This document shows, piece by piece, positions 1 through 64,000 of a stretch of 64,000 bases of DNA. The DNA comes from Caenorhabditis remanei (taxonomy: Eukaryota > Nematoda > Chromadorea > Rhabditida > Rhabditidae). The first letter of the stretch is position 1; every line of letters begins with the position of its first letter. The notes under the pieces were generated by a model. It was given only the letters and a program-made list of their open reading frames with translations. It was not told the DNA's origin and made no database searches. The DNA lies in the NCBI RefSeq assembly GCF_010183535.1, contig NC_071328.1:15314001-15378000 (forward strand), read 5' to 3'. The translations under genes were made by a program, and so were the position numbers.

Positions 1-368
1 ATTTTTTCATAATAAATTTATTTTTTTCAAGTCCACGTCAAAGTAGTGGGAAAGCAAACAGACACACAGACAGACAGATGGGGGAAGAAGAAGGGTGGTG
101 ATGAAATAGTTGAGAGAGGGAAGGAGGCCGCAAATGCCGCAAAGTGTACTTACGTACTTGCGCGGGGACCGTCTGTAGAGGGGAAGCAAACACACAGATG
201 GGTGATGATGAAATAGTTGGGAGAGGGAAGCGTCCTTGCGCGGGGCCGGGGACTGGGAGACAGAAAAGATAGGCCATGTCGATTTACGGGACGGCCATCA
301 CATATTTTAGTGAAATATTGTCGAGAAATGTGTTAATATCGGAAATTATGCAATAAAATGGAAAATTC
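1..368. other. non-coding left flank with imperfect tandem duplication
   Basis: No credible gene was found. Bases 52-180 and 183-262 look like two copies of one segment: both contain AGCAAACA, a GATGAAATAGTTG core, a purine-rich GAGAGGGAAG stretch and a CTTGCGCGGGG end, and the second is shorter. The stretch before the ATPase is AT-rich and may hold its promoter. It could also be the 3' flank of a minus-strand gene further left. Confidence 0.4.
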
Positions 369-464
369 ATGAGTTTCTCCAGTTATCGAAAAATTAATAG
401 AAATTTTTTCGCATCGAATGGTATGAAAATGAAACAAAAATATTCAAAAAAATATTCATTCATC

Positions 465-1094
465 ATGGTTAAGCTTGCTTGGCAGTCTACTATTCTTGTT
501 GTTGGTCCTAGTGGCCAGGGAAAAAGTACTTTGGCACGGAAAATAGTCGATCAAAGGAATACAATTTTTGATGTGGACAGTAAGATCTGTTTTTGGTACT
601 ACGACACTTTCGAAAGTGTACCCGATTCGATGAAAAACCGGAAAGATATCATTTTACGCGAAGGCCTACCAAATCTCGAAGAATTGAAGAAATATAAGAA
701 GGAACAGGCTATGGTTGTAATTGATGACTTAATGACGAAAATTGACCAAAACTCTGGAATGGAGCGTCTAGTGTCAGTTTTAGCCCATCACTACGATATG
801 ACCGTAATGTTTCTCCTACACACCATTTTCTATTCAAAAGTGATAAGAAATCTCCGCCTCCAAGCAAGTTATATCATTCTATTCAAGAACAATTCTGATA
901 AATCGAGTGTCCGGTGTTTGGGTTCCCAGCTTATGCCCGGAGGCTGTAACACTTTTCTTTCTATTTATTCTGACGCTACCAGCCAACCCTATACTTATTT
1001 GTTGATCGACCTTCACAAAAATTGTCCTGATCAAATTCGGTATCGTGATAATATACTTCCTGGAAATATTACTCATGTCTACGTCCCGAAATAA
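465..1094 (+). CDS. Maverick A32-like genome-packaging ATPase
   Basis: This is the FtsK/HerA-type packaging ATPase of Polintons, expected to drive DNA into capsids. The Walker A motif GPSGQGKST lies near the N-terminus and the Walker B motif MVVIDDL mid-protein. The family-typical stretches LAHHYDMTVMFLLHTIF, YIILFKNNSDK and a C-terminal YTYLLIDLHKNCPDQIRYR are also present. I chose ATG 465 because family members usually start 10-20 residues before Walker A. An in-frame ATG at 369 would add 32 Lys-rich residues that look unlike the family. The end overlaps the next gene by 20 bases. No break is visible, so it appears intact. Confidence 0.93.
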   Translation: MVKLAWQSTILVVGPSGQGKSTLARKIVDQRNTIFDVDSKICFWYYDTFESVPDSMKNRKDIILREGLPNLEELKKYKKEQAMVVIDDLMTKIDQNSGMERLVSVLAHHYDMTVMFLLHTIFYSKVIRNLRLQASYIILFKNNSDKSSVRCLGSQLMPGGCNTFLSIYSDATSQPYTYLLIDLHKNCPDQIRYRDNILPGNITHVYVPK

Positions 1095-1434
1095 CTATCC
1101 CCAGTGGGATTTGAAGACTTTTAATGAAATTATGGCTCTTTCGGCAACTTCTGACAAAAATGCTCGTATTGCTCTAATAAATGCAATTCCGGACCAAAAG
1201 CTTATTTGTTTGGTAGAGTTGGTTTATAATGTTTTGAAAGGAAATGTTCAAATATCTCAAAAGAATGTCCGTCGTCTTCAACGTTATTCTACCGACTTGA
1301 GACGCCTATCAACCCTTCGAAATATTGACGAAACTCGTCAGTTTCTAATTCAAACTGGTGGTACACCAATTGCTGTCCTTTTGCCCGTCTTGATTTCTGC
1401 TGCTTCTTCTATTCTGGAACATGTCCTACAATAA
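1075..1434 (+). CDS. small Polinton virion-type protein with GG-hydrophobic tail
   Basis: 119 residues from ATG 1075; an earlier in-frame ATG at 1045 would add ten hydrophobic residues. The middle, KGNVQISQKNVRRLQRYSTD, matches a layout seen in many Polinton small proteins: a short helix, the phrase KGNV, then a basic coiled segment. It is followed by TGG and a hydrophobic C-terminal tail (about 97-119: AVLLPVLISAASSI). In relatives this protein is thought to be a minor virion or core component; its exact function is unknown. It overlaps the ATPase upstream and the integrase downstream (14 bases). The assignment rests on this pattern and on position. Confidence 0.72.
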   Translation: MSTSRNNYPQWDLKTFNEIMALSATSDKNARIALINAIPDQKLICLVELVYNVLKGNVQISQKNVRRLQRYSTDLRRLSTLRNIDETRQFLIQTGGTPIAVLLPVLISAASSILEHVLQ

Positions 1435-3100
1435 ATATGTACTACTATCCGTGGAAGAACATGAAGATTTGGTCAAAAATCGAAGCCCTGCGGATGACTC
1501 AGTCAACAAAATATTGGATGCTCCTATGGAAAATGACGTTAAACTCTCACTTTTGCAACAACAAATATCATCTTTGGTGAAAAAACGGAATGATGAGACA
1601 AAAACTGTAAAAGAAGCGGATAAGAAGCAGGAAGTTGAAAAACAACCCGAATTTGATGAAAACCTAGAAGACGATGTTTTCGCGGATGCTTCCAGTAATT
1701 TTGATGATGGTGCAAGTGAACACTCAGGTAGTTCAGCTGATACTATTCCTACAACACCTTTACCCGTCATTCCACCTTCAATCTCTACCATAGGAAAGAT
1801 AATAGAAAGTAAAACCAAACTCCAGAATCACTTTAAGCGCCACCCAAGTTATTTTAAAATTGATGGGCGGACCGGTGAATTTCGTTTGAGAAACCGATTG
1901 ATTCCCTTGTACAATGTGAAAAGAATTCTTGAAGATTTTTCCAATCAAAATCCAATTTCAACCCCTTCGGAATCGCTACGAGCATTGTCACAATACTTGA
2001 GTGAAACCAATTTTCCTGAAGAATATATTCTTAACCCGAAAAGAAAATACCAAACCCGCTTCACACCCCGGAATTTTGCTGTCAAACGCTGGAGTAATGG
2101 AGGTACACCTGTCAAAAAAGAAAAACTCCTTGAAAGATTGTACCATGATCCAAAATATGGATTGCGAGGTCCGTCAACTTTACTTGCTCAAGCCCGTAAA
2201 ATAAACCCTCACATTCGAAGAAAAGATGTTCTCAGCTATCTTCATTCAAACAATGCATACACACGTCATTTTCACAAAGTCAAGAAAATCAAGCATAATC
2301 CTTGGGTCGCCCGTGGACCTAATAGCCACCATATGGCAGATCTTGCAATGCTCCCAACACTCAAATCAAAGAACAAAGGTTACTGCTACATTTTGGTAGT
2401 GGTTGATGTGTTTAGTCGGTATGTGTTTGCTCGACCATTGAAAAATAAAAAGTGTGAAACAGTCACTGAGGCTTATAAAGATATTTTGCTGTCTGCTCAA
2501 AGAAGAATTCCATCAAGTTTATATACGGATAAAGGTATGGTTCAGTTGTCTTTTATGTGTGCTTATATTTTATTTTCAGGTACCGAATTCATGGGAAAAG
2601 AGTTTCAAAACTTTGTTCGATCAATGGGTATTACGTTTTATAACCCGAAGAACACAAATGTCAAAGCATGTTATGCTGAAAATGTTATCATGAGAATCAA
2701 GAACAAGTTGGAAAAGTGGTTCACCGTTTCACAAAGTTACGACTGGGTCAGTGTATTACCGAAAATCTTGGAAGGACTAAACAGTACTTATATGGATTCG
2801 ATTGGAACATCTCCTGAAAATGTTACTTGGGATAATGCATATAAAATCTGGCAGAGACTCTATGGCGGTTCGAAGGCACAAAACCCTGTATACAAAGTTG
2901 GTGATACGGTCAGAGTCTTGATTGAAAATTCTCCTTTCGCTAAGGGTACAAGAGCCAAATGGACCAATGAAGTCTTCAGAGTGACGAAAATCTTGAATTA
3001 TGATATTCCAGTGTATATTCTATCAGATTCGAACGAAGAGGAGATTGATGGTATTTGGTACGCTGAAGAGATGGTTTTGTATAAAACAGATCATTTTTGA
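1421..3100 (+). CDS. Maverick DDE integrase (rve family), one intron
   Basis: Retroviral-type integrase that inserts the element. Two exons, 1421-2534 and 2580-3100, flank a 45-bp GT-AG intron that is a multiple of three and has no stop, so it also reads through. Residues 1 to about 220 form a variable, acidic, Gln-rich N-terminal extension. A YHDPKYGL motif precedes the catalytic core. The catalytic residues appear as Asp in HMADLAML, Asp in SLYTDKGTEF (across the splice) and Glu in KACYAENVIMR. The C-terminal YKVGDTVRV segment looks like an SH3-like DNA-binding domain. Close relatives include the C. elegans transposon-derived protein F54H12.3. The DDE triad is intact. No HHCC zinc finger was seen. 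Confidence 0.93.
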   Translation: MSYNKYVLLSVEEHEDLVKNRSPADDSVNKILDAPMENDVKLSLLQQQISSLVKKRNDETKTVKEADKKQEVEKQPEFDENLEDDVFADASSNFDDGASEHSGSSADTIPTTPLPVIPPSISTIGKIIESKTKLQNHFKRHPSYFKIDGRTGEFRLRNRLIPLYNVKRILEDFSNQNPISTPSESLRALSQYLSETNFPEEYILNPKRKYQTRFTPRNFAVKRWSNGGTPVKKEKLLERLYHDPKYGLRGPSTLLAQARKINPHIRRKDVLSYLHSNNAYTRHFHKVKKIKHNPWVARGPNSHHMADLAMLPTLKSKNKGYCYILVVVDVFSRYVFARPLKNKKCETVTEAYKDILLSAQRRIPSSLYTDKGMVQLSFMCAYILFSGTEFMGKEFQNFVRSMGITFYNPKNTNVKACYAENVIMRIKNKLEKWFTVSQSYDWVSVLPKILEGLNSTYMDSIGTSPENVTWDNAYKIWQRLYGGSKAQNPVYKVGDTVRVLIENSPFAKGTRAKWTNEVFRVTKILNYDIPVYILSDSNEEEIDGIWYAEEMVLYKTDHF

Positions 3101-3130
3101 GAAATAAGTTTAATTTTTTCATTTGTTATT

Positions 3131-3343
3131 ATGGATAGTCCAAAGTGGGTTTGCGGTCAAACCATCTGTTCTAGGACTTTGATTGTATTTCTTTCACAAG
3201 TTTTTATTATTTATGTTGTATGTTTTGTGGCACTATATAAAGTTTGTACTCTTGATCATCCGCATCAGCAACAGTGGCTTATTATTCTTGGTTCGTGTAT
3301 TGGATATTTGCTACCGAATCCTAAAATTAGAGAAAATGAGTGA
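3131..3343 (+). CDS. small two-helix membrane protein of the Maverick
   Basis: 70 residues with two hydrophobic stretches: about residues 17-39 (TLIVFLSQVFIIYVVCFVAL) and 48-60 (WLIILGSCIGYLLP). The GYLLPNPK end resembles small membrane proteins that commonly sit near the penton gene in Polintons. It starts 31 bases after the integrase stop and overlaps the minor capsid gene by 8 bases. The role is unknown; a virion-membrane or assembly role is inference. Confidence 0.6.
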   Translation: MDSPKWVCGQTICSRTLIVFLSQVFIIYVVCFVALYKVCTLDHPHQQQWLIILGSCIGYLLPNPKIRENE

Positions 3344-4109
3344 TTTCTATGTGACTCTTGTTTCTAATGCCCAAGCCGGATCGACAATTTCTAATTTTCA
3401 AACCCCGCTTCCTTCTTCTTTGGTATTCCGCCGTGAGTATGAAGTAGCCCTTTCTTCCATCATTTATCCAACCTCTCATGATTTGATTTCCCATAACCCT
3501 GAATCACCGGGTAAATATGAGAATGAGTTTTATGTTTCTTTCGGAACAACGGAATACAAGTGTAAAGTGCCAAACTGCTCATTTTCTTCACCAAGTCAAC
3601 TAATCGAGATTTTGAACCATACTCTTGCGAAAACGGTGAAAACAGCAACAAACGCAACAGGAAAGGGAATCGAGTTGTTTTCATACGATCCTCTATTCAA
3701 GCGAGTAACTATTCAACATACGAAGAATATTACACGTGTTGAACTTTCGGACCGCCTCAGCTATTTTCTCGGTCTAAACAAGGAAAACACACAATTTCCT
3801 GCAAAAGGGCAATATACCATGTATTCCGGTGCAGATCTTATGTATATCTACTCTGAAGGCTTGGTAGAACCCCAGATGGTTAGTCATATACAAACACCTC
3901 TTTTGAAGGTTATCAGTATAAGTACGGGAAATGAGGGAAATGTTGAACAAACATTCTCAAACCCGCTATATGTACCATTGAGAGTGAAAGAAGTTTCCCG
4001 CATCGGCATTCAAATTAAGAACGATAGAGATCATTTCATTCCATTTAACTCTGGAAAGATTGTCATCGTACTTCATTTCCGTCCAGTCAAATACTCATTT
4101 GATGGTTGA
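3336..4109 (+). CDS. Maverick minor capsid protein (penton-like, single jelly roll)
   Basis: 257 residues from ATG 3336; an upstream in-frame ATG at 3183 lies inside the previous gene and gives an atypical N-terminus. The opening, MSDFYVTLVSNAQAGSTISN, is the family signature (FYVTL.SN followed by a strand after LPSSLVFRREYEVALSSIIYP). Penton-like proteins of this group fill the capsid vertices. It lies between the small membrane protein and the PX-type gene, the usual Polinton neighbourhood. The reading frame is intact and unspliced. Confidence 0.88.
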   Translation: MSDFYVTLVSNAQAGSTISNFQTPLPSSLVFRREYEVALSSIIYPTSHDLISHNPESPGKYENEFYVSFGTTEYKCKVPNCSFSSPSQLIEILNHTLAKTVKTATNATGKGIELFSYDPLFKRVTIQHTKNITRVELSDRLSYFLGLNKENTQFPAKGQYTMYSGADLMYIYSEGLVEPQMVSHIQTPLLKVISISTGNEGNVEQTFSNPLYVPLRVKEVSRIGIQIKNDRDHFIPFNSGKIVIVLHFRPVKYSFDG

Positions 4110-4320
4110 TTACGTATTCAACTACTCAAGAAATCCGCGTCTCACACTATGCATATTTACTTTGATCCTGATGGTTCTATTGATTGGGTCCATTTTTTCG
4201 AAAATGACCCAAGTCAGACCGGTTCTGGTGGATTTCGTGCCGGAAGTCTCTATCAACGGGGAAACGGTCCTTTCTCGCAATTACTCGGAAAACTCTTCAT
4301 TTCTGCTGTACCCCTGCTAA
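4102..4320 (+). CDS. possible overlapping small membrane ORF
   Basis: 72 residues from ATG 4102, overlapping the last 8 bases of the minor capsid gene and the first 170 bases of the PX-type gene in another frame. One clear transmembrane segment (about residues 11-26: LTLCIFTLILMVLLIG) is followed by a polar tail. The start sits exactly where other genes of this element begin, just before the previous stop, which argues for it. It could also be a chance frame in an overlapping region. Function unknown. Confidence 0.4.
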   Translation: MVDYVFNYSRNPRLTLCIFTLILMVLLIGSIFSKMTQVRPVLVDFVPEVSINGETVLSRNYSENSSFLLYPC

Positions 4321-4661
4321 AACGTATGGGTGTTTCAGTAGGTCGTGAAGTCATGGATTCGTCACTTCGTATTGCAAACGACGTAGCGGCTGGTGATTCT
4401 TTTAAACAGTCCTTGTCAAAAAACGCTACCAATTCTTATAATTCTCTTATCAATCGTGCGGTCAGCAAACTCGATCAGTCTGGTGGAAGAAGAAAAAGGA
4501 GAAAAACGATTCGTCGGAAGCGGAAACCTGCCAGAAAAACAAGGAGAAAGGCCCCAAAAAGAAAAGTTCCATCTAAAAAGCGGAAGACGTCCAAGAAGAA
4601 AAGGTCTTTGCCGAAATCAACATCACGAAAACGCGACATCTTTGGAAAATGGCAAAGCTAA
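4149..4661 (+). CDS. Maverick PX-type basic virion protein
   Basis: 170 residues in two parts. Residues 1-110 contain the family phrase SLYQRGNGPFSQLLGKLF, a hydrophobic AVPLLKRMGVSVGREV stretch and an amphipathic DDVAAG-like region. Residues 113-170 are an extreme Arg/Lys tail that begins SGGRRKRRKTIRRKRK. Polinton proteins with this N-terminal pattern are thought to be internal, adenovirus pVI/core-like virion proteins. The tail would suit DNA condensation or nuclear targeting (inference). It overlaps the major capsid gene by 13 bases. Confidence 0.8.
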   Translation: MHIYFDPDGSIDWVHFFENDPSQTGSGGFRAGSLYQRGNGPFSQLLGKLFISAVPLLKRMGVSVGREVMDSSLRIANDVAAGDSFKQSLSKNATNSYNSLINRAVSKLDQSGGRRKRRKTIRRKRKPARKTRRKAPKRKVPSKKRKTSKKKRSLPKSTSRKRDIFGKWQS

Positions 4662-5893
4662 TCGAATCAAAGAGTGCTCCAAGCGCCCCATCCAATATTT
4701 GTCTTTTTGACACTCCACCAAGTCAAGTTGCATTCACAAAGGGAACATGGATGACTTATACCACAACAAACGCTATAAATTCAAAAGGACCGTATGTTTT
4801 CAATGTTTATGATAGTGCACACTTTTTTCAACTCAACAAAACTTATATAAGTTTTAAACTGAAACTCAAAAATGCTGAAGAAGGAGATGACGTGCCTCCT
4901 ATTCAATATACAAACTTTATTGGAGCCACCTTCTTTGACCAAGTTAAAGTAACCTTTAACAATGTTCCGGTCTATGACTCGGACTATTATGCATACAAAA
5001 GCTATATTCAAACTCTACTTGGAGAAAATACTGAAACCAAAGAAGGATTTCTTTCTACTGCTGGATGGCGGGACCCTAACAGTAAAGACGCCCGTGTCTT
5101 GACTACAAAATCAGAATTGGATCTGTATGCTCCGCTACTTTTGGAATGTTTCCAAACGGATAGACTTTTGATCCCACATGTTGATATTCAACTTACACTC
5201 TACCGAAATAGTGACGCTTTCTGTCTGCAAAGTTCTAAAGACACAAAGGCTGAATTGGAAATTTTCGATTTGAAACTACATATGAGGGCGATTGATGTTG
5301 TACCATCAGCTACTCTAGCTTTGGAAAATCGATTGAGAACTGCACCAGCTCAATATCCATTCACTCTTTCGAAAGTAAAAATTATTGGAGTCCCTGAAGG
5401 ACGCTTTGAACTACCGTTCAGCACTATATATCATGACATTGTTCCAAGGCGTATAATTATTGGACTTCTCAATCCCAATGCTGATGTCACCAAAGATTCT
5501 CTCGAGTTTCCACATTTTGACGTTTCCGAAATTCAACTAAACGCTGGCGGAACAGCGTACCCACCACAACCAATTCAATGTGACTTTGAGAATAAGAGTT
5601 ATGCTCAAGCACTCGCTCGACTATATGATGAACTCGGATGTGTATCAAATAAGACGTGTCCCTGTATTACATACAAAATGTTCCGAAGTGGGCACACTTT
5701 CTTTGTTTTCAACATTGCCCCCATTGATACCTCAAATTCATGGGAATTGGTACAAGCCGGATGCACTCAACTGTTATTGCGTTTTAAGAAGAAAGTCCCC
5801 GCTGGAGGGCTGAATGTTTTGGTTTTGTCACAATATGATGCAATGTATGAGGTCGACCGTTACCGCAATGTTACAACAAACCCAAAAAATTAA
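4649..5893 (+). CDS. Maverick major capsid protein (double jelly roll)
   Basis: 414 residues, the usual length, without introns. The N-terminal half shows the typical order: a FNVYDSAHFFQLNKTYISF strand, NFIGATFFDQVKVTFNN, then YDSDYYAYKSYIQTLLGEN and FLSTAGWRDPNSKD. The second jelly roll includes PHVDIQLTLYRNSDAFCL and VPRRIIIGLLNPNA. Relatives include the C. elegans protein F54H12.2. This is the hexon-like building block of the predicted capsid. It overlaps the PX-type gene upstream and lies 37 bases before the PAZ-like gene. No frameshift or stop is seen. Confidence 0.93.
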   Translation: MAKLIESKSAPSAPSNICLFDTPPSQVAFTKGTWMTYTTTNAINSKGPYVFNVYDSAHFFQLNKTYISFKLKLKNAEEGDDVPPIQYTNFIGATFFDQVKVTFNNVPVYDSDYYAYKSYIQTLLGENTETKEGFLSTAGWRDPNSKDARVLTTKSELDLYAPLLLECFQTDRLLIPHVDIQLTLYRNSDAFCLQSSKDTKAELEIFDLKLHMRAIDVVPSATLALENRLRTAPAQYPFTLSKVKIIGVPEGRFELPFSTIYHDIVPRRIIIGLLNPNADVTKDSLEFPHFDVSEIQLNAGGTAYPPQPIQCDFENKSYAQALARLYDELGCVSNKTCPCITYKMFRSGHTFFVFNIAPIDTSNSWELVQAGCTQLLLRFKKKVPAGGLNVLVLSQYDAMYEVDRYRNVTTNPKN

Positions 5894-5930
5894 TTCATTT
5901 TGTACTTTTTCCGTCGTACAAGTCGGTCGT

Positions 5931-6459
5931 ATGATGTTGCCGGGAACCACGCGCCCTATTGTTCCTCCGGATTTTGCCAATCCTCTTCCAGCCGGAGTAA
6001 GTGTTTTAAAATTATTTTTTTCTTATTTTTTCTTTTTCAGTGTATGGACATTAGTCTATCATCGTACTTCCTCATGGTCCACAAAATTGAGAATCTTTCA
6101 ATTCACAACGTTCGAGATATGAATCGCCACTTGAAGTCATCCAACGTCCTCTTTTTCTGGAATTCCTGTAATGGGCAGGAGGTTAGCCAAGAAGCTGAGT
6201 TTAGCCTGTGAGTTTGATTTTTACCTAAAACCTTCATTTTCAATGATTTTTCAGTGACGCTAAACCACGGAATCATTTCTTCCCCAGCCGTTTGGTACCA
6301 CGAATTCCAGGGAAGAAACGCCAGCTCATCTCCGTCCAGAAATATTTCGAAACTAAATATAATATTACACTCTCGTATCCCAACTCCCCACTATTCCGCG
6401 AGCCATCGGGCAGTCTTTATCCTATTGAGTGTGTTTATGTTCGTATTCGCTTGTTCTAA
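5931..6459 (+). CDS. PAZ-like (truncated Argonaute-like) cargo gene, three exons
   Basis: Exons 5931-5996, 6041-6207 and 6255-6459, with GT-AG introns of 44 and 47 bp, give an open 145-residue frame. The last exon holds the pattern that closes Argonaute PAZ domains: NHFF, then LISVQKYFETKYNITLSYP, then P....G..YPIE. In Argonautes this segment helps hold the 3' end of the guide RNA. The first exons contain MDISLSSYFLM, which may match the N-terminal strand of Argonautes (weaker). No MID or PIWI is present, so no slicing is expected. The stop is part of TAATAAA, and the protease starts seven bases later. A role as a decoy against small-RNA silencing is inference. Confidence 0.68.
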
Positions 6460-6465
6460 TAAATT

Positions 6466-6984
6466 ATGTCCTTATCAACTATACAATTGGAGAAATTTCT
6501 TAGTTCATGTCATATAACCAGAAAAAGTTTCCGGGGAGTATTTCCTAGTGATCATGAACCAATAATCACCAGAAGACCATGCTCATTTATTTGGAATACA
6601 GCTCCAAGTACCGAAACTGGTGAACATTGGGTGGCACTCTGGGTAGATGACCGAAACTATGGATATTTTATGGATAGTAGCGGCTGTGATCCTCAAACCG
6701 AGTTTTTGGACTTTTTTACGAAAAACTGCGTCAAATGGAAGAAAGTATTTCAAAAACCAATACAAGGCCTTTTGTCTGATGTTTGCGGATATTATTGTAT
6801 TTACTTTTTGCTTCGGAAAGCTATGAAACACTCTAATAAGCACATAAGGTGCCCATTCTCAGACAATCTGCCAAAAAACGATGATTTCGTGGTAAAATGG
6901 GTTAAGAATCACTTGAAGACCTGTGAGAGCCGAGTATATAAACCTCTGAAATATGAAAAGCCTTCATTCATTCATAATGTCTGA
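6466..6984 (+). CDS. Maverick adenain-like cysteine protease (PRO)
   Basis: 172 residues, ULP1/adenain fold. The catalytic set is visible: His54 in GEHWVAL, Asp70 in GYFMDSSG, Gln100 in KPIQGLLSD and Cys107 in DVCGYYC. In adenoviruses the counterpart matures virion precursors; in Polintons it is assumed to process capsid proteins. The start follows the TAATAAA of the PAZ-like gene by two bases, and the end overlaps the next ORF by 8 bases. All key residues are present, so it appears functional. Confidence 0.92.
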   Translation: MSLSTIQLEKFLSSCHITRKSFRGVFPSDHEPIITRRPCSFIWNTAPSTETGEHWVALWVDDRNYGYFMDSSGCDPQTEFLDFFTKNCVKWKKVFQKPIQGLLSDVCGYYCIYFLLRKAMKHSNKHIRCPFSDNLPKNDDFVVKWVKNHLKTCESRVYKPLKYEKPSFIHNV

Positions 6985-7189
6985 TCAAGAAGGTGTGTCT
7001 CTCCCATCCTCTCCGCTTCCACGAGATGAAGTCACTCAACCACCGTGTCCTCAAAATTTCCCGGAACCCCAAAAGACAGCACCTCAGATGCTTCCACTTT
7101 TCGTTGAATCATTCAAAAACCTTTCTCTTGTGGGAACAATCAAAATTTATAAAGATGAGTTCTCCAATCTACACATGACGTCGGCATAA
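6977..7189 (+). CDS. small Pro-rich Maverick ORF, unrecognised
   Basis: 70 residues from ATG 6977, overlapping the protease stop by 8 bases as other gene pairs here do. The first 40 residues are Pro/Ser/Gln-rich, with many SP and PP pairs; the rest is LPLFVESFKNLSLVGTIKIY. I do not recognise it. The overlap style supports a real gene; the length and composition do not prove it. Confidence 0.5.
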   Translation: MSDQEGVSLPSSPLPRDEVTQPPCPQNFPEPQKTAPQMLPLFVESFKNLSLVGTIKIYKDEFSNLHMTSA

Positions 7190-7252
7190 GTGTTGACTCA
7201 CACAACTGTTGCCTCACTAACAACAGCCATCACTTTTCTTCTTTATTGAGCT

Positions 7253-7639
7253 ATGTCGACCCACCAAAAAAGTGCCCTCCAACAAGTAAGTTACAAATTC
7301 ACTATAGACTTACTATTATATATTTAGGAAGTTGTTGAATCCCCGGATGGCCAAGGAGCCCTACTCAAAGAAGAAGAGGAAAAGTTTTGGAAGGAATTGC
7401 AAACTCTCCAAGGTAAAATTATTTTTTTAAATATTTCAATACAATGTACCTATTCAGCTCAAGCACCACCAAAGCATCAAGTAGAGCCCCAACCAGAAGA
7501 ACCACAGAAGAAGATCAAAATCTCGGATATTCCTGAAGTTGTGTTGGAAGAGGATGAGGATATCCCGGACGGTCAAGGTATTCTTCTGGAGCGTCAGGCG
7601 GCACTGTTTGCTGCGGAGTTGGAGAAACAATTCAATTAA
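7253..7639 (+). CDS. small acidic spliced Maverick ORF, unrecognised
   Basis: Three exons, 7253-7285, 7328-7412 and 7458-7639, with introns of 42 and 45 bp and matching phases, give 99 residues. The protein is charged: KEEEEKFWKELQTLQ forms a likely short helix, followed by a Pro/Gln linker, then KKIKISD and an acidic VVLEEDEDIPDGQG run. The DGQG-(A/I)LL phrase occurs twice, in exons 2 and 3. It has no similarity that I know. Exon limits may be off by one base. Confidence 0.55.
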
Positions 7640-7809
7640 TTCTGATTAATCTTTTTGGATTATTTAAAGAATAAATGTTGTTTTTGATGATAATGGGTTT
7701 TTACACAAAATTTGACATTAAGATGTTTTGATTCAATATTACCCGCACATTCCATCACATTCCATCTCACAGTCATATTCACGTTATACCGACTATACTA
7801 CCCGCTACG
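7640..7809. other. intergenic, likely poly(A) and promoter
   Basis: Holds AATAAA about 30 bases after the previous stop, then an AT-rich stretch and the repeated phrase CACATTCCATC before the next ATG. Nothing else was identified. Confidence 0.4.
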
Positions 7810-8089
7810 ATGGAGTCCCCAAGAAAACTACTCACTGAGGTAAATTTTAAATTCTAGATTTAATACTGTGAGTATTTTTAGGAGGAGATCAAAAAGGAAC
7901 CGGTCTGGGACCTTGATGAATCCACTCAGTGGCCCCCAATGAAAGGCGATTACATCAAAGGCGCCGTGTACAACCCAAAGGTTAGACTACCTTTCCCTTT
8001 TTTCGCTAACACTATTTATTTACTTTTAGGAAGCCGACAAGGAGAATCATCAACCTCTTCGCGTCGACTTCTCTCATATGAAAATTTAA
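7810..8089 (+). CDS. small spliced ORF, unrecognised (right part of Maverick)
   Basis: Exons 7810-7839, 7882-7980 and 8030-8089, with introns of 42 and 49 bp, all in phase, give 62 residues. The second exon contains EEIKKEPVWDLDESTQWPP and the third ends in VDFSHMKI. It is charged, with no membrane segment or known domain. Three good splice pairs with an open frame and the same layout as the preceding gene support it. It may be species-specific cargo. Confidence 0.5.
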
Positions 8090-8276
8090 ACTTTTGTTAT
8101 TTATTAAAATTAAACTTTCAATTTTGAGAAAACTATATACATGTTTCCATTTTTATTTTTTCCAACACGAAAAAGTGAATAAATGATATTTTATTATTTC
8201 TTCAAAATATATAAATTTTTTAAATCAGGATTAAAAAGAAATAGATATAATAAAATAATAGTCCAAATCGAGTGGA

Positions 8277-8871
8277 TCACGTGGAGCGCGGGATTCTGAA
8301 GTCTGACGACCGATCCCGCTCTTCCTGTGTGTCAGGAGTATAATCCCTCCACTGAAAAGTTTTTTTTTTAAACAAGAATTTAGTATGAGATTTTACTCAC
8401 CAATTCGCCTCTTGAAGATGACGGTCGGCTTCTTCATCCGGACTATCACGCTGGAAAAAACGAAAATATTAAGATTGAAGTATATTTTGAAATTTAAGTA
8501 CTCACCTCGAGGCTTGACTGCTGGGGAGGGCGGCACATTCTTCTACTTCCGGTTCTTTTGAATTCCCTGTCGTCCAATGGCAAGATCGAACTCCTCGTTG
8601 GCGACCTTTTCTTCCTCCTCTTCTTCTTGTCCAAGATTCGCTCAACTTCTTGCATTTTGACGGTATAGGCGCTGATCATCTCTGCTTTGTCTTCTTCTTC
8701 TACTTCCTCTCTTCATCTTGAAAAAAAAAAACAACAATATTAAGATTAAAGTATATTTTGAAATTTAAGTACTCACCACAGGTTATCATGCCTCGTTGAA
8801 GCTTGTTTCCATTTGTTTTGCTGGATGATGGCTTCTTTTTTTGGAGATCTTGTGTCGGATTGAAATAAAAC
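8277..8871 (-). CDS. candidate spliced minus-strand gene, unrecognised
   Basis: On the minus strand several GT-AG introns are evident: donors GTGAGT near 8399, 8506 and 8775, and acceptors after pyrimidine tracts near 8872, 8720, 8452 and 8350. With acceptor choices at about 8712 and 8346, one frame runs from a Lys-rich exon through DKKKRRKKRSPTRSS, then RDSPDEEADRHLQEAN, to an end of RSSDFRIPRST. A 5' non-coding exon ending near 8918 is possible. The first two acceptors are not the strongest ones nearby, so exon limits are uncertain. It would converge on the plus-strand Maverick genes. Confidence 0.35.
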
Positions 8872-8899
8872 TGAAAAAGAAAAGATTTTCCTAGTTAAA

Positions 8900-9560
8900 A
8901 AAGTGTTTAAAACATACCTTATTCAATAAAAATCAAAGGGACCATCATTCAGTAGATAGTCGAATAAAAATAATACTAGAATTCAATAAAAATCAAATAT
9001 ATGCAATATTTTACGTTGCCCATTCCGTTAGGGCAACTACGAGGCAGAAATGGCGAAAAAGTCAAGTAAGGTCTTTTAGTAGAGGGAGTGCGAGACACAG
9101 GCTTTTTCCGTTAGTCATTTCTCAGTAAACACAAGGACACGTCTTAGAAGAAAGAAGAAATTTGAAAAAGTACAAAAATTTGAAAAAAGAAGAAATTTGA
9201 AAAAGAAGAAATTTGAAAATAGATTTTGAAGATATCAATTACGCGGAAGACGCGGACGCCGCGCGCGACACATTTTTCAGAGATACCGTATACTCTGAAA
9301 CTTGGGTCTCGAAACGATTTGACAGATAAAGTGTAGTTTCGAAAATATTCGTTTTTTTAATTAACGGAATAAGTAATTAACGAAATAAGTAATTAAATAA
9401 TTTCAGAGAAATAAGTCTTATATTCACCCTCCCCTTCGGCCGTCTTCCCCTCTGACGTCATCCTCCCCTTCCCCCCATACACTATCCTTCATGTTTGCCC
9501 CTCTCCCCCTCCCGGCTCCCCTCCCGGCACCCGAGGCCCCTCACTATGTCTACCACATTT
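8900..9560. other. no gene seen; possible Maverick edge
   Basis: AT-rich with repeated CAATAAAAATCAAA phrases (8923-8998), AAGAAGAAATTTGAAAA repeats (9150-9225), a small hairpin at about 9278-9300 and a pyrimidine-rich tract at 9425-9500. The right end of the transposon may be here, but no terminal repeat was found. Confidence 0.3.
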
Positions 9561-9689
9561 ACCCCTCTGATTTAGTTTACACACTTAGCACAAGGGTTGT
9601 GCTCTGAGTCAACACTCACGGGGTTAGGGGATCGGGTCCTATAGATAAAAAATAAAAAACCATGAGAGAGTATACATATAGAGGAGGGG

Positions 9690-9835
9690 GCAGAGAAGCT
9701 AGAGTGGGTGAGAGAGTGGAGGTGTAGAGAAACGAGAGTGGGTGAGAGAGTGGAGGGTGCAGAGAAACGAGAGAGGGTGAGAGAGTGAGAGAGCGCAGAG
9801 AAACGTCTAACCGACGAGAGAGTGAGAGAGCGCAG
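9690..9835. repeat. GA-rich tandem repeat
   Basis: About four imperfect units of roughly 33-38 bp containing GAGAGAGTGGAG and GCAGAGAAACGAGAG. The motif GCAGAGAAGCTAG recurs in many dys-1 introns beside the tRNA-like module. Open frames across it (9572-9855, minus) are composition artefacts. Confidence 0.6.
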
Positions 9836-9885
9836 CATGCGAAATTAAAACGCACGGAGGTGTACCCCCATACTTCTCTACCATC

Positions 9886-10811
9886 ATCTCATTGGGAAGA
9901 CATCTGCTTACAGTGAGATTCCAAGTAGAGAGACAACCAGGTAGTGTCACTGGGAAAAGACATAGAATGTGCATGTACCAAGTGTGACTGGCTTCTTACT
10001 GTGAAAAATCAACAAACAGAACTTAAAGAACAGAAAAAAATGAAATACAATACTAACTAATCTAGAAAATTGATAATAACAGACGAAAAATGACATTAGG
10101 AGAAAATATCAAAGGGAATTGAGCGAAAACATGTGAAAAGTGCAAATATACAGTACCGTGCAGTGAGATATTCGATTTGGTGTTTTTTCAGTTGAAAATG
10201 GCAAACTTTGTGAGGGTGTTACGGTATCACTGATAGTCCCGCCAAGTTAATGTTTGATGGGTCATACAGATCAAAATCAGGGCTATATTTTTGTAGTTGA
10301 CAACTTTTTTGTAGGGACACTCCGTAGCAAGTTACGCGCCGACAAAGTAATTTATCTCATAAATTGATCAATTTCGAGCTGTCTTCTTGAAATGACTATA
10401 ACTCTCTAGGGAGCGTCCGTACAAAAAAGTTGTCAACTACAAAAATGGAGCTCTGTTTTCATTTAGTATGGTTTATGTATAATTTACTTTGTGGGACAAT
10501 CACTGATACCATGACACCCTCTCAAAGTTGGACATTTTCAACTGAAAAAGGCAAAATATGATATCGTTTTGGCCGGTACTATATTTGCACTTCTCAAATG
10601 TATTGTCTCATTTCTCTTTGTTATTTTCACCTAATATTATATTTCTTTTGTTATTGTTTGTTGTAATAAGTCGTAAATCTGGTCGATGACAGTGAGCAAT
10701 AGATTTCTTACAATACTATGTCAGTCACACTTGTCACATTCCATGTCATTTCCCAATCGCACTACCTGGTTTTATCCCTACTTGGAACATCACTGTCTTC
10801 CCAATGAGAAG
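9886..10811. repeat. long inverted repeat (fold-back element), about 0.93 kb
   Basis: The two halves match as reverse complements around a centre near 10,360. Paired landmarks are CATTGGGAAGAC with GTCTTCCCAATG, AAGTGTGACTG with CAGTCACACTT, AAGTGCAAATATA with TATATTTGCACTT, TTTTTCAGTTGAAAATG with CATTTTCAACTGAAAAA, and GTAGTTGACAACTTTTTTGTA with its complement. The arms differ by substitutions and small gaps, so it is not recent. The right arm runs straight into the promoter block of the gene at 11,088. Confidence 0.7.
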
Positions 10812-10859
10812 ATTGTTATAATGGGAGTCTTCCCAAACCAGGGACTTAGTTATTGATAG

Positions 10860-11087
10860 ATCTTCCCATAGCTACAGACTCCGCCCACAAATACGCAGAT
10901 ATGCAAGAGTTAGCTCAATCTGTCCAGTTCCGTTCTCATAGTCTCATTTTAGTAATTTTGGGTCCTACCGGATGGTGACTCCTTCTTTCTCTCTCCCTTT
11001 TTTCGCTCACGCCCTCTGGGACCCCTCTACCCCTGACTTACTTTACTACTTTTCAGATATAACCTCACTGACCCAACGCTCAACAAG
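10860..11087 (+). promoter_or_regulatory. conserved promoter/5' UTR block, copy 1
   Basis: Shared with three other places in the window (13,240; 14,050; and minus strand near 21,600). Common phrases are GATAGATCTTCCCATAGC, CTACAGACTCCGCCCACAAA and CCTACCGGATGGTGACTC, then a TC-rich run. A splice acceptor, ACTTTTCAG, ends about 32 bases before the ATG, suggesting an SL trans-splice site or a 5' UTR intron. Confidence 0.6.
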
Positions 11088-11807
11088 ATGTCATTTTACA
11101 TCGTAACCTCTGATTTCATCACCATCGTCAAACCATGCACTTTGCACTCTTTCCATCCTCTTACAGAGGATCTTTCCGTTCAATTTCTGTCAATTAAAGA
11201 AGAGAAAAGGGACATCAGTCTGGACTTCTTCATGGACGCCGACAAGTTCTCGTTGTTAGTGAACAAAAAACACAGAAGAGTGATCAACGAGGTGCTCTTC
11301 CCAGAACTTCCCGAAGAAGTTGAGGAAAACACCTGGAAATGCTTTGGGAGCAACGAGGATTGCAAAGAAGCAGATGATATCTTTCCACGGAAGACTGCCG
11401 AGAAACTTCCTCTACTTTCCAACAATCCACAGGACTCTGCTGCCAACTCACTTTCATCTCCTCCATTCTTCATCGACACTTCCATTCCCCCACCTTCCTT
11501 CCGTCTTCCGGTCTTCATCGACACATCCGTACCACCACCTTCGTTCCTCACACCACCGACATCCGGACCAGCCTCGCCATCGCTCACCGCTGAAAATCCG
11601 TCTTTTGCATTCAACATGGGTGTTGCCAATGCTCCGAAGCCAGGATTCAAAGTGGCTAAAAAGAAACTCTCGGATTCTGGAGAAGTCTTCGAGATGTACG
11701 TCGATACCAGCAAGCCGAAGAAAGTAAAGGTATTCTCTCCAGAAGAAATCAAGAAGCAAGAGAGTCTGGTTGATGAGTGGAAGCGAAAGATTCAGAATAC
11801 CCTTTAA
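11088..11807 (+). CDS. nematode paralogue family, copy 1 (239 aa), unrecognised
   Basis: Intronless gene. The conserved N-terminal part (about 1-85) includes KPCTLHSFHPL, DISLDFFMDADKFSLLVNKK and a TWKCFGSNEDC end. A Pro/Ser-rich middle has the phrase FIDTSIPPPSF twice, where the paralogues have one copy, and lacks the TPSSIS.(Y)PIHPSKTA segment of the other copies. The C-terminal part is FEMYVDTSKPKKVKVFSPEE, ending in VDEWKRKIQNTL. No signal peptide, membrane segment or known domain is visible. AATAAA-type signals follow at about 11,912. Function unknown; the family is probably lineage-specific. Confidence 0.75.
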   Translation: MSFYIVTSDFITIVKPCTLHSFHPLTEDLSVQFLSIKEEKRDISLDFFMDADKFSLLVNKKHRRVINEVLFPELPEEVEENTWKCFGSNEDCKEADDIFPRKTAEKLPLLSNNPQDSAANSLSSPPFFIDTSIPPPSFRLPVFIDTSVPPPSFLTPPTSGPASPSLTAENPSFAFNMGVANAPKPGFKVAKKKLSDSGEVFEMYVDTSKPKKVKVFSPEEIKKQESLVDEWKRKIQNTL

Positions 11808-12461
11808 AAAATTTTGATTCGTGTTTTTCTTTTATTTTGTTATATTTACTTTTATTCATTTTATAATTTTTTTCAGTTTTTTTTTCAACTTTTTCAACTT
11901 TTCGAATTGCAATAATAAACCCATAATAATAACCCTATTTTTTGTATTTTTCTTATTATTTTTCATTTATTTTTAATTGATAATTGGTCTGCTATTTCAA
12001 AGTTGGCAACTTTTTTCTAGCCTCGCCCACTTTTGAGTTATGCATCTTTAAATTTTACATGGCAAAAGACTGCTGACAATCTTCAAAGTGCATATCTCAA
12101 AAGTGGGCGATCGTGTAAATTATTTTTGTAGTTGACAGTTTTTTGCGAGCTCCGCCCACTTTTGAGATATGCACCTTTAAAGATAAATGTTTCAACAAGA
12201 TCCTCTTATTGCTCCTCCACCATCAATGCTGCCGGAAAGTAATAAAACTCTGACTTTCGAACGAAATTTGACACTGGCATAGTTTCAAAAGCAAACGTTA
12301 GCAAAATTCTGCCGCGAATTTTAAAAATAACTTTTATTGCGAATTTATCACATTTTTACAACTTTTTTTTTCATTTTTATAACTTTTTTTTCACAATAAT
12401 AGCTTTGTCCCTCTTTTGTTTTTTTCCAGTTAAAAATAACGAACTTTGAGATGGTGTTACG
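11808..12461. repeat. 3' flank plus CGCCCACTTTT-type inverted repeat copies
   Basis: The 3' flank (CAATAATAAACC near 11,910) is shared with the other family copies. At 12,000-12,180 there are three arms of the CGCCCACTTTTGAGATATGC element family, one reversed. The end (about 12,427-12,465) resembles the CAGTTGAAAATG-type arm of the long inverted repeat at 9,886-10,811. Confidence 0.55.
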
Positions 12462-12638
12462 GCACCAAATGCTGGAGTGAAAATCGCCAAGAAGAAACTG
12501 TCGGATAGTGAAGACACTTTCGAGATGTACGTCGATCATAGTCAACCAAAGAAGATCAGAATATTCTCGCCGGAGGAGGTTAAAAAGCAGGAAGTTCTCG
12601 TGAACGAATGGAAACGCAAGATTCAGGATTGTCTTTGA
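12462..12638 (+). pseudogene. truncated paralogue, C-terminal 58 residues only
   Basis: An open frame without a start encodes the C-terminal part of the family: NAGVKIAKKKLSDS, then FEMYVDHSQPKKIRIFSPEE, ending in VNEWKRKIQDCL and a stop. The 3' flank with CAATAATAAACC (about 12,730) is also conserved. Its upstream neighbour is a fold-back-type arm instead of the rest of the gene. No promoter or ATG is near, so it is most likely dead. Confidence 0.75.
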
Positions 12639-13060
12639 ATAACTTTTGATCCGTTTTATCTATTTTTTAATACTTTTATTCATTTTCTCATTTTTTCTGT
12701 TTTTCCTTTTTTTTCAATTTTTTCTAAGTGCAATAATAAACCAATTAAAATAATAACCTTTTTTTGTATTTTTCTTATAATTTTTTTTCTTAAAAGGTAT
12801 ATCTCAAAAGTGGGCGGAGCTATCACAAGGTTGTCAACTAGAAAAATGGTGAGCTAGTTTTGATCTACACAACCCTAACAAATTTGTAATAGTGGGATCT
12901 TATCTGGGCCAGTGACGGGATCTCAAAATCTCTTTTTTGTTCATTTGTGCCGGAGGCGCACCAGATCTGCGGACCTTTCATTCGCACTAACTCGTTGTCT
13001 CCTTACTAGTTACCTTAATGCTGAAGTTAGTTAAGTGTCAGTGTCTAGGGTTCAATACCG
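12639..13060. other. 3' flank of pseudogene and repeat fragment
   Basis: Holds the family 3' flank, one reversed CGCCCACTTTT-type arm at about 12,797-12,875, and an unassigned stretch with GTGACGGGATCTCAAA. No gene seen. Confidence 0.4.
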
Positions 13061-13450
13061 GTTGTAATAAGTCGTAAATCAGGTCATATGAAAGTTAGCA
13101 ATTGATTTCTTACTGTATTATGTCAGTCACACTTGTCACATTGTCACCCTTTCCCACTCACACTACCTGCTTGTCCCCCAACTTGGAACCTCGTTGTACG
13201 CAGATGTCTTTCCAATGAGAAGATGGTTATAATGGGAATCTTCCCATAGCTACAGACTCCGCCCACAAATGTTTGCGTCTTCGTGTTTCGGGTCAATCTG
13301 TCCAGTTCCGTTCTTATACTCTCATTATAGTCATTTTGCGTCCTACCGGATGGTGACTCTTTCTTTCTCTCTCTCTCTCCCTTCCCCCTCTTCCTCTAGG
13401 ACTCCTCTAGTCCTGGCTTATTTTCAGTCTTTCCATTTAAGCCAAATTAT
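13060..13450 (+). promoter_or_regulatory. orphan copy of the family promoter block
   Basis: Contains the full upstream block (AATAAGTCGTAAATC, GTCAGTCACACTTGTCACAT, GATGGTTATAATGGGAATC, CTACAGACTCCGCCCACAAA, CCTACCGGATGGTGACTC, TC run). No family gene follows. The block is cut near 13,450, where a GGCCTAGA repeat starts. Confidence 0.6.
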
Positions 13451-13459
13451 GACGATCTG

Positions 13460-13870
13460 AAGTTTGAAGCTTTTCTGAACAAAGCAGTTTTTAGAACTCA
13501 AAAACCCCCATTTTCCACTAATTTACTACAACTGGAAGTTGATGGCCTAGAAAACCGAGTTTGGATTTCTAGGCCATCTTCAAAGCGTCATAGCTCGGCT
13601 CGAATTCGAATTTTACTCAGAAAATCATTACAAATTCGAGAATAGGTCCGCGGCCTAGCTTTCTTATCTTATTTTAAAATTCAAAAAATAATAATTTTTG
13701 AAAAAATGTATTTTTTCCGATTTTAGTCTAAAAACATCATTTTATAGCTAAAACTTGATTTTCGAGGTTTCTAAACTTTTTTTTTTGCAATTTTCAGCAA
13801 ATTTTCTGTCAGAAATTCGTTTTTTTTTGGTTTTCTAGGCCACCAACTTCAAATTTTCATAACTTGGGTT
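13460..13870. repeat. GGCCTAGA palindromic repeat array
   Basis: Units contain GTTGATGGCCTAGAAAACC and the inverted form TTTCTAGGCCACCAACTTC, joined by AAGCGTCATAGCTCGG-like spacers. The same family fills five dys-1 introns. Confidence 0.7.
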
Positions 13871-13959
13871 ATTTTAGCCTAATATATAGTTTTTCCTTTT
13901 GTTATTATCACATAATTTAATATTTTTCCGTTTTTTTTTTTCAAATTATGTTTGTTGGT

Positions 13960-14285
13960 TTCTTTTTTAGTCACACTTTGCACATTCCTGACCCTTTCTC
14001 ACTCACACTTCCAAATGAGAAGATGGTTATGATGGGAATCTCCCCAAGTAGTTATTGATAGATCTTCCCATAGCTACAGACTCCGCCCACAAATACGCGC
14101 ATCTTTGCGGTTTGGGTCAATCTGTCCATTTCCGTTCTCATACTCTCATTATAGTCATTTTGCGACCTACCGGATGGTGACTCTTTCTTTTTCTCTCTCT
14201 TTTTACTTTTACGCGCTCTGGGACTCCTATAACTTATTTTTCTGTCTTTTCAGATATAACCTCACTTACTCTAACGTTCAACGAG
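13960..14285 (+). promoter_or_regulatory. conserved promoter/5' UTR block, copy 3
   Basis: Carries GATAGATCTTCCCATAGC, CTACAGACTCCGCCCACAAA, CCTACCGGATGGTGACTC and a TC run, then a CTTTTCAG acceptor about 30 bases before the ATG (SL trans-splice site or 5' UTR intron end). The start also retains a short piece of the long-inverted-repeat arm. Confidence 0.6.
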
Positions 14286-15080
14286 ATGCCATCGTCTACC
14301 GTCACCTCCGGATTTGTCACCGTCATCAAACCATGCATGTGGCACTCCTTCCATCCTCTTGGAGAGGATCTCTCCGTTCAACTCCCTGCGGTTAATGAGG
14401 AGAAAAGAGAAATTGGACTGGACGTCTTCATGGATTCCGATAAATTCTCAATGATTGTGAACAAGAAGCATCGTATGATTTCCAACACCACACTTTTCCC
14501 ATGGCTTCCAGAAGATGCCGAGGAAAGTGTCTGGAAATGTTTCGAGAATGACGAGGACTACAAGGAAGGAGATGCTGTTGCAGTCAAGCAGGAACCACAG
14601 TGCTCGAAGGAAAATGTCGATAAAGATGAGAAGAAGGGTACAGTAGTCAAGTTGACTATTTACACCCCGTCCTCTGTCTCCACAAAGCACTATCCGGTCC
14701 ATCCATCGAAGACTGCCGGGAAACCTGCACAATGCTCCAAGGATCAACTGGAAGCTGCTGTCAACGCTCTTTCACCTGTTCCACTCCTCATCGACACATC
14801 CGTTCCACCACCATCCTTCCTCACTCCACCCACATCCGGACCAGCTTCCCCAACCACCACAGCAGAGAAGCCATCATTTGCCTTCAACGTCGGAGTCGTG
14901 AATGCTCCACAACCAGGAGTCAAGATTACCAAAAAGCACCTCATGGAAAATGACGACGCCTTTGAGATGATCGTGGATGAGAGCAGGCCGAAGAAGGTGA
15001 AAATCTTTTCACCAGAAGAGATCAAGAAGCAGGAGAGCCTGGTAGACGAATGGAAGCGAATGATTCAGAAATCCCTTTAA
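14286..15080 (+). CDS. nematode paralogue family, copy 2 (264 aa), unrecognised
   Basis: Single-exon gene with the full family layout. The N-terminal region has KPCMWHSFHPLGEDLSVQL and GLDVFMDSDKFSMIVNKKHR. A charged linker includes KENVDKDEKKG, followed by TPSSVSTKHYPVHPSKTAGK. The Pro-rich core is LIDTSVPPPSFLTPPTSG, and the C-terminus is KKVKIFSPEEIKKQESLVDE. There is no signal peptide or membrane segment, so a cytosolic or nuclear protein is likely (inference). Length and order match the minus-strand copy at 20,682, so the two are probably the intact members. Confidence 0.78.
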   Translation: MPSSTVTSGFVTVIKPCMWHSFHPLGEDLSVQLPAVNEEKREIGLDVFMDSDKFSMIVNKKHRMISNTTLFPWLPEDAEESVWKCFENDEDYKEGDAVAVKQEPQCSKENVDKDEKKGTVVKLTIYTPSSVSTKHYPVHPSKTAGKPAQCSKDQLEAAVNALSPVPLLIDTSVPPPSFLTPPTSGPASPTTTAEKPSFAFNVGVVNAPQPGVKITKKHLMENDDAFEMIVDESRPKKVKIFSPEEIKKQESLVDEWKRMIQKSL

Positions 15081-15350
15081 AAAGCTTCGGTTTATTTCGA
15101 TTTTTGCTTTTTATTATTTCAATTTATTAATTTTTTGTTTTAATTTTTTTCAATTTTTTAAATACTTTTTCTGTTTTTTCAGTTTTCTTAATTGTGATAA
15201 TAAACTAATAACAATAATAGTCTTTTCTATTTTTTCACAAAAGCATACTTGAAACAATATGGCTCCTAGAAGAATCACATTCCGGATGGTAAGTTATAGA
15301 CAGTACCGTGTTGTGAATTTAGGATAAATTGCCTTAAAACATTCATTTTT
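15081..15350. other. 3' flank of family copy 2
   Basis: AT-rich with GATAATAAACTAATAAC near 15,198, the shared family 3' signal. A short unassigned stretch follows, containing ACAGTACCGTG, a phrase also seen in the fold-back arms. Confidence 0.4.
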
Positions 15351-15359
15351 CAATTTATT

Positions 15360-15630
15360 GAAACAAGGGCTACATTTTTGTAGTTGACAACTTTTTTCTA
15401 TCCCCGCCCATTTTTGAGATAGGCGCCTTTAAATGTTGCACGGCAAGAGCGCGCATGTATGTTAGCTGCATAACTGCTAACTATCTTTAAAGGCGCGTAT
15501 CTCGAAAGTGGGCGGAGCTAGCAAAAAAGTTGTCAACTACAAAAATGAAAGTTTTAATCGATCTACAATTTTGTAGTTAAAAGTTTCTTGTTTGCTCCGC
15601 CCACTTTTGAGATATGCACTTTCAAAGCTA
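15360..15630. repeat. CGCCCACTTTT hairpin element
   Basis: A forward arm (GTAGTTGACAACTTTTTTC, then CCGCCCATTTTTGAGATAGG and CGCCTTTAAA) at 15,368-15,432 faces a reversed arm at 15,485-15,545 across a short loop. A further forward arm at 15,570-15,632 leads into the 27-bp minisatellite. Confidence 0.7.
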
Positions 15631-15644
15631 GCAGTAAATGCAAC

Positions 15645-15835
15645 AATTTCGCGCCGCAGGCACTCCAGCCGATTTCAGCGCCGCAGGCACCCCAGACGAT
15701 TCTAGCGCCGCAGGCACCCCAGCCGATTCTAGCGCCGCAGGCACCCCAGCCGATTCTAGCGCCGCAGGCACCCCAGACGATTCTAGCGCCGCAGGCACCC
15801 CAGACGATTCTAGCGCCGCAGGCATCCTAGACAGT
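15645..15835. repeat. 27-bp minisatellite (GCGCCGCAGGCACCCCAG type)
   Basis: About seven units of GCGCCGCAGGCACCCCAG(C/A)CGATTCTA. Because 27 is nine codons, every frame stays open and yields false ORFs such as repeated SAAGTPADS on one strand and ALESAGVPA on the other. Confidence 0.85.
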
Positions 15836-15951
15836 TATAGATAACCATTCTAGTGCTCATAAATGTAAATAAAATGTATGTAAATGTGAGTAAAAAGGGT
15901 TTATTTGCAAGAAAATTTACAGACATTCCAAATTTTTCATTCCGCAACAAT

Positions 15952-17880
15952 CTACAATCGTCTAGCAGCACGTCTTCTATATCCGCTCTGCTCGGCCTGT
16001 GGTTGCTCGACCTCTCCGTATCCGACAGTTCTTGGTGGGCATGGACAGTAGGCGGCGTCAGTGCCAGGTGCTCCTTCGATTCCATTCTCTCCAGCGACAC
16101 CATCTGGTCCGGCCTCTCCATCTTTTCCAGGTGCTCCTGCGATACCCTCGGATCCAGCATGTCCTGGAGCTCCATCCTCTCCTGGTGCTCCGTCTTGTCC
16201 TGGTGCTCCAGCTGGTCCTTCTGGTCCTTGTGGTCCTGGCGCGCCTGCACCGCGTTGTCCGTTCTTTCCAGCTGGTCCTGGTGCTCCTGCTTCTCCGTCT
16301 TGTCCTGCGGCTCCGGCGTCTCCTTGGGCTCCTGGTGCTCCTGGAGCTCCGTCATTTCCACGAGAGCCGTCTTGTCCTGGTTGTCCGTCTGGTCCGGCTG
16401 GTCCGGCCTCACCGTCTGGTCCCTGTGGTCCTGGAGCACCGGCTGGACACTTGATGCATTCGTGTTGTGCGTATGGGTCGATTGGCGATGGGATACCGTC
16501 GTGTCCGTTGCCTCCGGCTTGTCCTGGTGCTCCGTCGTCTCCTGGCTGTCCTGGCTCTCCTGGTGGTCCTGAAAGAAAATTATGACGTTAAAACTCTTAG
16601 TTTTGAAATTTCCAAAGTTTTGATACCCATATCGAAAGGTTTTGAAAATTATCGGAATTTCAAGATTCTACAATATTCCTGGAGCCTTCTAGACGCAAAT
16701 TTTTTCAAAATTTTATCAATAACCTTCTTAGTTTTGAAATTTCCAAAATTTTGATACCCATATTGCTTATATTCTGACACTTTCAATATTCTGAAAATTC
16801 AGAAGACGTCAAAATTCAGAATCACCCATCTAACCAAATCCTATCAATATGGGTATCAAAATTTTGGAAATTTAAAGACAAACAACTTTAACGATCTCAT
16901 TCTTCTTAGTTCTTAAGTTTTTCACAGTTTTCAAGGTTTTGGACGAAAAATCGTTGGTTTGCAATCTAGAAAAAAAATTGACGTCAAAGTTGTTCAGCGT
17001 AAAATTTCCAAAGTTTTGATACCCATATTGCCACACTTCCAGAATTTCAGATTCAGAAGACGTCAATCTTCTGAAATTCTAAATCCCACCAAAACCTCTC
17101 AATATGGGTATCAAAACTTTGGAAATTTCACGTTGAAGAATTCTAACGACATAATTTTTCCTGATTTTTAATTTCTCACCGGATTTTTCCATTCATTCTA
17201 ATTTCTTACCGGCTGGTCCAGCTGGGCAGTTGCTTGGCTGTGGTCCGCAGTTGCATGATCCGCCGGCCTGTCTTTTTCCACGTCTGAACAAGTCCTCCAA
17301 ATTGTTTCCTGGCGCGTTTTGTTGGACGGTGATCATCTTGTTCCAGGCGTCATCGGCGAGGAGCTGAAAAATGGAAAATTTTGATGCCTCAGAATTGAAA
17401 TTTAGAGAAAATAACGTCGTTAACGTTGTTCTACGCAAAATTTCCAAAATTTTGATACCCATATTGATAGGATTTGGTGAGATGGGGGATTTTGAATTCT
17501 GACGTCTTCTGAATTTTCAGAATTTTTAAACTATGGCAATATGGGTATCAAAACTTTGGAAATTTTGAAACTAAAAAGATTAACGATGAGGTTTTTGAAA
17601 ATTTTACGTCTAGAAGGCTTCAGATGACTTCAGAATCTTGAAATTTCGATTTTCTCAAATTTTCAAAACCTATCGATATGGGTATCAAAACTTCGGGAAT
17701 TTCAAAATTAAGAAATTTAACGATGTGTTAATTGATAATTACCTTAAACTCATGCATATCATCCATAACATCAAAATACAAGGAGTTGATGTCATTGAAG
17801 AGTACACCAGCGACGACCAACGATCCTAGAATGACGATGCCAGAAATGGCGGAGAGGGTTCCAGCCAAGAAGCGAGACAT
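15952..17880 (-). CDS. cuticle collagen, three exons, 302 aa
   Basis: Exons 17880-17743, 17363-17210 and 16568-15952 join in phase. Residues 1-60 are the nematode cuticle-collagen N-terminal domain: [20 protein letters not shown] gives a signal-anchor-like hydrophobic stretch (about 9-30), then VMDDMHEFK and DAWNKMI. A subtilisin-type processing site RGKR (74-77) precedes a Cys cluster (83, 85, 92). Gly-X-Y blocks follow, interrupted once by a [10 protein letters not shown] segment with two Cys. The tail has YCPCPP and ends in basic YRRRAARRL. The product would be secreted by hypodermis, cross-linked by Cys and tyrosine, and built into cuticle. I cannot name the orthologue within the large col family. 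Confidence 0.92.
16569..17742. repeat. 29-bp motif repeated in both collagen introns
   Basis: Intron 2 (16,569-17,209) and intron 1 (17,364-17,742) both hold copies of TTTCCAAAGTTTTGATACCC followed by ATATTG. Copies start near 16,608, 16,737, 17,007 and 17,437 in one orientation and near 16,848, 17,100, 17,540 and 17,677 in the other. Copies in opposite orientation can pair. Confidence 0.8.
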
Positions 17881-17950
17881 TTTTAGAAATCTCTTTGAAA
17901 TCTGAAGACGTCAAAGACAATTCTGAAGTTTTCAGACGGCGTCAGGGGGA

Positions 17951-17957
17951 TTTTATA
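17951..17957 (-). promoter_or_regulatory. TATA box of the collagen gene
   Basis: On the minus strand GGGTATAAAATCC lies about 71-77 bases upstream of the collagen ATG, a typical place for a strongly expressed, moult-regulated collagen gene. The call rests on sequence and distance only. Confidence 0.6.
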
Positions 17958-17959
17958 CC

Positions 17960-18600
17960 CCGGTGGAAAAGGGGGGAGGTACCACAAGGACGAATTGAAC
18001 TTGATTGTCGGAAGAGATAACCGATTAAATTATAGAAGGTGACATACAGGTGAGAAGAGAAGAAGCCTGCCCGCCTCCTCTTGTTTAAGCTTATCGCGAT
18101 TGAAAATCGGCAAATTGTTACACTGACAAATAAGAAGTTTCTGAGAAATTTGAATATTCGGGTGTGAGGGTGTTGAAAAGCTGAAAATAAAACAAGAAAA
18201 CTAGTTATCTGCAAAAAACTTTTTAAAACCCCCAAAGAATACCCGTGGTTATGAGTTACGGTATAATGGAAGATGTTAATCTTTATGGTGCATATGTAAA
18301 CGGAGAAAGGACTTTGCCTGGTCCTTCCGTTTAACTACAGAAAACAATGGTTTAACAGTGCACTGCTTTATTAAGGAAGGCGGAGAGAGCTCCAGATGGG
18401 CTGGCTCCCTCCATCCTTCTATGCGATGGAACTGAATAGAAGATGTAATTCTAGTGAGGCGTGGCACCGCGTGCCTTTTCCTCCCTCGTCCCTCTCACTC
18501 ATGTGAGCCCCCGCGTTATGCGCGTGCCACAAGAGTGACGGAGACTCGGGCGATAGAATAAGAAAGGGACCAACGACCAAGAGGCCGAAGACCCTTTCAC
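17960..18600. other. collagen upstream region, no gene seen
   Basis: Unassigned. It contains a small palindrome at 18,300-18,335 (AACGGAGAAAGGAC facing GTCCTTCCGTTT) and GC-rich patches near 18,450-18,600. No convincing coding sequence or RNA gene. Confidence 0.35.
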
Positions 18601-19590
18601 ACATATCACAAAAGTGGGCGGGGCTAGAAAAACAATTTCAATTACAAAAATGTAGCCCTGGTTTTGATCTACAAGATAAAATAAATCAAAAGCAGAAAAA
18701 TTCAAAAATTCGAAAAATTGACCCCAACCGGGATCGAACTTTGGAACCCATTTTCATAGTGGTGCATCTTGACCAAGACCTTCTCTGTCAAACTTTTTTG
18801 TTAAAAATGTGGTTCCCGACATGGAAAATTGAGTTTTGAGTAGTTTTTATCGTGAGAAATAAATATTTTCGGTTATTTTGATATAAAAATCACATTTTGG
18901 AGTTAAAAATGAAAATTGTTCAATTTTTGCGAACTTTCAACTTTAAAAGTGCATATCTCAAAAGTGGGCGGAGCTATAAAAAATTTCTCAATTACAAAAC
19001 TAAAAGTCCAGGTTTGATCTACATTTTGATATAAATATCATGATATCCTGATTTTGTATGACCTCCTGGTAGTCTTGACAAAGTTTTTTTTTGGATTTTT
19101 ACAAAAATGTTCCACAATTTGGATTATTTTTATCAAAATTTTCAATATTCCAACGTTTCAAAGTTAATATAATTCTGTAGATCAAATCCAGACCTCCATT
19201 TTCGAAGTTGACAATTTCCCGGAAGCTCCACCCACTTCTGAGATAATAGCTTTTAAAGTGGGAAATTTGCTAAACTAGTCATTTTGAGCGTCAAAATGTG
19301 ATTTTTACGTCTCGTTAACCGGAAAATTCCATTTTCGACGTTAAAAACTACTGAAGACAAAATTTTCAATGTCGGAAACCACATTTTTAGCACAATCAGA
19401 GTTTGGCCGAGTAGTCGTTGGTCAATGTGCACCACTATGCGAATGGGTACCAGGGTTCGATCCCGCTAGGGGTCAATTTTTTGAATTTTTTGATTTTTTT
19501 GTTTTTGATTTACTATATCTTGTAGATCAAATCTAGTGCTCCATTTTTATAGTTGATAACTTTTCGGTAGCCCCGCCCACTTTTGAGATT
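18600..19590. repeat. hairpin-arm repeats with two tRNA-like module B copies
   Basis: Reversed arms at 18,606-18,675 and 18,950-19,025 flank a reversed tRNA-like B module at 18,717-18,790. Forward arms at 19,173-19,255 and 19,525-19,605 flank a forward B module at 19,403-19,477. Module B shows TGGCCGAGTAGT near its 5' side and GGTTCGATCCC, the two parts of an internal pol III promoter. Confidence 0.7.
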
Positions 19591-19599
19591 GAGATACCC

Positions 19600-20260
19600 T
19601 CCTTTAAAGACAATGGCGTAACATTCTAAAATTATGTTAAAAATTAAATTTTTGATAAAATCTCCGTAGTTTTTTTCCATTCTTATTCTTCCTCACATGC
19701 TTACAATTGACAGTCATTTTACGGTCTTACACACCTTTTTCCGTCATCCGCCGTGTGTGTATATAGCGTAATAAATCCAGTTCTCCTCCCCCTTTCTCTT
19801 ATCTCTGCCGAAAGATCTCAAACGATTAAAGGGCATGCATAGTGGAAAAAAAGGTGGACAAGGGGGGGATTGAGAAATAAAAAAATAGTGGAGAGGGATA
19901 TGGTTGTTGATCAAATTATCACTTTCTTCTTCTTCTTCTTCATGTTGTGATAAGCCTGTCTTAAAAACCAGCTGATTCTATTATTTTAACACTGTGTTTT
20001 GTGATTGATCAAGAACTTCCCATCTATATAAAAAATAGGGGCAAGAATATAATTAAGAAAAAAATAAATATTTAAATTGTTGAAAATAAATTTGTAAAAT
20101 AGCGAGAAATACGCAAAAAAGTTATTTTGAAAAATCGCTGCAGGAATCTGGCGCGCCTCCAGCGCAAAAGTGTTCTGGCATGCCTGTAGCACTAGAATGC
20201 TCATCTATAACAGTTATGGGTGCCTACGACGCTTGAATCGTCTGGGGCGCCCTCGGCGCA
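19600..20260. other. unassigned AT-rich spacer
   Basis: No gene found. It holds TTCTTCTTCTTC near 19,927, a TATATAGCGTAATAAA phrase near 19,763 and degenerate minisatellite-like words (GGCGCGCCTCC, GGCATGCCTGTAG) from 20,150. Confidence 0.3.
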
Positions 20261-20269
20261 AAATTAGTT

Positions 20270-20470
20270 GATGGAGAGGGAGGAGAGGATCTTGTTGATA
20301 CAGCTATCTTTAAAAGCGCATATTCTAAAAGTGGGCGGAGCTAACAAAAAAGTGTTAATTACAAAATTATATATCAAACCTAGCTCTACGTTTTTGTAGT
20401 TGACAACTTTTTGATAGCACCGCCCACTTTTGGGATATGCGCCTTTAAATATGCCTGCGGCGCTAAAGTC
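20270..20470. repeat. hairpin element arms with minisatellite remnants
   Basis: A reversed arm (about 20,290-20,380) and a forward arm (20,385-20,455) of the CGCCCACTTTT family lie back to back and continue into two degenerate minisatellite units. Confidence 0.55.
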
Positions 20471-20681
20471 TGGCGCGCCTCCGGCAAAATTATTGAAGAC
20501 AAAAAAGATGATACACACCGGTCTTCACCGTTGACTCCTCCCCTTCTGAAACAAAAATTATAGGAAAAATACAAGAAGTAAGGTTATTATTATTACTGGT
20601 TTATCATTAAAGTTAGGAAAATTGAAAAAAACGAAAAAAATGAAAAAACAAAAAAATTGATAGCAAAAAAAACAAAACATT

Positions 20682-21476
20682 TTAAAGGGACTCCTGAATC
20701 TTGCGCTTCCACTCATCAACTAGACTCGACTGCTTCTTGATTTCTTCTGGTGAGAAGACTTTGATCTTCTTCGGCTTGCTCTCATCAACGTACATCTCGA
20801 AGGCGTCTTCATTTTCCAGTAGGTGTTTCTTGGCGACTTGTACTCCTGCAGTTGGAGCATTGACGACTCCAACGTTGAAGGCGAATGACGGTTTTTCGGC
20901 AGTGAGTGATGGCGAGGCGGGTCCGGACGTTGGTGGTGTGAGGAAGGAGGGTGGTGGAATTGAGGTGTCAATAGTAAGTGGGAGGGACGAAGATGCATTG
21001 GCAGAAGGTTCCAATTGATCCTTGGGGAGTGGAGCAGGTATCCTGGCAGTCTTCGATGGGTGGATCGGATAGTTCCGAATAGAGATTGAGGAAGGAGTGA
21101 TGAGTTTCAACGTCACCATTTGATTCTTCTTCTCATCTTTATCGGAAATATCCTTCTTGATGAGTCGAGCAGGTGTCTCCGATGTCTTCGGCGGAACCAC
21201 TTCATCGTTGTTTCCAAAACACTTCCAGAAGTTTTCCTCATCATCTTCTGATAGCCATGGGAGCAGCACGTTGTTGACAACGCTACGGTGTTTCTTGTTG
21301 ACGATCATTGAGAACCTATCGGCATCCATGAAGACGTCAAGAGAAATAGCTCGTTTTTCGTCTTTAGCAAAGTTGACGGGAGCGGAACGGGGGTTCGGAT
21401 GGAAGGAATGGAAGGAGCAAATGGATGGTGGGCAGAGGGCAACGGAGGTGACGGATTGGGCGGATGGAACAACCAT
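20682..21476 (-). CDS. nematode paralogue family, copy 3 (264 aa), unrecognised
   Basis: Single-exon minus-strand member. Order from the N-terminus: CSFHSFHPNPRSAPVNFAKD, then AISLDVFMDADRFSMIVNKK, NFWKCFGNNDE, a charged linker with ISDKDEKKNQMVTLK, TPSSISIRNYPIHPSKTARI, LTIDTSIPPPSFLTPPTSG and a C-terminal KKIKVFSPEEIKKQSSLVDE. Same length as copy 2. The opening differs (MVVPSAQSVTSVALCPP), so the first 25 residues are poorly conserved. The 3' flank carries the family signal TTATCATTAAAG/GGTTATTATTATTAC (plus-strand view). Function unknown. Confidence 0.77.
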   Translation of the reverse strand: MVVPSAQSVTSVALCPPSICSFHSFHPNPRSAPVNFAKDEKRAISLDVFMDADRFSMIVNKKHRSVVNNVLLPWLSEDDEENFWKCFGNNDEVVPPKTSETPARLIKKDISDKDEKKNQMVTLKLITPSSISIRNYPIHPSKTARIPAPLPKDQLEPSANASSSLPLTIDTSIPPPSFLTPPTSGPASPSLTAEKPSFAFNVGVVNAPTAGVQVAKKHLLENEDAFEMYVDESKPKKIKVFSPEEIKKQSSLVDEWKRKIQESL

Positions 21477-21960
21477 ATTGATGACGAAGGAGTAGGAGTT
21501 AAGTTCTAAAAATGGAGAAGTAAGTCAGGGGTAGAAGGGTTCTAGAGGGCGAGGAAAACGAGGAGAGAAAAAAGGAGTCACCATCCGGTAGGATGCAAAA
21601 TGACTATAATGAGAGTATAAGAACGGATCAGGACAGATTGACCCAAACCGCGAATATCTGCGTATTTGTGGGCGGAGTCTGTACCTATGGGAAGATTCCC
21701 ATAAAAACCATCTTCACATTGGGAAAAAGTGAGGTTCCAAGTTGGGGAGATAAGAGATAGTGTGAGTGAAAAAGGACCTGACAGGGTACTGTAAGAAATC
21801 CATTGCTCACTGTCATCTGACCTGATTTACGACTTATAACAAAAGATATCGACCTCGGTAAGACTTTAGGCTAAGTAAGGTTCCCCGTTGGGAGACAAAC
21901 AGCTAGTGCGAGTGCCAAGTGTGACTGGCATGTTACTGTAACCTAATTTTTGCTATCAAA
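21477..21960 (-). promoter_or_regulatory. conserved promoter/5' UTR block, copy 4, with extra repeat arm
   Basis: The plus strand shows GAGTCACCATCCGGTAGG (21,577), TTTGTGGGCGGAGTCTGTA (21,665) and CCATCTTCACATTGGGAA, the reverse complements of the block in copies 1-3. Further upstream, two stretches resembling the fold-back arm (about 21,731-21,840 and 21,880-21,945) lie in tandem. Confidence 0.55.
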
Positions 21961-21989
21961 ACGATGACACAGTGTCAGATTTGGTTCAA

Positions 21990-22530
21990 AAGTCACAAAT
22001 CTTATATTTTCCGGTAGATCTAACTCAGATCTTCATTTTTGTAGTTAACGGTTTTTCTGTAGCTCCGCCCACTTTTGAGATATGCGCCTTTAAATAATGC
22101 TGCGGGGCTAGAATACGTGTTCTGGCATGCCTGTGGCCCTAGAATGCTAATCTATAACAGTTTTAGGTGCCTGCGGCGCTAGAATTGTTATTAAAATCGT
22201 CTGGGGCGCCTTCGGCGCAAAAACGGTTGGTGGGGAGAAAGGAGAAGTTCTTGTATAAACAGCTATCTTTAAAGACGTATATCTAAAATGGGGGCAGAGC
22301 AAACAAAAAACAAGCAATTAAAAAATTGTTGACCTAATCCAGATCTTGATTATTAAAGTTGAAAGTTTTTCTTTAGCTCCGCCCACTTTTGAAATAAGCA
22401 CCTTTCAAGATAGCGCGTGCGCTCTCCACGTCTCCCAAAGCTACCAACTTTGAAGGCGCATATCTTAAAAGTGGGCGGAGCTATCTTAAAGTTGTCAATT
22501 GAAAAAATGGAGAGCATGTCTTGATCTATA
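21990..22530. repeat. hairpin arms enclosing degenerate minisatellite
   Basis: A forward arm at 22,015-22,092, degenerate 27-bp-type units (22,098-22,215), a reversed arm near 22,265-22,330, then a second pair at 22,330-22,405 (forward) and 22,455-22,530 (reversed). Confidence 0.6.
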
Positions 22531-22559
22531 TAACAGTATAAAATTTGAGCAAATTGACT

Positions 22560-23500
22560 CAGCCCAAAAAAAGGGGCAGGTAGGCTTTCAAAGTTGGAGA
22601 ATTTTTGGTCAGTGTAATTTGTCATTGTGACTATACAACAAAGTAAATATCGTATGAAAAACTTAAAGCTAACACAATTTTTCAAAATTTGTATCAAAAC
22701 CCCCATTGAAATCTAATCCTAGCGTTTTTCTCCTACTCCACCTACTTTCTGATCCCGGATTCGGCATTTCCCATACTTTTAATTGTTGATTTCGTCCCTA
22801 AATCTTATGAATACTCAATAAGACCCGTCGATCGATCGATCAAAATCAATTCTCAGACAGGTGTGACCTGGCAATTAATAATAACATAGGAGAAAATGTC
22901 TACCAGTGTTCTTTTCTACCGCTGAGGTCATCACCTGTCACTTATCTCCATGAGAAATCAATACGAGTCAGACAATTAGGAGAGGTACATCCAATTCTCA
23001 TACAGCTGGTTCTCCCAGTCTTCCTGTTTCATTTTTACCTGTTGGTGAGTTGTCTTTTTCTATCTAATGTAGCCTTAGAAATGAAGTTACTGTATTTCAA
23101 GAGAAAAACCATCAGAAGCACCCAGAAACTTACGGTTCTTAAATTAGGTCTAACTCTTTCAAATGATCATCTTCTTCTTATTACGAAAATCAAAAAACTC
23201 CTTTTTTTTACTCTCACAATGTTCTGGCGTTGAGATAACCTTCTTTGGAGACTGTGAGACCGTGAATGTATAAAAATTGTTGCAGATTACCATTCTAGCA
23301 AGGGTAACAGTAGCCATTCTGGTTCTAATATTAAGTTTTATAGATTTCAAATTGACAAAAATTGACAAGTTATTACATGTGCCTTAAAAAAACTTATTTG
23401 CGACTTTTTTCAACTTTTTTTAAAAAAGGTTGAAGTTTCAAAACGGTGCTATAGTATTATATTTAGTTGAACCATCAAAATTTTTATACACACTTTTCAT
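22560..23500. other. non-repetitive intergenic stretch
   Basis: The least repetitive part of the intergenic region. It includes GATCGATCGATC (22,831), GGTGTGACCTGG, and CACCTGTCACTTATCTCC (22,934-22,951), an E-box beside a GATA-type site. No open frame is convincing. It could be regulatory for a neighbour, but that is a guess. Confidence 0.3.
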
Positions 23501-23509
23501 GTAAATCAA

Positions 23510-24085
23510 ATTAAACGCTACATTCTTGCAGTTGACAACTTTTTGATAGCCCAGCCCACTTTTGAGATTTGCGCCTTTAAAGATAGACACACTGACCAAA
23601 AATGGTCAGTATATAAGTATTGGTTCTAGTTTTACAGCCTGTCAGGGCTTACGTTTTAATTTTAAGCATTTTGAATTTAGATTAACAACTTTCTGATAGC
23701 CCCGCCCACTTCCGAGTTATGCGCCTTTAAAGTTGGAAATTTGCAAAAATTGAAGGAAAACTGTCATTTCTTACGCCAAAATGTGATTTTTGCATAACAA
23801 TAACCGGAAATATCTTTTTCTGACGTCGAAAACTATTCAAAACCTCATTTTTCGTGCTGGAAACCACATTTTTAGCAAAAATCAAGTTTGGACAAAAAGG
23901 CTTTGGTCAAGGTGGAACACTATGAGAATGGGTACCAGGGTTCGATCCCGCCTGAGGTCAATTTTTTGTATTTCCCTTATTTTTTCTTTTTAATTAATTT
24001 TATCTTGTAGATCAGAACTTGGGAAGCATTTTTGTAGTTGACAACTTTCTGATAGCTCCGCCCACGTTTTAGATATGCGTCTTTA
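23510..24085. repeat. hairpin arms with tRNA-like module B
   Basis: Forward arms at 23,505-23,585, 23,680-23,735 and 24,005-24,085. A forward B module lies at 23,888-23,962 (GGTACCAGGGTTCGATCCCG) and is followed by a T run. Confidence 0.65.
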
Positions 24086-24119
24086 GGCAAGATCTAGGCT
24101 TCAACTATACAGTAAATTT

Positions 24120-24271
24120 GAATTTAGAGCGTTCGGACAGATTAGGAAACAGTGCAATCATCCCACCATCTCCAATTTGTTATTTTTTGTAAATACCACC
24201 GGACAACAACTTTTTTCCCCATTCTCCTCTCGATTCTATGTTCCCCCATTTCGATTTTATCACCCTCTTCA

Positions 24272-24316
<45 letters not shown>

Positions 24317-24650
24317 ATCCGATTTCTCTCTTCCGTACAACCGACTGGCACACACATAGTATTTGAAAGAGGAGGGGGGGACGGGATCTGCTGGTGGCTG
24401 GGCTAGAGGGGGGGATTCATTCGCATTGTAACAAGAAGAGTTGACTGATGGCAGCTGACGATGAGCCGTGTCGACGCGGGATCCCGCGAGCTCCATCACA
24501 TTCACCTACTCCTCTTTTTCTTTTCTTCCCGCCATTAGAGAGAGCGGAGGGCAGAGAACAACATTATGATTTTGTGTGCTGCTTCTTGTCAATTTGCAAC
24601 CCTTCTCAAATTATATTAGCACTTTGTCATTCTCTAGTTTCAGAATTATG
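24120..24650. other. pyrimidine-rich spacer with 44-base poly-C tract
   Basis: Bases 24,273-24,316 are an unbroken run of 44 C. Flanks are TC/CA-rich, then GA-rich, then a short mixed stretch with CAGCTGACGATGAGCCG. No gene found; open frames through the run (poly-Pro, poly-Gly) are artefacts. Confidence 0.8.
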
Positions 24651-25270
24651 ATTTTCTCCCATTTTTCAAGCGAAATCCCCAATTTTTTGGTCCAAAAATA
24701 AACATTTTTGATCTAAAATCTTTTTGGAAGCAGTCGAGGAGTAAAAATCGTGATTCTAGAGTAATTTTTATCTAAAATCATAATTTTTGACGTTTTCCAA
24801 GCGAAATCCCCAATTTTTGTGGTTAAGGGTTAAAAAAGGGGTTTCAGAGTCTTTTTGGCATAAAAATTGGTATTTTTATCTCAATTTTCACGTGATAACC
24901 TTATTTTTTCGCTATAAAAACGTCAGAAGACAGATTTTTGTGATGGTTTAACATTTTTACGCCTAAAACTGATTTTTGAAACGCTCCTGAGCTTAAAATT
25001 GTGATTTTCTGATATTTTTCGGGTGAAAATACACATTTTTTCACCTGACAGCTATAATAACTGTATGGAAGCAGTTAAGGAGTAATATGTGTGATTCCAG
25101 AGTGATTTTTATCTCAGAATCATAATTGTTTGTCGATTTTTGAGGGAAGTCCCCAATTTTTTTGATTCAGAACATGTTTCATGCTAAAACATTGATTTGA
25201 AACGACTTTAAGGGTTTTTTTCAATTTTTTACGGGAAAACCTTTTGCTATAAAGACCAGCACTAAAAATA
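24650..25270. repeat. diverged duplicated AT-rich block
   Basis: Words such as AAGCGAAATCCCCAATTTT, GGAGTAAAAATCGTGATTC and ATTTTTATCTAAAATCATAA occur near 24,670-24,810 and again, diverged, near 25,070-25,160, suggesting an old tandem duplication. No gene seen. Confidence 0.45.
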
Positions 25271-25394
25271 GTCAATTTTTAATTTTTAAACACCGTCAAA
25301 CCAACAATTTCCTTTCTTAATTGTATATTTTTCACGAAAATCTGTCTTCTGACTTCTCTGCGTCTCTCCCCATGTCTCTCCTCTCTTACCGCTC

Positions 25395-25835
25395 GACTAT
25401 CTTCTTTAAAGGCGCATATCTCGAAAGTGGGCGGAGCTATCAAAAAACTGTCAACTGAAAAAATGTAGCCATAGTTTTGAACTACAAGACTACATAAATT
25501 AAAAACAGAAAACTCAAAAATTAAAATAAAATTGACCACAAGCGCAATCGAACCCTGGTACCCATTATCATAGTTGTCCACCTTGACCAAGACCTTCTTG
25601 GCCTAGTTTTTGCTAAAAATGTGGTTTACGACATGGAAAATTAAGTTTTGAATCGTTTTTTTCACGTCAGAAATAAAATTTTCCGATTAATTTGATGTAA
25701 AAATCACATTTTGGCATTAGAAATGACTAATTTAGGCAATTTGCAACTTTAAAGGCGCATATCTCAAAAGTGGGCGGAGCTAGTAAAAAGTTGTCAATTG
25801 AAAAAATGTAGTCCTGGTTTTGATCTACAAGATTG
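25395..25835. repeat. reversed hairpin arms with tRNA-like module B
   Basis: Reversed arms at 25,405-25,487 and 25,752-25,830 flank a reversed B module at 25,530-25,606. This is the same layout as at 18,600, in the same orientation. Confidence 0.65.
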
Positions 25836-25839
25836 TACA

Positions 25840-25845
25840 TTTATT
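25840..25845 (-). promoter_or_regulatory. poly(A) signal of the small minus-strand gene
   Basis: AATAAA on the minus strand, 35-40 bases after the TGA stop at 25,880. This supports a genuine 3' terminal exon. Confidence 0.6.
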
Positions 25846-25879
25846 TTTAATGAAAATTCTTCATTCCTCTGCCTCCGCC

Positions 25880-27041
25880 TCAATACATAGTAATATCAAA
25901 AGCGTATTCCGAGTTCACTTCCCGCATCTCCCCGTTTCCCTTCTCATTCTTCTCCAACAAAAACTGCGATGAGCTCTTCATCAACTCGTTGAGTATCGAT
26001 TGATCCGTTGGTTGCTCAAAATCCGATAAATGATCCATCCAATCCGATAGAATACTCCCATTCGAGTCATCGTTCACACATCGTGTGTAGATTTGGCTCG
26101 ATTCGGTGTCACTTGATTTTTGGTTTTGATCGGTTGAGGAGGGTGAAGTCTGAAACAAATAAAATTGTAAGAAATGAATAGATCAAACCTAGGGCTACAT
26201 TTTTGTAGTTGACATTTTTTTGATAGCTCCGCCCACTGTTGAGATATGCGCCTTTAAAGATGCCTGCGGCGCTAGAGTCCATAATCTGGCGCGCCTCCGG
26301 CGCAAAACTGTTTTGGTATGCCTGCGGCGCTAGAATGTTAATTTATAAGTGTTTGGGGGTGAATGCGGCGCTAGAATCGTTATTTAAAATCGTCGGGGTC
26401 GCCTTCGGTGCAAAAATGTGGTGAGGATCTTGTTGAAAAAGCTATTTTTAAAGACGCATATCTCAAAAGTGGGCGGAGCCAGAGGAAAACTGTCAATTAC
26501 AAAGTTGTAGATCAAAACTAGGGCTATATTTTTGTAGTTAACGGTTTTTTTTTACTCCGCCCACTTTCGAGATATCCGTCTTTACAGATTGAAATTCCAA
26601 AATTAGTCATTTTTAACGTAAAAATGTGATTTTTACATCAAAATAACCGGAAAATTCCATTTCTGGAGTTAAAAATTATTCAAAATCAGATTTTTCATGT
26701 CGGAAACCCCATTTCAGCAAAAGCCATTTTGGCCGAGTAGTTGTTGGTCAAGGTGCACCACTATGAGAATGGGTACCAGGGTTCGATCCCGCTTGGGGTC
26801 AATTTTTTGAATCTTGCGTTTTTTTTTGTTTTTGGTTTATTTAATCTTGTAGATCAAAACGAGGGCAACATTTTTGTAGTTAAACATTTTTCTATAGCCC
26901 CGCCCACTTTTGAGTTATGCGCCTTTAAAGACAAACGAGAGAGTGAGGAGACGCAGAGAAGCTAGACTATCTAACTTCTCTGCGTCTCTCTCTCTCCACC
27001 TTTCTACTTACTGCTTGATTATCTCTTTCAGATAGTTCCAT
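25880..27041 (-). CDS. small two-exon gene, head-to-head with dys-1, unrecognised
   Basis: Exon 1 is 27,041-27,012 (ten codons, MELSERDNQA) and ends at a perfect GTAAGT donor. Exon 2 is 26,149-25,880 after a TTATTTGTTTCAG acceptor. Phases agree and the product has 99 residues. It is Ser/Asp/Gln-rich at first (SPSSTDQNQKSSDTESSQIY), then has an amphipathic helix-like part, ILSDWMDHLSDFEQPTDQSI and LNELMKSSSQFLLEKNE. No signal peptide or membrane segment. The 862-bp intron is almost entirely repeats. I do not recognise the protein. Its start codon lies 209 bp from that of dys-1, so the two may share a promoter. Confidence 0.6.
26179..26519. repeat. hairpin element loaded with 27-bp minisatellite
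   Basis: Forward arm 26,179-26,260, degenerate minisatellite units 26,261-26,415 (GCCTGCGGCGCTAGA), reversed arm 26,450-26,519. A clear example of arm, minisatellite, inverted arm. Confidence 0.7.
26520..26940. repeat. forward arms with tRNA-like module B
   Basis: Arms at 26,515-26,585 and 26,850-26,935 flank the B module at 26,729-26,803 (GGCCGAGTAGTTGTTGG to GGTTCGATCCCGC, then T run). Confidence 0.7.
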
Positions 27042-27250
27042 ATTTGTCGTTGACGGTTTTTGAGAAATAACTTTTTTTCCGAAATTTTTTTTTCTGAAAT
27101 TTTCACGTAAAAATTTTTATTCTTTAAATCACGTCAAAATTTTGAAATTTAATTAATTAATTTTTTTTGTTTCCAGATGCCAATTGGTGTATAGAATAGC
27201 TGAAATCTACCGAAAACGAACGACCAAATCGAACCTAAAAACACCAAAAT
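27042..27250. promoter_or_regulatory. putative bidirectional promoter and dys-1 5' UTR
   Basis: 209 bases separate two divergent ATGs. On the plus strand TTTGTTTCCAG ends at 27,176, a candidate SL trans-splice site or 5' UTR intron end for dys-1. A five-codon upstream ORF (ATG at 27,177, stop TAG) begins directly after it. The rest is T-rich. Confidence 0.5.
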
Positions 27251-28626
27251 ATGTTATTCTCAGGCGCCTCGACTGCAAAACCGAAGAAGGACGAGAAGAA
27301 GGATAAGAAGAGTGATCGGGGTGAGAAAATAGGCGGTTTTTGGGTTAAAAATATAAAAAGAGACTAAAAAAGACAAAAAAATCAAAAATTTTGATTGAGA
27401 ACAGTCGAATATCCGTTGAAAATCGCAAAAATTTAAAAAAAAAACTCGAAAAAACTTTTTTTAAGTTGATGGCCTAGAAAACCCAAAAACTGAAAAAGTT
27501 AGGCCACGGACCTATTTTTGATTCTAGAACACCTGAGATGTCTGAAATAGTTTTCAGAATTCAAAAATACTTGATTTGAGCCAAGTTATAACGTTTTGAA
27601 GTTGATGGCCTAGAAACCCAAATTTGGGTTTCTAGGCCACTGAATTTAAAGCGTCATAACTTGCCTTAAACTCGTTGGTTCTGAGTTTAAAAAAATGCAT
27701 TTCACTGAAAAAATCCTCAGAATTCAAATATAGGTCCATGGCCTAACTTTTCCAGTTTTTGGATTTCTAGGCCACCAACTTCAAACCGTCATAACTTGGT
27801 TCAATTTGGGTTTCTTTGATTCACGTGCATTTTTGATTTTAGACCACCCGATTGTCTGAAACAGTTTTCAGAATTCAAAAATAACGATTTTAAGCGAAGT
27901 TATGACGATTTGAAGTTGGTGGCCTAGAAACTCAAATTTTGAAAAAGTTAGGCCACGGAGCCATTTTTGAATTTTGACGATTTGCTGAACAAAATGCAGT
28001 TTTCAAAACTTAAAAATACCCATTTCAAGCCAAGATATCACGATTTGAAGTTGGTGGCCTAGAAAACCAAAATTGGGAAAGTTGGGCCACGGATCTATTT
28101 TTCGATTTCTGAGGTTTTTGTGAGTGAAATGCAGTTTTCAAAATTCAAAAAAACCCGAATCGAGGCAAGTAATGACGCTTTGAAGTTGATGGCCTAGAAT
28201 CCCCAGCTTTTTATTTACTAGGATACCAAATTTAGGTTCATTTAAAAGCTCTGGACCAGCTGAATCCAAAAATCTCATTAAAAATTCAAATTTCCCGCAA
28301 TTCCAGAAGAAAAATACGAACTACAAGAGCAAGTGTTCATCCGATGGGCGAACCACCTGCTCGGCACCGACCGTCTCACGGATTACAAAAGTCTTCAAGA
28401 TGGATCCAACGCGATCTTCGTCTATCAAGCAATCATCGGTCAAACGATGGCCGTCCTTGGGAATCCTTCAGACGACTGGCCGAATATTCTACAGTATGTC
28501 GGCGACTCGAAGACGAATCCACAGGAAGTGATGGACGGAAATCAGAAGGCGGTGTTGTCGGCGTGGTGGCAATTGGTACAATTCTTCTGGAAGAATCATG
28601 CACCTCTACAGTTGAGAGAGGAGAAG
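27251..28626 (+). CDS. dys-1: dys-1 exons 1-2: N-terminus and first CH domain
   Basis: Exon 1 (23 codons and one base) is a Lys-rich leader. Exon 2 (320 bp) carries calponin-homology domain 1, residues about 25-130: QEQVFIRWANHLLG, then DYKSLQDGSNAIFVYQAIIG and AVLSAWWQLVQFFWKNHAP. Together with CH2 it forms the actin-binding domain. The family's usual xFTxW.N start is here VFIRWAN, and CH1 looks diverged relative to vertebrate dystrophin, as in C. elegans. Confidence 0.93.
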
Positions 28627-31600
28627 GTACGGGTGTTTTCTATATCTATGTGCTAGAGTCTAGCGCAAGAATCGGCTGTGGCGCCTGCGGCGCTAGAATT
28701 GGCTGGGGTGTCTTTGGCGCAAGAATCGGCTGGGGTGCCTCCGGCGTTAGAATCAGCTGGGGTGCCTCTAGCGCAAGAATCGGCTGGGGTGCCTGCGGCG
28801 CTAAAATCCAGGGTTGGGAAATTCCGGGCCGGGCCGGGCCGGGCCGGCCCGACTGAGAAATTTTTCTCGGCCCGCCTCGGCCCGGCCCGTTCGGCCCGGT
28901 CGGCCCGGCTCCTGTAGAAATTTGAAATTTTTTGAAAAATTTTTGAGTTTTTTTTTGCAAAAAGTCGAATTTTCGACTATGTTTTGGAATATCGATAAAA
29001 AACTGAAGTGTACGAGAATTTCGGAGCATTTCGATCATTTTTTAATGAAAATTTCGAAAAAATATGTGAAAAAATTGAGCACATTTTTTGAATCCGGGCC
29101 GGGCCGGCAAAAAATTTCTGTCAGCCCGGCCCGGCCCGGCCGGGCCAGCCCGGAATTTCCCAACCCTGCTAAAATCGTTAAATAAATTCGCTGGGGCGCC
29201 TTCGGCGCAAAAATGATTTGTGGGGAGGAGAAGATCTTAGTGAAACAGCAATCTTTGATGGCGCATATCTGAAAAGTGGGCGGAGCTAACTAAAAAGTGT
29301 CTATTGCATAGTTGTAGATAAAATCTAGGGGTTCATTTTTTCAATTTTCAATTTTTTTGATAGATCCGCCCACTTTTGAGATATGCGCTTTTATAATCAG
29401 GCACCTGAAAACTCGCCCACTCATCTTTAAACGCGCATATCTCAAAAGTGGAGGAGCTAGAAGACAATGTTCAATTACAAAAATGTAGTTCTGGTTTTGA
29501 TCTACATAGAAATATAAAAACTGCCCAAATTGGGCTCACCGGGGTCAACTTCCAAAATTGAAGAATTTTTCCTTTACTCAAAATTTTTTTTCCCAAAAAA
29601 AATTTCTAACATTTAAGAGCCCCGTCACGGCTACTCCTGTTGTCCGAGCATTTCATATTGTACACATTTTTGTAGATCAAGTAAAGACCTTCATTTTTGT
29701 AGTTGATACTTTTTTGATAGCTCCGCCCACTTTTGAGATATGCGTTTTCTAAGATAGCTATTTCAACAAGATCCTCTCCCCCTCGCCAACAACCATTTTT
29801 GCGCCGAAGGCGCCCCACACGATTCTAGCGCCGCAGGCACGCCTGACAGTTATAGAACAGCGTTCTAGCGCTGGAGGCGCGCCAGACAGTCAAAATAGAA
29901 AAAAAAGTTAAAGTTTTGCCCCTATTCCAGCTATCCGAGGCAATCAAACAATGGTGCATCGAAGTGATGAGTTCATATGAAGAGATTGATGTCTACGATT
30001 TCACGTCTTCCTTCAGAGATGGTCACGCCTTCAATTATCTGATTCATTCTTATGAGTGAGTTTTGGAAAAATTTGAAAAAAATTATGCGACTCTAAAGTT
30101 TAAAATTCTCTAAATTTGTCATTTTTAACGCCAAGATGTGATTTTTACATCAAAATGACCGGAAACATTTATTTCTGAGGTTAAAAACTATTTGAAACTT
30201 AATTTTCCATGTTGAAAATCATATTTCTAGCAAAACTTTAGCCAAGAAGACCGCTGGTCAAAATGCACCACTTTGAGAATGGGTACCAGGGTTCGATCCC
30301 GCTTGGGGTCAATTTTGTGAATTTTTGAATTTTTCTGTTTTTAATTCGTTTTATCTTGTGAATCAAGAATAGGGATCTATTTTTGTAGTTGAAAATTTTT
30401 TGCTAGCTCCGCCCACTTTTGAGATATGCGCCTTTAAAGATTGCCGCACCTTGACTAATAAATGTCTGCCTTTAAAAGCGTGTATCTCAAAAGTGGGAGG
30501 ACCTAGAAAAAAGTGGTCAACTAAAAAAATGTGTAAAATTTTAAGTAGGTCATTTTTGTAGTTGACAACTTTTTAATAGCTCCTCCCATTTTTTAGATAT
30601 GCGCCTTTAAATATACCGAATTTTCCATAACGTCTTTAATCTCTGGTTACTGTACTTTTGGTATATTTGGGTCGATTTGAAAGCTAAAAACAATTTTTTT
30701 TCATTTTTAAGATCCAAATTATAAATTTTCCAGCAAAAAACTGATAAACCTCTCAAAAACCGCCGAAATGAGTGCAATCGACCGTATCGAGAACGCGTTT
30801 GGAGTGGCAGAGAAGACGTGGAACGTGCCAAGACTATTGAGTCCGAAAGGTGGGATTTCTCTATCATCTCTGTGTTTCCTCACTTTATTTAGTTATGATC
30901 TACCACAAGATATCGTGGTAGATCATAACTAGAGAGTGAGAGACGTAGACACATTGCGTAATAAATGAATGACCTGTACAACACATATCCCCCCCCCCCC
31001 CACCACTCTTTCTACTTCCCCCCCCCCTCTCTATCTCATCACACTCTGACTGTCTGTGTCTCTCTGATTCGTATGATCTCTAACATGTCTCACTGTCTGC
31101 GTCTATCATTTTTGGTCTCTCTCAGGTATGTAGTTAGTTAGTCTCTTGGTTAGGAAGAACAAATCAGTTTCTTCAGTACTATATCTTTCTCTTTTTCCTT
31201 TTTTGTGTTCCTCTTTTTACTTATTTCTTTAAAAAATATTTATTTTATACATAATTATAAAATCTGTAATTAGGAGTACTTAATTGAGCAATTAATGAGG
31301 TTTGAGATCAGTCACAAAAAATGGTGAAGTTTGAGATACCGTCACAGCTTTCTTCGCTGTACCACTACTTCTATTTCAGTTTTATTGTGTAGATCAAACC
31401 TAGCTCTCTATTTTTGTAGTTGAACAATTTTTAGTAGCTCCGCCCACTTTTGAGATATGCGCCTTTAAAGATTGCAGCTTAAGTTTGGCGGTTGCTTTTA
31501 AAGGCACACGCATATCTCAAAAGTGGGCGGAGCTAGAAAAAAGTTGTCAGCTGGAAAAATGAAGAACTAGATTTGATCTACACAAGGAATGTAAAATTTT

Positions 31601-34600
31601 TAATATGTGGGCTAAATATAATATTGTAGCAGCGTTTTGAAAAAGCCAATTTTTCGAAAAAAAAATTCGAAAAAACGTTTTTATTTTAGGTTTTTGATTT
31701 GAAAATTTTAACTTTTTTGTTGTTTTTTTTTTGTTTTAAAAGCGCATACTTTAATTTTACCTTATCGAAATTTGAAAAAAAAAATTTTGAGCCAAAAAAA
31801 CTACTGTAACCCTTGCTAAGAAAATCTTGAAAAAAAAACACTAAGAGACAGTCAAAATTTTGGTATAATTCAGGCTAATTAAGTAATCAATTACTTACTC
31901 GAAGAATTCCGCTGAAGATCCAAAAATCCAAAAAAAAAGTTCCTTGAAAAAATTTCAAATAATTTTTTTTCCAAATTTTTTACCTCAATTTTCAAATCGA
32001 AAATTTTCAATTTTCCCGCATTTTCAGTAAAAAACAAATAAGATTTTTGAAATCAGTATGTCTGAAAGTACCTTTAAACTAGTTTTACGCAAAATCCATC
32101 GAGTGACTCAAATCCATCCGTGTACTCCTCGAGGACAAGACAAAATGTTAGGAATTTTTTTCCTCAATTTTCAAATCGAAATTTCTTTATTTTTTCCGTA
32201 TTTTTTGGATAAAAACATGATGATTTTTGAATTCAGCATGTCTGAAAGTACCTCTACACTAGTTTTAAGAAGAATCTAAAGAGTGATCCGTGTACTCCTC
32301 GAGGACAAGACGAAAATTTTCGAATTTTCGGATTTTTTGGGTTTTTTTTTTCGATTTTTTCAAATTTTTTGGGCAATAAGTAGTTGTGGCTGTTAACTGG
32401 TGAGTTCACCCCCTTCTCTTTAAAGTGATCCGTGTACTCCTCGAGGACAAGAATAAAAATTTTCGAATTTTTGGATTTTTTGGATTTTCAGTCAATTTTC
32501 ACCGCATTTTTTGGTTTTTTTTTGCAAATTTTTTTGGGATGTGATTAGTAAATAGTTGGGGCTGCCTAACCGATGTGTTCACCCCTTTCTCCTATGTCCC
32601 CCCCCCCCCCTCCTCTAATCTCTACTGTCAATAAACGAGACACCACCTCCATAAAGTGTGCGAAATACCTTTTCTTTCTCTTTTCTTGGTTTTTCTATGT
32701 CTCTCTATCTCTATCTTTCTCTATCTTTTTCAATATCATTATCTTTTTCTTCTCCAAAGATTTATCAGGAGAGAAAATGAAGAAAATGAAAAAAGAGGGG
32801 TCATGAATACGAGAGAGAACCGGATATGGATAAATTGATTTCCGCTTTTTATTATCTTTTTCTCATTTTGCAACACCTTTGCAACATTTCTTCTTTTACG
32901 GAAGTTAATGACGCAATTATGACGTTGTTAATTATTAATTACTTTGTAGATCCCTAAGAAACCCCATGGAGAAACTTTGAGATCCCGTCACTCTGTATCA
33001 GATAAGATTCTGAATAAGATATTACAAATTCTATACGGGTGTGTAGATCAAACCGCGCTTTATATTTTTGCAATTGACAGTTTTTGGATAGCTCCGCCCA
33101 CTCTTGAGATATGCGCCTTTAAAGTTGAAAGTTGCCTAAATTAGTCATTTCTAACGCCAAAATGTGAGTTTTACATCAAAATAAATGGAAAATTCCATTT
33201 TTGACGTTAAAAATTACTCAAAACCTGATTTTCCATGTCAAAAACCACATTTTTAGCAAATACCAAATTTGTCTACGAAGGTCTCGCTCAAGATGCACTA
33301 CTATGAGAATGAGTACCAGGGTTCGATCCCGCTTGGGGTCAAACTTTTTGAATTTTTGATTTTTTCTGTTTTTAGTTTATTTCATCTTGTAGATCAAATC
33401 CAGTGCTCCATTTTTGTAGTTGACGGTTTTTCTCTTGCTCCGCCCACTTTCGAGATATGCGTCTTAAAGTCAAACATCTGGAATAAAATGAGCTGATTTT
33501 TAGGTTTTAGTCGGAAAACATATTTTTAGACAATTTTTAATGTAAAAAATTGAGTTTAAAACATGCATTATGGTTGAAATTACTCTTTTCAATTATTTGA
33601 GCTCGAAAAATCCTCCGAAAAATCCAATTTTCTGAATTTTTCTGCTCAAAATTCAACATTTTCATCATTCATCGTTTTCTAAGCCCGTCAATTGCACGCC
33701 AATAAGAAATCATATTAAAAATGTGGTCTTCGACAAGGAAACTTAGGTTTTGAGTAGTTTTTAACGTCAGAAATAGAATTTGCCGGTTATTCTGATGGAA
33801 ACATCACACTTTGGCTTGAAAAATGACTAATTTAAGCAACTTCCATCTTCAAAGGTGCATATCTCAAAAGTGGGTGGAGGTAAAAAAAGTTGTCAACTAC
33901 AAAAATGTGTAAAATTTTACGTAGATCATTTTTGTACTTGACAGTTTTTTATTAGCTCCGTCCACTTTTGAGATATACATTTTTTTGTAAAAGAATAAAA
34001 ACTGTCATTTTAACGCCAAAATGTGATTTCTTACATTTTTACATCAAAATAACCGGAAAATTCGGTTTCTGACGTTAAAAACTATTCAAAACCAAAATTT
34101 TGGCTATTTTCAAGAAAATTGGCCAATTGGCTCAGTGGGATTTTCGACTGAACATGTCCCGCGTGACTACCGGGGTTCGAGATCATCCGGTGGCAAACCT
34201 TTTTTGTTTTTTTGAAAATGAGTTTTTAAGCTTCTAATAGCCAAAAAATGTTTAAAAAATGAGTTTTCTAACTTTTTGATTTGCGCCGGAGGCGCGCCAG
34301 TAACTTATATCCTACTGTAGGCGCTAGTTACAGAACCCCTAGATCTACAACCCAAATCTTCCCAAAAAATGCTACCTAGATATTATAAATTTTGTGTAAA
34401 AACATAAAAATCTTATTTTTTGTAATAATACTTTTTAATATAATATAATATAATCAAAAGCGTCCCCCTCTCACACTTTACACTTTTTCCGAAAGGAAAA
34501 CGGTTTTTGCCTTCTCCTCCTCCTCCTTCCTCCCCAAGACAGGTGTCATCTCGCGAAATTTATTGGATTTCCGTACGCGCGCGTATCGGATTTTTATGAC

Positions 34601-37600
34601 ATGAGGAGGGGGTAATTGTATAAATGTAATTATGCATTTATGACCCCCCTCCTCCTCCACCATCATTCGTCATTTTATCTATCTCTCTCACCATTTCTAT
34701 TCCTATTTTCTTGTTGAATCTGAGATACCAAGGACGTTTCAAAACCGCGGACATTTAGCAACCAGAGATACCAAACGTGAAAAAAATCAGCACATTTTTT
34801 GTTTAATTTTACGTTGATCGCGCCTCAGCGATTTTTTTTTGTTATTGGTTTCGAAACGTCTCGGTTTTGAAACGCCTGATTTTGAAGTGTCAAGGTTGTC
34901 AAATGTCTCGGTTGCCAGATGGCTGGTTGCCAAATGTCCTGATTTGAAAATGTCGTGTTATCGAAACTCCGGGACCTTTCGAAAGCAAGAAATTTCAAAA
35001 CCGGGACGTTTCGGCACCAAATGTTTTTAAAAAACTGACATTTTCTGTTCAAGCGCCTCATTTTTCAGTTTTTTGTCCATCTTCGGTTTCGAAACGTCCC
35101 ATTCCGTCCATTTTTTTGCCTTTTTTAAAACATTTCCAATCAATTTTTCCCTCTCAATACCCCCAGAAATAATAAAAAACCCAAAAATCGGAAACGGATT
35201 TTCAGATCTCCACAGTGAACACCTCGACTCGCACTCGGTGCTATGCTATTTGATGAATTTGTACTTGGCAATGATATCGACGAGCAAAATTGAGGTGAGT
35301 GCCCGTAAATTTATATAGGGAGCTTCGTAAATCGACACAAGCTTACTAGAATTCCGTAAATCGACACTAGAGCCCGTAAATCTACACTGGGATCCCGTAT
35401 ATCGACATCTACGGCTCCGTAAATCTACACAAGAGCTCCCCCGTAAAAGCGCCGCAAACACCCCAGCCGATTTTAGCGCCGCAGGCACCCCAGCCATTTC
35501 TAGCGCCAAAGGCACCCCAGCCGATTCTAGCGCCGCAGGCACCCCAGACGATTCTAGCGCCGAAGGCACCCCAGCCGATTCCACTCGACACTACCAATTT
35601 TTCTTATTCAGAACGAACTCGAAGCTCAACAAATCCAACAACAAAAAGCGGCGGCCGCCCTTCTTGCCGCTCACAAAATGCATTCTCAACCGTCAACGTC
35701 TTCATCGTCAGCTCTCCAGATTCCACCACAAACCCCGCCCATTTCTACAGCACAACAAGCAATGTTGGATCGAGGAAAGAGTTTCGAGCAGCAGTCGGTG
35801 GAGGTAAGTCTGACATTTTGATTTTAGGGTTGTTTTGTAGATTAAAACGCGCTTCATATTTTTGTAGTTGAGAGTTTTCAGATAGCTCCGCCCACTTTTG
35901 AGATATGCGCCTTTAAAGAGGCAGAGGAAAGCTAGAAAACTCAATTTCTCACATTTTTCGACTTTTAGATGCTGAAAAACTCATTTTCAAAAAAACAAAA
36001 ACAATTTGCCACCGGGTGGGCTCGAACCCTGGTACTTCAGGGTGGACATGTTCAGTCGAAAATCCCACTGAGCTATTTGGCCACTTTTTTGAAAATAGCT
36101 AGAAAATGGGTTTTAAGTGGTTTTTAGTGATTTTGATTAGTTTTTAAAGTTATTATCATTAATTTTGACCAGTTTACGCTTGTTTTTATACGTTTTTTTA
36201 GAGCCTACACCTTTCAGAAAAGTTACTTGTCTTTAAAGGCGCATATCTCAAAAGTGGGCGGAGCTAGCAAAAAATTTTCAACTTTAAAAATGTAGCCTAT
36301 GATTTGATCTACACAGCTATTTAGGTTTCATAAAAATTAAAACAATTTTTTCAGAGCGAAGTCCGTTCGCGCAAGTCATCCTCCTCCTCTCAAAAGTCTG
36401 GAAAATCGAAAAAAATGCGTCGCGAGGAGCAACTCGCCGAGTTCAAATCATGCATCGAGCAGGTGCTCACATGGCTCCTGGAAGCCGAAGACGAACTAGT
36501 CACCCTCACTCAAATGCCACGTGTCCAATTAGCCTCAGTCCGCTCGCAGTTTTCAGATTTCGAATCTTTTATGTCGAGTCTGACGGATAGTCAGGATACT
36601 GTAGGCCGGGTGTTGCTCAGAGGACAAATGTTGAGTAACAAATCGGAAAATGAGGAGGAAAAAGAGGCGATCGCCGCAAAACTTCATCTGGTGAATACGC
36701 GATGGGAGGCGTTGAGAGAGCAGGCGATGCAGGAGCAAGCAGTGCTTCAACAACAGATTCATTTGCTCCAGCAGGGGTAGGTGTCACTTTTGAGAAATTT
36801 CCAAAAACAGAAGAAACAGTTATTTTTACTTCAAAATAACTGGAAAATTCCATTTCTGACTATTCAAACTATTCAAAACCCAATTTTCCATGTTGTAAAC
36901 CACTATTTTAGCAAGAATTAAGCATGTTGGAGCCCGACATGCTTAATAATTCGTAACAGTGCCAGTTCTTGGTAGTGTTATTTGATTTTTATATAATTTT
37001 GTAGATCATGACCAGGGCTACATTTTTGTAGTTGACAACTTTTTTCTAGCTCCACCCACTTCTGAGATAAGCGCCTTTAAAGTTAGAAATTCGCAAAATT
37101 GATGAAGACTATCCTTTCATACGCCGAAATGTGATCTTACGCAAAATGTTTGTATTTGAAAATACAGTAACCCAAGACTTATTGCGCACCAGATTCTGTT
37201 TTACCTAGAACAATGCGTCTCACGACGAATGTAAATGATCTATAAAAATGTTTTTGTAAAATGGTGAACAATCTACAGTATCTACAGTAACCAATCGTGA
37301 AAAACAACAAAGAATTTTACCAACTGTAAAAGCGCGTACCGAAGTAAAATTTCGACGGACTTTTTCACATTCTATATATTTATACATGCGCCTCTAAAGA
37401 TAGGTATATTTTAAGCGAGAGGGGAGAGACGCAGAGAAACAAGACACTCTCCTCTTTTCGCACGCTCTCTTGCCCACTCATTGGCTCTGAGGTGACTGAG
37501 TTTAAAGGCTATCTCAAAAGTGGACGGAGCTATCGAAAAGTTGTCAACTACAAAAACAAAGCTCTAGATTCGATTTACTAGATAAGATATGAAATTGAGC

Positions 37601-40600
37601 TATCCCTCTATCCTTTTCAGAGAACTCGACACAATTAGTCAATGGCTAGACGCCACTGAACTCGAAATCGAATCGTTTGGCCCGCTGGCGTCGGATTCCG
37701 CGCAAGCACTTCGACAAATCGAATTGCACACGAAATTCCAGCAAAAGCTCAACGATTTTCAGGAGACTATTGATAAGCTGGAGAGTTTTGTGGCAGTGGT
37801 GAGCGATATTTTTTGTGTAGATCAAAACCAGGGCTACATTTTTTCAGTTGACAGTTTTTTGATAGCTCCGCCCATTTTTGAGATATGCGCTTTTAAACCC
37901 AAGCGATTAAAAAACAAGGGGATAGATGAGTAGGATCTAGAAAATTGACCAAAAATGAGCGGAAATTGGAATTTTTAGAAATAATGAAAATACAACTCAA
38001 AACCGTCTAAAACCAGTAAAAACTCAATTTTTGGCTGCTTTCAAAAAAGTGGCCGGATGGCTCAGGGGGATTTTCGACTGAACATGTCCATCCTGGAGTA
38101 CCAGGGTTCGAGTCCACCCGGTGGCAAATCTTTTTTGTTTTTTTGAAAAATGAGTTTTATTTACGTTTCTAATAGTTAAAACAACGCAAAAATCTGAAAA
38201 ATTGATGAGTCTAGCTTCTCTGCGCTCTCTCACATTCTTAACCTCACGTTCCAAAACTTTAAAGACGCATATCCTAAAAATGGGCGGAGCTTATAAAAAG
38301 TTGTCAACTGTAAAAATGTAGAAAATATTAAGTAGATTAGTTTTGCAATTGACTGTTTTTCATAAGCTCTGCCCACTTTTGAGATATGCGTCTTCAATGC
38401 AAGAATTTTGCGCCGCAGGCACCCCAGCCGATTCTAGCGCCGTAGGCACACCAGCCGGTTCTAGTGCCACAGGCACCCCAGCTGATTCTAGCACCAAAAG
38501 CATCCCACACGATCTTAGCGCCGCAAGCGCCCCAGACGATTATAGCGCCGCAGGCACCCCAGACGATTCTAGCGCCGTAATCACCCCAGCCGACTTTAGC
38601 GCCGCAAGCATACCTTCTCTTTGCTACAGTACCCCTTTTTCCAGGTTGACGAAGAAAACGACGCGTCAGTGGCCACCCTAGAAGACGCTCTCAGCGGTGT
38701 CTCAGTCCGTTGGGGTCACGTATGCGAATGGGCTGAAAAACGAGCAGCTAAGCTAGACGGACTCGCGGATTTAATCGACAGGACCAATGAGGTCTTCGAG
38801 AATCTATCGGATTGGTTGACGGCAAGAGAGAACGAGTTAATGACTGGACTCAAGTCAGCGCATCATCTGGAGAACGAGCAGGAAGTCGCTCAGCAAGTTC
38901 GACGACTTCAGAAGACCGAGGAGCAGTTGGAGCAAGAGCATTCGAGTTTTGTGAGGCTCTCTCAGCTGTCATGTGAGCTTGTGGGGAGGTTGGATGAGAG
39001 CAATGGAGCTGCCGCGAATACAGTAAGATTGAGCTTGGATTCTATCACCCAGAGGTGGGATAACCTGGTCGCTAGGATAGAGGAGCATGGAAAAACTCTT
39101 GTGAAATCGGGAAAGGCGGATGTAAAGCAGGTTATGGCCCAAGATACCGGGGAGCCCGTGGTCACGTCATCTGAAGGTTTGTCAACGGACACCGAAGGAG
39201 AAGAGCAGAAAAATCAGCTGGTCGACAAGTTCCTGTTGCATATCTCCAAGCTATCCCATGAGCTGGAACCCCTCCAGGAATGGTCGGAGAGGTTCGAGGT
39301 GTCTAGAAAACGAGATGACGTCAGGAAGATGATGAATACCTGCCAGGAAAAGCTGATTCAGATTAAGGAGCAAGAAGCGAGGGTTAACAGGTTACAGCTG
39401 GAATTGGAGCACCTTCATGTCGCGAAGCTCAATGCGAAACAACTAAAAAGAGCCAACGATGCGTTCGAGCAATTCGCGAAGGGTTGGGCACGGATTGTGA
39501 CAAAGATTAGTGAGGCGATGAATGTTTTGACGGGACAGGAGGCGAATGGAGGTCCGAATGGAGAAGAAGCGGCTGTGGCGGCCAAGATTGAGCAGTGGAT
39601 TGAAGCGGTGGATAAGTGAGTTTTTTGCTCAAAAGTTTACTAAAAATTGGCTAAAACTGGTAATCTTGAGACTCCGTCACAGGTTTATTTCCAAACCGCT
39701 TAACTTGATATTACAATTATCGTGTAGATCAAGACCAGAGCTACATTTTTGTAGTTGACAATTTTTCTCTAGCTCCGCCCACTTTTGAGATATGCGCCTT
39801 TAAAATTGGAAAATTACGCAAATTGAAGAAAAATGCCAAAATTGGTGGTTTTGAGATCCCGTCAGTATTTTAGCTAGGTCATTTTGAGCTCGTTGATTAG
39901 GAACGTATAAAAGTCATTTTCAAAAAAATCAAAAAAGTTTTGCCATCGGGTGGACTCGAACCCTGGTGCTCATGCGCGGGACATATTCAGTCAAAAATCC
40001 CACTGAGCCATTTGGCCCCTTTTTTGAAAATTGCTAAAAATAGGGTTTTTAGAGGTGTTGAACGGTTTTCAGTTGTAATTTCAGTTAAATTCTTGAAATT
40101 TTTACTAATTTCGTCAGATTTTGGTTTAAAATCCAAAAAAATCTGATGAAAATTGACTGATTCGAAATTAATTAATTACCTCATTAATTAGTCCAGATAA
40201 TGCCAGTGCTCAAACTCAAACTCTCAAATTTGACCAGCGCAAGTTTGTTCTAGATTACCTTGAGGCATTTTAAAAGGGATTACTGTAACTTTTATGATTT
40301 GAATCTTGAAATCTTGATTTTTTTAAAAAATTTCAAATTATCAAAACAAATTTATGCGTCTTAAAAACAAAAAAACCTATAAAAATTCGATATTTTTGAA
40401 TAACAATACTGTTTCAAAGTTCTTGAAAAAGTTGGCTTTTTTGAAGACGCTGCTACAGAATCATATTTAGCACAAATATTAAAAAGTTTATATTTTTTTG
40501 TAGATCAAAACTAGGGCTTCATTTTTGTAGTTGACAACTTTCTGTTAGCTCCGCCCACTTTTGAGATAAACGTCTTCAAAGTTTGATAACCTAAAAATGG

Positions 40601-43600
40601 AGAGAGAGGGAAAGGGCGCAAAGAAACGAGATACCCTCCTCTTTTCGCACGCTCTCTCGCAACCAAACTTTAAAGGCGCATATCTCAAAAGTGGGCGGAG
40701 CTAGAGAGAAGTTATCAACTACAAAAATGAAGAGCTAGATTTGATCTATAAGACAAATTTAAATTCAAAAATTTTGGGCTGGATTTTAGATGGAAGACAA
40801 GGTCTCAGAGTTGGTCAATTTTTTCTTTATTGTCACTGTGGCGATATTGTAGTTGTGGATATTATAGCGTTCCATATTTGCGCCGAAGGAGTCATAGTCG
40901 ATTCTGGCGCCGCAGGTACCCCAGCCGATTCTAACGCCGCAGGCATACCAAGAAACTTTTGGCTATTTTTACAATTTAAACAAGTTCTAAACTACTGTCA
41001 CCCAATTTCCATTCTTCCAGAGTCATCAACGAGCTCTCCCAACTCCCAGTAGCCGAGCGTCTCTCCAGAATTGATAAACTTGGGCAACAGCTTCAAGTTC
41101 AGGAGAAAAATGTTGGATTTGTGGAGAAAGACCTCCTCAAAAAGGCGATTCTGAAAAAAGGACTGGAAATTGCTGGAAAACGACTCGCCGCGCTGAAAAT
41201 TGAGGAGAAACCGATAGTAGAGGTTGAAGAGGCACAGGAGCCGGAAGCCGAGAGACATGTGAAATTTACGGAGGAAAAAATGGTGGAATCTGAGCACCCG
41301 GAGAGCACCCAATCCCCAATATCCGAGGCTTCCATCCTAGAAGAGTTGGACGGTGCGTGGAGCCCGGTTGGTGACGTCATTTCCATTGAGCAAGACTTGC
41401 TTAGAGCTCAGAAAGCTGTGGAAAAGGCGAGAAATTCGAATATGAGCAATGAGACGGTAGAAAAGGCGGAGACGAGGAAGGCGGAGATGGAGGAGAAGAG
41501 ACGGGTCACGATGTCGGCGAGAAGCAAGTTTCAGATTGCTGAAGAGACGGTGGAGGTGAGTAGACCAAATCAAGACCTTCATTTTTGTAGTTTACAATTT
41601 TTTGATAGCTCCACCCACTTTTGAGATATGGGCCTTTAAAGAATAAGAGGGAAGCTAGAAAACTCAATTTTTCAAATTTTTTGTCTTTTAGATGCTGAAA
41701 AACTAATTTGGTGAACATATTCAAAACTCGGCTGGGGTGCCTGTGGCGCTGAAATCGGCTGGTGTGCCTGCGGCGCTAGAATCGGCTGGGGTTCCTGCGG
41801 CGCTAGAATCGGCTAAACTTCATCATTAGAAGCTTAAAAACTCATTTTCAAAAAAAAAAATTATTTGCCACCGGGTGGACTCGAACCCTGGTACTCCAGG
41901 GTGGACATGTTCAGTCGAAAATCCCACTGAGCCATTTGGTCACTTTTTTGAAAATTGCCAAAAATGGGGTTTTTAGTGGTTTTTAGTGGTTTTGATTAGT
42001 TTTTAAAGTTATTTTCATCAATTTTGACCAGTTTACGCGTATTTTTTACACAAAATTTATAACTGCAAAAATGTAGCCGTAGATTTTGATCTACACAGCA
42101 ATATTGTTTTTAACTGGTGAATCAAGAAATACAATTTTTACATCGATTCAAAAACTTCAAATGTTTTGAAAACATTTTTTGGAAAATTACTCAAAATCGC
42201 GGTTTTCTTGAATTTTCACACGAAAAATGCGAAAATTTGGCTGAAATACAAATCGATAGATGCTGAGCACCCCAATTTAGAAATCTGAGCCGATTTTCTG
42301 CATTTCAAACTTTTTTTTTGGAAAAGGAGCCAATTTTTGAGATTGAAATCGAAAAAATCCCGGAAATTTGCACTTCAACCAACTACAAAGTTGCGTAGAT
42401 CAAACCTAGACCTTTATTTTTGTAAATGATAACTTTCGTCTAGCTCCGCCCATTTTTGAGATATGCGCTTTCAAAGTTGCAAATTTGAAAAAAAAAAACT
42501 GAACGAAAAAGTCTAAATTGGGCATTTTTACCGTAAAAAAACCCATTTTTATATCAAAACAACCGGAAAATTCCATTTCTAACATTAAAAACTATTCACA
42601 ACTCAATTTTCCATGTCGGAAACCACATTTTTAGCAAAATTTTAGCTAAGGAAATCGTACATTAAATTGCTGGAATGAACTTCCTGAACATGTTTTCCCT
42701 GTTAAAATTTCTTCCCGGTGTTTTAAATCTAATATTGCCAAACTAAATCTTACTAAATATCTTACCCTCAATACCCATACCATCTAATTCTGTGACCCGG
42801 TCTAATTTAAATCTCACTTAACTCCTCTTCTGAATGTAACGTGTCAGTGACTTGTTCCTTCGTTTCAAATAAATAAATAAAAGAAGGTCTCGGTCAAGGT
42901 GCACCACTATGAGAATAGGTACCAGTGGTTCGATCCCGCTAGGGGTCAATTTTTTTGAATTTTTAGATTTTTCGATTTTCAACTTATTTGGGGTTGTAGA
43001 TCAAAAACAGAGCTACATTTCTCTAGTTGGCAACTTTTTGATAGCTCCGCCCACTTTTGAGATATACGCCTTTAAAGACAAGCGTTTAAAAAACTAGGCG
43101 AATGATTTAGAAAACTGAAAATTGACCAAAAATGAGCGAAAACCGGTTAAAATAGATGAAAATCATTAAAAATACAATTTAAACCGTCCAAAACCACTAA
43201 AAATCTCATTTTCCGGCTATTTTCAAAAAAAGTGACCGGTTGGCTCAGTGGGATTTTCGACCAAATCATGTCCACACCTGAGTACCAGGGTTCGAGTCCA
43301 CCCGGTGGCAAATCTTTTTTGTTTTTTCGAAAAAGCATTTTTAGGCATTTTTAAGCTTTTCTTAGCAAGAAAAAACTTCAAAAATTTGTGTGCCTTCTCT
43401 GCGCTCTCTTCCTCTCATAAACTTTACTCCAAGTGTTTAAAGGCGCATATCTCAAAAGTGGGCGGAGCTTATCAAAAAGTTGCCAAGAGTAAAAATGTAG
43501 AGAAAACCATGTAGATCATTTTTGTAAATTTGAAAATATGGAAACCTTTTTGCTTTCAGGAAATCGAAAGATCACTGGACCGTCTCCAAGCGTCCGACCT

Positions 43601-46600
43601 GGAAATTGCTAATCTAGTCCGTGGTCTCGAGCAAGAATCCACAAAACTCGCCGATCGAGCGGCGCTCCGAAAAGAGGCGGAGCGAACGGCGGAGAAGATG
43701 TTGAGTATGGATGATGTAGAGATTCCGGCGGAAATTGTGATTAAAACAAAAGATTCGATTGAAAAATTGGCGAAACGATGGAATCAGTTGGATCTGGATT
43801 TAGAGGATAACTTGAGAAAGGCTAGGAAGGATCAGGATGTGTTTATACAGAGTGAGTATTTTAAAATTCATGTAGATCAAATCCAGGGCTACATTTTCGT
43901 AGTTAACAGTTAATTTAAAACCATCCAAAACTTCTATAAACCATTTCTAGCTATTTTTCTTTTTTCTAGCTATTTTTTGGGGTTTTTTCGACTTTCAACT
44001 TATTTAGGGTTGTAGATCAAAAATAGGACTACATTTTTTTAGTTTACAACTTTTTGCTAGCTCCGCCCACTTTTGAGATACGCGCCTTTAAATGTAGCAC
44101 GAGTTTTTGACACCCTTATCGTCCTCTTTAAGTTGACCAGTAGAGCGCACTTACAACATTTCCAGTTAGTACATATAGATATGTTTTTTTTTCCACAAAT
44201 ACCATCCTTCCTCTAAACAAAAAATAGAAAATAGCACTGGAAAATGAGAGACGTAGAGAAATCCTGTCGGCTGTTCTCCTTGAGAAAAGGCGACGCATAA
44301 TGTCAATATTTGTGCATTTTCCTTGCCATCAGCTAGCCTAAAAGATTTTGGAAAAATGGATAACAGTTTTTTGTTTTTTGCTTAGTTTTTTGATCTACAG
44401 TACTACAATACTACAGTAATCCTTTCAGAACGTCTCCGAGAAGGAGAGGAAGCACTCAACGAGATCAAATCGGCGATCGAAAGTAAACGAGAGTCGTTGG
44501 ACGCGGAAACCGCTGCGGAGAGTCTTGATGTGAGTTTTTTTACTAAAAATTGTATAAAAAATTGTAAATTTTGTAGAATTTTGATTTAGAAACTTAGAGA
44601 AACGAGATTTTCTGACTTCTCTGCGTCTCCCCCCCCCCTTCCTCCTTCTCGATGCCCCAAACTACCATCTTTAAAGGTGCATATCTCAAAAGTGGGAAAA
44701 GCTATAAAAAAATTGTTAACTACAAAAATGTAGCCCTAGTTTTGATCTACATTTTTACTGTTGACAACTTTTTGATAACTCTGCCCACTTTTGAGATATG
44801 CGCCTTTAAACATATGTGACAAGAGAGTAGGAGTGTGAGAGAGTGCAGAGAAGGTAGAGAAATTATTTTTCTCAGTTTTTGCATTATTTTGAATATAAAA
44901 AACGTAGAAACTTCATTTTCAAAAAAAAAACGATTTGCCACCGGGTGGACTCGAACCCTGGTAATCCAGGGTGGACATGTTCAGTCGAAAATCAAACTGA
45001 GCTATTTGGTCACTTTTTTGAAAATAGTCAGAAAATGGGTTTTTAGTGGTTTAGTGCGGTTTTCAATTGTATTTTTTAATTATTTCCATCAATTGTGACC
45101 AGTTTCCGCACATTTTAGGTCAATTTTCAATTTTCTAGATTCTTCACCTAGTTTTTTTGACGCTTGTCTTTAAAGGCGCATATCTCAAAAGTGGGCGGAG
45201 CTATCAAAAATTGTTAACTGCAAAAATGAAGATCCAGATTTGATCTACCGGAATATATTTAAAAATTTGAAATTGATAAATTTGGGAGTTAGTAACGGAT
45301 CCTCAAAGTTGGTCAATTTTCAAAAATTCAAAAAACTTGACCAAGACCTTCTTTTTGAAATTTTGCTAAAAATGTGGTTTCCGACACGGAAAATCAACTT
45401 TTGATTAGTTTTTACCGTCAGAAATAAAATTTTCCGGTTATTTTGATGTAAAAATCAGATTTTGGGGTTTAAACTATTAATTTAAGCAGTGTTTGCAAAT
45501 TTCCAACTTTAAAGGCGCATATCTCAAAAGTGGGCGGAGCTAGGAGAACATTTTCAACTAGAAAAATATAGAACTAAGTTTGATCTACATTTTTATAGTT
45601 AAAAACTTTTTGATAGCCCCGCCTATTTTTGAGATATGCGTCTTTAAAAGATAGGGATGAGAGAGTAAGGGTGTGAGAGAGCGCAGAGAAGCTAGATAAG
45701 TCAATTTTTCCCATTTTTGCGCTGTTTTGACCCAAATTTTTTGCATTTTCAGCACCTGGAAAGTTCTCTCGACAACATTTCCAGCCTTTTCGGGGAAATC
45801 GGATCCCTTCCGATGGATGAGAACTCCCGTCGGAAGCTCACAAAATTGGCGGAGGCCAAGGATGAAATCGCAGCGAAGGCCAACGAGGCGTTGGCTCATT
45901 TATCACGGACGGTGTCGGAATGTGAAGATTTTGAGAAGCAGATTATGTTGTTCCAGGTACGGACATCAGGACGTTTGGACAGACAGACCGGTTTTTTTGA
46001 AATTTCAGAACTGGAGCGTCCGCATCGGTTTCCTACTGCAAGCTAGGAAAAGTGCAGACATTTCAGCGTTTGACATCCCGCACGAGTATCATGTAAGTTA
46101 TTAATTATTATAATTATGTAATTATGTAATTATCATTAATTGGTCTGTTAATTACCAAAAAAATTCAGGAAGATCTTGGAAATGAAGCGGAACTGATACC
46201 GGTAGGCGTAGTGTTGGAATGCAGTGTGAATGAAAAAGCTTGAAATTAAAAAATTTTAATTGAATTCTTAATTGCATGCAATTAAATAGTCAAATATCAA
46301 TTAACATTACAAATTTGCAGAAACTCTCCCGCGAATTCGAAGAGTGGAGTGCGAAACTGAAAGAGATGAATTCGCTAGCGATGGAGAAGGAAGATGCGGT
46401 GCGGATGAGGGAACAGTTGGATCATGCTAATGTAAGTTTTGAAAAGAGCGTGAAAAATGCTTTCAGAAAAGTATAAATATGCCTGGAAAAGATTAGAAAA
46501 GTTGAAAAAAAAAATGTTCGAAAATTTTTCAAAAAAAAATTAGTTCAAATTTGAAAGTGTGTAGCTCAGTCAGAATTCGTTAAAACTTTTTTATTTTTGT

Positions 46601-49600
46601 AGTTTTGCGTAGGCCAAAACTAGAGCTACATTTTTGTAGTTGACAATTTTTTGATAGCTCCGCCCACTTTTGCGATATACACCTTTAACGTTGGAAGTTT
46701 GAAAAAATTGAGAAAAAACTACCTAAAGTAGCCATTTTCGTCGTGAAAACACGATTTTTAGACTAAAATAACCAAAAAATTCAATTTCTCACGTTGAAAA
46801 CTATTTAAAACCCATTTCGTGGGCATTTTCCGACTATTTTCAAAAAAGTAACCAAATGGCTCAGTGGCATTTTCAACTGAACCTTGTCCACCCTGGAGTA
46901 CCAGGGTTCGAGTCCTCCCGGTGGCAAATCATTTTTGTTTTTTTGAAAATAAGTTTTCGAGCATTTTTAAACATTTTTAAGCCTTTTAGGCAAAAAAAAC
47001 TTCAAAAATTGATGTGTCTAGCTTCTCTGCACCTCTCATAAACTTTACTCCTAGTGTTTAAAGGAGCATATCTCAAAAGTGGGCGGAGCTTATAAAAAAG
47101 TGTCAACTGTAAAAATGTAGAGAAGATCATGTACATTATTTTTGCAGTTGGCAACTTTTCATAAGCTCCGCCCATTTTGGAGATATGCGCCTTTAAAAAT
47201 AGCGGTGTCAACAAAATTTTAGCTCCGGAGGCACCCCACCGGATTCAAGAGCCGTAGGCATCTCAGCCGATTTAAGCGCCACAGGCACCCCAGACGATTG
47301 TAGCGCCGCAGGCACCCCAGACGAATTTAATTTTAAAATTTTTCCAGGACTCCATGACAGAGTTGCGTCGAAAATTCAACGAATTCAAGCGACCGAAGGG
47401 ATTCGAGGAGAAGCTCGAAAAAGTGCTCACCACGTTATCAAATGTTGAAATGGGTCTCGACGACACGACAGGTATTGATGGAGCCGAGTGTGGCGGAGCA
47501 CTGATGGAGGTCCGTGCTCTGGTCAGAATGCTCGACGGAGCACAAGAGAAGTGGAAGGATTTGACGGAGACAAGAGAGCAGTTGATCAAAGATCATATTC
47601 TCGACGAGGAGTCCTCTCGGGAAACACTTCAGAAGCTACAGTATGCCAAGACAAAGTCTAAAGAATTATATGAGAGGAGTTCCACGTGTATAGAACGACT
47701 CGAGGATTGTGTGGAGATGTATCAACGGCTGAAAATGGAATCTGATGAGATTGAGAGGTTTTTGGAGGAAATGGAGACGCGGTTGGATCGATACGCGGCT
47801 AGTGACCGCCCGGAGGAGGCGGAGATTGTCGATGAGTTGATAAGTGAATGGAATCGAAATGAGGCGGCGATGAATAACGCGGCACACTTGCAGAGGCAGT
47901 TAAAGTGAGCATACTTTTTGTGTAGATCAGAAATAGGGCTCCATTTTTGTAGTTGACCATTTTTTGATAGCCCCGCCCACTTTTGATATATGCGCCTTTA
48001 AAGACTGAAAATTGACTGAAAATAAGCGAAAATCGGTTAAAATTGATGAAAACCACTGAAAATACAATGCCCAACCGTCTAAAAACACTAAAAACCCAAT
48101 TTCCAGCTATTTTCAAAAAAGTGACCAAATGGCTCAGTGGGATTTTCAACTGAACATTGTCCACCCTGGAGTACCAGGGTTCGAGTCCACCCGATGGCAA
48201 ATCTTTTTTTGTTTTTTTGAAAAGAGTTGTTAAGATTTTAAAGCAAATTTTTTTCTTAAAATTGAAAGTTAGACAAGTCTGGCGTACCTTAGACGCGTTT
48301 TTTACTTTTAGAAAATCAAAAATTTTCGAAGCTGGGGTGCCTTTGGCGCGTTTTTAATTTGAAAATTTCTATTTTCACTTTTCTTGCGCACTTTAGAAAT
48401 GCTCTACTTTGTAAAATCCAGATAAAACAAGGCTGGGGCGCATTCGGCGCGTTTTCAATACTCAAATCCCAAAATTTTGAATCGGGGGTGCTTTTGACGC
48501 GTTTTTCACAACAAAAACTTGGAAAAATGAGGGCTGGGGCGTCGTTCACGCGTTTTGCAGTTTTCAAAACACAGAATTTTGAGAGCTGGCGCACCTCAGG
48601 CGCGTTTTTCACCGCAAAACTTGGAAAAAACGTCTGGGGCGTCGTTGACGCGTTTTTGAGGGTGTAAATCACTAAATTGTTAAGTCTGGGGCGACTTTGA
48701 CGCGTTTTTTTCCACAAAAACCAGAAAAAGGCTGGGACGCCTTCGGCGCGTTTTCAAGACTCACATTCCAAAATTTTGGATCTGGGGCGCCTTTGACGCG
48801 TTCTAAAGTTGCATTCTGAGGTTGCTATATTTAAAGGCGCATATCTCAAAAGTGGGCGGAGCTATCCAAAAGTTGTCAACTACAAAAATGAAGATCTAGA
48901 TTTGATCTACAAGAAATACTCAATTTGAAACAATTTTAATAAAAGTTTAATCGATAATTTTCCAGTGAACGCGCCATCAAAATAGCAAACGACGTGCTCT
49001 CTCTAAAACGTCTTCGCGCTGACGCCCTAAAGAATCGTTTGAATTCCTGGTGCCGTACAATCCAGGAGATGTCAGAAGACGATGAATCAGCACTTCTGGA
49101 GATTGACGAGCTACACCATACCATTGAGAAGGAGCTTCAAGAGGTTTCCGATAAGGAACCGGCGAAAATTGCAGAGAAATTGAGATTTTTGAGAGCTGAC
49201 AGGGATCGGTTGAGCTCACGGACAAGAAAATTGGCGGCGAAGAATCCGAGGCTGGCTGCCACGTCATCTGATGTGTTGGATGCGTTGAATCAGAAGTGGA
49301 AGGCGTTGGAGGAGAAGTCTTCTAGAGATAAGACACCGAAGCAACAGTTGGAACATTTGGAGCTCCGTGACGCCGAACTGAGCACGGATGCTCCATTTGA
49401 CAAGAGAGTCGAGGAGTTGTTCGACCTATTCAAAAATCTGGAAACCCATTTGGATTTCAACGGAGCCTCACCTGTCGCCACGGTGGACGAATACCAAAAA
49501 CGAGTGGACGATTTGGATTTGTACCTCGATGAGTATCGCCCACCGCTTGACGATGTCATTGAGGAGGGACGGAAAATTGCGCGGACCGGACGGTTGGAGC

Positions 49601-52600
49601 TCCAGACACACGCTGCGATTGAGAAGTTGGATGAGTTGGCGAACAAGATTGAGCGGGTGGAGACGGAGTTGGATAGGCATCGAGAGAAGGTTGCGCCGCT
49701 TTTGGAGCAACATGAGCAGTTGAGGAAGGTGAGCTCCTGGAATTATATGACTTATATTTTCTAATAGAGCAACTCCAGAGCTACATTTTTGTAGTTGACT
49801 ACTTTTTTGTAGCTCCGCCCATTTTTGAGATATGCGCCTTTGAAGATCGCTGTTTCAACAAGATTTTCGCGCCGCAGGCAACCCAACCGATATTAGCGCC
49901 GCAGGCACCCCAGCCGATTCTAGCGCCGCAGGCACCCCAGCCGATTCTAGCGCCGCAGGCACCCCAGCCGATTCTAGCGCCGCAGGCACCCCAGCCGATT
50001 CTAGCGCCGCAGGCACCCCAGCCGATTCTAGCGCCGCAGGCACCCCAGCCGATTTCATCAAACTAATTTCAGGACATCGACTCATTCCTCCTTGTCCTCG
50101 ACGTCTTCACCGACCGTAATCTAGACGACGTGGACATTGCGAAATCGACAAGAAAAGAGTTAGCCGAGAGGGATTCTCACATCACCTCGCTGACGTCAAG
50201 AGCGACAGCGATTCATTGCGCATTGCCAGGGAAAGGTAAGTGAGGGGTTCTGTAGCCATCACTGTAGCGATGAGGTGTACTGTAGTCATTGTCGTGGGCA
50301 GGGAAAAAGTGCGAAAAACGCAACAAAAAAACCTAAAAACCCAAAAAAAACCCTAATAAATCTAAAAATAATTTCTGTGTAGTTTTTGAGTATTTTTGGT
50401 TATTTTTGAGTATTTTTGGGTACTTTTGGGTTTTAGAAAGGGTTTTAGGAATCCTAAAATTACCCTAAAATACTCAAAATTATCATTAAAAAACAAAACA
50501 AAAAACATTAAATTCAAAAAAAAAGGATATTTTTGGGGTACTTTTGGGATATTTTTTTTTAGCTATTTCTGGGTTTTTTTGGGGTTCTTTTTGGTAAGAT
50601 TTGGGTATTTTCGAAAATATTTTGCAAAATACCCAAAAATACCCCAAAAACCCTTAAAACCCTCAAAACCCCTTAAAACCCCAAAAAATACCCGAAAGCC
50701 CTTAGAAATACCCTTAAAAACCCCTGAAAAACCCTTTAAAATTTTTTTAAAAAACGCAAAAACCCCAAACAACCCAGAAAAACTTTTTAAACCCTTCTAA
50801 CCGCTTAAAAACCTTTAGAAATAATCTAAAAACTCTAGAAATACCCAAAAAACTACAGTGACCGTGTAACTTGGTCAGTGTAACTTTTTGGTCATTGTAA
50901 CTTTTTGGCCATTGTAACTTTTTGGTCAGTGTAAAAAAAATACTTTTTCCAGGCCCCCAACTCCATGACACCACTCTCGACAAGCTCCGCAACCGGATAG
51001 AAAGTCTTGAGGCTCGTCTGGCGACCACTGAGAAGAGGGCGGAGCCTAATGAGCAGAAGCCGACGGAGCCAGCGCCAGAAGTCACAGAAGCTGAAAAGTC
51101 GTCCCCGGATCGTACCAGCCGCTCGAGTCTACAGTTGGCAATGGAGGCGTACGGTACCGCCACAGAAGACGACAGTGTGATAAGTGAGGCGGCGACTACG
51201 GTAGCGAACAAGGATACTGTAGCCAAGGATACTGTAGCGAGCAAGGAGGCACCTGATACACCGACGCTTCCAGTGAAACAGTTGAAGGATTTGGAAGAAG
51301 AAAAAAGAACGATTATTCTGCCGGATGAGACGGAAAAAGTTATTGAGACCACCACTAAGGTGGTGTTGAAGGCTCCGGAGGCCACGCCCACTCAAGAAGA
51401 GGCCACGCCCACTCAGGAGATCGCCGAGGTGTCAACTTCAGAAGTCCTCCAAGGAAGACCTGCGGAGGAGTCGATTGAACGGACTGTCCGGGAAGTGCCG
51501 GTGGATGTTTATGAGGAGACTGCGAATATTTCGAGTGGTGATGAGTTGGTAAGTGTAGATCAAATCTAGGGTTATATTTTTGTAGTTGACCGTTTTTTGA
51601 TAGCTCCTCCCACTTTTGAGATATACGCCATTAAAGTGATTTGGCGGAAGATCAGTGAGTGAGAGGGCACAGAGAAGCTAGAAAACACATTTTTGGACAT
51701 TTTTTGAACATCAGAAGCTTAAAAACTCATTTTCAAAAAAAACCAAAAAAGTTTGCCACCGGGTGGACTCGAACCCTGGTACTTAGGTGTGGGACATGAT
51801 CGGTCGAAAATCCCACTGAGCCATTCGGTCGCTTTTTGAAAATAGCAAAAAATGAGATTTTTCATGATTTTAGACAATTTTGGTTGAGTTTTCAGGTTAT
51901 TTTCAGCAATTTTAACTGGTTTGCATACATTTTTTGACGTTTTTGGACGTCTAGGCCCTCTTGCGCCCTCTCACTCTCGCTAATGTTACCATCTTTAAAG
52001 GCGCGTACCTCAAAATACGCGTCAAAGGTGCGCCAGACCTTTTTAAATCGTAATTATAAAAAACATTAATGTTGTAAAACCTCTTAGCACTTGATTTTGA
52101 AAAAAACATAAAAATCCAAACAAAAAAAACATTTTTTCAACTTTTGAATTTTTTGATGAAAATTGTCAAGTTTTGAAAACAGTCTTCTCGATAAAGAATT
52201 CGGACAATAATTTTGATCATTATCTATTATTTTAGAACACAACTAGCTCTTCATTTTTGTAGTTGACAGTTTTCCTCTAGCTCCGCCCACTTTTGAGATA
52301 TGCGCCTTTAAAGTTAGAAATTCGCAAAAATTGAGGAAAAACTGTCATTTTTCCCGCCAAAATGTGATTTTTATATCAAAATAACCGGAAAATTCCATTC
52401 CTGACGTTGAAAACTTTTTAGAACCTAATTTTCAGTTTCGAAAACCACATTTTTAGGAAAACTTTGGTCAAAAAGGCCTTGGTCAAGGTGCACCACTACG
52501 AGAATGGGTACCAGGGTTCGATCCCTCTTGGGGTCAATTTTTGTGAATTTTTTATTTTTTCTGTTTTTAGTTTGTTTTATCTTGTAGATCAAAACTAGAG

Positions 52601-55600
52601 CTATATTTTTGTAGTTGACAGTTTTTGTCTAGCTCCGCCCACTTTTGAGATATGCGCCTTCAAACATAGAATGCTCCCTACCCCTCGTTCTGAGGTCGCT
52701 ATCTTTAAAGGCGCATAACTCAAAAGTGGGCGGAGCTATCTAAAAACTGTCAATTACAAAAATGTAGAGCGAGATTTGATCTACAAACTAAAACTATTTA
52801 GGATACAAAACTCCCTCCACCCGTGCCGGATTCTGACACCGAAATCGCCTCGATGTTCGAAGTGCTCGACTCCATCGAGGACGCCCATACCAATTTCGAG
52901 GAGTTCCCCTTCGACTATTTGGATAACGCGGAGCATGATTTGAAGGTTTGATCTACTTTTTTTGGAAAATTGAAAAATCGATAATTCCAGAAAACCCTAA
53001 CAAGACTAGAATCCTGTGAGCGCACGTTGGCTCAGAACGAGATGACTATCAATATAGTGCAAGCGGAAAATGCGAGGGAGAGGATTACGGTAGGTTTAAA
53101 AAAAAAAACGAAAAAAGGTGATGGCCTAAAATACCAAAGTTAGGCCATGGGCATATTTTTGATTTGAGGACTCCTGAGGTGTCTGAAACAGTTTTCAGAA
53201 TTCAAACTGACCCATTTTAAACCAAGTTATGACAATTTGAAGTTGGTGGCCTAGAAATCCGAAAACTGAAAAAGTTAGGCCACGGACCTATCTTTGAATT
53301 CTAAAGCTTTTCTGAACAAAATTCAATTCTCAAAAGTCAAAACCATCCAGCTTAAGCCAAGTTATCACGATTTGAAGTTGGTGGCCTAGAAACCCAAATT
53401 TGGTTTTCTGGGCCACCAACTTCAAACCGTGATAACTCGGTTCAAAATCGATATTTCTGAATTCTGAAAACTGCATTCTCTTCATCAAAACCTCTAGAAT
53501 CAAAAATGGGTCCATGGCCTAACTTTTTCAAAACTTGGTTTTCTAGGCCACCAACTTCAAATTGTGATAACTTGGCTCAAATTAGGTGTTTTTGATTTCT
53601 GAAAACTGTTTTAGACACATTAGGAGTTTTAAAATTAAAAATAGGTCCATGGTCTTTTTTTTTCAAAGTTTGGTTTTCTAGGCCACCAACTTCAAACCGT
53701 AATAACTCCGTAATAATAAAACGGGGCATTTTGACTTCTGAAAACTGTTTCAGACACCTCAGGAGTTCTAAAATTGAAAATGGGTCCGTGGCCTAATTTT
53801 GGTTTTCTAGGCCACCAACTTCAAACCGTGATAACTTGGTTCAAAATGAACATTTTTTGATTTTGAAAACTTAAAATGAGTTCCCAACCTATTTTTCACA
53901 TTCTAAACCCATTTTTCCCGCTTTCCAACCCTCAAAATCCTCGTTTTCACATCCATCTCTAACCAATTCCAGATGCTTCGTCAAATGGCACTTCAACGAA
54001 AAGACAAACTACCAAAGTTTAACGAGGAATGGAATGCGATGCAAGAGGTTTAGTCATCAACGGAGAGGGGGGTTGTGTAGTAATACTTAGGGGGGGCTCT
54101 CCACCAGGGGGACCCCTTCGCTTATCAGATACTTACACTCACTTTGTGTGTGACACTTGGCCGCCGCCCGCCGCTTTGAAATGACCTATGTATATTTGAG
54201 ATGGCGAATTGAGATTTCTGTTTTGACATCTCTCTTCCTGGCATTCTTTTGAAGATTTTGAGCGTTTTATTGGTCTTTTTTTATCCAAAAACGCGCCAAC
54301 GACGCGCCAGCCCTTTTTTGAGCTTTTTCGGGCTTTTTGAGGTGAAAAACGCAAAAAATCTGGAATTTATAGTGAAAAACTCGTCGAAAGCACCCCAGTC
54401 TTTTTTTTTCGGACTTTTTACAATGATGAACGCGTCAAAGGCGCCCCAGCCTCAATAATTTAATGGTTTACTTCCTGAAAAACGCGCCATTTTTCGGATT
54501 TTTCTCGGTGAAAAACGCGTCTAACGCACGCCAGATTTGAGAATTTCGTCAATTTTTTAAAATCCAAAAACGCGTCAACGACGCCCCAGTCTCAATTGTT
54601 TTTATTTTGAACTCTATAACGCGTCGGTTCGCCGCTGGTTCAAAACTTTGTGTTTTAAGACTGAAAACGCGCCGAAGGCACCACAGCCGCGAAAATTTGT
54701 GACATTTGTATCAAAAACGCGTCAACGACGCCCCAGTTTCTAATTTTTGGAACTTGAGTCTTGAAAACGCGTCAACGACGCCCCAGCCCTTAATTCCTTA
54801 TTTTTCGGTTTTTCGGTTTTTGCGGTAATAAACACGTCTAAGGCGCCTCAAATTGGAAATTTTCTGATTTTCTGATCAAAAACGCGCCTAGGGTGCGCCA
54901 GACGTGTCCAGTTTTTGATTTTCAGAAAAACACGCCTTTTATAATTTCGAATCCGTGCAAATTTTTGATGGAAAATGTCAACTTTCTAAATTTTACTTTA
55001 CATTTTTCGTGAAGATCAAATCTAGGGCTTCATTTTTGCAGTTGACAATTTTCAGATAGCTCCGCCCACTTTTGAGATATGCGCCTTTAAAGATAGCTAT
55101 CGAGATTACAAGAGGCTTGGCTTTGAAGACGCATAACTTAAAAGTGGGCGGAGCTATCTAAAAATTGTCAACTAAAAAAATGTAGCCCTAGATTTGATCT
55201 ACAATTTTATAATTGCATGTTTTTTGTTAGCTTCGCCCACTTTTGAGATATATGGCTTGGAAAATAGCAATCATTTTTGCGCCGCAGGCACCCCAGACGA
55301 TTCTAGCGCCGCAGGCACCCCAGCCGATTCTGGCGCCGCACGCACCCCAGCCGATTCAAGTTTAAAGTTAATATTGCAGTTAATCCTGAACGCCGACTCC
55401 CTGGTCGACGAAGCCGAACGATACGAATCCGACCAAATCCCCCAAATGGACCGTAAATCTGCGCCACACGTGCTCGGCGAGCTGCGAAAACGTGTATCCG
55501 CCGCCGAGGGACCCGTCATCGACCTGGTCAAAAAACTGTCCCAATTAGTACCCCGAATGCAAGACGACTCGCCGAAATCTCAGAATATCCGACGGACGGT

Positions 55601-58600
55601 ATACGGTATCGAGGATCGATTCCGGCGGGTGAGCCAAGCGGAGACAGCCGCCGTTTCGAAGGCTCTTTCGAGTGCTCTGACGGAGCCAGAGCTCAAAATG
55701 GAGCTCGCTGAAATGATGAAGTGGTGTGAGCTGGCGGAGAAGGAGGCGTCGCAAAATGTGAACTCGTTGGATGGAGATGGTCTGGAGAAGTTAGATGGGA
55801 GATTGGCTCAGTTTACGAAGGAGTTGCAGGAGAAGTGAGTGATAGTTTTTTAATCTAATGAAAATAGAGATTCTGAGAAAAAATGTGCATTTTTCAAAAT
55901 TGAAAAATGTTAACTTTGAGCCAAGTTATTATGATTTGAAGTTGGTGGCCTAGAAAATCAAAACTTGAAAAAAGTTAGGCCACGGACCTATTTTTAATTC
56001 TGAGACTTTTCTAAGTAAAATGCAGTTTTCAGAATACAAAACCATCAAGTTGAAGCTAAATTATAACGGTTTGAAGTTGGTGGCCTAGAAATCCAAATTT
56101 TGAAAAAGTTAGGCCACGGATCTATTCTTGAATATTCAGCGCTTTCTGAGTAAAATGCAGTTTTCAGATTTCAAAAATACCCATTCTGAACCAAGTTATA
56201 CCGATTTGAAGTTGGTGGCCTAGAAAATCAAAACTTGAAAAAAGTTAGGCCACGGACCTATTTTTAATTCTGAGACTTTTCTAAGTAAAATGCAGTTTTC
56301 AGAATACAAAAATAGTGGTTTTAAGCAAAGTTATAACGGTTTGAAGTTGGTGGCCTAGAAATCCAAATTTGGTTTTTTAGGCCATCAACTTCACTTCAAA
56401 TCGTCATAACTCGGTTCAATGTTGGTGTTTTTGAGTTCTGAAAACTGTTTTAGACACCTCAGGAGTTCAAAAATCAAAAATGGGTCTGTGGCCTAACTTT
56501 TCCAGTTTTTGGGTTTCTAGGCCACCAACTTCAAATCGTTGTAACTTGGCTCAAAATGAGTATTTTTGCATTTTGAAAACTGTTTTAGCCATTGTAGATC
56601 TTCGCAAGTCGAAAATAGGTCCGTGGCCTAACCTTTTCAGGTTTTGGGTTTCTAAGCCACCAACTTCAAATTGTCATAACTCGGTTCAAAATGGGTGCTT
56701 TTAAGTTCTGAAAACTGCAAAATGTTTCTGGCATCTTCTAGATTTCTTTCCAAAAACTTTTTTTGAAAAAAACGATTTCCAGAAAAACCGACATGGTACA
56801 ACTCGAGATGGCAAAGAACATGATCATCCCCTCACTCAAAGGAGACGCCCATCACGACCTGCGTCGTCACTTCTCGGAAACCGCGAAACGCGTCGCCATG
56901 GTTCGTGACGAACTGTCGGACGCCCATAAGTGGGTGGCCACCTCCAGGGATACCTGTGACGCCTTCTGGACGGACATTGATAGTCTGGAGACGTTGGCGA
57001 GGGATGTGGTGAGACGTGCCAATGGGATACGGATGGCTGTGATCTACACGCCGTCGAGGGAGAATGTGGAGGCGGTGCTTCGAGATGTGGAACGGTTGAA
57101 GGCGTCGATTGGCGATGTGAAGAAGAGAGTGCAGACGGCTAACCTCCCGCCGGCTATTAAGTTGGCTGGAAAGAATGCGAAGGTGGGTCTCCGTTTTTGG
57201 TGGCCTAGGAACCCAAAAAAGTTAGGCCATATTCTAGAGGCATTGTTGAACAAAATGGTGTTTTTAGAACTCAAAATTACCCATTTTGAGCCAAGTTATA
57301 GTGGATGGCCTAGAAAACCGAAAACTGGAAAAGTTAGACCATGGACCTATTTTAGAACTCCTGAGGTGTCTAAAACAGCTTTTAAAACTCAAAAAAACCC
57401 ATTCTGAACCGAGTTATAACGGTTTGAAGTTGGTGGCCTAGAAACCTAAATTTTGAAAAGTTAGGCCACGGACCCATTTTCGATTTTAGAGCATCTGATG
57501 TGCATAAAACAGTTTTCAAAACACAAAAAGACCCATTTTGGGCCAAGTTATGGCAATTTGAAGTTGGCGGCCTAGATAACCGAAAACTGAAAAAGTTAGT
57601 CCACGGACCTATCTTTGAATTCTAAAGCTTTTCTGAACAAAATTCAATTCTTAAAAGTCAAAACTATCCAGTTTAAGCCAAGTTATCACGATTTGAAGTT
57701 GGTGGCCTAGAAAACTGAAAACTGAAAAAGTTAGGCCATGTACCTATTTTCGATTTTAGAACACATACTGTGCTTAAAATAGCTTTCAGAACTGAAAAAC
57801 ATCAAGTTTAAGTCAAGTTATGATGATTTGAAGTTGGTGGCCTAGAAAACCTAAATTTTGAAAAGTTAGGCCACGGACCCGTTTTTGATTTTTGAACTCT
57901 TGAGGTGTCTAAAACAGTTTTCAGAATTCAAAAATACTCAATTTGACCCACGTTATCACGGTTTGAAGTTGGTGGCCTAGAAACCAAAATTTGGTTTTCT
58001 AGGCCACCAAGTTCAAATTGTCATAACTTGGCTCAAATCGAGTCTTTTTGAATTCTAAAAACTGTATTTTAATCAGAAAATCCTTAGGATTGGGTCCGTG
58101 GCCTAACTTTTTCAGTTTTTTTTTCGGCCACTTGTCTCAAAACCAATTTTCCAGAGAGTCGTCCAAGTGCTCACCGAGACGGCGACGACGATCGCCGACT
58201 GTCATGATCTACCAACATATCTAATCGATGAGATGAACGATTCGGGCGGTGACACGACGGAGTCTCGTAGTACGGTAAGTGGCCTGGATTACTGTAACCG
58301 TATTTATTTTTGATCTACAGGTGGTCGAAATGACACCAGTGCATGCTAAACAGAGTTCGTCGAGCTCTTCCAACAAGACACCGTCGGCCGGTGGGGATTC
58401 TGAAAATTCTGAAAATGAGGACGGTCACACGTTGAACGGAGACGATGAGCAATCCGAGGAGGATCAGAAGATTTATTCGCGGGAATCCTCGTCCACCCTG
58501 CCAAGAAGCTCCGCCCCCCAGACGGGTACCCTCGACCCTGTCGCCGTCCAACTCACCCATACAAGACACTGGTTGCATGACGTTGAACGCGACGCGTCGA

Positions 58601-61600
58601 ATACGGTAGACCTCGCGGAATGGCAACCGGCGAGAGAGTTGTGGCAGAATATTCAAGGCATAATTGATGAGATTCGGTTGAGAAGTGTACAAGTCACCGG
58701 TGCACATGATGCGAGCCCGAATCGACAAGTTAGACAACAGGCCGCGCAGTTGGTGAGTCTTTTTTTTGTTGAATGGGTGTACTGTACCTTGAAGGCATGT
58801 TTAATTTGGAAACATGTTGAAAATGTTTTTTTTTTTCAAAAATACTCAACTTTGAGGTACCATGACTTTAGATTTTGCACGAAATTACAGTTTTTGGGTA
58901 GATCAAATTGAGAACTACATTTTTGTAGTTGACAGTTTTCCGTTAGCTCCGCCCACTTTTGAGATATGCGCCTTTAAAGATGTTTGTGGTGCTAGAATCG
59001 TCTGGCGTGCCTGCGGCGCTAGAATCCTCTGGGGTGCCTGCGGCGCTAGAATCGTCTGGGGTGCCTGCGGCGCTAGAATCGTCTGGGGCGCCTTCGACGC
59101 AAAAAGAGGATCTTGTTGAAACAGCTATCTTTAAAGGCGCATATCTAAAAAGTGGGCGGAGCTAACAAAAAAATTTAAACAGAAAAATGCAGGACATTTT
59201 ATGGACAACATTTTTGTAGTTGACAACTTTTTGATAGCTCCGCCCACTTTTGAGTTATGCACCTTTAAATAATAGCAGCTGGAAGCGCGCGCTCTTCAGT
59301 GACGGGCACATTTAAAGGCGCATATCTCAAAAGTGGGTGGAGCTATTGAAAAGTTCTCAATTACAAAAATGTAGCCGTTTTCATGATCTACACGAAAAAT
59401 GCAATTTCAGAAAAACTCGAGCCAAATCTGAAATCGGGATAGAACCTCAAAGTTGAGTATTTTTGGAAAAAAAAATTTTCCAAAGGATTGAAAAAAACGT
59501 AAAGTTTAAGGGCGCAAATTGAAAAATTGTTATTTTGAATGGGTGTTCTGTACCTTGAAAGCATATTACAGCTCTCCAGAAGATTTACTGTAGGTCTAGA
59601 AAGCATACTGTAACAAGAGGAGTACTGTAACTAGTGGATGGTCGGCAAATTTTTCAAATGTTTCAAAAAAATCGCGTCGACCCAGACTCAAATTTCTGAT
59701 ATTTTCAATCAGGAAAACGCGTCAACGGAGCGCCAAATTTCAAAAAATTATTTTTCACATAAAACTGATTGTATCCTATCTTGGACTTTGAAAATATAAT
59801 GATTTTTCAACTAAACAAATTCCCAAAAATACTCAAATTTGAGCTTATACTTTCGGATTTTACCGGAACTTTTGAAAATTAAACTTTTTGTGTAGATCAA
59901 ATCTAGGGCTACATTTTTGCAGTTGACAACTTTTTGATAGCTCCGCCCACTTTTGAGATATGCGTGTGCCTTTAAAGTTTCGCTTCTCTGCGCACCCTCG
60001 CTCTCGCTCCCGATCTTTAAAGGCGCATATCTCAAAAGTGGGCGGAGCTATTGAAAAGGTGTCAACTGCAAAAATGTAGCCCTAGATTTGATCTACGCAT
60101 CTAGAATTAAAAAATCCAAAAAAATTCAAATTCCAGCTCACCGAAATGCGACGAACAATCGAGAACTGCGAGAAGCGATGCCTAATTCTCAACCAGATTT
60201 CTGATGTCGCTCGTCAAAATGAATCGGCGAGAAACGAGATGGAGGCGTGGCTTAAAAGTGCGAATGACGTCATCGGAGAGCGACGTGTCGAAGAGTTGGC
60301 AGAAGACGTCGTCCGTCACGAACTTCAAGTTTTGGAGAGAGTCGTCGCACAGTTGAATGAGCGGAAGGACAAAATGCAAGAAATTAATACACAGGTATAC
60401 CGTACCGTAATCCCTGAAGGGTACTGTAATAAAACAAATTTACAAAAAATTTTTTAGGCCCACAAAATCGTCGACACCTACACGAAAGACGAGGCGCACA
60501 ATTTGAGTCATTTGTTGAGTCGGCTGAATATGAGTTGGACAAAGTTTAATGATAAGTGAGTTGTTGGACAAGTGGCCTAGAAATCCAAAAACTGAAAAAA
60601 TTAGGCCACGAACCATTTAAGAACTCCTAACGGTGTTTAAAGCAGTTTTTAGAATTGAAAAAGTGCTAATTTGAGCTGAATTATGACGGTTTAAAGTTGG
60701 TGGCCGAGAAATCCAGATTTTGAAAAAGTTAGGCCACGGACCCATTTTCGATTTTAGAACTTCTGAGGTGTCTAAAACAGTTTTCAGAACTCAAAATCAT
60801 CAAATTTGAACAAAGTTATAACGTTTTAAAGTTGGTAGCCTAGAAAACCAAATTTGGTTTTCTAGGTCACCAACTTTAAAGCGTCATAACTCTGTTCAAA
60901 ATGGGTATTTTTAAAATCTGAAAACTGTTTAAGACACCTCAGGAGTTATAAAATCGAAATTGGGTCCATGGCCTAATTTTTTCAGTTTTTGGATTTCTAG
61001 GCCACCAAGTTCAAACCGTCATAACTTGGCTCAAAATCGATAGTTTTGAGTTCTGAAAGTTGCATTTTGATCAGCAAACCATCAGAATTTGAAATTAGGT
61101 CCGTGGCCTAACTTTTTCAAAATTTGGTTTTCTAGGCCACCAAATTTAAACCGTCATAACTCAGCTCAGATAGGGTCTTTTTTGGTTCTGAAAACGGTGT
61201 TTTCTTCACCAGGATCTCAGAATTCAAAAATGGGTCCGTGGCCTAACTTTTCGAAATCGAGTTTTTTTGGCCACCAACTTTAAAGCGTCATAGCTTGGCT
61301 AAAATTAGGACTTTTTGAATTTTTGTTCTTTTTTCCAGCATCCGCATCCGTCGTGCCGTCCTAGAAGCCTCCCTACGATCCCGTCGTGACTTCCATTCAG
61401 CCCTTTCGGAATTTGAAATGTGGTTGGGTCGACAAGAGGAGAATTGTTCGAAACTTGCACACGAGACAATGAACGCACAGGCGATAAAAGATACGTCGAA
61501 GAGGAAGAATTGGACTACAAACTACAAAACGTTGAATGCCGAATTGAATGCTCATGAAGATGTGATGAAGAGTGTGGAGAGTATGGGAAAAATGTTGGTC

Positions 61601-62700
61601 GAGAGTTTGGAGAGTGGAACCGAGAAGGCGGAGCTTCAGAAGAGAGTTGGGGAGACGTCGAGACGATGGGCGGCGATAAGGAAGACTACTAATGATATTG
61701 GGTGAGAAAATCAAAATAAAATTGGTCGACAATAAAAAATTTGAAAAAAAAAATGACGGCAAATTTCTAATTCGACATTATTCATAATTTTTTTGTTTAA
61801 TAATATATCGACAAATTTGTAATTTTTGTCGATAAATAATAAGCCGATAACATTTTGTCGACAGTAAGACATTTTTGACATTTTTCATCATGTCGATAAA
61901 ATCTTTGATTCAACTTTTCTTGTCGACACGAATTTATCGACAGATTCGAGAATGTCGATTTTTTCGATAATTTTATTCAAAATGACTCAAAAAATTTATC
62001 GAGAAAGATGTCGACATTGACATTATCGATAATTTATCGGTTTGTCGATAATAGAAATTTTCAAATTTTAGATTTTTTCGATAAAATTTTTGAGTCGACA
62101 TTTTTTTTATCGTTAATCCGCCAGTTGATCGTTAATAGAAAACTAAAGAAAAATAATTGTCGATAAAATCTTTGGGTCGATAAATTGTCCAATTTTGCGT
62201 TATCGATTATTTTTCTGTTTGTCGATAATAAGCGCCGCAGGCATCCCAGCCGGTTCTAGCGCCGCAGACACCCCAGCCGATTCTAGCGCCGCAGGCACCC
62301 CAGCCGATTCTAGCGCCGCAGGCACCCCAGACGGTTCTAGCACCGCAGGCACCCCAGACGATAAGGTGCCTACTTTTGTCGATAAAAACCAACAAATCTT
62401 GCAGAGAACGCCTCGAGAAAGCGGAACAAGAATGGGAGAAGCTGTCCGACGGGCTCGCCGACCTCCTCTCCTGGATCGAGACCAAAAAACAGAAGATAGT
62501 CGAAGAACAACCGATTGGTGGAAGTCTATCAGCTGTCATGCAACAATCCGCTTTCGTCAAAACTCTTCAAAGAGAAATGGAGTCGAAAAACGGTGTCTAT
62601 AAGAGTACTGTAGCCGATGCGCATAGCTTCTTGATGCAACACGACTTGAGACCGAAACTACACAGTCCACATGTCTTGGATGATGATTATGAGGAAGGAG
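27251..62700 (+). CDS. dys-1: dystrophin orthologue DYS-1, 31 exons, 3' end beyond window
   Basis: Dystrophin links cortical F-actin to the dystrophin-glycoprotein complex at the muscle membrane. The start MLFSGASTAKPKKDEKKDKK and the following CH domains match C. elegans DYS-1 closely (recognised from memory). Exon starts and ends: 27251-27320, 28307-28626, 29931-30055, 30734-30849, 35206-35294, 35612-35803, 36355-36776, 37621-37798, 38645-39615, 41021-41555, 43560-43851, 44429-44529, 45753-45956, 46009-46092, 46169-46201, 46321-46431, 47348-47904, 48966-49728, 50073-50235, 50953-51548, 52802-52945, 52991-53089, 53973-54047, 55380-55834, 56783-57182, 58155-58274, 58321-58752, 60137-60394, 60458-60555, 61339-61701, 62405-62700. 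All phases agree, giving about 2,887 residues of an expected 3,670 or so. No frameshift was seen. Confidence 0.94.
27321..28306. repeat. dys-1 intron 1: GGCCTAGA palindromic array
   Basis: From 27,470 to 28,205, alternating units of GAAGTTGATGGCCTAGAAA and its inverted form, with spacers holding AGTTAGGCCACGGACC and ACAGTTTTCAGAATTCAAAA. Nothing else seen. Confidence 0.75.
28627..29930. repeat. dys-1 intron 2: minisatellite, TIR insertion and hairpin arms
   Basis: The 27-bp minisatellite (28,660-28,808 and 29,177-29,215) is split by a 360-bp insertion listed separately. Reversed and forward arms occur at 29,255-29,395 and 29,430-29,510, a forward arm at 29,675-29,755, and more minisatellite at 29,798-29,890. 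Confidence 0.75.
28809..29168. mobile_element. hAT-like non-autonomous element (MITE) with 8-bp TSD
   Basis: Ends are CAGGGTTGGGAAATTCCGGG at 28,809 and its reverse complement finishing in CCCAACCCTG at 29,168. The 8 bases CTAAAATC directly flank both ends (28,801-28,808 and 29,169-29,176). The 360-bp element has GGGCC-rich subterminal repeats and an AT-rich centre, and encodes nothing. CAGGG-type ends plus an 8-bp duplication are hAT hallmarks. It landed inside a minisatellite unit. Confidence 0.85.
29931..35294 (+). CDS. dys-1: dys-1 exons 3-5: second CH domain
   Basis: Exons 29931-30055, 30734-30849 and 35206-35294 encode CH2, residues about 131-240. It opens LSEAIKQWCIEVMSSYEEID, then DFTSSFRDGHAFNYLIHSY, the AIDRIENAFGVAEKTWNVPR helix and LLSPKDLHSEHLDSHSVLCY. 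These correspond to the actin-binding domain of dystrophins. The two internal introns are 678 and 4,356 bp, and the long one is repeat-filled. Confidence 0.93.
30056..30733. repeat. dys-1 intron 3: hairpin arms and tRNA-like module B
   Basis: Module B at 30,241-30,315 ends in GGTTCGATCCCGC and a T run. Forward arms lie at 30,360-30,440 and 30,555-30,615, and a reversed arm near 30,470-30,530. Confidence 0.65.
30850..35205. repeat. dys-1 intron 4 (4.4 kb): mixed repeats
   Basis: No exon needed here. Contents: a CT-rich stretch with runs of C (30,988-31,030), a hairpin element at 31,388-31,581, a repeated CCGTGTACTCCTCGAGGACA block (32,100; 32,284; 32,427), more C runs at 32,598, module B at 33,268-33,343, a tRNA-like module A at 34,121-34,199, an AT-rich stretch near 34,430, and AAATGTC/AAACGTC-type words at 34,735-35,100. 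Confidence 0.65.
35295..35611. repeat. dys-1 intron 5: GTAAATCGACAC repeat and minisatellite
   Basis: Five imperfect copies of CCGTAAATCGACAC (35,325-35,445), about 25-30 bp apart, then about five minisatellite units (35,449-35,580). Confidence 0.7.
35612..35803 (+). CDS. dys-1: dys-1 exon 6: Gln/Ala/Ser-rich linker
   Basis: 64 codons, in phase. A helix-like NELEAQQIQQQKAAAALLAA run is followed by a Ser/Pro/Gln-rich stretch (SQPSTSSSSALQIPPQTPP) and AQQAMLDRGKSFEQQ. It separates the actin-binding domain from the rod, comparable to hinge 1 of vertebrate dystrophin. Confidence 0.9.
35804..36354. repeat. dys-1 intron 6: hairpin element carrying tRNA-like module A
   Basis: Textbook case: forward arm 35,842-35,918, a CAGAGGAAAGCTAGAAAACTC stretch, reversed module A at 36,005-36,083, then reversed arm 36,230-36,313. 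The element fills nearly the whole intron. Confidence 0.8.
36355..37798 (+). CDS. dys-1: dys-1 exons 7-8: start of the spectrin-like rod
   Basis: Exon 7 (422 bp) opens with a Ser/Lys-rich piece (SRKSSSSSQKSGKSKKMRRE), then the helical repeat with VLTWLLEAEDELVTLTQMP and LVNTRWEALREQAMQEQAV. Exon 8 (178 bp) continues with ELDTISQWLDATELEIESFG and LHTKFQQKLNDFQETIDKLE. The W....L..AE..L and W..L....... spacing is the spectrin-repeat pattern. Confidence 0.92.
36777..37620. repeat. dys-1 intron 7: hairpin arms, mixed AT-rich DNA
   Basis: Forward arm at 37,003-37,080 and a reversed, shortened arm at 37,505-37,580. Between them are unassigned AT-rich DNA and a GAGACGCAGAGAAACAAG stretch. Confidence 0.55.
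37799..38644. repeat. dys-1 intron 8: hairpin element with module A, then minisatellite
   Basis: Forward arm 37,817-37,895, module A at 38,049-38,128 (TGGCTCAGGGGG to GGTTCGAGTCC, T run), reversed arm 38,260-38,325, then minisatellite units at 38,408-38,612. Confidence 0.8.
38645..39615 (+). CDS. dys-1: dys-1 exon 9: rod, about three spectrin-like repeats
   Basis: Largest exon here (971 bp, residues about 505-828). It begins VDEENDASVATLEDALSGVS and shows repeat signatures RWGHVCEWAEKRAAKLDGLA, NLSDWLTARENELMTGLKSA, ITQRWDNLVARIEEHGKTLV and PLQEWSERFEVSRKRDD. Long heptad-rich helices predominate. It ends at an AA|GTGAGT donor, phase 2. Confidence 0.92.
39616..41020. repeat. dys-1 intron 9: module A, hairpin element, minisatellite
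   Basis: Forward arm 39,722-39,805, reversed module A at 39,940-40,018, an unassigned AT-rich part to 40,490, a hairpin element at 40,499-40,750 with GA-rich loop, and three minisatellite units at 40,878-40,950. Confidence 0.7.
41021..41555 (+). CDS. dys-1: dys-1 exon 10: rod segment with acidic stretch
   Basis: 535 bp, residues about 828-1006. Helical VINELSQLPVAERLSRIDKL is followed by KGLEIAGKRLAALKIEEKPI, an acidic VEEAQEPEAERHVKFTEEKM region and SPISEASILEELDGAWSPVG, then another charged helix. It may include a non-repeat hinge. Confidence 0.9.
41556..43559. repeat. dys-1 intron 10 (2 kb): both tRNA-like modules, minisatellite, LINE tail
   Basis: Forward arm 41,570-41,640, minisatellite 41,728-41,815, reversed module A 41,866-41,944, forward arm 42,395-42,470, a LINE 3' fragment (listed separately), module B 42,885-42,954, forward arm 42,995-43,075, module A 43,232-43,311 and a reversed arm at 43,437-43,515. 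Confidence 0.75.
42651..42884 (+). mobile_element. 3' end of a non-LTR retrotransposon (LINE), 5'-truncated
   Basis: About 230 bp interrupting a module-B repeat between GCTAAG and AAGGTCTCGG. One frame reads NCWNELPEHVFPVKISSRCF, then KSNIAKLNLTKYLTLNTHT and a stop. WNxLP is typical of the C-terminus of LINE-encoded reverse transcriptase proteins. It ends in CAAATAAATAAATAAA, a short simple-repeat tail. No reverse transcriptase domain remains; dead. Confidence 0.7.
43560..44529 (+). CDS. dys-1: dys-1 exons 11-12: rod
   Basis: Exon 11 (292 bp) reads EIERSLDRLQASDLEIANLV, then AALRKEAERTAEKMLSMDD and IEKLAKRWNQLDLDLEDNLR. Exon 12 (101 bp) reads RLREGEEALNEIKSAIESKR with ETAAESLD. Charged helices with the RWNQL signature of spectrin repeats. 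Residues about 1007-1137. Confidence 0.9.
43852..44428. repeat. dys-1 intron 11: hairpin arms
   Basis: Forward arm pieces at 43,870-43,912 and 44,010-44,092; the rest is AT-rich and unassigned. Confidence 0.5.
44530..45752. repeat. dys-1 intron 12: hairpin arms, module A, module B fragment
   Basis: Reversed and forward arms at 44,672-44,810, reversed module A at 44,935-45,013, reversed arm 45,168-45,245, a reversed and truncated module-B flank near 45,338-45,360, and arms at 45,508-45,650 facing each other. Confidence 0.7.
45753..46431 (+). CDS. dys-1: dys-1 exons 13-16: clustered small exons of the rod
   Basis: Exons 45753-45956, 46009-46092, 46169-46201 and 46321-46431, all phase 0, are separated by compact introns of 52, 76 and 119 bp. 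Exon 13 carries HLESSLDNISSLFGEIGSLP. Exon 14 is NWSVRIGFLLQARKSADISA and onward. Exon 15 is only 11 codons (EDLGNEAELIP). Exon 16 holds KLSREFEEWSAKLKEMNSLA. The introns here have escaped repeat insertion. Confidence 0.88.
46432..47347. repeat. dys-1 intron 16: hairpin element with module A, minisatellite
   Basis: Forward arm 46,612-46,690, module A 46,848-46,928, reversed arm 47,058-47,120, forward arm 47,145-47,195, and degenerate minisatellite 47,218-47,330. Confidence 0.7.
47348..47904 (+). CDS. dys-1: dys-1 exon 17: rod
   Basis: 557 bp, residues about 1281-1467. DSMTELRRKFNEFKRPKGFE and LEKVLTTLSNVEMGLDDTTG, then MLDGAQEKWKDLTETREQL and IERFLEEMETRLDRYAASDR. Helical throughout with the EKWKDL spectrin-type Trp. 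Ends phase 2 at AA|GTGAGC. Confidence 0.9.
47905..48965. repeat. dys-1 intron 17: hairpin arms enclosing module A and a GACGCGTTTT array
   Basis: Forward arm 47,921-48,003, module A 48,121-48,201, then about eleven units with CTGGGGCG.CTTTGACGCG and TTTT at 48,270-48,805, 40-60 bp apart, and a reversed arm 48,833-48,911. Confidence 0.75.
48966..49728 (+). CDS. dys-1: dys-1 exon 18: rod, about two spectrin-like repeats
   Basis: 763 bp, residues about 1467-1721. ERAIKIANDVLSLKRLRADA leads into NSWCRTIQEMSEDDESALLE, then LNQKWKALEEKSSRDKTPKQ and LFDLFKNLETHLDFNGASPV. It finishes with IEKLDELANKIERVETELDR. Spectrin-type Trp residues occur in CRTIQ- and QKWKAL-type contexts. Confidence 0.92.
49729..50072. 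repeat. dys-1 intron 18: one arm and a clean minisatellite
   Basis: Forward arm 49,770-49,850, then seven nearly identical 27-bp units at 49,868-50,055, the most uniform array in the window. Confidence 0.85.
50073..51548 (+). CDS. dys-1: dys-1 exons 19-20: rod end and a long Thr/Glu-rich hinge
   Basis: Exon 19 (163 bp) is DIDSFLLVLDVFTDRNLDDV and onward. Exon 20 (596 bp) starts with a helix (TTLDKLRNRIESLEARLATT), then becomes low-complexity: EQKPTEPAPEVTEAEKSSPD, SEAATTVANKDTVAKDTVAS and a Pro/Thr/Glu stretch. Two direct GGCCACGCCCACTCA copies encode a repeated EATPTQE. It is most likely a flexible hinge within the rod. Residues about 1722-1974. Confidence 0.9.
50236..50952. repeat. dys-1 intron 19: AC/TG-rich low-complexity tract with strand switch
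   Basis: Bases 50,375-50,620 are rich in TTTTGGGTATTTTTGGG words; 50,625-50,860 are rich in CCCCAAAAACCC and TACCCAAAAA words, roughly complementary. TCAGTGTAACTTTTTGG words follow at 50,875-50,935. No gene. Confidence 0.6.
51549..52801. repeat. dys-1 intron 20: modules A and B with hairpin arms
   Basis: Forward arm 51,550-51,635, reversed module A 51,751-51,831, a truncated reversed arm near 51,990, forward arm 52,245-52,315, module B 52,466-52,541, then a complete minimal hairpin element at 52,583-52,784. Confidence 0.75.
52802..54047 (+). CDS. dys-1: dys-1 exons 21-23: small rod exons
   Basis: Exon 21 (144 bp) is DTKLPPPVPDSDTEIASMFE, then FPFDYLDNAEHDLK. Exon 22 (99 bp) is KTLTRLESCERTLAQNEMTI. 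Exon 23 (75 bp) is MLRQMALQRKDKLPKFNEEW then NAMQE. All are phase 0. The donor after exon 23 reads GAG|GTTTAG, so reading through gives an immediate stop; exon 21 uses a similar GTTTGA donor. Splicing to exon 24 is assumed because the rod continues in phase. Confidence 0.85.
53090..53972. repeat. dys-1 intron 22: GGCCTAGA palindromic array
   Basis: From 53,115 to 53,850, alternating inverted units with TTCTAGGCCACCAACTTC and GAAGTTGGTGGCCTAGAAA, the same family as in introns 1, 24, 25 and 29. Confidence 0.8.
54048..55379. repeat. dys-1 intron 23: ACGCGTCAACGACG array, hairpin element, minisatellite
   Basis: 54,288-54,935 holds about twelve units with AAAACGCGTCAACGACGCCC, the reverse complement of the intron 17 array. 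Then a hairpin element at 55,013-55,203, another forward arm at 55,205-55,260 and three minisatellite units at 55,278-55,358. The first 230 bases are unassigned. Confidence 0.75.
55380..55834 (+). CDS. dys-1: dys-1 exon 24: rod
   Basis: 455 bp, residues about 2081-2232. LILNADSLVDEAERYESDQI, then LGELRKRVSAAEGPVIDLVK, KLSQLVPRMQDDSPKSQNIR and MMKWCELAEKEASQNVNSLD. Helical with KWCELAEKE as a repeat-type motif. Ends phase 2. Confidence 0.91.
55835..56782. repeat. dys-1 intron 24: GGCCTAGA palindromic array
   Basis: Units from 55,930 to 56,700. One stretch of about 170 bases (around 55,928-56,015 and 56,208-56,310) is nearly identical between two copies, so part of the array duplicated recently. 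Confidence 0.8.
56783..57182 (+). CDS. dys-1: dys-1 exon 25: rod
   Basis: 400 bp, residues about 2232-2365. TDMVQLEMAKNMIIPSLKGD, then LRRHFSETAKRVAMVRDELS, DAHKWVATSRDTCDAFWTDI and a final helix with VEAVLRDVERLKASIGDVKK. Confidence 0.91.
57183..58154. repeat. dys-1 intron 25: GGCCTAGA palindromic array
   Basis: From 57,195 to 58,130, about a dozen units, mostly in one orientation, with AAAAGTTAGGCCACGGACC spacers. No exon within. Confidence 0.8.
58155..58752 (+). CDS. dys-1: dys-1 exons 26-27: rod and Ser/acidic hinge
   Basis: Exon 26 (120 bp): RVVQVLTETATTIADCHDLP. A 46-bp intron separates it from exon 27 (432 bp). Exon 27 has a low-complexity part (KQSSSSSSNKTPSAGGDSEN, then an acidic EQSEEDQKIYSRESS) and a rod part with HTRHWLHDVERDASNTVDLA and ELWQNIQGIIDEIRLRSVQV. 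A second hinge-like region. Residues about 2366-2549. Confidence 0.9.
58753..60136. repeat. dys-1 intron 27: loaded and minimal hairpin elements
   Basis: Arm, minisatellite, inverted arm at 58,900-59,190; forward and reversed arms at 59,210-59,390; one ACGCGTCAACGGAGCGCC unit near 59,694; minimal hairpin element at 59,891-60,096. Confidence 0.75.
60137..60555 (+). CDS. dys-1: dys-1 exons 28-29: rod
   Basis: Exon 28 (258 bp): LTEMRRTIENCEKRCLILNQ, then ARNEMEAWLKSANDVIGERR and LERVVAQLNERKDKMQEINT. A 63-bp intron follows. Exon 29 (98 bp): AHKIVDTYTKDEAHNLSHLL and MSWTKFND. Residues about 2550-2668. Confidence 0.91.
60556..61338. repeat. dys-1 intron 29: GGCCTAGA palindromic array
   Basis: Units from 60,570 to 61,290 in both orientations, as in introns 1, 22, 24 and 25. 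Confidence 0.8.
61339..62700 (+). CDS. dys-1: dys-1 exons 30-31: last rod exons in the window
   Basis: Exon 30 (363 bp): IRIRRAVLEASLRSRRDFHS, then ALSEFEMWLGRQEENCSKLA and TSRRWAAIRKTTNDIG. Exon 31 (296 bp): ERLEKAEQEWEKLSDGLADL, LLSWIETKKQKIVEEQPIGG, ending in HSPHVLDDDYEEGG with one base left over (phase 1). The motif W..L.....DLLSWI is a strong spectrin-repeat signature. The WW, EF-hand and ZZ parts must lie to the right. Confidence 0.92.
61702..62404. repeat. dys-1 intron 30: GTCGATAA-rich tract and minisatellite
   Basis: From 61,722 to 62,232, TCGATAA, GTCGACA and similar words recur more than 20 times in both orientations. Five minisatellite units follow at 62,231-62,360. Confidence 0.7.
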
Positions 62701-64000
62701 GTAAGATTTTTTGTGTAGATCAAAAGTAAAACAGCTTCATTTTTGTAGTTGACAACTTTTTGATAGCTCCTCCCACTTTTGAGATATGCGCCTTTAAAGA
62801 TGAGCACTTGGCGCCACTTCGGCTTAAAAGTACCTGTCTTTAAAGGCGCATAGCTCAAAAGTGAGAGGAGCTATCAAAAAGTTGTCAACTATAAAAATAA
62901 AGATCTTGATTTGATCTACCAGAATATATAAAACACTGAAAATTGATCAATTAGGAATTCAGTGACGGGCTTCTCAGACTTGGTCAATTTCCAAAAAATT
63001 CAACAAAAAACGTTTGAATTTTTTTTCTAAATTAAAATTTGAAAATAAAAACTCTATTTTCATAAATTATGTATAGTTGTCAATTCCAAAATATAAAATT
63101 TAGACATCTGGCGCACCTTTGACGCGTTTGGGACCTTATTATTTCATCTCAAGATTTGGGAATCTTTTGAAAAAATAGTTTTGAAAAAACTTAATTTTTA
63201 CAAATTCTATTTTTGAAATTTTTCTTTTTAAATTCAAAAGTTTCAAAAAGTCAAAATTTTGGCATCTGGCGCATCTTTGACGCGTGGTCGTTATCACCCA
63301 AACCTTGAGGCTGGCGTGCCTTTGGCGAGTTTCCATCCTAACTGACTTTTTTTTGACAAATTTTTGGGCTCCCATGCTCCGCGGAGCCCACATTGAGCCC
63401 GCCCTGGGAGCCGAGCTCCCATCAATTATTATTATATTACACACTTTTCCCCCGCGGAAAATTATAATTGTGTAGATCAAATAAAATCATTTCGATCTAC
63501 CCACAATTATAAATTTTTGTTCAATCAAAAGCTAGCTTACTACTATTTAATCATGAAAAAGAAAATCGAGGCTGCGAAAAAAGGTATTTTTCATTTTCGT
63601 AGATCAAATTTTTGAGCTGTAGATGGCCCAAAGCGCACCAGACGATTCTAGCGCTGTAGACACCCCAGCCGATTCTAGCGCCGCAGGCACCCCAGATGGT
63701 TTACGCGCCGCAGGCACCCCAGACGATTCTAGCGCCGCAGGCACCCCAGCCGTTTCTAGCGCCGCAGGCACCCCAGACGATTTATGCGCCGCAAGCACTC
63801 CAGACGATTTATGCGCCGCAGGCACCCCAGACGATTCTAGCGCCGCAGGCACCTCAGACGATTCTAGCGCCGCAGGCACCCCAGCCGATTCTAGCGCCGC
63901 AGGCACTCCAGCCGATATTAGCGCCGCAGGCATACCAGGACATTTTGCGCCGGAGGTGCGCCAGCTTATGGATTCTAACTCCCCAGGCATCAGAGCCAAA
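62701..64000. repeat. dys-1 intron 31 (incomplete): hairpin element, palindrome, minisatellite
   Basis: Minimal hairpin element 62,714-62,919. GGCGCACCTTTGACGCG-type units near 63,112 and 63,268. A GC-rich partly palindromic patch at 63,367-63,425 (GCTCCGCGGAGC). Minisatellite from 63,632 to about 63,990, some 13 units, the longest array here. No exon seen before the window ends. Confidence 0.75.

Follow-up and report, generated by a model that had tools for sequence, protein, structure and literature searches.

Does the small spliced gene that lies between the capsid and protease genes of a Caenorhabditis remanei Maverick encode a PAZ domain, and what could such a domain do for a virus-like element? 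The gene occupies 5931..6459 on the plus strand of the window, by which we mean the whole stretch of 64,000 nucleotides analyzed here (C1:15314001-15378000), and is intact, encoding 145 aa in three exons. Exon 1 (5931..5996), defined by the DNA together with a public protein model, is followed on the same strand by intron 1 (5997..6040; 44 nt, GTAAGT...TTTTCAG, phase 0), exon 2 (6041..6207), intron 2 (6208..6254; 47 nt, GTGAGT...TTTTCAG, phase 2) and exon 3 (6255..6459), which includes the TAA stop codon. The exon translations match residues 1-22, 23-77 and 79-145 of the public 145-aa C. remanei protein GCK72_003286 (P0003), with residue 78 split across intron 2, and this exact fit, together with the DNA, confirms the three exons, the two intron lengths and the open frame described in an initial annotation of the locus. 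Other lineages start the gene at the second Met, position 5934 in the window. The proximity of the gene to the protease start also holds, although the distance, previously given as seven bases, is six when counted from the PAZ stop to the protease ATG at 6466. A possible poly(A) signal, AATAAA (6458..6463, plus strand), lies between the two genes and overlaps stop codons; AATAAA or ATTAAA is present at 39 of 42 PAZ-protease junctions, which are A+T-rich.

Exon 3 on its own scores 26.6 bits (E 6.4e-6) against the Pfam PAZ family (PF02170), under the curated cut-off of 28.8, and the whole 145-aa protein scores 25.1 bits, with PAZ as the sole Pfam domain found. A genome-wide search with the PAZ family at E <= 0.001 recovers eight sister copies, none above the cut-off, and the window gene is absent from its results; in the protein database, PF02170.29 is precomputed for two of eleven relatives, P0001 and P0003. 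By sequence, PAZ is recognizable in about 40 C-terminal residues of the 145, while exon 2 has no similarity to PAZ in Pfam, the PDB or profile comparison. The short match, the score under the curated cut-off and the finding of one PDB sequence match below E 0.001 among 29 would all fit a motif that arose by chance in a small viral protein unrelated to PAZ. We consider this very improbable, as 28 of the 29 PDB matches are to Argonaute or Dicer-like proteins, shuffled sequences do not reproduce the PAZ match, and the confidently predicted fold agrees with PAZ along the full length of the domain, residues 20-145. The homology to PAZ that had been read from the sequence is thereby borne out by both the Pfam match of exon 3 and the structure-prediction comparison.

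In the predicted structure, exon 2 forms the N-terminal half of the PAZ fold and exon 3 the C-terminal half, with the YFxxKY clamp motif inside the latter. The model shows a complete PAZ domain preceded by a 20-residue leader and without PIWI, which rules out the earlier description of the gene as a truncated PAZ. The absence of PIWI stands, since Pfam gives only PAZ in the 145 residues and the protease starts six bases past the stop; the window's stretch of C1 contains no PIWI match. Compared with Argonaute PAZ domains (human AGO1, 1si2 and 4krf; Hiwi1, 3o6e), the Maverick protein has the same full predicted fold and retains Y309, K313 and Y314, but it is just 12-19% identical among the structural alignments listed, and its basic and H269/Y277 pocket residues are unrecognizable. 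Unlike Argonautes, it lacks the N, MID and PIWI domains and is carried by a mobile virus-like element.

The window begins inside that element, and from 357 to 6984 its plus strand encodes, in order, an ATPase, an integrase, two virion-type frames, the major capsid protein (MCP), the PAZ gene and the protease. The P-loop ATPase (357..1094), which matches several P-loop families in Pfam, most below their cut-offs, presumably serves in packaging, and is followed by a retrovirus-type integrase (1394..3100; PF00665, E 1.9e-8). The next two frames have no Pfam match above cut-off: 3183..4109 is a probable minor capsid or penton-type protein, a label that we assume, and 4110..4661 is a small basic virion-type protein, assigned by position and appearance, which we take to be adenovirus pVI-like. 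The MCP, a double jelly-roll protein (4643..5893, in a frame open from 4577), matches PF21738 at E 6e-5, below the cut-off, and the adenovirus-type cysteine protease (Peptidase_C5; 6466..6984) matches Pfam at E 1.5e-4. With MCP, protease, integrase and ATPase all present by Pfam, the Maverick context recognized at the outset is upheld; we further assume that this Maverick replicates by protein priming.

Several other features occur in the window. A 103-aa frame lies 3' of the protease (7328-7639; no Pfam match above cut-off), and three frames of 256-299 aa (11037-11807 and 14181-15080, plus strand; 20682-21524, minus strand) have, by eye, a common C-terminal stretch and no Pfam match at E <= 0.01. 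Frames of an 'ILAPQAPQ'-type repeat, or its other frames, were likewise recognized by eye at 15558-15830, 28236-28856, 35380-35871, 47276, 55176 and 62232, and possibly represent one repeat family. There is also a collagen gene (15955-16587, minus strand; Pfam E 8.7e-25) and a spectrin-repeat match (38600-39619, plus strand; E 1.5e-5, below cut-off).

Across the genome searched (130.47 Mb, 186 contigs), exon 3 identifies 43 copies of the PAZ gene, the weakest two on C35 (E 1.5e-7) and C117 (E 7e-4). The protease is the next gene in 42 of the 43, at L010 after an 837-base insertion, and the MCP is found at 41, as is an exon-2 match. Counted in reverse, 42 of the 43 protease loci that share at least 49% identity with the window protease have a PAZ exon upstream. 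The exceptions to this linkage, both included in the counts, are L028 (C16) and C4:9566730 (L089), the latter a window-lineage protease locus at which no PAZ exon was detected. Because 43 copies carry the same gene at the same place, it is more than a chance occurrence, and these copies establish, at the level of sequence, a standing Maverick gene whose place between capsid and protease is constant in nearly every copy of the lineage. Its position between these two genes in the window is thus repeated in its sister copies.

In four copies exon 3 is damaged, by truncation in L045 and by frame breaks in L048, L050 and L051, as might be seen if a host PAZ fragment had been caught once and were decaying as a neutral passenger. 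Exon 3 is open in the remaining 39 of 43, however, and a check for frame decay in the sister copies finds no general decay. Among 17 close pairs, dN/dS is 0.03-0.21 in 15, with one further pair at 0.53 (six substitutions) and one without nonsynonymous change, while six of seven distant pairs are saturated and one gives 0.21; the 24 pairs are hand-chosen and not independent. Purifying selection, as judged from these codon comparisons, is acting in most close pairs. The frame and the intron positions are kept in copies just 37-55% identical, where the introns measure 43-48 nt and 42-55 nt, and relatives occur in three other species. Script parsing of the 43 copies recovers exon 1 and intron 1 in 35 (exon 1 unparsed in L019-L023, L045, L048 and L051), exon 2 in 39 (unparsed in L011, L045, L048 and L051) and intron 2 in 41, the parsed copies including a misplaced intron end in L011 (intron 1) and L050 (intron 2). 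Conservation and dN/dS contradict a decaying passenger, to which we give very little credence.

The PAZ gene is nonetheless the most divergent of the cluster genes compared. In 28 pairs drawn from eight lineage representatives, mean identity is 45% for exon 2 and 54% for exon 3, compared with 67% for the MCP and 73% for the protease, and the PAZ gene lies below both in all 28 pairs. In diverged, unbroken copies, the pVI-like gene is mostly 71-86% and the penton-like gene mostly 61-71% identical to the window, so the PAZ gene has the lowest identity among the virion-cluster genes compared. The alignments A1 (n=15) and A2 (n=13) comprise distinct sequences from the 43 copies, without duplicates, L045, L048, L050 and L051, and A2 is additionally without L032, L040 and L044.

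Relatives in the protein database come from C. remanei, C. nigoni, C. brenneri and C. tropicalis; ten Caenorhabditis proteins and one ENA protein were returned, and nine Caenorhabditis proteins with a second query, by a search that requires shared words and that farther relatives may escape. One C. nigoni gene model fuses an MCP piece, 59% identical to the window MCP, to the PAZ gene, which places the gene at the same location in C. nigoni and provides the counterpart in another nematode that the initial annotation had suggested seeking. No relatives were found in viral contigs scanned with exon 3, MCP and protease.

A further 16 protease loci in the genome are 25-33% identical to the window's, and from their sequences we assign them to a distant Maverick group. 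Four of these loci (L082-L084 and L087) were examined with their MCP. Five loci, L082-L086, have a gene that we call PAZ1 near an MCP of opposite strand, with several kilobases separating the two at L084. By profile, the PAZ1 exons match window exon 3 at 96% (E 1.1e-9) and window exon 2 at 85% (E 6e-6, with shuffles reaching at most 21%). A second PAZ-like gene, PAZ2, is present at the same five loci; its profile matches host PAZ at 65% (56% in a repeat) and the window family at 58%, above 200 shuffles (at most 2.2%), with no match in Pfam or the PDB, and it is probably a second PAZ gene. Additional PAZ2 pieces occur at C4:17949 kb and C4:20449 kb. PAZ1 lies within 6 kb of three of the 16 distant protease loci, and the genome search gives no PAZ1 match at the other 13. 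At L087, where MCP (63% identical to that of L082) and protease are kept, local profile search finds no PAZ gene. Since PAZ1 is present in part of the distant group and none was found at L087, the gene is old but not universal.

The pocket residues bear most directly on function. YFxxKY corresponds to Y309, K313 and Y314 of human AGO1 (hAgo1), and these clamp residues are kept in the window lineage, the motif being present in 15 of 15 exon-3 sequences and in 10 of 10 database proteins (alignment A5, ten of the eleven relatives, with P0010 left out). In the human AGO1 PAZ pocket, Y309, Y314 and H269 hold the terminal phosphate (PMC2635679), and K313 is among the RNA contacts (PMC5896489). The hAgo1 residues H269, Y277 and R275/K276/R278 have no recognizable counterpart in the alignment with the Maverick protein, whose N-terminal half is poorly alignable; F87, invariant in the PAZ gene, may be equivalent to hAgo1 F292. 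YFxxKY is found in two of six host PAZ domains, or four of six if K or R is allowed (alignment A3, six of 33 fetched host PAZ-type loci), and in none of the five PAZ1 sequences of the distant group.

We tentatively favor, at close to an even chance, the reading that a captured Argonaute PAZ domain has been kept as a stand-alone Maverick gene that antagonizes host small-RNA silencing. The PAZ protein might be made together with the virion genes and might then interfere with silencing, either because its YFxxKY pocket would clamp the 3' ends of small RNAs or because the protein would pose as a piece of Argonaute, leaving the element less silenced in the germline. The invariance of the clamp residues in the window lineage and the lowest identity among the virion-cluster genes compared argue for antagonism, whereas the loss of YFxxKY from all five PAZ1 sequences, and its looseness in hosts, argue against it. 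The role put forward in the initial annotation, competition for small-RNA ends or for Argonaute partners, is likewise hypothetical, helped by the retained motif and the low identity and weakened by the PAZ1 sequences. Given these PAZ1 sequences, 3'-end clamping is not a general property, and low identity may be a sign of weak constraint alone. The near-universal retention of the gene in sister copies suggests, without proving, that the element uses it against host RNA silencing.

A role in the virion would agree just as well with a gene located inside the virion cluster. The captured PAZ fold could serve a new purpose as a minor capsid, cement or assembly protein that is produced alongside the MCP and is matured or released with the protease, as the fixed place of the gene between MCP and protease in the window lineage, its nearness to MCP at five distant loci, and the loss of YFxxKY from PAZ1, expected if its job is not RNA binding, would all allow. 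We regard such a component as a live but less likely alternative, since the gene has the lowest identity of the cluster genes compared and is undetected at L087, despite its MCP and protease, and at C4:9566730 (L089). Less probable again is a replication or packaging factor whose PAZ domain would bind the element's own single-stranded DNA at its 3' ends in the course of protein-primed replication. The clamp kept in the window lineage would suit this task, and the PAZ domain of AGO2 is able to bind DNA according to a review (PMC6361761), but the gene sits with virion genes, and L087 has MCP and protease with no PAZ gene detected. As for antagonism, a broader version, that Caenorhabditis Mavericks captured an Argonaute PAZ module long ago and carry it, as one gene or two by lineage, as a decoy against germline small-RNA defense, perhaps delivered by virions, seems possible to us though somewhat doubtful.

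Intron positions offer clues to the origin of the gene. In six host PAZ genes that have a PIWI match in their vicinity (L052, L055, L062, L063, L069 and L073), and that we take to be worm-specific, WAGO-type Argonautes, a candidate acceptor for a phase-2 intron lies 9-14 codons ahead of the clamp motif, while in host genes L001-L006 the PAZ match lies within one open frame. The window gene resembles the WAGO-type hosts in its phase-2 intron in mid-PAZ and differs in that its intron lies 24 codons before the clamp motif, about 11 codons upstream of the host position, and in that the hosts have PIWI nearby; a second candidate acceptor in the window gene, at 13 codons, is unused by the public model. 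In PAZ2 a phase-2 intron, read by eye, lies 13 codons ahead of the equivalent motif, and in a dispersed PAZ-like family one lies 12 codons ahead, in a comparison that covers 12 hand-chosen loci. The phase-2 introns in the PAZ of hosts, PAZ2, the dispersed family and the window gene suggest capture as genomic DNA, which for the window gene is not proof, and we infer with moderate support that the gene was captured from a WAGO-type host Argonaute together with a PAZ-splitting intron. The exon-3 profile finds L063 and L055 among its strongest host matches. In a tree of 31 short PAZ segments with few columns, the PAZ1 genes of the two groups cluster with the dispersed family at weak support (85/46), apart from host Argonautes and PAZ2, which lies on the host side. 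The phylogeny against host Argonautes that the initial annotation had called for thus does not place the Maverick gene within hosts and names no source.

The dispersed stand-alone family of C. remanei (L077-L081; CRE_14949, GCK72_011465) is like the Maverick PAZ gene in being stand-alone, in its phase-2 intron and in a profile match of 96.8%, and unlike it in having no Maverick genes within the stretches fetched and matching Pfam PAZ at E 0.02. Its nine matches (C3:13661193, 13665755, 13678892, 15026590, 15030979 and 15039145; C4:7144114; C1:2933183; C4:20597906) span about 122 codons, counting a 48-nt phase-2 intron that stays in frame, and two of them contain stop codons. The N-terminal half of the family resembles PAZ2 of the distant group; its fold prediction reaches a pLDDT of 39, from a thin alignment and an input frame that includes the in-frame intron. 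At L081:4180-7536, a frame of this family overlaps, on the opposite strand, the first part of a 1018-aa frame that encodes two aspartyl-protease regions and a reverse transcriptase and that matches a viral fusion glycoprotein weakly, below the cut-off. Another PAZ-like exon occurs at L088:2510-2740 (minus strand; C2:17210546), with the nearest PIWI match listed about 46 kb away. L052 (C6:3264826-3267999) and L053 (C40) are two closely similar host Argonautes with PAZ and PIWI matches, one of which sits about 6 kb from the Maverick copy L029.

Nematode Mavericks are known to carry cargo genes (wosp proteases and krma kinases) and a fusogen, from the work of Widen et al. as recounted in PMC10680173, where both cargo families are nematode genes. 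The PAZ gene is likewise an extra gene of nematode Mavericks, but unlike this cargo it lies within the virion cluster at 42 of 43 protease loci of the lineage, and so behaves as a lineage core gene and not as sporadic cargo. The mode proposed for it, sequestration of small RNAs or action on the partners of Argonautes, resembles that of the viral RNAi suppressors P19 and B2, which sequester small or double-stranded RNA (PMC12454879); the passages of that source on suppressors name none with a PAZ fold. One relative is labeled 'PAZ domain-containing protein' in UniRef, and the domain call is therefore already in databases. For the Maverick context of the gene we found no earlier statement, two key nematode Maverick/polinton papers being outside this scope: none is reported among the open-access literature matches listed, and the accessible portions of PMC11071308, PMC10680173, PMC11125864, PMC6361761, PMC12454879, PMC5896489 and PMC2635679 make no mention of a PAZ gene in a Maverick. 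A library of predicted viral protein structures gave 99 matches, none reaching E 0.001, a result that speaks of absence only. Transfer of genes from one nematode species to another by Mavericks has been reported (PMC10680173).

The Maverick protein would be a virus-encoded, stand-alone PAZ domain, and, if our favored reading is true, it would represent a route by which virus-like elements escape RNAi. Nematode germlines are rich in small-RNA silencing, and here a piece of the silencing machine resides on an element, under selection and with host-like introns, so that the persistence of the element becomes a question for the bench with a named protein.
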